From contig JADFLA010000010.1 in assembly GCA_022564635.1 (NCBI GenBank), positions 1 to 32,753 of the forward strand: a stretch of DNA of 32,753 nt. The letters run 5' to 3'. The translations under genes were made by a program, and so were the position numbers. Numbering within the stretch: position 1 is the first letter of the stretch; each line of letters opens with the position of its first letter. This DNA is from Nanobdellota archaeon (GTDB lineage: Archaea > Nanobdellota > Nanobdellia > Woesearchaeales > GW2011-AR4). This document shows, piece after piece, positions 1 through 32,753 of the stretch. The notes beneath the pieces are model-generated. The model was not told where the DNA came from and ran no database searches. It saw only the letters and a program-made list of their open reading frames with translations.

Positions 1-142
1 GAAGATAAGATGCAGAAAACCACATCATAGAAATATTGTAACTTGTTTACTTGGATTAAAACACAACATTAAGACGTTACTTAGAGTTAAAGCTTTAATC
101 TTATTTTGTTATTTTCGCACCAACCTCTACATTTCCATAACC

Positions 143-152
143 TTTTTAAATC
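143..152 (+). promoter_or_regulatory. TATA box for the carboxyltransferase operon
   Basis: A TTTTTAAAT motif lies about 45 nt before the ATG at 193. With the usual archaeal spacing of about 26 nt, transcription would start near 174 and leave a leader of about 19 nt containing a weak GGGTGG Shine-Dalgarno-like stretch. This supports the ATG at 193 over an upstream in-frame ATG at 106, which would lie before the transcription start. The remainder of 1-142 shows no gene. Confidence 0.5.
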
Positions 153-192
153 AATATACGTAACTCTAGGCTTCTGTGGGTGGTTAATCAAT

Positions 193-1686
193 ATGAAAAA
201 TAACTCTAAACTAGACAAAGAAGCAATAAAAAAACAGCATGCTAAAGGTAAATTAACAGCTAGAGAAAGAATAGATTTACTTCTGGATAAAGGTTCATTT
301 ATTGAAATAAATGAGAATGTTGAGCTTAGAAGCACTAATTATAATTTACAAGAAAAAAAGAAAGAAGGTGATGGTATAATAACAGGTTATGGTAAGATAA
401 ACAGCAGACCAGTATGTATTTATGCCCAAGATTTTACATTCATGGGAGGTTCAATGGGAGAGATGCATAATATGAAAATAGCACTCATCCAAGAACATGC
501 CTTAAAAATCGGTTGCCCGATTATTGGTTTGTTTGATTCTGGTGGAGCAAGAATCCAAGAAGGCATACACAGCTTAGATACTGGTGGTTTAATATTCAGG
601 AACAACACCTTAGCTTCTGGAGTAGTTCCACAAATATCAGTTATCTTAGGACCTTGTGCTGGTATTGCTGTTTACTCACCAGCTCTAACAGATTTTATCT
701 TCATGACAAAAAAGATAAGCTATATGTTCATAACAGGGCCTGATGTAATAAAAACAATAACAGGAGAAAATATTGATTTAAACAGTTTAGGAGGCGCTTT
801 GCCACATAACGAAAAAAGTGGAGTTGCAAGTTTTATTGCAGAGAATGAAAAGGAATGCTTTGAAAATATTAAGCTTTTATTGAGCTTTTTGCCACAGAAC
901 AACATGGAAAATCCTCCAATAATAAGCATAAATGACAACCCAAACAGATCAAATACAAATTTAAAAGTTCCAAAAGATTCTAAAAAGACTTATGATGTAA
1001 GGGATGTAATAGAAGATATAGTGGATAAGAACACTTTCTTAGAAATCCAACAATTATATGCTCAAAATGTTGTTATCGGCTTAGCAAGATTAAACAACAA
1101 CACTATAGGCATTGTAGCAAACCAGCCAAAAATACTAGCTGGCTGCTTAGACATAAACAGCTCTGATAAAATAGCAAGGTTTGTAAGATTTTGTGATAGT
1201 TTCAACATACCATTAATCAACCTAGTGGATGTTACCGGTTATTTGCCCGGAGTTAACCAGGAGCATAACGGAATTATAAGGCATGGTGCAAAAATACTTT
1301 ATGCTTATTCTGAAGCAACAGTTCCAAAAATAAGCTTGGTAATGAGAAAAGCCTATGGAGGAGCTTACATTGCTTTAGTATCAAAAGACATGGGCTTTGA
1401 CAAGGTAATTGCATGGCCAAATGCAGAAATTGCAGTTATGGGAGCAGAGCAAGCAGTCAACATAATCCACAGGAAAGAATTAAAGGGAAATGAAAAAATA
1501 AAAGCCCAAAAAGTAAAGGAATATGCTGAAAAATTCTTAAATCCTTATGAAGCAGCTAAGCGTGGTAAGGTTGATATAATAACAGAGCCTAAAAATACAA
1601 GAAAGATATTAATTAGTTGCTTAGAAATGCTAATTACAAAAAGAGAAAGAAGACCAGCTAAAAAACATGGTAACATACCAGTTTAA
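193..1686 (+). CDS. acyl-CoA carboxylase, carboxyltransferase subunit (PccB/AccD-like)
   Basis: This 497-aa protein is the carboxyltransferase of a biotin-dependent acyl-CoA carboxylase, moving CO2 from carboxybiotin to an acyl-CoA. It has the full crotonase-like double domain: an N-terminal KLTARERIDLLLD segment, GGSMGEMHNMK near residue 84, SGGARIQEG near 116 and a C-terminal MRKAYGGAYIAL segment. The residue after AYGGAY is Ile393. In Streptomyces carboxylases, Asp at this position goes with propionyl-CoA preference and Ile with acetyl-CoA acceptance, so malonyl-CoA production is plausible. The carrier protein and bioB follow on the same strand; the biotin carboxylase is at 10590-12566. 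An in-frame ATG at 106 would add 29 unconserved residues and precedes the predicted transcription start. A decarboxylase role (MmdA-like) is possible, but no sodium-pump subunits are visible. Confidence 0.93.
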   Translation: MKNNSKLDKEAIKKQHAKGKLTARERIDLLLDKGSFIEINENVELRSTNYNLQEKKKEGDGIITGYGKINSRPVCIYAQDFTFMGGSMGEMHNMKIALIQEHALKIGCPIIGLFDSGGARIQEGIHSLDTGGLIFRNNTLASGVVPQISVILGPCAGIAVYSPALTDFIFMTKKISYMFITGPDVIKTITGENIDLNSLGGALPHNEKSGVASFIAENEKECFENIKLLLSFLPQNNMENPPIISINDNPNRSNTNLKVPKDSKKTYDVRDVIEDIVDKNTFLEIQQLYAQNVVIGLARLNNNTIGIVANQPKILAGCLDINSSDKIARFVRFCDSFNIPLINLVDVTGYLPGVNQEHNGIIRHGAKILYAYSEATVPKISLVMRKAYGGAYIALVSKDMGFDKVIAWPNAEIAVMGAEQAVNIIHRKELKGNEKIKAQKVKEYAEKFLNPYEAAKRGKVDIITEPKNTRKILISCLEMLITKRERRPAKKHGNIPV

Positions 1687-1694
1687 TTCGACAT

Positions 1695-1780
1695 TAATTA
1701 TTTTCCGGCGTCGCAATGTGGCAACGCATTATAGATACCGAACAACAGTGGTTCGGCCTAAAATTCCTAAGGAATAATTA
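1695..1780 (+). promoter_or_regulatory. structured intergenic element before the biotin carrier gene
   Basis: This locally G+C-rich island contains two adjacent hairpins: GCGTCGC/GCAACGC (1708-1714/1721-1727, one mismatch) and CCGAAC/GTTCGG (1738-1743/1751-1756). A third, ATTCC-TAA-GGAAT (1763-1775), competes with a longer AT-only pairing of TAATTATT (1695-1702) with AATAATTA (1773-1780) that would enclose the first two. It could be an mRNA leader or processing element for the carrier protein, or a terminator after the carboxyltransferase. Function is not known. Confidence 0.35.
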
Positions 1781-1812
1781 TTAATAAAATTAACAATAAA
1801 ACATAATTCACA

Positions 1813-2202
1813 ATGGAAGACTTAACCATTAGGGTAGATGGAAAGGAATATAATGTTAAAGTTGAAGAAACAGATGACGGCAAGATTTTAGTCCATTGTG
1901 ATGGGGATGTTTATGAGATTGATAAGCCACAAGATAAACAAGCAGCTATCTTCAACAGGATAAAAAAAGAGAAAATAGAGGAAAAAGGAAAAGCGGTTAT
2001 TACTGCACCCTTGCCAGGAACAATCTACGATATAAAGGTAAAAAAAAATCAAAAAGTAAAAAAGGGTGATTCATTAATAAAGCTTATAGCAATGAAGATG
2101 GAAAACGATATAACTTCTCCACGCTCAGGAACAGTAAAGGAAATAAGAGTAAAAAAGAACGATAATGTTAATAAGGATGATATTCTAATCATAATTGAAT
2201 AA
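1813..2202 (+). CDS. biotin carboxyl carrier protein (BCCP)
   Basis: This 129-aa protein is the swinging-arm biotin carrier linking biotin carboxylase to carboxyltransferase. The C-terminal half (about 60-129) is a biotinyl/lipoyl domain with the canonical AMKMEN motif; K95 is the biotinylated lysine. The N-terminal about 45 residues form a short beta-rich module as in stand-alone carriers of propionyl-CoA carboxylases and decarboxylases, joined by a charged linker. It lies 126 bp after the carboxyltransferase, across the structured element at 1695-1780, and 13 bp before bioB. Carrier and biotin synthase are therefore probably co-transcribed, coupling cofactor and acceptor supply. BirA at 9877-10590 is the expected modifying enzyme. 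Confidence 0.95.
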   Translation: MEDLTIRVDGKEYNVKVEETDDGKILVHCDGDVYEIDKPQDKQAAIFNRIKKEKIEEKGKAVITAPLPGTIYDIKVKKNQKVKKGDSLIKLIAMKMENDITSPRSGTVKEIRVKKNDNVNKDDILIIIE

Positions 2203-2215
2203 AAACTTGATTTAA

Positions 2216-3208
2216 ATGAAATTCGTCAGGCATGATTGGACAGAAAAAGAGATTCTAGGCATATACAACATTCCATTATTGGAATTAGTGTACAAAGCAG
2301 CTACTATCCATAGAAAGTTTCACGATCCAAAAGAGGTCCAAGTAAGTTCTTTATTATCTATAAAAACCGGGGCTTGTCCAGAAGACTGTGCTTATTGTCC
2401 TCAATCTGCAAGATATCATACCGATATTGATATAGGGCCATTATTGCCATTACAAAAAGTAATAGAAGTTGCAAAAAAAGCAAAAAGCTCAGGAGCAACA
2501 AGATTCTGCATGGGTGCTGCCTGGAGAGAAATCAAAGACGGCCCTGAATTTGAAAGAATTCTTGAAATGGTTAAAGCCATAAACAACATGGGCATGGAAG
2601 TCTGCTGCACATTAGGAATGTTAACAGAAAGCCAGGCAAAAAGATTAGAAGAAGCTGGATTATACGCGTACAACCACAACCTAGACACTTCCAGAGAATA
2701 CTACAAAAAAATAATTACAACAAGAACATATGAAGACCGAATTAAAACACTAGAAAATATCAGAAAAACGAACATTACTGTCTGCTCAGGAGGAATAATT
2801 GGCATGGGAGAGTCAATAAATGACAGAGCAGGAATGCTGACAACCTTATCATCATTAAATCCCCATCCAGAATCTGTCCCAATAAACATTCTAATACCAG
2901 TAAAAGGAACTCCACTAGAAAATCAAGAACTCGTTTCAATATGGGAAATGGTAAGGATGATAGCTACAACAAGGATTGTAATGCCAGAATCTATGGTAAG
3001 ATTATCTGCAGGAAGAGTTAACATGAGCAAGGAAGGACAAGCTTTGTGTTTCCTCGCAGGAGCCAATTCAATCTTTACAGGAGAGAAACTCCTAACGCAG
3101 CCAAATCCAGAGGTAAATGAAGATTTAGATATGTTAAAAACATTAGGACTTAAACCAAGACAAGCATTTAAGCAATTAAAGCAGAAATTAGAGCTTAGCA
3201 TAGAATAA
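2216..3208 (+). CDS. bioB: biotin synthase
   Basis: BioB is a radical-SAM enzyme that inserts sulfur into dethiobiotin. The 330-aa length is typical. The CxxxCxxC cluster motif is at C54/C58/C61 (ACPEDCAYC). The [2Fe-2S] cluster ligands are represented by C98 ([10 protein letters not shown]), C130 or C131 (EVCCTLGML), C190 (TVCSGG) and the VRLSAGR segment near 261-267. It starts 13 bp after the carrier gene. Its 3' end overlaps the convergent methyltransferase gene by 21 nt. With BioF, a BioU candidate and BioD just downstream, the late biotin pathway is essentially complete here. Confidence 0.97.
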
Positions 3209-3865
3209 AGCATCCACGGTTCTTGGTATTTTATACGGACAATAGTTAATCTTCTTGTAACCTAAACCTCTAAGCAAAGAAATTACTTCCTGAACATTCT
3301 TAATCCTAAAATCAAAAAGATAATTTCTTCCAATAATAAGCTTAAAGATAAACTTATACAGATTCATTCGAATACTTTTTTTTCTGGTAGAACCACCAAG
3401 ATTTATAAAATCAATCAATAAATGACCTTTATATTTTTTTACCTGATTCAATAAATCCATAATTTGCTTTTTTTGAAGATACATAGTTACGCCCTCTACA
3501 ATAAACAACGCTTCCTTAACATCAAGTTTCAACTCATCTCTCCCAATATCAAAAGAGGTAATATTTCTATTCTTCTCAGAAAAATAAGGCAGGTCAAGTT
3601 CATAGAATTTTATCTTGTCGAATCTCTTAGACCTTGAAGAATATCCAACACCTATCTCTACTACATACTTAGGCTTCAATCTCCTTACAAAAGTATCAAT
3701 AAACTTTGTTCTCTGTGCAATAGTTTCAACACTATTAGGGTCCAATAAACCAAGTAAATAACCTACAATTTTCATCGGAATACTAACTTGTTCAGTGGAA
3801 TGGTTTTCTACCTTGCCCATACTACGCCACACCGCTGTAAGTCCTGCTGTACGATATACTTTCAT
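3188..3865 (-). CDS. LCM-family SAM-dependent carboxyl methyltransferase
   Basis: This 225-aa protein resembles the leucine carboxyl methyltransferase (PPM1/LCM, PF04072) family. It has [10 protein letters not shown] near 51-60, a glycine-rich SAM loop [11 protein letters not shown] near 68-78, the acidic YELDLPYF segment near 88-95 and EGVTMYL near 124-130. Known members methylate carboxylates or small hydroxylated metabolites. An in-frame TTG at 3868 exists, but the ATG at 3865 sits about 26 nt from a TATA-like TATTTAAACC at 3887-3896 and is the better, leaderless start. It lies between bioB and the hydrolase/bioF pair; its 3' end overlaps bioB by 21 nt. I infer a possible role methylating a malonyl thioester, as BioC does, but BioC is a different methyltransferase family and the substrate is unknown. 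Confidence 0.75.
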
Positions 3866-3874
3866 CAAGCAAAA

Positions 3875-3896
3875 GATTTTTATTTGGTTTAAATAT
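3875..3896. promoter_or_regulatory. divergent promoters for the methyltransferase and MBL hydrolase
   Basis: The 41 bp between the divergent starts 3865 (-) and 3907 (+) contain TTTTTATTT near 3876-3884, about 26 nt before the + strand ATG, and TATTTAAACC read on the minus strand at 3887-3896, about 26 nt before the minus ATG. Both transcripts would be leaderless. The shared promoter region suggests the two genes are expressed together. Confidence 0.45.
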
Positions 3897-3906
3897 CTTT
3901 TCAGTT

Positions 3907-4593
3907 ATGGACTTTGAGATTATCAAGAATGGCTACCTAGAATGTGACAAGGGCTTTGTCACTCTAGGCAGGGATATGGGAAAAATAGTAAAAATTCCGG
4001 TTTATTGCTTCCTAGTCAAGCATGATAAAGGTAATATACTCATAGATACTGGATTCTCTAAAAATTTTGAACAAACTTGGAATAAACGTTTAAAGTACTA
4101 CAAACCAATTTTAGAAAAGGATGTTGTAGAATATTTAAAATCTATTCAAATTGATTATATAATTAATACACACTTACACATTGATCATTGTGAGAATAAT
4201 CCTTTCTTTAAAGGTGCTCAAATAATTGTTCAAAAACAGGAACTCAAATTTGCTAGGAATCCAAAACCCTACCAAAAACTTGCATATCCGGATAAAATAG
4301 AAGATCTAAATTACAAAATCATTGACAACAATCTAGACCTCTTCAAAGATAAAACTATAAAGATCATAAAAACTCCTGGACATACACCCGGACACCAATC
4401 AATACTCCTAAACATAAATAAAAAAGATATATTTATTGCAGGAGACGCTTGTTATTCTTCTGAAAACCTAAAATATTTTTGCCTTCCGGGTATTCTTTGG
4501 AATCCTGACAAGATAATGGAATGTTATGATGTCATTAGAAATTTAAAAGATACTCAAATTATTTACGGACATGAGGAAGTAAACCAAGCTTGA
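3907..4593 (+). CDS. metallo-beta-lactamase-fold hydrolase (lactonase/esterase-like)
   Basis: This 228-aa MBL-fold protein resembles the N-acyl-homoserine-lactone lactonase branch. The zinc motif HxHxDH is THLHIDH (H89, H91, D93, H94), with GHTPGH (H159/H163) and GD near D180 as further ligands. It should hydrolyse an ester, lactone or thioester in the cytoplasm; no signal peptide is seen. It is divergent from the LCM-type methyltransferase across a 41-bp shared promoter region, and its 3' end overlaps bioF on the opposite strand by 35 nt. Being embedded among biotin genes and paired with a carboxyl methyltransferase, it could be a pimeloyl-ester esterase analogous to BioH. That is inference; other MBL hydrolase roles are possible. 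Confidence 0.8.
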   Translation: MDFEIIKNGYLECDKGFVTLGRDMGKIVKIPVYCFLVKHDKGNILIDTGFSKNFEQTWNKRLKYYKPILEKDVVEYLKSIQIDYIINTHLHIDHCENNPFFKGAQIIVQKQELKFARNPKPYQKLAYPDKIEDLNYKIIDNNLDLFKDKTIKIIKTPGHTPGHQSILLNINKKDIFIAGDACYSSENLKYFCLPGILWNPDKIMECYDVIRNLKDTQIIYGHEEVNQA

Positions 4594-5692
4594 TTCCATT
4601 CTTCTTAAATGAATACAATGCTTTATTCAATTGTTTCCTTGTATGTGTAGCCATAACAGAAATACGTAATCTTGCACTTTTAACTGTCGGAAATCTAATG
4701 CCAGTAACAAAAATTCCATCTTCTTCAAGTAATTTTTGGAATTTCATTGTTTTTTTATTGTCTCCTATAATAAGGGGTATTATCTGCAAATCTCCAAAAA
4801 CTTTAAAACCCATATTCTTAAGCCTTTTTCTAAAATAAGAAGCATTATTAATCAGTCTAGTCCTCAGTGTCTTATATTCCTGCATAATTTTTAATGCTTC
4901 CAAAGCGCTAGCCGTATCGGCAGGAGACAAGCCAGTTGAATACATGAATGGTCTAGAAGTGTTCCTAAGAAAATCAATAAGTTCATTGCTACCGGCAGCA
5001 TAACCGCCTTGAGAACCAAGAGTTTTTGAAAGTGTTCCCATATGGATATCAATTCCTTCCAAGTTTGTATCTACAATTCCAGTTGCATGCGCATCATCAA
5101 CCATAAATGTAAATGAATATTTTCTCTTTAGATTAATAATTTCTTTTAATGGCGCAACATCGCCATCCATACTAAAGACGCTATCTGTAACAACTAAAAT
5201 ATTTTTATTTTTTAATTTAGATAATTTAGATTCCAAATCTTCAATATCACAATGCTTATACACAACAACATCTGCTTTACTTAACCTGCACCCATCAATT
5301 ATGCTTGCATGGTTAAGCTCATCACTTAAAATTGCATCTCCCTTACCAACAACACTAGAAATAATACCTATATTTGCAGAAAAACCTCCGGAATAAACCA
5401 GAGCAGCTTGACATTTCTTATACCTAGCTATATCTTTCTCCAATTTCTCATGCAAATCCAAATTAACGATCAACCTAGAAGCGACATTTCCTGAACCATA
5501 TTTATCCAAAGCCCTTTTCCCAGCAGCAATAACTCTAGGGTCTGTATTTAATCCAAAATAATTATTTGATGCAAGCATAATACATTCCTTGCCATTAAAC
5601 CTTACAATACTATCGCAAGAACTAGTGATTGTCCTGAACTCTCTAAACAAATTTTTTCCTTTAATATCCTTAAGCTTTTGCTTTATATTCAT
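4559..5692 (-). CDS. bioF: 8-amino-7-oxononanoate synthase (BioF)
   Basis: BioF is a PLP-dependent alpha-oxoamine synthase that condenses a pimeloyl thioester with L-alanine. The 377-aa protein shows the family signatures ASNNYFGL (41-48), SGGFSANIG (101-109), DDAHATG (199-205) and the Schiff-base lysine K223 in GTLSKTLGSQGG. Glycine C-acetyltransferase (Kbl) or another alpha-oxoamine synthase is the main alternative by sequence, but the biotin-gene neighbourhood favours BioF. It is divergent from the bioU-bioD pair, with a shared AT-rich promoter between them. The ATG at 5692 is about 25 nt from the TATA and would be leaderless. Its 3' end overlaps the convergent MBL gene by 35 nt. Confidence 0.9.
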   Translation of the reverse strand: MNIKQKLKDIKGKNLFREFRTITSSCDSIVRFNGKECIMLASNNYFGLNTDPRVIAAGKRALDKYGSGNVASRLIVNLDLHEKLEKDIARYKKCQAALVYSGGFSANIGIISSVVGKGDAILSDELNHASIIDGCRLSKADVVVYKHCDIEDLESKLSKLKNKNILVVTDSVFSMDGDVAPLKEIINLKRKYSFTFMVDDAHATGIVDTNLEGIDIHMGTLSKTLGSQGGYAAGSNELIDFLRNTSRPFMYSTGLSPADTASALEALKIMQEYKTLRTRLINNASYFRKRLKNMGFKVFGDLQIIPLIIGDNKKTMKFQKLLEEDGIFVTGIRFPTVKSARLRISVMATHTRKQLNKALYSFKKNGIKLGLLPHVRK

Positions 5693-5706
5693 ATTGAGAC
5701 CGCTAT

Positions 5707-5746
5707 CTTTTTAAATATTATAAATTTTGCTAGAGTAGTGGGGTGA
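5707..5746. promoter_or_regulatory. bidirectional promoter between bioF and bioU-bioD, with strong SD
   Basis: A TTTTTAAATATTATAAATTTT stretch starting at about 5708 can serve as TATA box in both directions. On the minus strand it predicts a leaderless bioF start at 5692. On the plus strand it predicts a start near 5738, giving a short leader with the Shine-Dalgarno sequence GGGGTGAT (5739-5746) 6 nt before the ATG at 5753. Shared control would keep the biotin genes coordinated. Confidence 0.5.
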
Positions 5747-5752
5747 TAATTA

Positions 5753-6721
5753 ATGAATATAGCTGTACTTGGGGCAGGAGGCTTAGGCAAATCAGCTGCC
5801 AGGATAATTGAACAGAAAAAGGAAGTTAAAATTATAGCAACATGTGACAAAAAAGGCTACCTTATTGATGAAAACGGCATTGATCCAAAAAAAATTTATT
5901 CATTAGGCAAAGGAGAGTCTATTGAAACTATTGGAAACAAATCCGATGATACTATAGGGGAAATCATCAAAGCGCCTAAAATTATAGAGGGAATTTTAAT
6001 AACCTTGCCAAATCTTCCAAATGAATTTATACCATCAGTTGCTAAGAGATTCCTTGACAATAATTATCAAGGATCATTTTCAGACCCATTAAAAAGAACT
6101 CAAGCAATGAAAATAATGTTTGGCATGGATGATTTTTTTAAGAAACATAAATCAACTTACCTTACTGGAACCGGCGCAACACCTGGATTATTGTCAGCAG
6201 CCGCTGTCTTAGCATCTCAATCTTTTATTAAGGTGGATAAAGTTGATATTTTCTGGGGTGTAGGTATAGATAATTGGGAAGAGTATAAAGGAACCATAAG
6301 AGAAGATATTGCACATCTACCAAACTTCTCAATTGAAAAGGCAAAAACCATGACAGATAAAGAAGTAGAAGACCTTCTCGATAAAACAGATGGAAAACTC
6401 AAATTTAAAAATATGGAGCATGCTGATGACATATTATTAAAAAAAGTTGGTGTTGTTGATAACCTTAATCAAGTTACTGTTGGAGGTATTATGGACACAA
6501 GAAACACAAAAAAACCAGTAACTACAACCATGACCTTAACTGGAAAAACCTTTGATAACAAAACAAGCTCTCATAAGTTCATGTTAGGGGATGAGACTAC
6601 AATGGCAGCAAATGTTTTAGGCCCCGCACTAGGCTACTTAAAAAGAGCCATCTGGCTAAACCAAAAAAATATCTATGGTGTGTATGGTTCAACAGAATTC
6701 ATGCCAATGGTGGTAAGGTAA
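5753..6721 (+). CDS. bioU: BioU candidate: saccharopine-dehydrogenase-like NAD(P) oxidoreductase in the biotin cluster
   Basis: This 322-aa protein has an N-terminal Rossmann motif MNIAVLGAGGLGKSA and a C-terminal domain like saccharopine dehydrogenase-type oxidoreductases. It starts after a strong GGGGTGAT Shine-Dalgarno and its stop overlaps the bioD start by one base (TAATG), so the two are translationally coupled. No class-III aminotransferase (BioA) is visible in the window. Cyanobacterial BioU replaces BioA: it is a saccharopine-dehydrogenase-like protein that uses one of its own lysines (Lys124 in Synechocystis) as amino donor to make diaminopelargonate. Here K114 in SDPLKRT is my candidate for that lysine, without an alignment to prove it. 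Context gives the BioU call most of its weight; a generic dehydrogenase is the alternative. Confidence 0.65.
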   Translation: MNIAVLGAGGLGKSAARIIEQKKEVKIIATCDKKGYLIDENGIDPKKIYSLGKGESIETIGNKSDDTIGEIIKAPKIIEGILITLPNLPNEFIPSVAKRFLDNNYQGSFSDPLKRTQAMKIMFGMDDFFKKHKSTYLTGTGATPGLLSAAAVLASQSFIKVDKVDIFWGVGIDNWEEYKGTIREDIAHLPNFSIEKAKTMTDKEVEDLLDKTDGKLKFKNMEHADDILLKKVGVVDNLNQVTVGGIMDTRNTKKPVTTTMTLTGKTFDNKTSSHKFMLGDETTMAANVLGPALGYLKRAIWLNQKNIYGVYGSTEFMPMVVR

Positions 6722-7401
6722 TGGGTAAATGTATTTTTGTAACTGGTACAGACACAGACGTAGGAAAAACAGTAATTGTTGCTTGTCTAGCATCCGCTTT
6801 AATGAGGGCAGGAAAAAAGGTAGCTGTTTACAAGCCAATCCAATGTGGTGATTTACTAAAAGGAAATATTAAATCTCCGGATTTAGCATTAGTTAAAGAA
6901 TTAACCAATATTCCGGATCGAGACTTGGTGAATGATTTTAGTTTTCAACTAGCAGCCTCTCCTCACTTGGCTGCAGAGCATGACAAAGTAAAAGTGGATA
7001 TACAAACTATCAAAGATCATACAAAATCATTGCTAAATGCTTATGACATAGTTCTTATAGAAGGTGCTGGTGGTTTAATTGTGCCATTAACACGAACTTA
7101 CACGGTCCTTAACTTAATAGAGGATCTATCTGTTCCTGTCCTAATTGTTTCGAGGGCCAGCTTAGGAACGATCAACCATACAAGTTTAACAGTCAATGCC
7201 TTAAAATCTCATAATATTCCAATAATAGGAATTATATTAAATTATTTCGAAGGCGGTATAATTGAAGAGGATAATAAAAAGATTATAAATACATTAAATA
7301 ATATACCGGTCATTGGTATTGTACCTTTTTCTAAAAACATAAAAAATCTAGCTAAAGATTTTGAGAAATATGTTGATATAGAAAAAATATTGCAGAGTTA
7401 A
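6721..7401 (+). CDS. bioD: dethiobiotin synthetase
   Basis: BioD closes the ureido ring of dethiobiotin from 7,8-diaminopelargonate, CO2 and ATP. The 226-aa protein has the P-loop GTDTDVGKT at residues 9-17, KPIQCG near 38-43 and EGAGGLIVPL near 114-123, all diagnostic of BioD. It overlaps the upstream BioU candidate by one base, indicating translational coupling and consecutive pathway steps. Its product is the substrate of BioB, encoded about 4 kb upstream. The 50 bp between it and the convergent gene at 7452 is AT-rich with no clear hairpin. Confidence 0.95.
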   Translation: MGKCIFVTGTDTDVGKTVIVACLASALMRAGKKVAVYKPIQCGDLLKGNIKSPDLALVKELTNIPDRDLVNDFSFQLAASPHLAAEHDKVKVDIQTIKDHTKSLLNAYDIVLIEGAGGLIVPLTRTYTVLNLIEDLSVPVLIVSRASLGTINHTSLTVNALKSHNIPIIGIILNYFEGGIIEEDNKKIINTLNNIPVIGIVPFSKNIKNLAKDFEKYVDIEKILQS

Positions 7402-7451
7402 AATAAAATTCTTTAAATGTAAAAAGAATTATTATACTTTGCTAATGTAAT

Positions 7452-7679
7452 TTATCTGTTAGAGCTCTTCTGACCAAACAAAATACCTGCCAAAACATTC
7501 AAAGCCCATGCCTGAAAAACATTTATTGAATAAACGCTGCCAAAAACAAAATTCCAGAGCAACTTAACCGGAAATGCTAGCACCAAACCAACTATACCGC
7601 TGATTAATACAACTAAAGCTATTGTATAAGCCATCTCCAGCATCCTCTTCAAAAATGGTACTTGATCTAAAACTGCCAT
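7452..7679 (-). CDS. small two-helix membrane protein
   Basis: I do not recognise this 75-aa protein. It has a short N-terminal amphipathic stretch, a strong hydrophobic segment at about residues 17-35 (YTIALVVLISGIVGLVLAF) and a second at about 55-68 ending in a polar KSSNR tail, so it is probably a small integral membrane protein with two passes. A TATA-like CTTTAAAAATAG lies about 35 nt before the ATG. It sits between convergent bioD and the minus-strand gene at 7724-8593. No function can be assigned. Confidence 0.6.
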   Translation of the reverse strand: MAVLDQVPFLKRMLEMAYTIALVVLISGIVGLVLAFPVKLLWNFVFGSVYSINVFQAWALNVLAGILFGQKSSNR

Positions 7680-7723
7680 TTATACCCAAATAATTAGATA
7701 TCTGAAACTATTTTTAAAGCTTA

Positions 7724-8593
7724 CTAAATTTTATAATTATCGAATGGTTTAATGAGTAAAGATAAGTCTTCCATTAGTTGAAAGTATATACCTGCTTTTC
7801 CAAGTAAATTTGGAAATTCTCCGTAAATTGGGTAGTCGTGCATTTTTTTAAAATGTGCAATTCCCGCTATGGCCAAAGACTTACCTTTGGGTGGGTTTTG
7901 CTGTATATTACTAATCCAACGTGGTTCTCTGCTTTTTTTATATTCTATCTCCAACTCAGGTTCCAATTCATCGCCTTTTTCAAAAAGCTCATTTCCCTCA
8001 TCTAAGAGAACCACTTGTATCCCTCTACTTTTTGCATAATTTGTAATAAAAGTGCCCTTGGCAATATTTCTATTAGAACTTCCTTCTATATAAAGCATAT
8101 CAGGTCCGTACTCAACTACAAATTGTCTCTTTCCATGAAAAATCTCCACAATATTATTCACTCTATCTACCGAAGATAAGAACCCATTATAGTAACTTCC
8201 TGATTCAAAACTCTCACCAGGAAATAAGATTTCTTCAGCCTTTCCTACTTCTTCAGGAGAAAAATCCAAAGCTTGGACAGCTTCAGTAATTTCTTGCAGA
8301 AACATTTCTTCTTCTTGTACAGTTGGTGAGGGGTTAATTAATATGTATACCGGGTGGCCAAAATTCGGATCCAAATCTCGATTCTCACCCAGGGGATAAA
8401 AAAACCTGTTTACAATTTCTCTATATATCTCTTCTCCTGATACCCCTCTACCTTCCAAGTCATCCAAATCACCATTTAAATTGGAAATTGCTGTTTGTAT
8501 TAAAAAGGTGCTATGGAGTTCTCCAATACCATGTATTACCGGTCTTTGACGACTAGTTCTTCTTACCCTATCTTCAAGATTTCCAATTACCAT
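7724..8593 (-). CDS. uncharacterised protein, weak EreA/ChaN/TraB-like resemblance
   Basis: This 289-aa soluble protein has no signal peptide or membrane segment. Two spaced motifs stand out: IHGIGELHSTF near residues 20-30 and LAIAGIAHFKKMHDYP near 250-265, with LYIEGSSNRN in between. Paired G-x-x-H/E motifs near both ends resemble the TIKI/TraB/EreA/ChaN superfamily of putative metal-dependent hydrolases, but the match is too weak for assignment. The protein is acidic in the middle. It is divergent from the LOG-family gene across about 245 bp and has no obvious link to the lipid genes. It may be lineage-specific. Confidence 0.55.
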   Translation of the reverse strand: MVIGNLEDRVRRTSRQRPVIHGIGELHSTFLIQTAISNLNGDLDDLEGRGVSGEEIYREIVNRFFYPLGENRDLDPNFGHPVYILINPSPTVQEEEMFLQEITEAVQALDFSPEEVGKAEEILFPGESFESGSYYNGFLSSVDRVNNIVEIFHGKRQFVVEYGPDMLYIEGSSNRNIAKGTFITNYAKSRGIQVVLLDEGNELFEKGDELEPELEIEYKKSREPRWISNIQQNPPKGKSLAIAGIAHFKKMHDYPIYGEFPNLLGKAGIYFQLMEDLSLLIKPFDNYKI

Positions 8594-8694
8594 ATCCCTA
8601 ACTTGTACGAACTAATATATAAAGTTTTCTATTCTTTATAACTTATTAGTAGTGAATATATATATTATGTTGAGTCCACTCCTTTTTTAATTTA

Positions 8695-8730
8695 GTACCT
8701 ACAACTTCTCGCCTTCGATTTCGTAGGTGC
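8695..8730 (+). other. intergenic hairpin
   Basis: GTACCTAC (8695-8702) pairs with GTAGGTGC (8723-8730) over eight positions, one a G-T wobble when read as + strand RNA, closing a 20-nt loop. It lies in the roughly 245-bp space between divergent genes, upstream of the TATA box at 8808-8817. No gene is seen in this space. It could be the end of a small RNA or an operator. Confidence 0.25.
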
Positions 8731-8807
8731 ATGGACATTTCATATTGTGTACGACTTTAACACGCATTAAACTCAATTTTTCTTTTGATAAAAATAATTT
8801 CAATAAT

Positions 8808-8817
8808 TTTAAATATA
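8808..8817 (+). promoter_or_regulatory. TATA box deciding the start of the LOG-family gene
   Basis: TTTAAATATA is centred about 26 nt before the ATG at 8838. It overlaps an alternative in-frame ATG at 8817, which therefore cannot be on the transcript. The gene is best read as leaderless from 8838. Confidence 0.55.
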
Positions 8818-8837
8818 TGGATATAATTTTCAAAGTG

Positions 8838-9482
8838 ATGAAAAGTATATTAAACAAAAAGGCAATTAAGAACAGATTCCGTGTTGCTATTTTCGGCTCT
8901 GCTAGAATAAAAAAAGGAGATTCAAGGTATAAGCTAATCCATGATCTTGCAAAAGCAATAGCTTCTGAGGGCATAGACATAGTCACCGGTGGTGGTCCTG
9001 GATTAATGGATGCAGCTTCTAGAGGTCATCATGCTGGAAGAAAGAACAAAAATACCTATACTGTAGGCCTTACAATACATTTGCCAAAAGAGCAGAAAGA
9101 AAGCTATCATCTTGACATTAAAAGAGACTTCCACAAATTCTCAAAAAGACTGGATAATTTTATATATCTTTCAAATGTTGTTGTAGTTGCCCCCGGTGGA
9201 GTTGGGACTACACTAGAGTTAATGTATACCTGGCAGCTTGTCCAAGTAGAATATTCTTGCAGCATACCAATAATTCTTGTTGGGGATACATGGAAAGGAT
9301 TTATTGATTGGGTAAAAAAAGGACCATTGAAAAATAAACTTCTAAATAAAGAGGATGTTGATTTATTGTATCTGACAAAAAATAAGAATGAAGCAATGAA
9401 AATTATAAAGCTGGCATACAAGGAATACAAAAGAGGTAGTAAAAACATTTGCTTAAATATTAGGAAATATAAAATAAAATGA
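8838..9482 (+). CDS. LOG-family (TIGR00730-like) nucleotide phosphoribohydrolase
   Basis: This 214-aa protein has the Rossmann-like LOG fold motifs: FRVAIFGSAR near the N-terminus, VTGGGPGLMDAASRG and the catalytic PGGVGTTLELMYTW. The family includes cytokinin-activating riboside 5'-monophosphate phosphoribohydrolases and bacterial nucleotide hydrolases of the PpnN type, so a role in nucleotide turnover is likely; the old label lysine decarboxylase is wrong. I start it at the ATG at 8838 because the TATA box overlaps the ATG at 8817. Its stop overlaps the thioesterase start (ATGA), indicating coupling. Confidence 0.88.
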   Translation: MKSILNKKAIKNRFRVAIFGSARIKKGDSRYKLIHDLAKAIASEGIDIVTGGGPGLMDAASRGHHAGRKNKNTYTVGLTIHLPKEQKESYHLDIKRDFHKFSKRLDNFIYLSNVVVVAPGGVGTTLELMYTWQLVQVEYSCSIPIILVGDTWKGFIDWVKKGPLKNKLLNKEDVDLLYLTKNKNEAMKIIKLAYKEYKRGSKNICLNIRKYKIK

Positions 9483-9880
9483 AAACCAATGAAACAGAGC
9501 AAAGAGTTTACTATGCAGACACAGATCACGGCCATGTTGTTTATTATGCAAACTACTTAAAATGGTTTGAGATAGGAAGAACAGAGTTATTAAGAGACTA
9601 TGGATTTAATTATGTAGATTTTGAGAAAAAGGATTTAATAGTTCCAGTAGTAGAGGTAAAGTGTAACTATAAGGAACCAGCAAAATATAATGATATAATC
9701 ATAATTAAAACGACTATAGTGAACATTGGTAATAGCAGTATTAAATTTAATTATAAAATAATTAGAAAAAGTGATAATGAAGTACTGGCAGAAGGCTACA
9801 CTGTAAATGTTTTTGTTAACATAAATACAAGAAAATCAACTAAAATACCAGATGAATTAAGAAAAGTATTGCAAGATTAA
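9479..9880 (+). CDS. YbgC-like hot-dog acyl-CoA thioesterase
   Basis: This 133-aa single hot-dog protein belongs to the 4HBT/YbgC family. The signature RVYYADTDHGHVVYYANY (residues 9-26) has the catalytic aspartate (D14/D16), followed by the typical WFEIGRTELLRDYG helix. The usual Gly-Gly before VVY reads Gly-His, a small deviation. It would hydrolyse acyl-CoA or acyl-carrier thioesters, which fits the fatty-acid genes around it: releasing free acids, proofreading or recycling CoA. It overlaps the LOG gene by 4 nt (ATGA) and its last bases overlap the convergent birA by 4 nt. Confidence 0.87.
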   Translation: MKTNETEQRVYYADTDHGHVVYYANYLKWFEIGRTELLRDYGFNYVDFEKKDLIVPVVEVKCNYKEPAKYNDIIIIKTTIVNIGNSSIKFNYKIIRKSDNEVLAEGYTVNVFVNINTRKSTKIPDELRKVLQD

Positions 9881-10590
9881 ACGACAAATATATCCCCTTC
9901 TACAATTTTTTTAATTCTTCCATTATTTAACCTCAAAATTAAATTACAATTTTCATCAATATCAACGGCTTTTCCAATATAAGAGCCAGATAGTGTTTTT
10001 ACCTTTATGCTCTTTCCCAAAGTATGTGAATATTTCTTCCAAATATTTATTATTTTATTGTAATTTTTTTTATTGTAATAATTATATAAAGAATTAAATT
10101 CCTTCATTATTTTTCTTGAAATGTTTTTAATATTATAATTCTTATTGGTTTCTATTTTTAATGAAGTTGCCTTATTAGCAATATTTTTACTAAATTTTTT
10201 TTGATTAATATTTACTCCAATACCAATTAATGCATATTTTTCATTTCTAGATACTGTTTCTGTAAGAATTCCACATATTTTCTTATCATTTACCATAACA
10301 TCATTGGGCCACTTTACTTTGCTATTTAATTTAGATATTTTTTTTATTGCTTTAGCTACAGATACAGCTGCAATAAAAGTAAGATACTTTATATTTTCTA
10401 AATTCTCTTCTTTAAGAAGTATTGTCATGTACAAACCTCCTGACTCAGAACTCCATTTCCTGCCAAACCTTCCTCTTCCCTTTTCCTGTTTCTCAGCTAT
10501 AACAACAAGGTTATTTTGGCCCTTATCTGCAAAATATTTAGCCTTGTCATTGGTAGAAGAAAGAGTTTTAAAATTATAGAGCTTGAACAT
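9877..10590 (-). CDS. birA: biotin--[acyl-CoA-carboxylase] ligase, no DNA-binding domain
   Basis: BirA activates biotin as biotinyl-AMP and attaches it to the carrier lysine (K95 of the protein at 1813-2202). The 237-aa protein has SSTND (11-15), the adenylate loop GRGRFGRKWSS (38-48), KWPNDVMV (93-100) and a C-terminal SH3-like domain with GKAVDIDENCNL. It has no N-terminal helix-turn-helix, so it is a monofunctional ligase and cannot repress biotin genes as in E. coli. The ATG at 10590 overlaps the stop of the biotin carboxylase gene by one base (TGATG); an in-frame TTG at 10593 is less likely. Carboxylase and ligase are coupled. Confidence 0.94.
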   Translation of the reverse strand: MFKLYNFKTLSSTNDKAKYFADKGQNNLVVIAEKQEKGRGRFGRKWSSESGGLYMTILLKEENLENIKYLTFIAAVSVAKAIKKISKLNSKVKWPNDVMVNDKKICGILTETVSRNEKYALIGIGVNINQKKFSKNIANKATSLKIETNKNYNIKNISRKIMKEFNSLYNYYNKKNYNKIINIWKKYSHTLGKSIKVKTLSGSYIGKAVDIDENCNLILRLNNGRIKKIVEGDIFVV

Positions 10591-12566
10591 CAAACCTCGT
10601 TATTTTCCATTAATTCTTGTCTTCCAGCCATTATCCAGGCATTTGGTTTATTGTTGCTGTAACTATTCTTTTTTTCCATATACTTGGATACAGCTGTTGT
10701 AACAAGAATTACCTTTTGGCCATTTGTTAATTCTTTTCTCTTCCCCCAGCAATACTTCCTCAAACAATTTATAATATCATTTTTTTCAATAAATGATGTT
10801 GTAACATTACCCTTAACAAAATTTTTATCGTACATAACAGCTAAATGAAAGGGTATAGTTGTCTTAATTCCTTCTATAAGATATTCTCTAAGAGCACCTC
10901 TCATCCTGGTTATAGCCTCATCCCTATCTCTTCCATGACATATTAGCAAAGACAACAACGAATCATAATCAGGCAGCACTTTGTAGCCTTGATGACATAT
11001 ACTATTAACCCTTATACCAGGACCTCCTGGAGGAAGATAATTGATTATTGTACCAATAGAAGGATGAAAATTATTCAATGGGTCTTCTGCGTTAATCCTG
11101 CATTCTATTGCCCAGCCATCCAGTTTAATATTGTCCTGATTAAATGTGAGATTTGCCCCTGCTGCTAACTTAATCTGTTCCTTGACTAAATCCACTCCAG
11201 TAACCATTTCTGTGACGCCATGCTCAACTTGGATTCTTGTGTTCATCTCAATAAAATAGAAATTCTCATTCTTGTCCAGCAAAAACTCAACTGTCCCAGC
11301 ACCCAAATATTTAGCAGCTGATACTACCTTTACCGCAGCATCTCCCATATTCTCCCTTAACTCATCATTTATAGCAGGACTAGGACTTTCTTCCACTAGC
11401 TTCTGATGTTTTCTTTGCACACTACAATCTCTTTCTCCTAAATGGACAACATTGCCATATTGGTCAGCTAAAATCTGGAATTCTATATGCCTTGGATCCT
11501 CAATATATTTTTCCATGTATAATATCTTATCTCCAAAAGATAGGTATGCTTCTACTTCAGCACTTTCATAAGACTTTTCAAGTTCTTCTTTGTTCCTTAC
11601 AATCCTCATTCCCCTTCCACCGCCGCCTGAAGCAGCTTTAATCATTATAGGAAAGCCTAATTTAGCTGCAAGTTTTATAGCATGTTTTTTGTTCTTCAAA
11701 GTTTTTATAGTTCCTCTTATAACAGGAACTTTAGCCTTAAGCACAGCCTTCTTTGCCCTTACCTTATCTCCCAAAAGCTCTATTGTCTTTGATGATGGAC
11801 CTATAAACTTGATCTTGTTTTTCTCGCATAGTTTTGCAAACTTCGCATTTTCCGCTAGAAACCCATAACCAGGGTGTATTGCATCAGCCTTTGTCTTTTT
11901 TGCAATATTTATTATTTTACCTGTATCAAGATAGCTAATACCTGCTCCTAGGTAATATGCCTTATCAGCAAATTTCACAGCTAAAGTGTCTTTATCCTGT
12001 TTAGAATAAACCAAAACCGTTTCTATTTCTAATTCTCTGCAAGCTCTTATTACCCTTAAAGCAATCTCTCCTCTATTAGCTATTAGGACTCTCTTGAACT
12101 TCTTTTCCTTTGATAATAAGGTATATTCTTTCTCGCTAAAGCTTGCCATGCTTAAACCCTTAGCAAGCATATCAATAAAGGTTTGAGAAGATCTACTGCC
12201 TACTATCTTCTTTAGTTCTCTTTCATCCATAGTAGGAATCTTTTTAATTAAGGATGAGGTTATTGTATCTCCAAGCTCAGCCAAATCTGTTTTTTTGAAT
12301 ATCTTTTTTCTTTTATCAATCGGAACAATATTGCTTTTAATTAATGCTTCTATTTCATCATAAACCAATGGTGCGGTTTTTTTCATATTTTTGAATGCCT
12401 TCTTAAAAGCCTTATAAGAATATTCCATAGGAACTAGACTTTTATTTAGAGAAGACACTATTTTATTCTTGATAATTGACGAAAGATAATCTTTTCTATC
12501 TGCCACAATCAAATGTATCTGTTTTCTGTATATAAATATTTGGGATTTTTGTTGATTATTTTCCAT
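10590..12566 (-). CDS. biotin carboxylase subunit with unusual N-terminal extension
   Basis: This 658-aa protein carboxylates biotin on the carrier protein using ATP and bicarbonate. The core starts at about residue 158 (KRVLIANRGEIALRVIRACRE) and has HPGYGFLAEN, the ATP-grasp glycine loop KAASGGGGRGMRIV, EKYIEDPRHIEFQ, GERDCSVQRKHQK and FIEMNTRIQVEHGVTE. Preceding it is about 155 residues of Lys-rich, helix-predicted sequence absent from ordinary AccC. The C-terminus ends in a tail of about 60 residues with NAWIMAGRQELM, like tails of some archaeal acyl-CoA carboxylases. I chose the ATG at 12566: a minus-strand TATA (ACATTTATAC, 12581-12590) suggests a leaderless start, and the longer reading begins with TTG at 12614. 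It is coupled to birA and divergent from the dehydratase gene. Confidence 0.92.
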   Translation of the reverse strand: MENNQQKSQIFIYRKQIHLIVADRKDYLSSIIKNKIVSSLNKSLVPMEYSYKAFKKAFKNMKKTAPLVYDEIEALIKSNIVPIDKRKKIFKKTDLAELGDTITSSLIKKIPTMDERELKKIVGSRSSQTFIDMLAKGLSMASFSEKEYTLLSKEKKFKRVLIANRGEIALRVIRACRELEIETVLVYSKQDKDTLAVKFADKAYYLGAGISYLDTGKIINIAKKTKADAIHPGYGFLAENAKFAKLCEKNKIKFIGPSSKTIELLGDKVRAKKAVLKAKVPVIRGTIKTLKNKKHAIKLAAKLGFPIMIKAASGGGGRGMRIVRNKEELEKSYESAEVEAYLSFGDKILYMEKYIEDPRHIEFQILADQYGNVVHLGERDCSVQRKHQKLVEESPSPAINDELRENMGDAAVKVVSAAKYLGAGTVEFLLDKNENFYFIEMNTRIQVEHGVTEMVTGVDLVKEQIKLAAGANLTFNQDNIKLDGWAIECRINAEDPLNNFHPSIGTIINYLPPGGPGIRVNSICHQGYKVLPDYDSLLSLLICHGRDRDEAITRMRGALREYLIEGIKTTIPFHLAVMYDKNFVKGNVTTSFIEKNDIINCLRKYCWGKRKELTNGQKVILVTTAVSKYMEKKNSYSNNKPNAWIMAGRQELMENNEV

Positions 12567-12580
12567 ATAGTAAATAATGA

Positions 12581-12630
12581 GTATAAATGTAAAAACGGAT
12601 GATTTTCCTTTCAACGAAAGTTATTTAAAC
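12581..12630. promoter_or_regulatory. divergent promoters for biotin carboxylase and the FabZ-thiolase operon
   Basis: On the plus strand TTATTTAAAC (12621-12630) is centred about 26 nt before the ATG at 12651, predicting a leaderless dehydratase transcript. On the minus strand ACATTTATAC (12581-12590) is similarly placed before the biotin carboxylase ATG at 12566; the TTTAAATAA at 12621-12629 could also act in that direction. The 84-bp space links carboxylase and chain-elongation expression. Confidence 0.5.
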
Positions 12631-12650
12631 CTTTTAAGGTTAGTCCATAT

Positions 12651-13148
12651 ATGAATTCGATAGACAAATTTAAGGATAAAGGGGGGGGAATAAGCAAAGA
12701 GGCCATTAAAAAAATAATACCATACGACAATCCTTTCTTGATGATTGATCGTATTTTAGAGCTTAATAAAAAAAGTATAGTGGCCATAAAAAACGTAAAA
12801 AAAGATGAATACTATCTTAAGGGTCATTTCAAAGATTTCCCAATAATGCCAGGTGCTTTAATTATAGAAGGCCTTGGCCAGGCCGCAACAATGCTTGTAA
12901 GGTACAACATAAAAAACCATGAGCAGAAAGACATTTTAGCCTATAAGATAAGAAGCGCTAAATTTTTTAGGCCAACATTTCCTGGACAAACTTTAACATT
13001 TAAAGCTAAGTTAGTTTTTATATTCAAAAAAATTGCTTTTGTAAATGGGAATGTGTTTAGAAAAGATAAGTTGGTTTCAAAGGTTAAGATGGTTTTGGCA
13101 ATAGTTGATAAAGAACAGTTTAGAGGAAGGTATAGCAAGAAAAAATAA
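12651..13148 (+). CDS. fabZ: FabZ-like 3-hydroxyacyl dehydratase
   Basis: This 165-aa hot-dog protein matches the (3R)-hydroxyacyl-ACP dehydratase family. It has IIPYDNPFLMIDRILEL (22-38), the catalytic His in KGHFKDFPIMPG (H59) and the catalytic Glu in EGLGQAA (E73). It removes water from 3-hydroxyacyl thioesters to give trans-2-enoyl products; whether the carrier is ACP or CoA cannot be told, and no ACP is seen. It is the first gene of a compact + strand operon, 29 nt before a thiolase, and its ATG appears leaderless. An N-terminal GGG glycine run (11-13) comes from a run of eight Gs (12681-12688) that could be prone to indels, but the frame is intact. Confidence 0.9.
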   Translation: MNSIDKFKDKGGGISKEAIKKIIPYDNPFLMIDRILELNKKSIVAIKNVKKDEYYLKGHFKDFPIMPGALIIEGLGQAATMLVRYNIKNHEQKDILAYKIRSAKFFRPTFPGQTLTFKAKLVFIFKKIAFVNGNVFRKDKLVSKVKMVLAIVDKEQFRGRYSKKK

Positions 13149-13177
13149 TCAATATAATAAATTCTCTAGGTGTAAAA

Positions 13178-14305
13178 ATGTATGTAAAAGGCGTAGGCAT
13201 GACAAAGTTTGGTAATCTGGATAAAAGCAGCCAGGAGCTTTGTTACGAAGCTGCATCAGAAGCTCTGGAAGATGCCCAAATGTCTTTAGAGGACATAGAT
13301 GCAATCGTAATTGCCCGCGGGGATTCTGTTTTAGACGGAGAAAGGCAAAGACTGTTCATGTCAGTAATCAGCAGCATACTTCAAAAAGAAGACATCCCTA
13401 TAACCCAGGTAATGGCTGCCTGCAGCGGAGGAGGTGCTGCATTTTGGGACGCTGTCAACTCTAATAACAATAACATTCTGGTTTTAGGTGTGGAAAAATT
13501 AGCGCATATTCCAACCAAAATCGTAACAGAAGATTTGATGATGGCAGCAGAAAGAATCTATGAGCAAAGCGAGGGTTTAAATTTTCCTGCCCAGAATGCC
13601 TTAATAGCCCAGCAATACATTAACAGGTATAATGTAAAGGAAAAGGATCTTGACTTAGTTGCATTGAAAAATCATGATAATGCTTACTTCAATCCAAAAG
13701 CAAGATTTTATGGCAAGAAAATAACTTTAGACATGATAAGAAAATCTCCAGTTGTTGCTTCTCCCTTGAGGTTGTTTGACTGCAGCATCTCTGTGGATGG
13801 TGCTGCCGCAGCTATAGTGACTAAACAAAAAACAGACATCGAAGTCGTGGGGTCAGCTTTGTACACTGACAGGCTGTCAGCTTTTGAATCTGAAGATATG
13901 ACCTCTTGGCAATCAGTAGTTTTAGCGGCTGAATCTGCATATAAGCAGGCTAACTTGACTCCCAAAGATATCAGTTTTTCAGAAATCCATGATGCTTTCA
14001 CTCCTATTGAAATTATGTCTTACGAGGATCTTGGATTTGCAAAAAAAGGGGAAGGAAAAAATTTGATCAGGAAGGGTATAACAAAATTAAACGGTAGCTT
14101 GCCCATAAACACTTCTGGAGGCCTAAAGGCAAAAGGCCATCCGATAAGCGCTACTGGCGTATCCCAGATATATGAAATCGTAAAGCAGATGAGGAAAGAA
14201 GCAGGAAAACGCCAGATTGATAACACTAAAATTGCATTGTCGCATAATGTTGGCGGTGCCGGCAGTACAGCCACTGTCCATATTTTCAGGAATATTGGAG
14301 GATAA
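13178..14305 (+). CDS. archaeal-type thiolase (acetyl-CoA acetyltransferase-like), copy 1
   Basis: This 375-aa thiolase-fold protein is of the archaeal/SCP-x type that works with DUF35 partners. The nucleophilic cysteine is C82 in AACSGGGAAFW; HDAFTPIE and GGLKAKGHPISATG supply the His residues, and the C-terminal motif HNVGGAGSTATVHI has no second Cys, as usual in this type. It would condense acyl-CoA with acetyl-CoA or cleave 3-ketoacyl-CoA. It follows fabZ by 29 nt with an AGGTG Shine-Dalgarno and precedes the OB-DUF362 gene by one base. The second half is nearly identical to the thiolase at 15778-16914, in places at DNA level. It is the best candidate condensing enzyme here. The region looks richer in G+C than its neighbours. 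Confidence 0.9.
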   Translation: MYVKGVGMTKFGNLDKSSQELCYEAASEALEDAQMSLEDIDAIVIARGDSVLDGERQRLFMSVISSILQKEDIPITQVMAACSGGGAAFWDAVNSNNNNILVLGVEKLAHIPTKIVTEDLMMAAERIYEQSEGLNFPAQNALIAQQYINRYNVKEKDLDLVALKNHDNAYFNPKARFYGKKITLDMIRKSPVVASPLRLFDCSISVDGAAAAIVTKQKTDIEVVGSALYTDRLSAFESEDMTSWQSVVLAAESAYKQANLTPKDISFSEIHDAFTPIEIMSYEDLGFAKKGEGKNLIRKGITKLNGSLPINTSGGLKAKGHPISATGVSQIYEIVKQMRKEAGKRQIDNTKIALSHNVGGAGSTATVHIFRNIGG

Positions 14306-14306
14306 A

Positions 14307-15776
14307 ATGATCATAAGATGGGTCTCAGAAGACGGTAAAAGAAAATGGCTGTATCCGATAGAAAAAGACATCTATAGCCATGGAAAAATAATAAAACAAG
14401 TCAGCCATAAAGCCAAGATCATCGGCATAACTAAAGTAAACATTCCTTCGCCTTTGCATCCCATCATCCCGTATTATGTAATGCTATTAGAAGATGAGTA
14501 TGGGAATAGGCTACCGAAAAAGACCATGAAAAGCAGGAAAATTGGCGATGTTTATGAGATAAAACCTGCTACTAGCAATGGTGCGGTAATAATAACCAAA
14601 ATAAAATATGATATTAACGCATATTTAAAGGAATCTCTCAATCTTTTAAATTCCTATGATCTGAATGACGATGACAAAATTCTCATCAAGCCTTCTATTA
14701 TCGAGCCTGCACACCCTTACCAATCTGTCAATACCAACCCAAAAATTCTGGATGCAATTATTTGCCATCTTAAGGAGAAAGGCGTAAAGGATATAATTGT
14801 TGCCGAGCAATCAATGCTTGGTAATGATACCATAGCGTCTTCAAAAAAAGCAGGCATCCTTGATGTATGCAAAAAACACGACGTTCAATTTGTTGATTTG
14901 AGCAAAAGTAATTTCATTGAAAAAATTCATGATGATTTCAAGTTTAATATTGCTAAGGAAGTCCTGGAAAGAAAGATTATAAATGTCCCAGTTATGAAAA
15001 CTCATACGCAGATTGGTATTTCCGGGGCCATGGAGAACATGATCAGGGTTGTTGATGAAAAAACCCAAAAAGAGATGTATACACATGATATTGAAAAAAC
15101 TCTTCCTAAGCTGATAAAAACATTGCCTGGTTTTTTAAGCATAGGTGATACCACTATAGGTATGCATGGCAACGGCCCCACATACTTAGGCGAGCCCGCA
15201 TTCTTAAACATGATTTTCGTAAGTAAAGATCCTGTGGCTTTAGACACGGTATTCACAGAAATTGGTATTTTTGAGATGCCTAATTACATCAAAATTGCTG
15301 GAATTATCGGGGCAGGAAATAACATAACAAAAGACATCGAGATTGTTGGGGACGAACTGGAAGCTTCGAAGTTTCACCTAAAGATTCCTGAAAAAAACAT
15401 AAGCGCTCATCCAAACATAGAACTTATTGATGGTAAGGCAAACCCTTACATTTTTAATTCTGCCTTGAAATCAACTGCAAAGTTAGTCGGTTTGTTGGGA
15501 AGCAAAATGCAGCTGGTCATCGGTTCTCATTTTACTGAAGATATGGTAAAGGGCAAGAACAGGTTAGTTGCATATGGAAATGACGCTATTAAAAAAATAA
15601 AGGATCTTGGGTTGAACGTAGTTGCGGAAATCCCGGATGACATTGATGATATTGAAAAATTGATGCTGATAAAAAGCATCTTGGAAAATCCTGATAAGAC
15701 AAAATTGGATGCAAAAGACAAACTATTCTCAAAAATTGGAAAAATAGGTACCAAATTAAAACAATCTTTAAACTAA
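14307..15776 (+). CDS. OB-fold (DUF35-like)/DUF362 fusion protein
   Basis: This 489-aa protein has two parts. Residues about 30-90 (IIGITKVNIPSP, YYVMLLEDEYGNRL, IGDVYEI) look like the OB-fold half of DUF35, which lies beside thiolases in archaea and bridges thiolase and HMG-CoA synthase active sites; the usual zinc-ribbon cysteines are missing. From about 105 it is DUF362-like: DKILIKPSII, KVLDAI-type helix, GVKDIIVAEQS, VPVMKTHTQIGISGAMENMI and DPVALDTV. DUF362 has no settled function and is sometimes found with iron-sulfur ferredoxin domains, not seen here. It sits one base after thiolase 1 and one base before thiolase 2. The ATG at 14307 is chosen because the earlier in-frame ATG at 14217 lies inside thiolase 1. 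An acyl-transfer scaffold role is inferred. Confidence 0.8.
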   Translation: MIIRWVSEDGKRKWLYPIEKDIYSHGKIIKQVSHKAKIIGITKVNIPSPLHPIIPYYVMLLEDEYGNRLPKKTMKSRKIGDVYEIKPATSNGAVIITKIKYDINAYLKESLNLLNSYDLNDDDKILIKPSIIEPAHPYQSVNTNPKILDAIICHLKEKGVKDIIVAEQSMLGNDTIASSKKAGILDVCKKHDVQFVDLSKSNFIEKIHDDFKFNIAKEVLERKIINVPVMKTHTQIGISGAMENMIRVVDEKTQKEMYTHDIEKTLPKLIKTLPGFLSIGDTTIGMHGNGPTYLGEPAFLNMIFVSKDPVALDTVFTEIGIFEMPNYIKIAGIIGAGNNITKDIEIVGDELEASKFHLKIPEKNISAHPNIELIDGKANPYIFNSALKSTAKLVGLLGSKMQLVIGSHFTEDMVKGKNRLVAYGNDAIKKIKDLGLNVVAEIPDDIDDIEKLMLIKSILENPDKTKLDAKDKLFSKIGKIGTKLKQSLN

Positions 15777-15777
15777 A

Positions 15778-16914
15778 ATGGTTTTTGTTAAGAGTGCGGG
15801 AATGACGAAGTTTGATATTGATCAAAGAAGTTCTTATGATAGGATTTATGAGTGTGTTAACGAATCTCTGGATTCAGGAAATATAAATTTTGACCGGATT
15901 GATGCTATTTTTGTTTCCAATGGTGAACCGGAATCTAATGGTGAAAGGCAAAAGCATGTTGGACCGATGATGAGCAGCATGTTTCAGAAAAAAATCCCGA
16001 TTATCACTGTTCCGGCAGGCTGCGGAGGAGGGGGTGCAGCCTTATGGAATGCAATAAACTATCAGGGAAAAAACAGCGTAAATAATATTTTGGTCATTGG
16101 TTTTGAGAAACTTGTCGCAAATCAGTCTGAAAAAACCACAGATGAGATGCTTATGGGTGGGGAAAGAATCTATGAACAGGCAGAAGGTGTAATATTCCCG
16201 GCGCAAAATGCCTTAGTTGCTCAGCAATATATGATGAAGTATAATGTCACAACAGATGACCTGGCCTTGGTTGCATTGAAAAATCATGATAATGCTTACC
16301 TCAATCCAAAAGCTAGGTTTTATGGCAAGAAAATAACTTTAGACATGATTAATAAGTCCCCTATCGTATCTTCTCCCCTAAGGTTGTTTGACTGTAGCAT
16401 CCCATGCAACGGAGCTGCTTCATTGATCATTAGCAAAGATAAAACAGATATAGAGATTATTGGCAGCGGGTTAAGTACCAGCAACTTGTCTAGCTTTGAA
16501 AGGAAGGATATGATTTCCTGGAACAGCACCAAAAAGGCAGCTGAAATAGCATATAAACAAGCCAAGGTAAGTCCTAAAGACATACATATTGCGGAAATCC
16601 ATGATGCATTTACACCTGTAGAACTCATTTCCTATGAAGACCTAGGATTTGTCGAGAAAGGCAAAGGCGCTGATTTGATAAGGGACGGAATTGTAAATTT
16701 AAACGGCAGCTTGCCCGTAAACACTTCTGGAGGCCTAAAGGCAAAAGGCCATCCAATAAGCGCTACTGGCATTTCCCAGATATATGAAATCGTAAAGCAG
16801 ATGAGGAAAGAAGCAGGAAAACGCCAAGTTGACAGCATAAAATACGCTCTTACACAAAATATCGGTGGAGCAGGCAGCATAGCCAGTGTCCATATACTAA
16901 AAAAGGTTATGTGA
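15778..16914 (+). CDS. archaeal-type thiolase, copy 2
   Basis: This 378-aa paralogue of the thiolase at 13178-14305 has all the same landmarks: nucleophile C82 in AGCGGGGAALW, HDAFTPVE, GGLKAKGHPISATG and NIGGAGSIASVHI. The N-terminal about 140 residues, which line the acyl pocket, differ clearly from copy 1 while much of the rest is almost identical, suggesting different chain-length preference or a heteromeric complex. It begins one base after the OB-DUF362 stop and ends the operon. The double-hairpin element at 16978-17028 follows and may terminate transcription. Confidence 0.9.
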   Translation: MVFVKSAGMTKFDIDQRSSYDRIYECVNESLDSGNINFDRIDAIFVSNGEPESNGERQKHVGPMMSSMFQKKIPIITVPAGCGGGGAALWNAINYQGKNSVNNILVIGFEKLVANQSEKTTDEMLMGGERIYEQAEGVIFPAQNALVAQQYMMKYNVTTDDLALVALKNHDNAYLNPKARFYGKKITLDMINKSPIVSSPLRLFDCSIPCNGAASLIISKDKTDIEIIGSGLSTSNLSSFERKDMISWNSTKKAAEIAYKQAKVSPKDIHIAEIHDAFTPVELISYEDLGFVEKGKGADLIRDGIVNLNGSLPVNTSGGLKAKGHPISATGISQIYEIVKQMRKEAGKRQVDSIKYALTQNIGGAGSIASVHILKKVM

Positions 16915-16977
16915 TTCTTAGAATTATTTTTTATTCAAATTCTATTAATTTTTTAATATTATTTTTCTATAATTTCA

Positions 16978-17028
16978 TGAAAATTCTTTGAATTTTCAGG
17001 ACACCGAAAATCTTCGATTTTCGCGTGT
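16978..17028. repeat. double-hairpin palindromic repeat, copy 1
   Basis: Two adjacent perfect hairpins: TGAAAATTC-TTT-GAATTTTCA (16978-16998) and CGAAAATC-TTC-GATTTTCG (17005-17023), separated by GGACAC and followed by CGTGTTTATTTA. The same arrangement recurs at 31042-31094, so this looks like a dispersed repeat. Here it lies in the 248-bp space between convergent genes 16914 and 17163 and may act as a bidirectional terminator. The rest of the space is AT-rich and has no gene. Confidence 0.65.
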
Positions 17029-17162
17029 TTATTTAATTATTGTTTTATTATTCTATTGAATTTTAATTATTAATCAGTTTTGCGCAGTTGTTTATTGGTT
17101 TTTTAGTTATTGTTTTTATTGAATCATTGTTTTCATTGTTGTATTAATTTTTATTTGAATTG

Positions 17163-18569
17163 TTATTTTGGATTTAGTATGTGTATAGCCTTTCCCATCG
17201 TTGCTTCTGCTGCCTCCATTAAACTCTCACTTAGTGTAGGATGAGGATGTATTGTCAAGGCTACATCTTCCAAAGTGGCTTCCATCTTAATTGCCAAAGC
17301 TGCCTCACTTATAAGATTTGAGGCTTCGCTTCCAATAATTTGTACTCCAAGTACCTTATCATTTTTCTTATCTGCAACTACTTTGACAAATCCATCTGTT
17401 TCATTTCTAGTCATTGCCCTGCTAGACACACTAAAAGGAAATTTCCCTACTTTTACTTTCATGCCTTTATCTTTTGCCTCTGCCTCATCCAAGCCTACAG
17501 TAGCAATCTCTGGGTCAGTAAAAATAACTGCAGGTACAACAATATTTTCATAATTATCCTTTTTTCCTGCAATTGCCTCTGCAACAAACTTTCCTTGCCT
17601 TGACGCTTTATGTGCTAGCATAGGCCCTGTAGAAACATCTCCTATAGCATAAATATTTTTATTATTTGTCCTCAAATTATTATCAACTTCAATAAAACCG
17701 TTCTTATCCAGTTTAATTCTTGTATTTCCAAGTCCTAAATTTTTTGTATTTGGGTATCTTCCCACAGCAACTAGGATCTTATCCGCATCTAATGATATCT
17801 TTCCATTCCCTTTTGAATTTATAACGACTTTATTGTTTTCAATCTTTTCAGCCTTTGAATTATTATAAATCTGAACACCTAGATTTTCAAGATTTTTTTG
17901 CAGAACATTAACTATGCTTTTATCAAAACCGGGTAAGATGTGTTTTTCTTCCTCAATAACATGAACCTTACTGCCTAGTTTTGCATACACTGTTCCTAGC
18001 TCAAGACCTATATAACCACCGCCAATAACTACCATGTTCTTGGGTATTTCTTCTAAATACAAGGCCTCTTTTGAACTTATAATTTTCTTGCTATCAAATT
18101 TGAAATTTGGCATTTCAACTGGTTTTGAACCAACTGCAATTATTGCTTTTTCAAAATCAATATATGAAATATTCTTATCATTGGTTACTTTCAACCTATT
18201 AGAACTATCAAAAAATGCTGTTCCCTTTACAACAATTATTTTATTTTGCTTGCAAAGAAAATCAATACCCTCAATAAGTTTGGATATTATTCCATCTTTC
18301 CATTCCTGCATTTTTTTGAAATCCATTGTAACCCTGCTTACATTAATACCCATCTTATTTGATTTCTTTATTTTATCAAGAAATTCAGATGCATAAATCA
18401 TGGCTTTTGATGGTATGCAACCATAATTAAGGCATATTCCCCCTAACTTATCCTTATCAACCAAAACAACTTTTTTATTCAATTGTGCTAGCCTTATAGC
18501 AGCCACATAGCCTCCTGGACCTGCACCTATTACTACAACTTCAGTTTTTATAGCATTGCTGGAATTCAT
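17163..18569 (-). CDS. lpdA: dihydrolipoyl dehydrogenase
   Basis: This 468-aa flavoprotein reoxidises dihydrolipoyl groups with NAD+, as E3 of 2-oxoacid dehydrogenases or L-protein of the glycine cleavage system. It has the FAD motif VVVIGAGPGGYVAA (11-24), the redox disulfide GGICLNYGCIPSK (C46, C51), the NAD motif VVIGGGYIGLELG, the second FAD motif IYAIGDV and the C-terminal HPHPTLSE with the catalytic His-Glu. An in-frame TTG at 18584 would add five residues; I prefer the ATG at 18569. No E1/E2 or lipoyl genes are in the window, so its partner complex is elsewhere. A link to lipid synthesis would be through acetyl-CoA supply, which is speculation. Confidence 0.93.
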   Translation of the reverse strand: MNSSNAIKTEVVVIGAGPGGYVAAIRLAQLNKKVVLVDKDKLGGICLNYGCIPSKAMIYASEFLDKIKKSNKMGINVSRVTMDFKKMQEWKDGIISKLIEGIDFLCKQNKIIVVKGTAFFDSSNRLKVTNDKNISYIDFEKAIIAVGSKPVEMPNFKFDSKKIISSKEALYLEEIPKNMVVIGGGYIGLELGTVYAKLGSKVHVIEEEKHILPGFDKSIVNVLQKNLENLGVQIYNNSKAEKIENNKVVINSKGNGKISLDADKILVAVGRYPNTKNLGLGNTRIKLDKNGFIEVDNNLRTNNKNIYAIGDVSTGPMLAHKASRQGKFVAEAIAGKKDNYENIVVPAVIFTDPEIATVGLDEAEAKDKGMKVKVGKFPFSVSSRAMTRNETDGFVKVVADKKNDKVLGVQIIGSEASNLISEAALAIKMEATLEDVALTIHPHPTLSESLMEAAEATMGKAIHILNPK

Positions 18570-18676
18570 TTTATATTTATTCAAATGGTTCTATATTCCC
18601 TTAATAAATCTAACGATTTATAATTATAGAAAAAGGGAAGATTTAAAAAGCCATTATTTTTACTCTTTAGACTATA

Positions 18677-19654
18677 ATGGTAAGCAGTATAACTGTACAA
18701 CAGAAAAAATCTTGGAAACCAGATAGACCTACTTCAAGAGGTGCAACAGCATTTCATGATGCAGTTATGGATGCTTCTTGGTTGCATAATTGTGTAGATC
18801 AATTAATAAAATACGTTGGTCCAAAAATTAAAGAAAAGGATGTTGTTGTTGATTTCGGTGCTGGAACTGGAACATCATCTACTAGGATTCTTAAAAAATT
18901 TAAGAGTAAAATTAGCCTATGGCTTGTTGATAATTCCCCTGCATGGCTTGGTAAAGCATATGAATATATGCACTCCAAACCGAATGTGGATTTTTTTGTA
19001 TTAGAAAAGAAGAATACACATTACTCTACCTTATCTGAAACTGTTGGGAAAGAATCCGTCAATAATGTCTTATCCTCAAACACCGTACATCTAATCCCAG
19101 ACCTTAAAGACACTTTTAAGGGTATTTTTGATTCCTTAAAGTCAAACGGAGTTTTTATTTTTAATAGTGGAAATATTGAAAGGAAAGGCAAACCAAAAGG
19201 TGCCTTGATGCTCGATTCTACTGTTTATAGGGTGCATGACATTGCAATTGATTTGATTAAAAAGATGCCTCAGTTTAAAGATTACAGGGAAGGTCTTGAT
19301 AAACGAATAAAGGCTTTCTTACCTCAAAGAAAATTCATCTTTCCGTATCCTAGAGACATCAGAGAATACGTAAACGCTCTTAAAGACGCTGGATTCGGAC
19401 AAGTGAAAATATATTATTCGTGCTTTAAGGTAAAATATTCTGATTACCTCAAATTTTTGAGAGTTAAAAGACTACAAGCGGGTATGCTGCCAGAAGTTGG
19501 TGGCCGAGAACCAAATCCAAAAGAGATCGAGGACAGAGATGAACTGATAACCCAGGCTTCCTCGCAACTTTTTGATGAACTTAAGAAAAATAATCCCCTT
19601 GCAGATGATAAATCTTGGCAATGTGAATTTGCTTTTGTTTCAGGCGTTAAATAA
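18677..19654 (+). CDS. class I SAM-dependent methyltransferase
   Basis: This 325-aa protein has a Rossmann-type SAM domain with motif I VVVDFGAGTGTSS at about 56-68, a motif II-like WLVDNSPAW, and a motif IV-like stretch NNVLSSNTVHLIPDL followed by LKSNGVFIFNSGNI. The C-terminal about 130 residues do not match a family I know. TTTAAAAAG at 18642-18650 is about 30 nt before the ATG, so it is probably leaderless. fabG begins 11 nt after its stop, so the two are co-transcribed. Modification of an acyl chain, or a BioC-like malonyl methylation, is conceivable from context, but the substrate is unknown. Confidence 0.75.
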   Translation: MVSSITVQQKKSWKPDRPTSRGATAFHDAVMDASWLHNCVDQLIKYVGPKIKEKDVVVDFGAGTGTSSTRILKKFKSKISLWLVDNSPAWLGKAYEYMHSKPNVDFFVLEKKNTHYSTLSETVGKESVNNVLSSNTVHLIPDLKDTFKGIFDSLKSNGVFIFNSGNIERKGKPKGALMLDSTVYRVHDIAIDLIKKMPQFKDYREGLDKRIKAFLPQRKFIFPYPRDIREYVNALKDAGFGQVKIYYSCFKVKYSDYLKFLRVKRLQAGMLPEVGGREPNPKEIEDRDELITQASSQLFDELKKNNPLADDKSWQCEFAFVSGVK

Positions 19655-19665
19655 CGTTATTAAGA

Positions 19666-20400
19666 ATGCTAAAAAATAAAATTGCTTTAATTACTGGAGC
19701 TTCTAGAGGTATTGGGGAAGCTATTGCTATTGAATTTGCTAAAAATAATGCTGATGTTATAATTAATTACTACAATGATCAAGAAGAAGCCCAAAAGGTT
19801 GTTGACAAAGTAAAGAAATATGGCGTTGAAAGTATGGCTGTTAAAGCTGATGTATCCAATTTCAATGAAGTAAAGCAAATGGTAGAGGAGATACAAAAAA
19901 AATTCAAAAGAGTGGATATTCTTGTCAACAATGCTGGAATTGTAAAAGATAGGACCTTAAAAAACATAACTCTGGAGGAATGGCACGCAGTCATAAATAC
20001 AAATCTGAATGGAGTTTTCTATGTGACCAAAGTAGTTTTGCCATTGATAGGTGAAGGAGGAAGAATCATAAATATATCTTCTATTGTTGGCCAATATGGA
20101 AACTTTGGACAATGTAATTATGCAGCTGCTAAAGCAGGTATTATAGGATTTACAAAATCACTAGCAAAAGAGCTTGGCAAAAAGAAGATAACAGTAAATG
20201 CCATTGCTCCTGGATTTGTAAAAACCGGCATTACCAAAAACATACCGTTTCTCAGGAAAAAGATAATAAATTATATGACCCCATTGAAAGAGGGAGCTGA
20301 ACCGAAGGATATTGCTAATCTTGTTACATTCTTGGCATCAGAAAAATCTAGATACATAACTGGTTCTGTAATCAATATTGATGGAGGTTTGGCTTTTTAA
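19666..20400 (+). CDS. fabG: 3-oxoacyl-ACP/CoA reductase (FabG)
   Basis: This 244-aa short-chain dehydrogenase reduces 3-oxoacyl thioesters to (R)-3-hydroxyacyl products. It has the cofactor loop TGASRGIG (10-17), NNAG (88-91), the catalytic S139-Y152-K156 triad (NISS; YAAAK) and the C-terminal SRYITGSVINIDGGLAF, all typical of FabG. The product is the substrate expected for the FabZ-like dehydratase at 12651. Its DNA has few distinctive features apart from the short 11-nt gap after the methyltransferase gene, consistent with an operon. PhaB-type or other SDR reductases are closely related, but the setting favours fatty-acid synthesis. Confidence 0.88.
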   Translation: MLKNKIALITGASRGIGEAIAIEFAKNNADVIINYYNDQEEAQKVVDKVKKYGVESMAVKADVSNFNEVKQMVEEIQKKFKRVDILVNNAGIVKDRTLKNITLEEWHAVINTNLNGVFYVTKVVLPLIGEGGRIINISSIVGQYGNFGQCNYAAAKAGIIGFTKSLAKELGKKKITVNAIAPGFVKTGITKNIPFLRKKIINYMTPLKEGAEPKDIANLVTFLASEKSRYITGSVINIDGGLAF

Positions 20401-20458
20401 AATTGCCGTGTAAAAACCATTAGATTTATATATAACTCCTCCATTCTCAAGCTTAAGT

Positions 20459-20499
20459 TTTCTTAGGAATTTCTTAAGAAACTAAGAAAGTATGAGGTA
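20459..20499 (+). promoter_or_regulatory. palindromic 5' leader and SD of the TRAM gene
   Basis: A TATA-like TTTATATATAAC at about 20425-20436 predicts a start near 20456 and a leader of about 55 nt. The leader holds TTTCTTAG (20459-20466) pairing with CTAAGAAA (20482-20489), with an inner palindrome TTTCTTAAGAAA. GAGGTAG (20494-20500) is the Shine-Dalgarno, 10 nt before the ATG. A temperature-sensitive hairpin would fit a cold-shock-like product, but this is only suggested by the fold. Confidence 0.4.
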
Positions 20500-20509
20500 G
20501 AAATAAAAT

Positions 20510-20872
20510 ATGTACGACCAAGATAGAAACAGATTTGCTCCAGTTAAAATTGGAGATGAAATAGATGTAAAGATAGAAGCTATAGGTGAAAAAGGAGATG
20601 GAATCGCAAAGCAAGAGGGCTTTGTATTGTTTGTTCCCAACACAAAAGAAGGCCAGGAAGTGAAGATAAGAATCACAAAAGTGTTGAGAAAAGTAGGCTT
20701 TGCAGAAGTTGTTGGTGAAGGTGAAGCAGCTCCTAAAGATGCTGAAACTGCAGATAGTTCTGCTACTACAGAAGAAGCTCCGCAACCACAAGAAGAGCCT
20801 GCAGCTGAGGAACCTGAAGAGAAAAAAGTAGAAGACACCGAAGACTTTGGTGAAGAAGAAAAGAAAGAATAA
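20510..20872 (+). CDS. TRAM-domain RNA-binding protein with acidic tail
   Basis: This 120-aa protein has a TRAM domain at about residues 10-68 (VKIGDEIDVKIEAIGEKGDGIAK, FVLFVPNTKEGQEVKIRITKVLRKVGFAEVV), a small beta-barrel that binds RNA. Stand-alone archaeal TRAM proteins behave as RNA chaperones analogous to bacterial cold-shock proteins. The last about 50 residues are a low-complexity Glu/Ala/Pro-rich acidic tail, longer than in the usual roughly 65-aa stand-alone form. It has its own TATA box, a palindromic leader and a GAGGT Shine-Dalgarno, so it is regulated separately from fabG upstream. Confidence 0.9.
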   Translation: MYDQDRNRFAPVKIGDEIDVKIEAIGEKGDGIAKQEGFVLFVPNTKEGQEVKIRITKVLRKVGFAEVVGEGEAAPKDAETADSSATTEEAPQPQEEPAAEEPEEKKVEDTEDFGEEEKKE

Positions 20873-20930
20873 GGTTATTTCTATTTTATTTTTAGCTAAT
20901 TTTAAATAATCGTATCTCTAAAGTCCATTT

Positions 20931-21482
20931 ATGAGACTATTCGTAGCCGTTGAGATTTCAGATGATATAAAAAATTATTTGGGTAAAATACAAGAAGAAT
21001 TCATAGATAATCATTCAAACAAGATAGGATTAGTTAATGTGAATAATATTCATCTGACACTAAAATTTCTTGGAGAAGTCCAGCCAAACAATGTAGAAAT
21101 AGTAAAAAAGGACCTCAAAAAAATAACATTCAATAAATTCTCGGTTTATTTGGATAAAATAGGAGTTTTTCCAAGTGAAAACTGCATAAGAGTCGTATGG
21201 GTAGGATTAAAACCAGAAGATCCCATATTGGGATTACAAAAAGATATTGATGATAGACTCAAAAAATTATTCAAAAAAGAGAAAAACTTCAAAGCCCATA
21301 TTACATTAGCTCGTGTTAAATTTATTGAAGACAAAAAACAATTTATTAATGAATTAAAAAAAATAAAGGTAGAGAATAAAAACATCAAGGTAGATAGTTT
21401 TAAGTTGGTAAAAAGCTCCCTAACAGGGCAGGGCCCGATTTATGAGGATATAGATATTTTTAGTGGGGATACGCCAGAGTAA
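20931..21482 (+). CDS. thpR: RNA 2',3'-cyclic phosphodiesterase
   Basis: This 183-aa protein is a 2H phosphoesterase of the ThpR/LigT family (formerly 2'-5' RNA ligase). The two catalytic HxT motifs are HLTLKFLGEV (H41, T43) and AHITLARVK (H123, T125). It opens 2',3'-cyclic phosphate ends of RNA and may take part in tRNA processing. TTTAAATAAT at 20901-20910 is about 26 nt before the ATG, predicting a leaderless transcript. The structured element at 21535-21688 begins about 50 bp after its stop. Confidence 0.92.
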   Translation: MRLFVAVEISDDIKNYLGKIQEEFIDNHSNKIGLVNVNNIHLTLKFLGEVQPNNVEIVKKDLKKITFNKFSVYLDKIGVFPSENCIRVVWVGLKPEDPILGLQKDIDDRLKKLFKKEKNFKAHITLARVKFIEDKKQFINELKKIKVENKNIKVDSFKLVKSSLTGQGPIYEDIDIFSGDTPE

Positions 21483-21534
21483 CATTTTCTTTGTATAGAA
21501 TCCAACTTTGTAGTAATCGTTGTTGCACTTTGTT

Positions 21535-21688
21535 ATCCTAGAAATCCAATTAACCCTTAGGGTTATCAAACTCTGGACATTAGTCCAGAGTTATTGGATT
21601 TCTAGGATGCCAAAAATAGATAACTCTGAATGAAGCGAAGCGTAATCCAGAGTACCTTTTCAGCAAAAGAGTTATCTATTTTTGTGCA
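21535..21688. repeat. compound palindromic element (three-way junction plus long hairpin)
   Basis: Arms ATCCTAGAAATCCAAT (21535-21550) and their exact complement (21593-21608) enclose two hairpins, TAACCC-TTA-GGGTTA (21551-21565) and AACTCTGGAC-ATTA-GTCCAGAGTT (21569-21592), leaving only TCA unpaired: an ideal three-way junction. Directly after it, CAAAAATAGATAACTCT (21611-21627) pairs exactly with 21668-21684, extended by TGC/GCA with one bulge, around a GAAGCGAAGCG core. TCCAGAGT or its complement recurs in both halves. It could be a MITE-like insertion or a structured RNA. It lies between thpR and the desaturase TATA box. Confidence 0.7.
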
Positions 21689-21708
21689 TATTGGAAATAA
21701 TCCGGATA

Positions 21709-21720
21709 TTTTAAATATAT
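21709..21720 (+). promoter_or_regulatory. TATA box of the desaturase gene
   Basis: TTTTAAATATAT lies about 26 nt before the ATG at 21741, predicting a leaderless transcript. A gene of probably bacterial origin has thus acquired, or been inserted behind, an archaeal promoter just downstream of the palindromic element. Confidence 0.55.
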
Positions 21721-21740
21721 CTTAGTACAAACTTAAAAGT

Positions 21741-22745
21741 ATGGACAATAATTTCGCAGAACTTTCGCGGTTGGTAAGAGAAAAGGGTTTACTCGAAAGG
21801 CAATATAGATACTATGCATTTAAAATAATCAGTACATTGGTATTGCTCTCATTAGGTATTTTTTTATTATTGACCATCCACCATTTCGGGCTTAAGTTAC
21901 TAATCGCAGTTTATCTGGCTTTTGTGTATGTACAGGTTAGTTTTGTTGGTCATGATGTTGCCCACCACCAGGTGTTCAAGTTATCCAAATATAATGATTT
22001 CTTGGGGCTCTTCTTTGGTTCCTTTCTACTTGGAGTAAGTCGGGGTTACTGGACGGACAAGCACAATACTCATCATAGACAACCCAACCGGATTGATGCT
22101 GATCCGGATATTGAATACCCGATTTTTGCTTTTAGTGAGGAACAAGCATTAAGCAAAAGGGGTGTACAGAGGTTTATGGTGAAATATCAAGCATTTTTCT
22201 TCTTGCCCCTTTGGTTATTTGAAGGAATTGTCATAAGGGGTGCTTCTATCCTTTATCTCATCACTCATAAGGTTAAATACCGCCTGATTGATGCTCTGCT
22301 CATAGCTACTCATTTGATTGGGTATACTGTACTGATTTTTAGTTTACTCCCAACAGGACAGGCCTTTCTCTTTATATTGATTCATCAGGCTCTCTTTGGT
22401 TTTTATTTATCTTCCGTGTTTGCTCCCAATCACAAAGGTATGCCTTTAAACGAAAAAGATACCAAGATAGACTTCATTCATGAACAGGTTCTTACGGCCA
22501 GAAATGTCAAAGCTCATCCACTTACTGATTATTGGTATGGGGGGCTAAACTATCAGATCGAACATCATTTATTTCCTACAACAGCGCGCAATAAATTGGG
22601 GGAATTACAAAAAATCGTACGCTCATATTGCCAGGAGCACGATATTCATTACTATGAAACAGGAATGGTACAATCTTATAAAGAAATTATTGTATTTCTT
22701 CATGGTGTAAGCGCCGTTGTTCGTAAGTCTCATTCTGCACCCTAA
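21741..22745 (+). CDS. membrane fatty-acid desaturase (acyl-CoA/acyl-lipid type)
   Basis: This 334-aa integral membrane protein has the three histidine boxes of diiron desaturases: HDVAHH (71-76), HNTHH (108-112) and QIEHH (272-276). The Gln in the third box and the LNYQIEHHLFPT context are typical of front-end (linoleoyl-CoA-type) desaturases. Hydrophobic segments at about 29-46, 50-68, 150-172 and 184-220 fit the usual four-helix topology. It introduces a double bond into a fatty acyl chain using O2 and reduced ferredoxin or cytochrome b5; no fused cytochrome b5 domain is present. Its richer G+C content and bacterial look suggest horizontal transfer. Its presence makes sense only if fatty acyl chains are made or taken up. 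Confidence 0.92.
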   Translation: MDNNFAELSRLVREKGLLERQYRYYAFKIISTLVLLSLGIFLLLTIHHFGLKLLIAVYLAFVYVQVSFVGHDVAHHQVFKLSKYNDFLGLFFGSFLLGVSRGYWTDKHNTHHRQPNRIDADPDIEYPIFAFSEEQALSKRGVQRFMVKYQAFFFLPLWLFEGIVIRGASILYLITHKVKYRLIDALLIATHLIGYTVLIFSLLPTGQAFLFILIHQALFGFYLSSVFAPNHKGMPLNEKDTKIDFIHEQVLTARNVKAHPLTDYWYGGLNYQIEHHLFPTTARNKLGELQKIVRSYCQEHDIHYYETGMVQSYKEIIVFLHGVSAVVRKSHSAP

Positions 22746-22800
22746 GAAATTGTCCATATTCTGTAGAAACTTTTTTAAACCAAACCTTATCCTTTTTACA

Positions 22801-22857
22801 TATTACCAAATCACTGCATGAGGTAATAAAAACTGCAGTTCAATTTCTGAACTTGCA
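22801..22857 (+). promoter_or_regulatory. two-hairpin 5' leader of the uS2 gene
   Basis: TTTTTTAAAC (22771-22780) predicts transcription from about 22800. The leader of about 69 nt contains TATTACC/GGTAATA (22801-22807/22822-22828) and TGCAGTTCA/TGAACTTGCA (22834-22842/22848-22857, one bulge). The Shine-Dalgarno-like GAGGTAAT overlaps the first stem and is too far from the ATG at 22869 to work unless the second hairpin is looped out. Ribosomal-protein leaders are often autoregulatory, which is the inference here. Confidence 0.4.
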
Positions 22858-22868
22858 TTAAATATAAA

Positions 22869-23468
22869 ATGGTAGAAGAGAAATTTTTGGTACCTACAAA
22901 CGAATATCTAAAGTCTGGAATACATATAGGCACAAAGTTTAAGACTAGATACATGGAAAAGTTTATCTATAAAACAAGGCCCGATGGTTTGTCTGTATTA
23001 AATTTACAAAAGATAGATGAAAGAATAAACGTAGCAGCTAAATTTTTAGCGCAATACGATCCGGAAGACATCCTTATTGTAGGGAGAAGGGAAAGCGCAT
23101 GGAAGCCAATAAAAATGTTTGGTAAAGTTACTGGAGTAAAGGTTTTTGCAGGAAGATATCCTCCAGGAATCTTGACAAATCCTAATTTGGATATTTATAT
23201 TGAGATAAAAGTTCTCTTGGCTGTTGATTCGGGTCCAGACAGAAATGCAGTAATAGACGCATTAAAGATGGGAATCCCCATTGTAGCTATATGTGACACT
23301 AACAACCAATCGAACAATATAGACCTAGTAATTCCAAGCAACAACAAAGGTAAAAAAAGCTTAGGATTATTTTTCTGGATACTTGCAAGGGAATATTTAA
23401 GGAATCGGGGAATTCTGAAGAAAGATGAGGAGCTTAAAGAGAAGGTAGAAGATTTTACAGAAGAATAA
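22869..23468 (+). CDS. rps2: ribosomal protein uS2 (archaeal S2/SA)
   Basis: This 199-aa small-subunit protein matches archaeal/eukaryotic uS2: YLKSGIHIGTKFKTRYMEKFIYKTRPDGLSVLNLQKIDERI at the N-terminus, GRRESAWKPIKMFGKVTGVKVFAGRYPPGILTNP in the middle and IPIVAICDTNNQSNNIDLVIPSNNKGKKSLGLFFWILAREYLR in the C-terminal half. It lacks the bacterial coiled-coil insert, supporting archaeal origin. In many archaea the gene is clustered with RNA-polymerase subunits and enolase; here it stands alone between the desaturase and gpsA. It has its own promoter and a structured leader. Confidence 0.96.
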   Translation: MVEEKFLVPTNEYLKSGIHIGTKFKTRYMEKFIYKTRPDGLSVLNLQKIDERINVAAKFLAQYDPEDILIVGRRESAWKPIKMFGKVTGVKVFAGRYPPGILTNPNLDIYIEIKVLLAVDSGPDRNAVIDALKMGIPIVAICDTNNQSNNIDLVIPSNNKGKKSLGLFFWILAREYLRNRGILKKDEELKEKVEDFTEE

Positions 23469-23479
23469 AATTTATCATT

Positions 23480-24460
23480 TTACTCTATTTTAATCAAATC
23501 TGATATAGCTTTCTTCAAATCCTTATTTCTATAAAGAACCTCATAAGCCTGCTCTGTCAGGGGCATGTAAAGATTATTTTTTTTGCTGAATTCGTAAACA
23601 GCCTTTGTTGTTTGTATCCCTTCTGCTATCATACCCTTCATCTCTTTTATAATTTCGTCAACATCCTTTCCTTCTGAAATTTTTTCTCCAACAAACCTGT
23701 TTCTGCTATGTTTGCTAGTACAAGTTGCAACTAAGTCGCCAACACCAGCAAGGCCATAAAAGGTTGCTCTTTTAGATCCTAAAAATTTTCCATAAGTGCT
23801 CATCTCCATTAGACCCAGAGTTATAATGCTTGCCCTTGCATTGTCTCCATAACCCAAACCATCACACACCCCAGTTGCCACTGCTGCTATATTCTTTAAA
23901 GCGCCACAAACCTCTACCCCCACTATATCATCATGTGTAAAAACTCTAAAATAATCGGTATGGAATATTTTTTTTATATCTTTAAGGCAATTAATGTTCT
24001 CTGACGCTATAACAGTTGCAGTTGGCATTTTTCTGCTTACTTCTTCAGCATGATTGGGGCCTGAAAGAGATACTATTGAAATTTTATTAGGAAGTTCTTC
24101 CCTTAAAACCTCTGACATTCTTTTGTATGTATCTATCTCAATACCTTTCGCAGTATTAACAATAATATCACAATTAATATACTTTGAATATTTTTTAGCC
24201 ATCTCCCTAGTAAATTGTGCTGGAATTGCATTAACCACCAAATCTGCATTTTCCACTGCCTTTTCTATAGAACACTCAACTTTAACTTTATCCGGTATTT
24301 TAATGCCAGGAAGATATTGTTTATTCTCCCTATGTTTGACTATTGATTCCGCATTTGACTTTTCCTTTACCCATAAAGTAACATCATATCCATTTTCAGC
24401 TACTAATACAGATAAAGTTGTCCCCCAGCTTCCTGCCCCAATAATAGATATTTTTTCCAT
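23480..24460 (-). CDS. gpsA: NAD(P)-dependent sn-glycerol-3-phosphate dehydrogenase
   Basis: GpsA reduces dihydroxyacetone phosphate to sn-glycerol-3-phosphate, the backbone of bacterial glycerolipids. The 326-aa length is typical. Motifs: GAGSWGTTLS (8-17), NAIPAQF, SGPNHAEEVSRKMPTA, the catalytic-lysine segment ALKNIAAVATGVCDGLGYGDNARASII and LAGVGDLVATCTSKHSRNR. Most archaea instead make the opposite enantiomer with G1P dehydrogenase. It starts 2 bp after the plsC stop and is the last gene of a three-gene operon with two acyltransferases, which strongly suggests that its product is acylated to phosphatidic acid. Confidence 0.95.
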   Translation of the reverse strand: MEKISIIGAGSWGTTLSVLVAENGYDVTLWVKEKSNAESIVKHRENKQYLPGIKIPDKVKVECSIEKAVENADLVVNAIPAQFTREMAKKYSKYINCDIIVNTAKGIEIDTYKRMSEVLREELPNKISIVSLSGPNHAEEVSRKMPTATVIASENINCLKDIKKIFHTDYFRVFTHDDIVGVEVCGALKNIAAVATGVCDGLGYGDNARASIITLGLMEMSTYGKFLGSKRATFYGLAGVGDLVATCTSKHSRNRFVGEKISEGKDVDEIIKEMKGMIAEGIQTTKAVYEFSKKNNLYMPLTEQAYEVLYRNKDLKKAISDLIKIE

Positions 24461-24462
24461 TC

Positions 24463-25092
24463 TCAGAAATTATATTCTTGCTTACATAATCTTGCAATTT
24501 CTTTCATTATATCGTTTGTCACTTTTCTTAATAATTTCTTTGTTATTTTTTTATGGTAATATTTATTAAAATACATTGGTTTGCCTATATTCATTACAGC
24601 TCTTTTTAATTTTGGGATATATTTTCCTTTTGGCAAAATTTCAAAAGCCCCTATTAGTCCTATTGGTAGAACTGGAACTTTGGCTGCTAGAGTCAATCTA
24701 GCAACACCTGTTTTTGCCTTTTGTAATTTTCCTGTTAAGCTTCTTGTACCTTCTGGGTGGAGAGCTATAATTTTTCCTTGCTTTAATACCTTCACAGCCC
24801 AATTTAATGCTTCTTTCCCACCAGTTTGTCTATCAATAGGTATTGCGCCTGCATAAGTATGCCACATTTTTTTAAAAATATTGTCAAAATGTTCTTTTTT
24901 TGCAAGATGATGTATTTTTTTATTTAAATAAGGAACTAAAGTACACATTATTATAAGGTGGTCCATATAACTCGTATGATTTGCAGTCACTATAAAAGCT
25001 CCTTTTTTAGGAACATTTTCCAACCCATTTATTTTTTTAATCCAAAGATTAAATACTGATGGAAATATTATTTTTCCTATTGGGTATACCAT
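24463..25092 (-). CDS. plsC: PlsC-like 1-acyl-sn-glycerol-3-phosphate acyltransferase, copy 1
   Basis: This 209-aa acyltransferase carries the PlsC motifs: NHTSYMD (H39, D44) as catalytic pair, GAIPIDR (82-88) and PEGTRS (113-118) for glycerophosphate binding, then the VPVLPIGLIG block. It should acylate (lyso)phosphatidic acid at the membrane. It is the closer of the two paralogues to canonical PlsC. It is 16 bp after the second copy and 2 bp before gpsA. No PlsB, PlsX or PlsY is visible, so one of the two copies may perform the first acylation of glycerol-3-phosphate. Confidence 0.92.
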   Translation of the reverse strand: MVYPIGKIIFPSVFNLWIKKINGLENVPKKGAFIVTANHTSYMDHLIIMCTLVPYLNKKIHHLAKKEHFDNIFKKMWHTYAGAIPIDRQTGGKEALNWAVKVLKQGKIIALHPEGTRSLTGKLQKAKTGVARLTLAAKVPVLPIGLIGAFEILPKGKYIPKLKRAVMNIGKPMYFNKYYHKKITKKLLRKVTNDIMKEIARLCKQEYNF

Positions 25093-25108
25093 TTTTAAAA
25101 AAATATTT

Positions 25109-25756
25109 TTAATAATTATATCTCTGGTATATTAATTTTGCAATATTTTTCATTATAATTCTCGTTATATTTTCGAGAACTCTTTCATTTATTTTTTTAT
25201 TATAATATTTATTAAAATAAATTGGTTTCCCTATTTTTACTTCGCATCTTTTAAATCCTGGAAAAAATTTTCCTTTGGGAAGAACTTTATTAGACCCTAT
25301 AATGCCTATAGGCAGAACAGGAATTTTGGAATTTAAAGCTAATCTTGCAACGCCAGTATATGCCTTTCTTAATTTTCCATCGGAGCTTCTTTTGCCTTCT
25401 GGGAATATCATAATTATTTCGTTTTTTTTTAGGTAATTAAAAGCTTTTTCAAATGATTTTTTATTGTTTTTTTTTGATTTATCTCCTTTTTCAACATAAA
25501 CCGGTATGGATTCATGATAGTTAAGGAATATTCTTGTTAAAAATTTATTCCAGTAATAACTATTAACTAACGCGTGTATTTTTTTATCTATTTTTGGTAT
25601 TATTAAAGAAGGCAAAAGGAGTGCATCATAGTAGCTTGCATGATTCATCGCCATAATAAATGGTTTGTGTTTTGGCACATTTTCTAGTCCCTCGACTTTA
25701 CGTAGCCATAACTTATAAATAGGCGGTATAATCCACTTCTCAATGGGATAAACCAT
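25109..25756 (-). CDS. PlsC-like glycerolipid acyltransferase, copy 2
   Basis: This 215-aa paralogue of the protein at 24463-25092 aligns from end to end: the same MVYPI start, GLENVPK, NHASYYD (H39, D44), VPVLPIG-type block and a nearly identical GKPxYFNKYYxKKI region near the C-terminus. It differs at the substrate motifs: PEGKRS instead of PEGTRS, and SIPVYVEKGDKSKKN in place of AIPIDRQTGG, so the arginine of the third motif is absent. A different acceptor or acyl donor is likely. It is first in the operon; TTTTTAATGAG lies about 30 nt before its ATG. Tandem duplication and divergence is the likely origin. Confidence 0.9.
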   Translation of the reverse strand: MVYPIEKWIIPPIYKLWLRKVEGLENVPKHKPFIMAMNHASYYDALLLPSLIIPKIDKKIHALVNSYYWNKFLTRIFLNYHESIPVYVEKGDKSKKNNKKSFEKAFNYLKKNEIIMIFPEGKRSSDGKLRKAYTGVARLALNSKIPVLPIGIIGSNKVLPKGKFFPGFKRCEVKIGKPIYFNKYYNKKINERVLENITRIIMKNIAKLIYQRYNY

Positions 25757-25837
25757 AACTAGAACTATTAATTAACTCATTAAAAATCTTTTGGTGCAAC
25801 ACAATATAAAATAAAAAAAAATTAGAAAAAATTAAAA

Positions 25838-26884
25838 TTAAATATCTTTCAATCCGCTGGTTTCAAGATAGAAACTTGCTTCTCCTTCTGGTAAGCTAGG
25901 GCTATCAATAAGTTTAGCGACTCTGCTGCCTTTTTTTCCTTTTCTGAGGTATATCCTAAAAGTAGAGGCATGCCCGACAATATGCCCTCCAATAGGTACC
26001 GTAGGGTCACCAAAAAACGTATCCGGCTTTGACATCACCTGATTCGTGACATACACGCACAAATTATACATCTGTGCTAGTTTTGAAAGATCCCTCATAT
26101 GCCTGTTTAGCTTTTGCTGCCTTTCTGCTAATGTTCCTCTGCCAATATACTCTGCTCTAAAGTGTGCTGTTAAAGAATCTATTATAACAAGCTTTACATC
26201 TAACCCTTGCTTTTTTATCAAATCCTCTATCTTTTCTCCTAACAACATCTGGTGGTCTGTATTAAATGCCTTTGCCACTTTAATGTTCTTAAGAACCTCT
26301 GTCGGATCTAATCCAACATTTTTAGCAATCTGTTCAATCCTCTCCGGCCTAAAAGTGTTCTCTGTATCAATGTAAACCGCAGTAGAACCCGGATATTGTT
26401 TTTGGCAATTTACTGCAAGTATATGCCCAATTTGAGTTTTTCCCGATCCAAATTCTCCAAAGCATTCTGTCAATGCTCCAGACTCAAAGCCGCCGCCAAC
26501 TAAGGTATCAAAAGCTTTACTGCCAGTAGATATCCTCATGACCTGTTCCCTTTTTTTAAGAACATCAATTCCACTCTCAAAGCCCATATCCAAAGAAGCT
26601 CTAGCTGTTGCTATAATCTTTTTAGCAGCTGCTTGCGCCATTCCGGTAGCATCTATAATCTCTCCAGGAGTTGCTACTGCAACTGACATAAGATCATTAT
26701 ATCCTACTGCCTCAAGTTTCTCGATAGTTGCAGGACCTACACCCGGAAGGTCAGATAAAGTTTTTTCTTTAACTGTTTGTTTTTCTTGATTATCTGGTTT
26801 AGAAATATTTGGTTTATCATTTCTAATTAATGTTTTTTTCTGATTATTTTGAACAACTTTTGGTTCCATTAATATTTGTTTCAT
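25838..26884 (-). CDS. radA: DNA recombinase RadA
   Basis: RadA is the archaeal Rad51/RecA homologue that forms filaments on ssDNA for homologous recombination. The 348-aa protein has a helix-hairpin-helix domain at about 44-95 ([19 protein letters not shown]), the FESG-type linker motif, Walker A GEFGSGKT (143-150), Walker [16 protein letters not shown], and the loop segments [28 protein letters not shown]. The first about 40 residues form a Lys/Asn-rich extension. A GGTGAT Shine-Dalgarno 4 nt before the ATG fixes the start. It follows the small gene at 26942-27226 and lies near RPA, its usual partner on ssDNA. Confidence 0.97.
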
Positions 26885-26929
26885 TTATATCACCTTTTAA
26901 ATTTTTTGTTTATTTTGTTTTTATAGTTT

Positions 26930-26941
26930 AAAAAAAAAAAA
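26930..26941 (-). terminator. T-tract between the small gene and radA
   Basis: Twelve consecutive A on the plus strand, i.e. T12 in the minus-strand transcript direction, directly follow the stop of the gene ending at 26942. Archaeal termination typically needs only such T runs. The radA promoter region (TAAACTATAAAAAC) lies just beyond it. Confidence 0.5.
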
Positions 26942-27226
26942 TTAAGCAGCATTATAACTCTGCATCTCCTTCATAACAAGATATTCGAAAGCCTTCTGCA
27001 ACACTAAAGAAGCCTTAGGCAAATCATTTACCCTTAGAGTGTTTGTACTTTGCCATTCTCCATTCTTATCCATGTATCTTCTCTGGAAAGAAACAGTTCT
27101 ATAGCTTACATCCAGCCCCTCTTTATTTTTTCCTTGGTTTTCCCATACAGTAGCTGTTAAGCCGCCTGTAGAAAACTTTTTTTCTGGTATATTGCCAGAA
27201 ACATTCTCAACTTTTACTTTTTCCAT
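26942..27226 (-). CDS. small conserved-looking protein upstream of radA, function unknown
   Basis: This 94-aa protein is probably soluble and beta-rich: GGLTATVWENQGKN, YRTVSFQRRYMDKNGEWQST and NTLRVNDLPKASLVLQKAFEYLVM. The aromatic, basic middle and the helical C-terminus recall small single-strand-nucleic-acid-binding or phage-type proteins, but I cannot name a family. I choose the ATG at 27226 because GAGGT lies 8 nt upstream; an ATG at 27241 would overlap that Shine-Dalgarno. It has a long structured leader and ends in a T12 tract before radA, so it may be independently regulated. Its position between RadA and RPA suggests a DNA-repair connection. Confidence 0.7.
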   Translation of the reverse strand: MEKVKVENVSGNIPEKKFSTGGLTATVWENQGKNKEGLDVSYRTVSFQRRYMDKNGEWQSTNTLRVNDLPKASLVLQKAFEYLVMKEMQSYNAA

Positions 27227-27247
27227 ATTTACTAACCTCATTCCTTT

Positions 27248-27329
27248 CGGATCTTATTTCAACATCCCCTTAATTTATGAGCAACTAAGGCTCCAGGGAT
27301 GGAGGTGTTATATGCATTATGCACATAAC
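27248..27329 (-). promoter_or_regulatory. structured 5' leader of the small radA-linked gene
   Basis: Minus-strand TATTTAAATGAG (27349-27360) predicts transcription from about 27328. The first 80 nt of the transcript fold into consecutive helices: GTTATGTGCAT/ATGCATATAAC (27329-27307), CTCCA-TCCC-TGGAG (27304-27291), CCTTA/TAAGG (27290-27268) and GGAT/ATCC (27267 to about 27249). The Shine-Dalgarno GAGGT and ATG follow. No known riboswitch is recognised. Confidence 0.45.
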
Positions 27330-27370
27330 AGATATTATAGAGACTAACTCATTTAAATACCTCATCCACA

Positions 27371-27452
27371 AATGTCCAGTGGTCTGAAATATAGAATTTT
27401 AGTATTACAAGCTCTATAAAGCCGAAATTTTGAGGTTTCAGAATGTCCAGTG
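27371..27452. repeat. direct repeat pair AATGTCCAGTG with inner inverted repeat
   Basis: AATGTCCAGTG occurs at 27371-27381 and again at 27442-27452. Just inside the pair TCTGAAA (27383-27389) and TTTCAGA (27436-27442) are complementary, and TATAGA/TCTATA nests further in. The stretch lies between the YdjM-like gene and the promoter of the small radA-linked gene and has no ORF. It could be a regulator-binding site or a remnant of a small inserted element. Confidence 0.3.
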
Positions 27453-27470
27453 CTTATATAATATATATTT

Positions 27471-27932
27471 TCAAAGATATATTAATAAAAAATACGAAAT
27501 TAAGAAAATTATTACTAAAAAAAGTATTTTTTCCAATATTGAATTTGTTTTAATTGGACCATTAATTTTTTTATTAATTATTGGATATAATGGTCTTATT
27601 CCATTTTTAGTTATCGCATCCATAAACAAATGGGAAAAATAACCAACTAAAATAGCAATTCCAATCTCATTATTTATATAATAAAAAATAAAATAAAAAA
27701 TTAATGGAATATAGATTGAATGGAAAAATCCCCTATGACCAAAAATAAAATTAATTATTGTTGATAATGTTTTATTTTTTCTTCCAATTTTTGATTTTCT
27801 TTCATCAATATCCGGAAAAATAGAAAAAAACACTACAATTAAAATAAAAATTAATTTATTTTGAATGTTAAAAAATTCTATTGATAATAATGAAACTAGA
27901 AAGCCAAATGCTAAGTGTGTATAATACATCAT
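27471..27932 (-). CDS. YdjM-like membrane-bound metal-dependent hydrolase (DUF457)
   Basis: This 153-aa integral membrane protein has about four hydrophobic segments and the conserved polar motifs of the YdjM/DUF457 family: an early His (YYTH), FPDIDERKSKIG (about 39-50), GHRGFFHS and YFSHLFMDAITKNGIRPLYP. These His/Asp residues are thought to bind metal and resemble phospholipase C/phosphatidate-phosphatase-like membrane hydrolases. In E. coli the family member is LexA-regulated; here it lies 27 bp after the RPA gene on the same strand, so it may be co-transcribed with replication/repair genes. The substrate is unknown. A lipid phosphatase role would also fit the lipid theme, but this is speculation. 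Confidence 0.8.
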   Translation of the reverse strand: MMYYTHLAFGFLVSLLSIEFFNIQNKLIFILIVVFFSIFPDIDERKSKIGRKNKTLSTIINFIFGHRGFFHSIYIPLIFYFIFYYINNEIGIAILVGYFSHLFMDAITKNGIRPLYPIINKKINGPIKTNSILEKILFLVIIFLISYFLLIYL

Positions 27933-27959
27933 TTTAAAGAAATATAAAGAAGAAAAGTA

Positions 27960-28967
27960 TTAATTACTTTCTACTTTCTTAACTTCCTCATCCAGTCTTT
28001 TAATCTCTTCATCTGGATTTGGATTCAAAGAAACATCATTTGCTACAATTTCAATCCTGTCAAAAAATAAATTTTTCTTAACCCTGCCATTTATTTTTAC
28101 AATATTTCCTAAAAGCTCTGTCTTAACTTCTTCAAACTTGTCTGGATTGTCTTTATATGCCAAAATTTTTTCCTTATTTGAATTAATAAGCTTCTCCATA
28201 CTGTCTCTAAAAAAAACCGTTCTTATATTTTCCGTACCATCATCAACTATTAGATTAAGAACATAAGAAAAATCAGGCTCTACATTATTATGAACTTGGC
28301 ATGAAAATGCACCCTCAACATTTTTTACTCTTTTATTGCACTCCGGGCAAATTTCAAAAAATCTTGGATCAAATATCTGAACAATTGTTCCTAAAATTTC
28401 CACTACACTATCCTTCTCTGTCAGTTTGTCAATAGTTTTCCTTTCAGCAGTAAATTGCTTTACATCTTTAACTGTTTCTCCTTCTGGATTTAATATCACC
28501 TGGCTTCTTTCATTTAAATGCAGCTCAATGTTTCCGTTATTATCCTTTACATAACCACCAATAACCTTTATTGTCATATCCTTGTTTATGTTTTTTATAT
28601 TATCTGCTTGAGAGCCCCACATAACAATCCTTATAGTTCCTGATTCATCTCCAATAACCAAAGAAGCAACCTTTCCCTGCCGGTCATTTGTAGTAAATTC
28701 CCTTAATTCATAAACTTGCAAAACTTTACCAACAGTTTCCACGCTTCTCAAGCCAACAAGAATATTCTTAATCTGCAACTTGCCAGAAAAAGAATCAAAA
28801 AGTTTAATTCCTAATTCATTAGCAACAATATGTGCAGCTCCTTCCTTGCTTATCAACCCAGAAAGCTGCTTCATCTTTTGATCTATTTTACCATTAATAT
28901 CTTCTTCAGAAATATTTGCCTCTTTTTTTATTCTCTCAATTATCTGTTCATAAGGAATCTTTATCAT
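27960..28967 (-). CDS. rpa: replication protein A (ssDNA-binding, OB-fold, zinc finger)
   Basis: This 335-aa protein matches archaeal RPA. An N-terminal helical region (1-60) is followed by an OB fold (about 75-165; GKVASLVIGDESGTIRIVMWGSQADNI) and a second OB-fold module with a zinc finger CPECNKRV...CQVH. The C-terminus is an acidic Glu-rich coil. It coats ssDNA during replication, recombination and repair and would work with RadA encoded about 2 kb away. A minus-strand AAATATATAAAG centred about 28 nt before the ATG predicts a nearly leaderless transcript. The YdjM-like gene follows by 27 bp. Confidence 0.93.
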   Translation of the reverse strand: MIKIPYEQIIERIKKEANISEEDINGKIDQKMKQLSGLISKEGAAHIVANELGIKLFDSFSGKLQIKNILVGLRSVETVGKVLQVYELREFTTNDRQGKVASLVIGDESGTIRIVMWGSQADNIKNINKDMTIKVIGGYVKDNNGNIELHLNERSQVILNPEGETVKDVKQFTAERKTIDKLTEKDSVVEILGTIVQIFDPRFFEICPECNKRVKNVEGAFSCQVHNNVEPDFSYVLNLIVDDGTENIRTVFFRDSMEKLINSNKEKILAYKDNPDKFEEVKTELLGNIVKINGRVKKNLFFDRIEIVANDVSLNPNPDEEIKRLDEEVKKVESN

Positions 28968-29136
28968 CTTTTATTATGAGAAAAATTGTTCTTTATATAT
29001 TTTTGGATGTTGTAGAGGTATAACTAAAAATTATTATTTTTTAGATAAGAACTAATTGTTAAAAATTTCATAATCAATGTCACATACCTCAAATTCATTT
29101 TCCATCTCATTAACCAAGTGTATATTATTATGATCC

Positions 29137-30540
29137 TTAAGGAGGAGTATCACCTAATCCACCTGGTGGGATTATATCATCGTCGTCATCGTCTTCTTCA
29201 GGTGGAGGTGGACAATCTATCTCATGACAGTCGCATGAATCATAACGAGAATGATCAGGACAACATTCATCACATTGGCATTCATACCTACAATCAGTTT
29301 CATCCAGACCGCAACTAGAATGTCTACATTCCCTCGTATATGACAAATCAACTGAACTGCATAGCCCTTGACCACATGCTTCTGGTTCTCCTTGTGTTTC
29401 CCATTCAGTACATGCACACCTGGGACAGTCTCCTGCACACGCAATGGGACCTTCACCAGTATTTGGTGGGCAATAACACAATAGAGGATTTTTGGGAGGA
29501 TTTATAGGAATATTTGTAGGAGGACCAGTAGTATCTAAACTCTGGCATAAAACACCTTTTTTAGCATTAGGATCATTATCACGAAAATATTGATCACAAG
29601 CAAATTCTCTGCATTGCGTTTTAGGGCTATCATCTGTATGGCATGCTATATCCTCAAACTTCAACGCAAATTTATAGACAATATTCCTAGGCAGAATCAT
29701 GTCATCATCCACATCATAAGTATAAAACCTATCTATAGTTCTGTTAACACAAAACCTGTAGATCTTAGATCTATATCCTGGCTCTGGCTCTACTTCAGGG
29801 AAAAAATCCAAAAACTCAAAGAATATATCCGGAGTTTCACATTCAATTAATTCAAAATTGTCTTGATTAAAGTAAGTCTCTAAATTTTCACCAATGCATT
29901 TAAAGGGATCATTATTTTTACATGTCTCTATTAACTCTTCTGCTTTTACTCTTAATTCGTCATAATCAGAAAAATCATAACTTATGTCTACATTAAATGA
30001 TGGTCTTATTGAATATGCTCCAGGAGGGTCTAAATCTGGATTTGGTACTATAATTGGAATTTCCAATGGTTTTTCAGCAATGCCTATCAAATTATTATTA
30101 TCTAGATCAAAAGGTAAATAATTAATTAAAGATAAATCTACAGGTTCATATTTTGACAAGTAATCATCTATTTTATCTGGCAAAATTTTTAAGAATATAT
30201 TTTTAGATAACTCTGCACTTGGAGTGCATAGAGTTGGGGCTCGGTCATTTATATCCCATAAAATATAACCTGAATATTTTTTTCCATCATTACACCCTCC
30301 AACTTTAGCTAAATCATAAATTATTTGGTGAGCAGGATATTTTGCTGACTGGTCTATATAGAGAAGTGCTTTTTCAGCTTTTATTGATGCGTCAATTAAT
30401 CTTAAAGATGATTTTCCAATTACAGGAAATTCTTTTTTATCAGTTGCACTACTAATGAAAGCTATCACCAGTGCTGCGATAAGCCCTGCTATTAGGCCGT
30501 AAAGCAAAAATTGTCCCTTTTTCCCTTTTATCCTTAACAT
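29137..30540 (-). CDS. membrane-anchored secreted Cys-rich protein
   Basis: This 467-aa protein has a short basic N-terminus ending in KGKKGQ and one hydrophobic segment at about 11-31 (FLLYGLIAGLIAALVIAFISS), like the pilin-type or signal-anchor N-termini common in DPANN archaea. The rest should be outside the cell. Residues about 60-330 have no family I recognise; about 335-440 are very Cys-rich, with a thrombospondin-1-like pattern CTEW...CGQGLCSS...YTREC...SSCG. It ends in Pro and a run of six Asp (PPPPEEDDDDDD). Disulfide bonds or metal binding are likely. It is the third gene of an apparent operon with two other membrane-anchored proteins. Adhesion or surface structure is the best guess. 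Confidence 0.7.
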   Translation of the reverse strand: MLRIKGKKGQFLLYGLIAGLIAALVIAFISSATDKKEFPVIGKSSLRLIDASIKAEKALLYIDQSAKYPAHQIIYDLAKVGGCNDGKKYSGYILWDINDRAPTLCTPSAELSKNIFLKILPDKIDDYLSKYEPVDLSLINYLPFDLDNNNLIGIAEKPLEIPIIVPNPDLDPPGAYSIRPSFNVDISYDFSDYDELRVKAEELIETCKNNDPFKCIGENLETYFNQDNFELIECETPDIFFEFLDFFPEVEPEPGYRSKIYRFCVNRTIDRFYTYDVDDDMILPRNIVYKFALKFEDIACHTDDSPKTQCREFACDQYFRDNDPNAKKGVLCQSLDTTGPPTNIPINPPKNPLLCYCPPNTGEGPIACAGDCPRCACTEWETQGEPEACGQGLCSSVDLSYTRECRHSSCGLDETDCRYECQCDECCPDHSRYDSCDCHEIDCPPPPEEDDDDDDIIPPGGLGDTPP

Positions 30541-30553
30541 TTTATACTGGGGG

Positions 30554-31105
30554 TTACTTATATAAAATGAACATCCGTATCTCTATTAGTTCATGCATTT
30601 CATTTGTGGGTAAAATAACAGTTGAAATTGATCTTTTCTCAAAGTATCTTAGTGTTGCTTCGTCTGATTCTATTATTACAGGTTTTACCAGGTGGTATTG
30701 AAAATGTAATGACCAAAAAGAATTGCCACTCTCAAGCTTACTAGTGGAAAAGAATTCTTTTGTTTGCTTGTTTATTTGCTCTAATAAAATTTTATCTTCA
30801 GTTAATAAATAATAGTTCATAGCATCTGCTACAGTGCTAATTTCGTGATTATCATAAGCAAAAGGACTTTTGAGGAAACTGATTAGTAGTTGAGTACTAT
30901 CTACTCTTATAGACTGAAAATCTACCTCTTCCTTTAATTTATTTTCTCTGACTTGTTTACTGCAAGAGGCAAACATTAACAAAAAAACCAGGATAACCAT
31001 TAGTAGCAATAATGGCAACAGGTCCTCAAGCTGGGATTCCTTCGAAAATCTCATAGATTTTCGAGGCACAAAAAATCTTTGATTTTTCCGTGTCTTATTT
31101 AGCAC
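30554..31105 (-). CDS. small membrane-anchored protein carrying a palindromic repeat at its 5' end
   Basis: This protein of up to 183 aa has one strong hydrophobic segment (LLPLLLLMVILVFLLMFAS) near residue 30 and a mostly extracellular C-terminal domain of about 130 residues without a recognised family. From the GTG at 31105, the start overlaps the previous gene by 11 nt, which would couple translation; the first about 22 codons then lie in the double-hairpin repeat at 31042-31094. Alternatively it starts at the ATG at 31054, which is exactly the 3-nt loop of a perfect 10-bp hairpin, giving 166 aa. Both readings are unusual. It sits between two other membrane-anchored proteins. Confidence 0.6.
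   Translation of the reverse strand: MLNKTRKNQRFFVPRKSMRFSKESQLEDLLPLLLLMVILVFLLMFASCSKQVRENKLKEEVDFQSIRVDSTQLLISFLKSPFAYDNHEISTVADAMNYYLLTEDKILLEQINKQTKEFFSTSKLESGNSFWSLHFQYHLVKPVIIESDEATLRYFEKRSISTVILPTNEMHELIEIRMFILYK
31042..31094. repeat. double-hairpin palindromic repeat, copy 2 (inside a gene)
   Basis: TCGAAAATCT-CAT-AGATTTTCGA (31042-31064) is a perfect 10-bp hairpin; then GGCAC, then AAAAAATC-TTT-GATTTTT (31070-31087), then CCGTGTCTTATTTA. Order, loop sizes, spacer (GGnCAC) and tail (CGTGT..TATTTA) match the copy at 16978-17028. It spans the start region of the gene at 30554-31105, with the candidate ATG at 31054 in the first loop. Confidence 0.65.
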
Positions 31106-31568
31106 TTTGCACCTCTATTAATAGGTCTGCCTTTTGTATTTTTCCTGAATCATAGACAAAAACTTGAAATGTTTCTGCTTTTTCAAGAAATCCTTTCCAA
31201 TTCTCAGTATTTATAGGTGTCTTCTTACCATTATAATCAAGTACCAATCTGTATGCTTTTACATCAGTATTAAGTGCATCATAGCATGAATTAAGATTTT
31301 CTTCTTTAAATTTGGCCAAATCAATTGTCCAAGAATTAACCCTATCTGTCGCTGTATCCTGCAATGCAAAACATGATGGGGAAGTAAAAAATCTCTGAAC
31401 TATTAAATAATTTTCCAGATTTGTAGGTATTATGGCTATCTCTGAAAAATTAGCAGGTATTATCCAGACTAATATCAAAAAGGTTATAGATACTGCAACA
31501 GCTACATAAATATAAAAAATAACTTTTCTTGCTGCAATTTGCGATTTTTTGTTTGAAAACATTATCAT
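31095..31568 (-). CDS. membrane-anchored secreted protein, pilin-like N-terminus
   Basis: This 157-aa protein begins MIMFSNKKSQIAARK followed by a hydrophobic segment at about 16-36, similar in layout to the KKGQ start of the protein at 29137-30540 and to class-III (pilin-like) signal peptides. The remaining about 120 residues are soluble, with two conserved-looking Cys, SPSCFALQD and LNSCYDAL, that may form a disulfide. No family is recognised. It heads an apparent minus-strand operon of three anchored proteins; AATATTAGATAATATA about 26 nt upstream is a plausible TATA region. A start two codons later (ATG at 31562) is possible. Confidence 0.6.
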   Translation of the reverse strand: MIMFSNKKSQIAARKVIFYIYVAVAVSITFLILVWIIPANFSEIAIIPTNLENYLIVQRFFTSPSCFALQDTATDRVNSWTIDLAKFKEENLNSCYDALNTDVKAYRLVLDYNGKKTPINTENWKGFLEKAETFQVFVYDSGKIQKADLLIEVQSAK

Positions 31569-31945
31569 TTTAACTTATGCTCGGTATATTATCTAATATT
31601 TTTATTTCATTGCCGATTTTCGCAATCACAATAGGAGTAATAGAAAGTCCTTGCCCTCTTTTTTTTTAACATATAACTATCTCTAAAATAATGCATATAT
31701 AAATATTTGTGATAATTTTAAAATTTACTATTATAAATTAGAAAGAAAGCATAGCAAAGGCCAATAAGACTTAATGAAGGAACTAAGGGAAATTAAACGG
31801 TTTTTAAACTGCAATTGTTGACAGCTTGTATTATTTTATATGTTGCTTGTCTGTATAGAAAATATAGACGCATTCTTTAAGACATAATTAAATGGTAATG
31901 GTCTATTAAACATTTTACTAAGGTGCTTATACCATTTGAGGAACT
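31569..31945. other. 377-bp AT-rich stretch without a gene
   Basis: I see no ORF of interest, tRNA or strong hairpin here. It holds the probable promoter of the gene starting at 31568 (near 31585-31600), a T10 run at 31659-31668 and several TATA-like sequences near 31692-31730. The end of the CARDB-domain gene at 31946 follows. Confidence 0.5.
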
Positions 31946-32753
31946 TTATGACACACCTTCTGTACATTCCTTCAGTCCACAACCAAGTGTGCAACCGTTT
32001 CGGGTTTCAATAAGCAACCACATACCAAGGCCGAGGTGCTCTGGCTTGAACCTCTCTTCATCATAGAAACTATATTTAACTCTTTCTGTTCCATCCGCAG
32101 GTTCCACACTTAACCAAGATTTGATCTTCACCCAATTACCATTAAAAAATATCCAAGTTCTTCTGCTTTCGCATCTCCGAAATTCTGGAATTGTCCTAAC
32201 ATTACTTATCTGCTCTATGCTCTTGCCAATCATAGGTTCAGTAACTGAAATAAGATTCCATCCATGGACTAGGTGTATAGTACTACCAAAAAAATTTTGT
32301 TCTTTTACTCCGCTCTCTTGTGTACCGACAAATATTGACTTTGCTAATTCGTCATTGTTCTTGTTCAGATCTTGAAAGCTAGATGCCTTGACTTTAATAG
32401 TATAAGAACCGGATTTAACATAAGTATGTGTTGTTTTTTTCTCAGTTGATTGATCGGGGGTTAATGTTATTCCTTGAAACTCCAAAAAGTCTGTTTCGTC
32501 TCCATGTTGTATGTCGAGTATATAATTAACAGCGTCGCTATTACCTATATTTTTTATAGTAGAAGTGATAGTTGCAGATTGACCAGCAATTGGAGTTGTA
32601 GGACTTATTGTTATGCTTTCCACAATCAAATCTGGAGCTCTTAATTCAAGAGTAAACCGAACTTGTTCCTGACCAAACGCAGACACAATTATTATTGAAC
32701 CATCTTTTAATGTAAAGCTATCGCCTTTTATCATTAAACCCATAAGTTCATTA
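31946..32753 (-). CDS. CARDB-domain surface protein, 5' end beyond the window
   Basis: The reading frame stays open from the stop at 31946 to the window edge at 32753, so the gene is probably truncated; the first ATG in the window is at 32743, giving 265 aa. Residues about 36-138 form a CARDB-type beta-sandwich (PDLIVESITISPTTPIAG, ITSTIKNIGNSDA, HTYVKSGSYTIKVKAS, LNKNNDELAKSIFVG), typical of archaeal extracellular adhesins and surface proteins. A second C-terminal domain of about 110 residues with HGWNLISVTEP resembles stand-alone modules seen in S-layer-associated proteins; it ends in four clustered Cys residues. No membrane anchor is seen at this end. Confidence 0.75.
   Translation of the reverse strand, partial: NELMGLMIKGDSFTLKDGSIIIVSAFGQEQVRFTLELRAPDLIVESITISPTTPIAGQSATITSTIKNIGNSDAVNYILDIQHGDETDFLEFQGITLTPDQSTEKKTTHTYVKSGSYTIKVKASSFQDLNKNNDELAKSIFVGTQESGVKEQNFFGSTIHLVHGWNLISVTEPMIGKSIEQISNVRTIPEFRRCESRRTWIFFNGNWVKIKSWLSVEPADGTERVKYSFYDEERFKPEHLGLGMWLLIETRNGCTLGCGLKECTEGVS

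Follow-up and report, generated by a model that had tools for sequence, protein, structure and literature searches.

A conserved gpsA-plsC-plsC operon as the candidate front end of bacterial-type phospholipid synthesis in a Woesearchaeota-type archaeon

Few differences between Archaea and Bacteria are regarded as firmer than the lipid divide. We examined a locus in which genes typical of one side of this divide stand among genes of the other, and asked whether the archaeon that carries it makes its own ester phospholipids. The window (the whole stretch of 32,753 nucleotides analyzed here) is contig 21 of a Woesearchaeota-type MAG of 1.43 Mb, which is distributed over 74 contigs and is 87% complete. 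A preliminary description, made from the letters of the window, had reported gpsA and two plsC genes as a tight operon between the archaeal genes for uS2 and RadA. This description proved accurate, as the open reading frames lie exactly there and their domain matches are far above chance.

The operon and its conservation

The three genes lie on the minus strand and are separated by intergenic gaps of 2 and 16 bases. gpsA (23480-24460) encodes a bacterial-type NAD(P)H-dependent glycerol-3-phosphate dehydrogenase of 326 amino acids (aa), while plsC_A (24463-25092; 209 aa) and plsC_B (25109-25756; 215 aa) each encode a PlsC/AGPAT-type acyltransferase. On one side, 11 bases separate gpsA from the convergent gene for the archaeal ribosomal protein uS2 (22869-23468, plus strand; PF00318), which adjoins gpsA in most syntenic loci. 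On the other side, 81 bases separate plsC_B from radA (25838-26884, minus strand; Rad51/RadA, PF08423), an archaeal recombinase gene that is a conserved upstream neighbor. A domain search of the window also placed archaeal RPA and TRAM proteins close to the operon.

Bacterial-type genes flanked by archaeal ones, in a MAG of 74 contigs, could come from an assembly or binning chimera of bacterial and archaeal DNA, an objection that the preliminary description had itself foreseen. We therefore turn to the gene order in other genomes. Within the window's family, gpsA was present in 28 of 36 genomes. A tandem plsC pair adjoined it in 25 of the 28 and a single plsC in 1, and in the remaining 2 the gene or the pair lay at a contig end. 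The operon block recurred in the fetched loci of family f1 and of five other families of the order (f14, f30, f32, f50 and f71). In these syntenic loci uS2 was usually convergent, and radA, RPA, ligT, TRAM and a thiolase-DUF362-thiolase-fabG series were often found alongside. The same-genus relatives that share the order include the public Woesearchaeota/Nanoarchaeota MAGs ETNP7_MAG_25 and B44T1L10, and the order was found on contigs of up to 436 kb. GC content was fairly even along the window. Because many independent MAGs share this gene order, misassembly is excluded, and conserved synteny likewise rules out misbinning; the probability that we leave to a chimera is negligible.

GpsA contained both GPDH domains over cut-off (NAD_Gly3P_dh_N, 171.7 bits; NAD_Gly3P_dh_C, 189.4 bits), scored 399.5 bits against NCBIfam NF000942 (cut-off, 257) and conserved the SGPxxAxE and GALKN regions. 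Its closest solved relative was that of Thermotoga maritima (1z82; E value, 1e-72). The activity predicted from these features is the reduction of DHAP to sn-glycerol-3-phosphate (G3P). Both PlsC proteins matched PF01553 (92.9 bits for plsC_A and 82.5 bits for plsC_B) and had intact NHX4D and (F/H)PEGxRS motifs, in the form of NHTSYMD and HPEGTRS in PlsC_A and of NHASYYD and FPEGKRS in PlsC_B; the structure match for PlsC_A was PlsC 5kym. Against TIGR00530 (AGP_acyltrn), the two proteins scored 88.9 and 61.6 bits and did not reach the cut-off of 102.95 bits. Judged by motifs and profiles, membership of the PlsC superfamily is clear, a verdict that the TIGR00530 score does not extend to 1-acyl-G3P specificity.

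Trees of GpsA and PlsC, which the preliminary description had proposed as a check, were built with bacterial sequences drawn from a plasmid collection. The operon-linked GpsAs formed a single order-wide clade (support, 100/98) whose inner branching largely tracked families, and the GpsA of a genome without the plsC operon (G047) fell outside it. PlsC_A (95/91) and PlsC_B (92/96) formed two parallel, separate clades, each spanning several families. GpsA was 45% identical to that of Acetoanaerobium, and the actinomycete GpsAs fetched were less close in sequence. Comparison with same-genus copies gave dN/dS values of about 0.1 for gpsA and plsC_A, with dS near saturation, worst for plsC_B; these values are in line with purifying selection. 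The operon is under selection and is conserved across genera and families.

The genome holds four PF01553 proteins: PlsC_A, PlsC_B, a third copy and a fusion protein. The fusion (789 aa; L033:2089-4458) was considered as a PlsB that could act as the first acyltransferase, but it is an AMP-binding-ACP-acyltransferase protein, and the profile search found no PlsB among the four. The fusion gene adjoins a phosphopantetheinyl transferase gene; in Ilyobacter, too, AMP-binding proteins carry a PlsC-like region at the C terminus. The third PlsC (L035:9898-10524) has NYESYVD in place of NHX4D, with the catalytic His changed to Tyr, and is probably inactive or altered; this substitution makes it an unlikely candidate for the missing G3P acyltransferase. 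The copies of this protein in relatives form another clade and have the His intact. PlsY (PF02660) was absent from the whole family and was matched in 4 of the 118 genomes of the order. Since neither PlsY nor PlsB was found, a PlsC would have to catalyze the first acylation.

Ether-lipid enzymes, CDP activation and head groups

The preliminary description had named a full archaeal ether-lipid pathway as grounds for abandoning its reading, and had suggested a search of the parent genome for G1P dehydrogenase (G1PDH), GGGP synthase (GGGPS), CdsA and PlsY. No such pathway emerged. G1PDH (NF002022) scored over cut-off in none of the 118 genomes of the order, and archaeal controls do pass this cut-off. 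Two PF13685 matches in the genome were considered as G1PDH; NCBIfam assigned them to other iron alcohol dehydrogenases, one of them cytidylyltransferase-fused. GGGPS (PF01884) had no match in the genome and no credible match in the 118 genomes, of which 66 are at least 90% complete. Short marginal TIM-barrel stretches were seen in 16 of the 118, and the three just above cut-off were outside the family. The UbiA family, a candidate for DGGGP synthase, had no match in the genome; it was over cut-off in 15 of 59 relatives and absent from most genomes of the family's largest genus. Among the remaining enzymes of the search, PlsY was not found and CdsA did not exceed its cut-off.

The absence of G1PDH and of a credible GGGPS from so many genomes, together with the missing UbiA, makes it improbable that an ether-lipid pathway persists hidden, with the bacterial genes used for G3P metabolism or minor lipids and a membrane that is ether-based or mixed. 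What keeps this reading in view is that the genome is 87% complete, that ether lipids could be served by the CarS, PssA, Psd and PgsA enzymes described below, and that some relatives have UbiA-family proteins; UbiA near MEP genes has been reported (PMC8204110). Far more doubtful is a second variant, in which the PlsCs would use G1P-type or mixed substrates and yield fatty-acyl lipids with archaeal or mixed backbone stereochemistry. Bacterial PlsC and PlsY accept both stereoforms in vitro, and bacterial PlsC can also take a G1P-based lysolipid (PMC13400652). However, the same operon holds the G3P-making gpsA, and no G1PDH was found.

Bacterial-type CdsA was not found over cut-off in the genome (22.6 against 385 for PRK11624 CdsA). 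Two CTP_transf_1 matches were considered for this role. The better of the two is CarS, the CDP-archaeol synthase (contig 66; NF003114, 152.6 bits, cut-off 148; PF01864, 130 bits), with conserved motifs matching the solved CDP-archaeol synthase 5guf, and the weaker (L037:7739-8332) matched no NCBIfam family. The archaeal-type CarS is the only CDP-lipid synthase found in the genome. Characterized CarS is restricted to unsaturated geranylgeranyl archaetidic acid and does not use phosphatidic acid, although it is indifferent to ether versus ester bonds and to stereochemistry (PMC4244643). Activity of this CarS on phosphatidic acid would therefore require a new specificity.

Enzymes for the head groups were over cut-off: PssA (TIGR00473, 113.7 bits; cut-off, 107), Psd (NF003685, 199.8 bits; cut-off, 183) and two PgsA proteins (TIGR00560, 178.6 and 132.2 bits; cut-off, 109.1). 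Contig 67 encodes Psd, a phospholipid/ornithine-lipid methyltransferase-like protein, PssA, two PgsA-type proteins, a divergent PAP2 protein and the third PlsC, and also bears ribosomal proteins L18e, S9 and L13. Relatives share a second conserved cluster in the order psd-pmt-pssA-pgsA-PHP-plsC-carS. In 20 carS loci of relatives, chosen by a cytidylyltransferase or CDP-alcohol transferase match, the neighbors of carS were pgsA in 18, psd in 14, pssA in 14 and plsC in 9. This linkage of an archaeal CarS to bacterial-type acyltransferases, in genomes that lack GGGPS, is the strongest sign that its substrate may be a diacyl lipid.

Two iron alcohol dehydrogenase genes were observed in this context. 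One (L035:7569-8783) lies between two pgsA-type genes, and a similar neighborhood occurs on contig 5 of genome G017. The other (L036:2991-4574) encodes a protein of 527 aa in which a cytidylyltransferase domain is fused to the dehydrogenase, and a likely nucleotidyltransferase gene is adjacent.

Proposed pathway and its relation to known systems

On balance, we consider it rather probable that this Woesearchaeota-type DPANN family makes its own ester phospholipids by a bacterial-type route and that the operon encodes the first committed steps. The pathway would be chimeric, with bacterial-type GpsA and PlsC feeding an archaeal CarS. GpsA would convert DHAP to G3P, and the two diverged PlsC paralogues would attach the sn-1 and sn-2 acyl chains to give phosphatidic acid, one acting as the G3P acyltransferase that replaces PlsY/PlsB and the other as the LPA acyltransferase. 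An archaeal-type CarS with a changed substrate would charge phosphatidic acid with CTP, and from the resulting CDP-diacylglycerol PssA, Psd and PgsA would form PS, PE and PG; methylation of PE by the Pmt-like enzyme may follow. We infer four of the steps from gene content, namely the division of labor between PlsC_A and PlsC_B, the action of CarS on phosphatidic acid, the CoA carrier and the use of the products in the bulk membrane, and likewise the product, acyl chains and stereochemistry of the pathway. The functional ester-lipid pathway of the preliminary description is thus upheld in part: both objections that it had raised against itself failed and Pss, Psd and PgsA are in the genome, but PlsY and CdsA were not found, and the candidate for CDP activation is the archaeal CarS.

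A broader proposal, to which we give an even chance, is that this family and several sister families have lost G1P isoprenoid ether lipids and have a membrane of G3P fatty-acyl ester phospholipids, with the PlsC pair in place of PlsY/PlsB and a re-targeted CarS in place of CdsA. If bacterial-type phospholipids are the only ones that the family makes, the membrane chemistry of an archaeal cell would have been exchanged completely. The lipid divide would then have been crossed in nature, starting from its archaeal side, and the case would bear on whether such a membrane switch could have occurred at the origin of eukaryotes. The genome also provides two enzymes whose predicted activities can be tested, namely a CarS that should accept phosphatidic acid and a PlsC paralogue that should acylate G3P.

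The proposed pathway resembles bacterial phosphatidic acid synthesis (GpsA, PlsX/PlsY or PlsB, PlsC, CdsA) in its GpsA, in its intact PlsC motifs and in the downstream Pss, Psd and PgsA. It differs in that the archaeon has no PlsY, PlsB or CdsA over cut-off, with two PlsCs and CarS instead. A pairing of plsC with gpsA is also known from Actinomycetota, where a Micromonospora plasmid has a lysophospholipid acyltransferase gene directly upstream of gpsA; theirs is one plsC, whereas the archaeon has a tandem pair. In the plasmid collection, the bacterial PlsCs that matched most closely were from Streptomyces and Nonomuraea, with 37 to 39% identity. With the archaeal ether-lipid pathway (G1PDH, GGGPS, DGGGPS, CarS and archaetidylserine synthase), the shared elements are CarS and the CDP-alcohol phosphatidyltransferases, whereas neither G1PDH nor GGGPS was found, nor, in this genome, UbiA.

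Bacterial fatty-acid genes, a bacterial G3P dehydrogenase and MEP genes in Woesearchaeota are described by Castelle 2021 (PMC8204110) and Zhang 2024 (PMC10936187), and GpsA in Woesearchaeota, as well as PlsC/PlsY in environmental archaea including DPANN, by Coleman 2019 (PMC6431249). The published lipid genes of Woesearchaeota (PMC8204110, PMC10936187 and PMC11868695), with bacterial fatty-acid, G3P dehydrogenase and MEP genes among them, are thus close counterparts of the genes described here. GpsA and fatty-acid genes of bacterial type were on record for Woesearchaeota before this analysis. A search of the open-access literature turned up no account of the double-plsC operon, of the CarS linkage or of the joint absence of G1PDH, GGGPS, PlsY and CdsA. 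What appears to be new is the conserved double-PlsC operon, the CarS pathway without PlsY or CdsA and the lack of an ether-lipid front end.

Acyl chains and the fatty-acid genes of the window

The preliminary description had also pointed to malonyl-CoA-forming and chain-elongation genes nearby. The window encodes the carboxyltransferase subunit of an acyl-CoA carboxylase (106-1686, plus strand; domain and NCBIfam matches), a biotin carboxyl carrier protein (1813-2202, plus strand; domain match) and an AccC-like biotin carboxylase subunit with a 170-aa N-terminal extension (10590-12614, minus strand; domain and NCBIfam matches). A gene for a FabZ-like 3-hydroxyacyl dehydratase (12651-13148, plus strand; PF07977; NF000582, 107.2 bits, cut-off 113) is followed by thl1 (13178-14305, plus strand), a thiolase of the archaeal/SCP2 type (solved relatives, 7yvy and 6esq) and the candidate chain-elongating condensing enzyme; the FabZ-like gene also adjoins thl1 in loci L031 and L039. 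A second thiolase gene, thl2 (15778-16914, plus strand; NCBIfam match), is conserved in relatives, and both thiolases of the window match archaeal/SCP2 thiolases best. The gene for a FabG-like 3-oxoacyl reductase (19666-20400, plus strand; TIGR01830, 288.8, cut-off 297.75; NF009466, 262.2, cut-off 222) is conserved in the syntenic loci. Between the thiolase genes lies a DUF362 gene (14217-15776, plus strand) whose true start is probably inside the open reading frame, and the thiolase-DUF362-thiolase cassette (13178-16914) is itself conserved in relatives.

Beta-ketoacyl-ACP synthase I/II (PF00109) had no match in the genome and was over cut-off in 3 of 59 relatives. A free-standing ACP was absent from the genome, the sole PP-binding match being inside the AMP-binding/acyltransferase fusion. 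Because ketoacyl synthase and free ACP are both missing, elongation is probably thiolase driven and CoA based rather than of the bacterial FAS II type. The carboxylase subunits, FabZ-like protein and FabG of the preliminary description were confirmed as present, but not as parts of a bacterial FAS II. ACP-independent fatty acid synthesis in archaea has reportedly been proposed by Lombard and colleagues. The likeness lies in thiolases with reductase and dehydratase genes and no ACP or ketoacyl synthase found; the archaeon differs in its FabG/FabZ-type partners and the acyl-CoA carboxylase nearby, and an enoyl reductase was not identified. In the proposed pathway, acyl groups would be supplied as CoA thioesters from the thiolase-FabG-FabZ-like cycle; alternatively, fatty acids may be activated by the AMP-ligase-ACP-acyltransferase fusion.

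The latter source also fits a salvage scheme, in which a host or bacteria supply bulk lipids or fatty acids, lysolipids are rebuilt or re-acylated by GpsA and the PlsCs, and the head-group enzymes exchange head groups. Many DPANN depend on hosts (PMC11868695), and DPANN cells may draw much of their lipid from them. The fusion could activate scavenged fatty acids, and the elongation cycle as found is incomplete, with no ketoacyl synthase, free ACP or identified enoyl reductase. On the other hand, pure remodeling has no need of a G3P synthase inside the plsC operon; the neighborhood conserves genes for FabG, a FabZ-like protein and thiolases, to which the window adds the acyl-CoA carboxylase and biotin synthesis genes; and several families retain the operon. 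We consider salvage unlikely, though it is the most serious competitor of self-made phospholipids.

A fatty acid desaturase gene (21741-22745, plus strand; domain match) encodes the His boxes HDVAHH, HNTHH and QIEHH. Desaturases with three His boxes normally require oxygen. The gene was not seen in any of the other syntenic loci compared. The dense set of FabG, FabZ, carboxylase and desaturase noted earlier is thus present, with the desaturase as an isolated addition outside the conserved arrangement.

The window also holds a biotin protein ligase gene and, at 2216-7401, a biotin cluster encoding BioB (410.5 bits; cut-off, 225), BioD (159.7 bits; cut-off, 83.3) and a BioF/Kbl-type acyltransferase. 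BioU is a single-turnover enzyme that was first described in cyanobacteria. The same cluster encodes a BioU-like protein of full length, which scored 379.8 bits (cut-off, 600); BioU would be notable in a DPANN archaeon.
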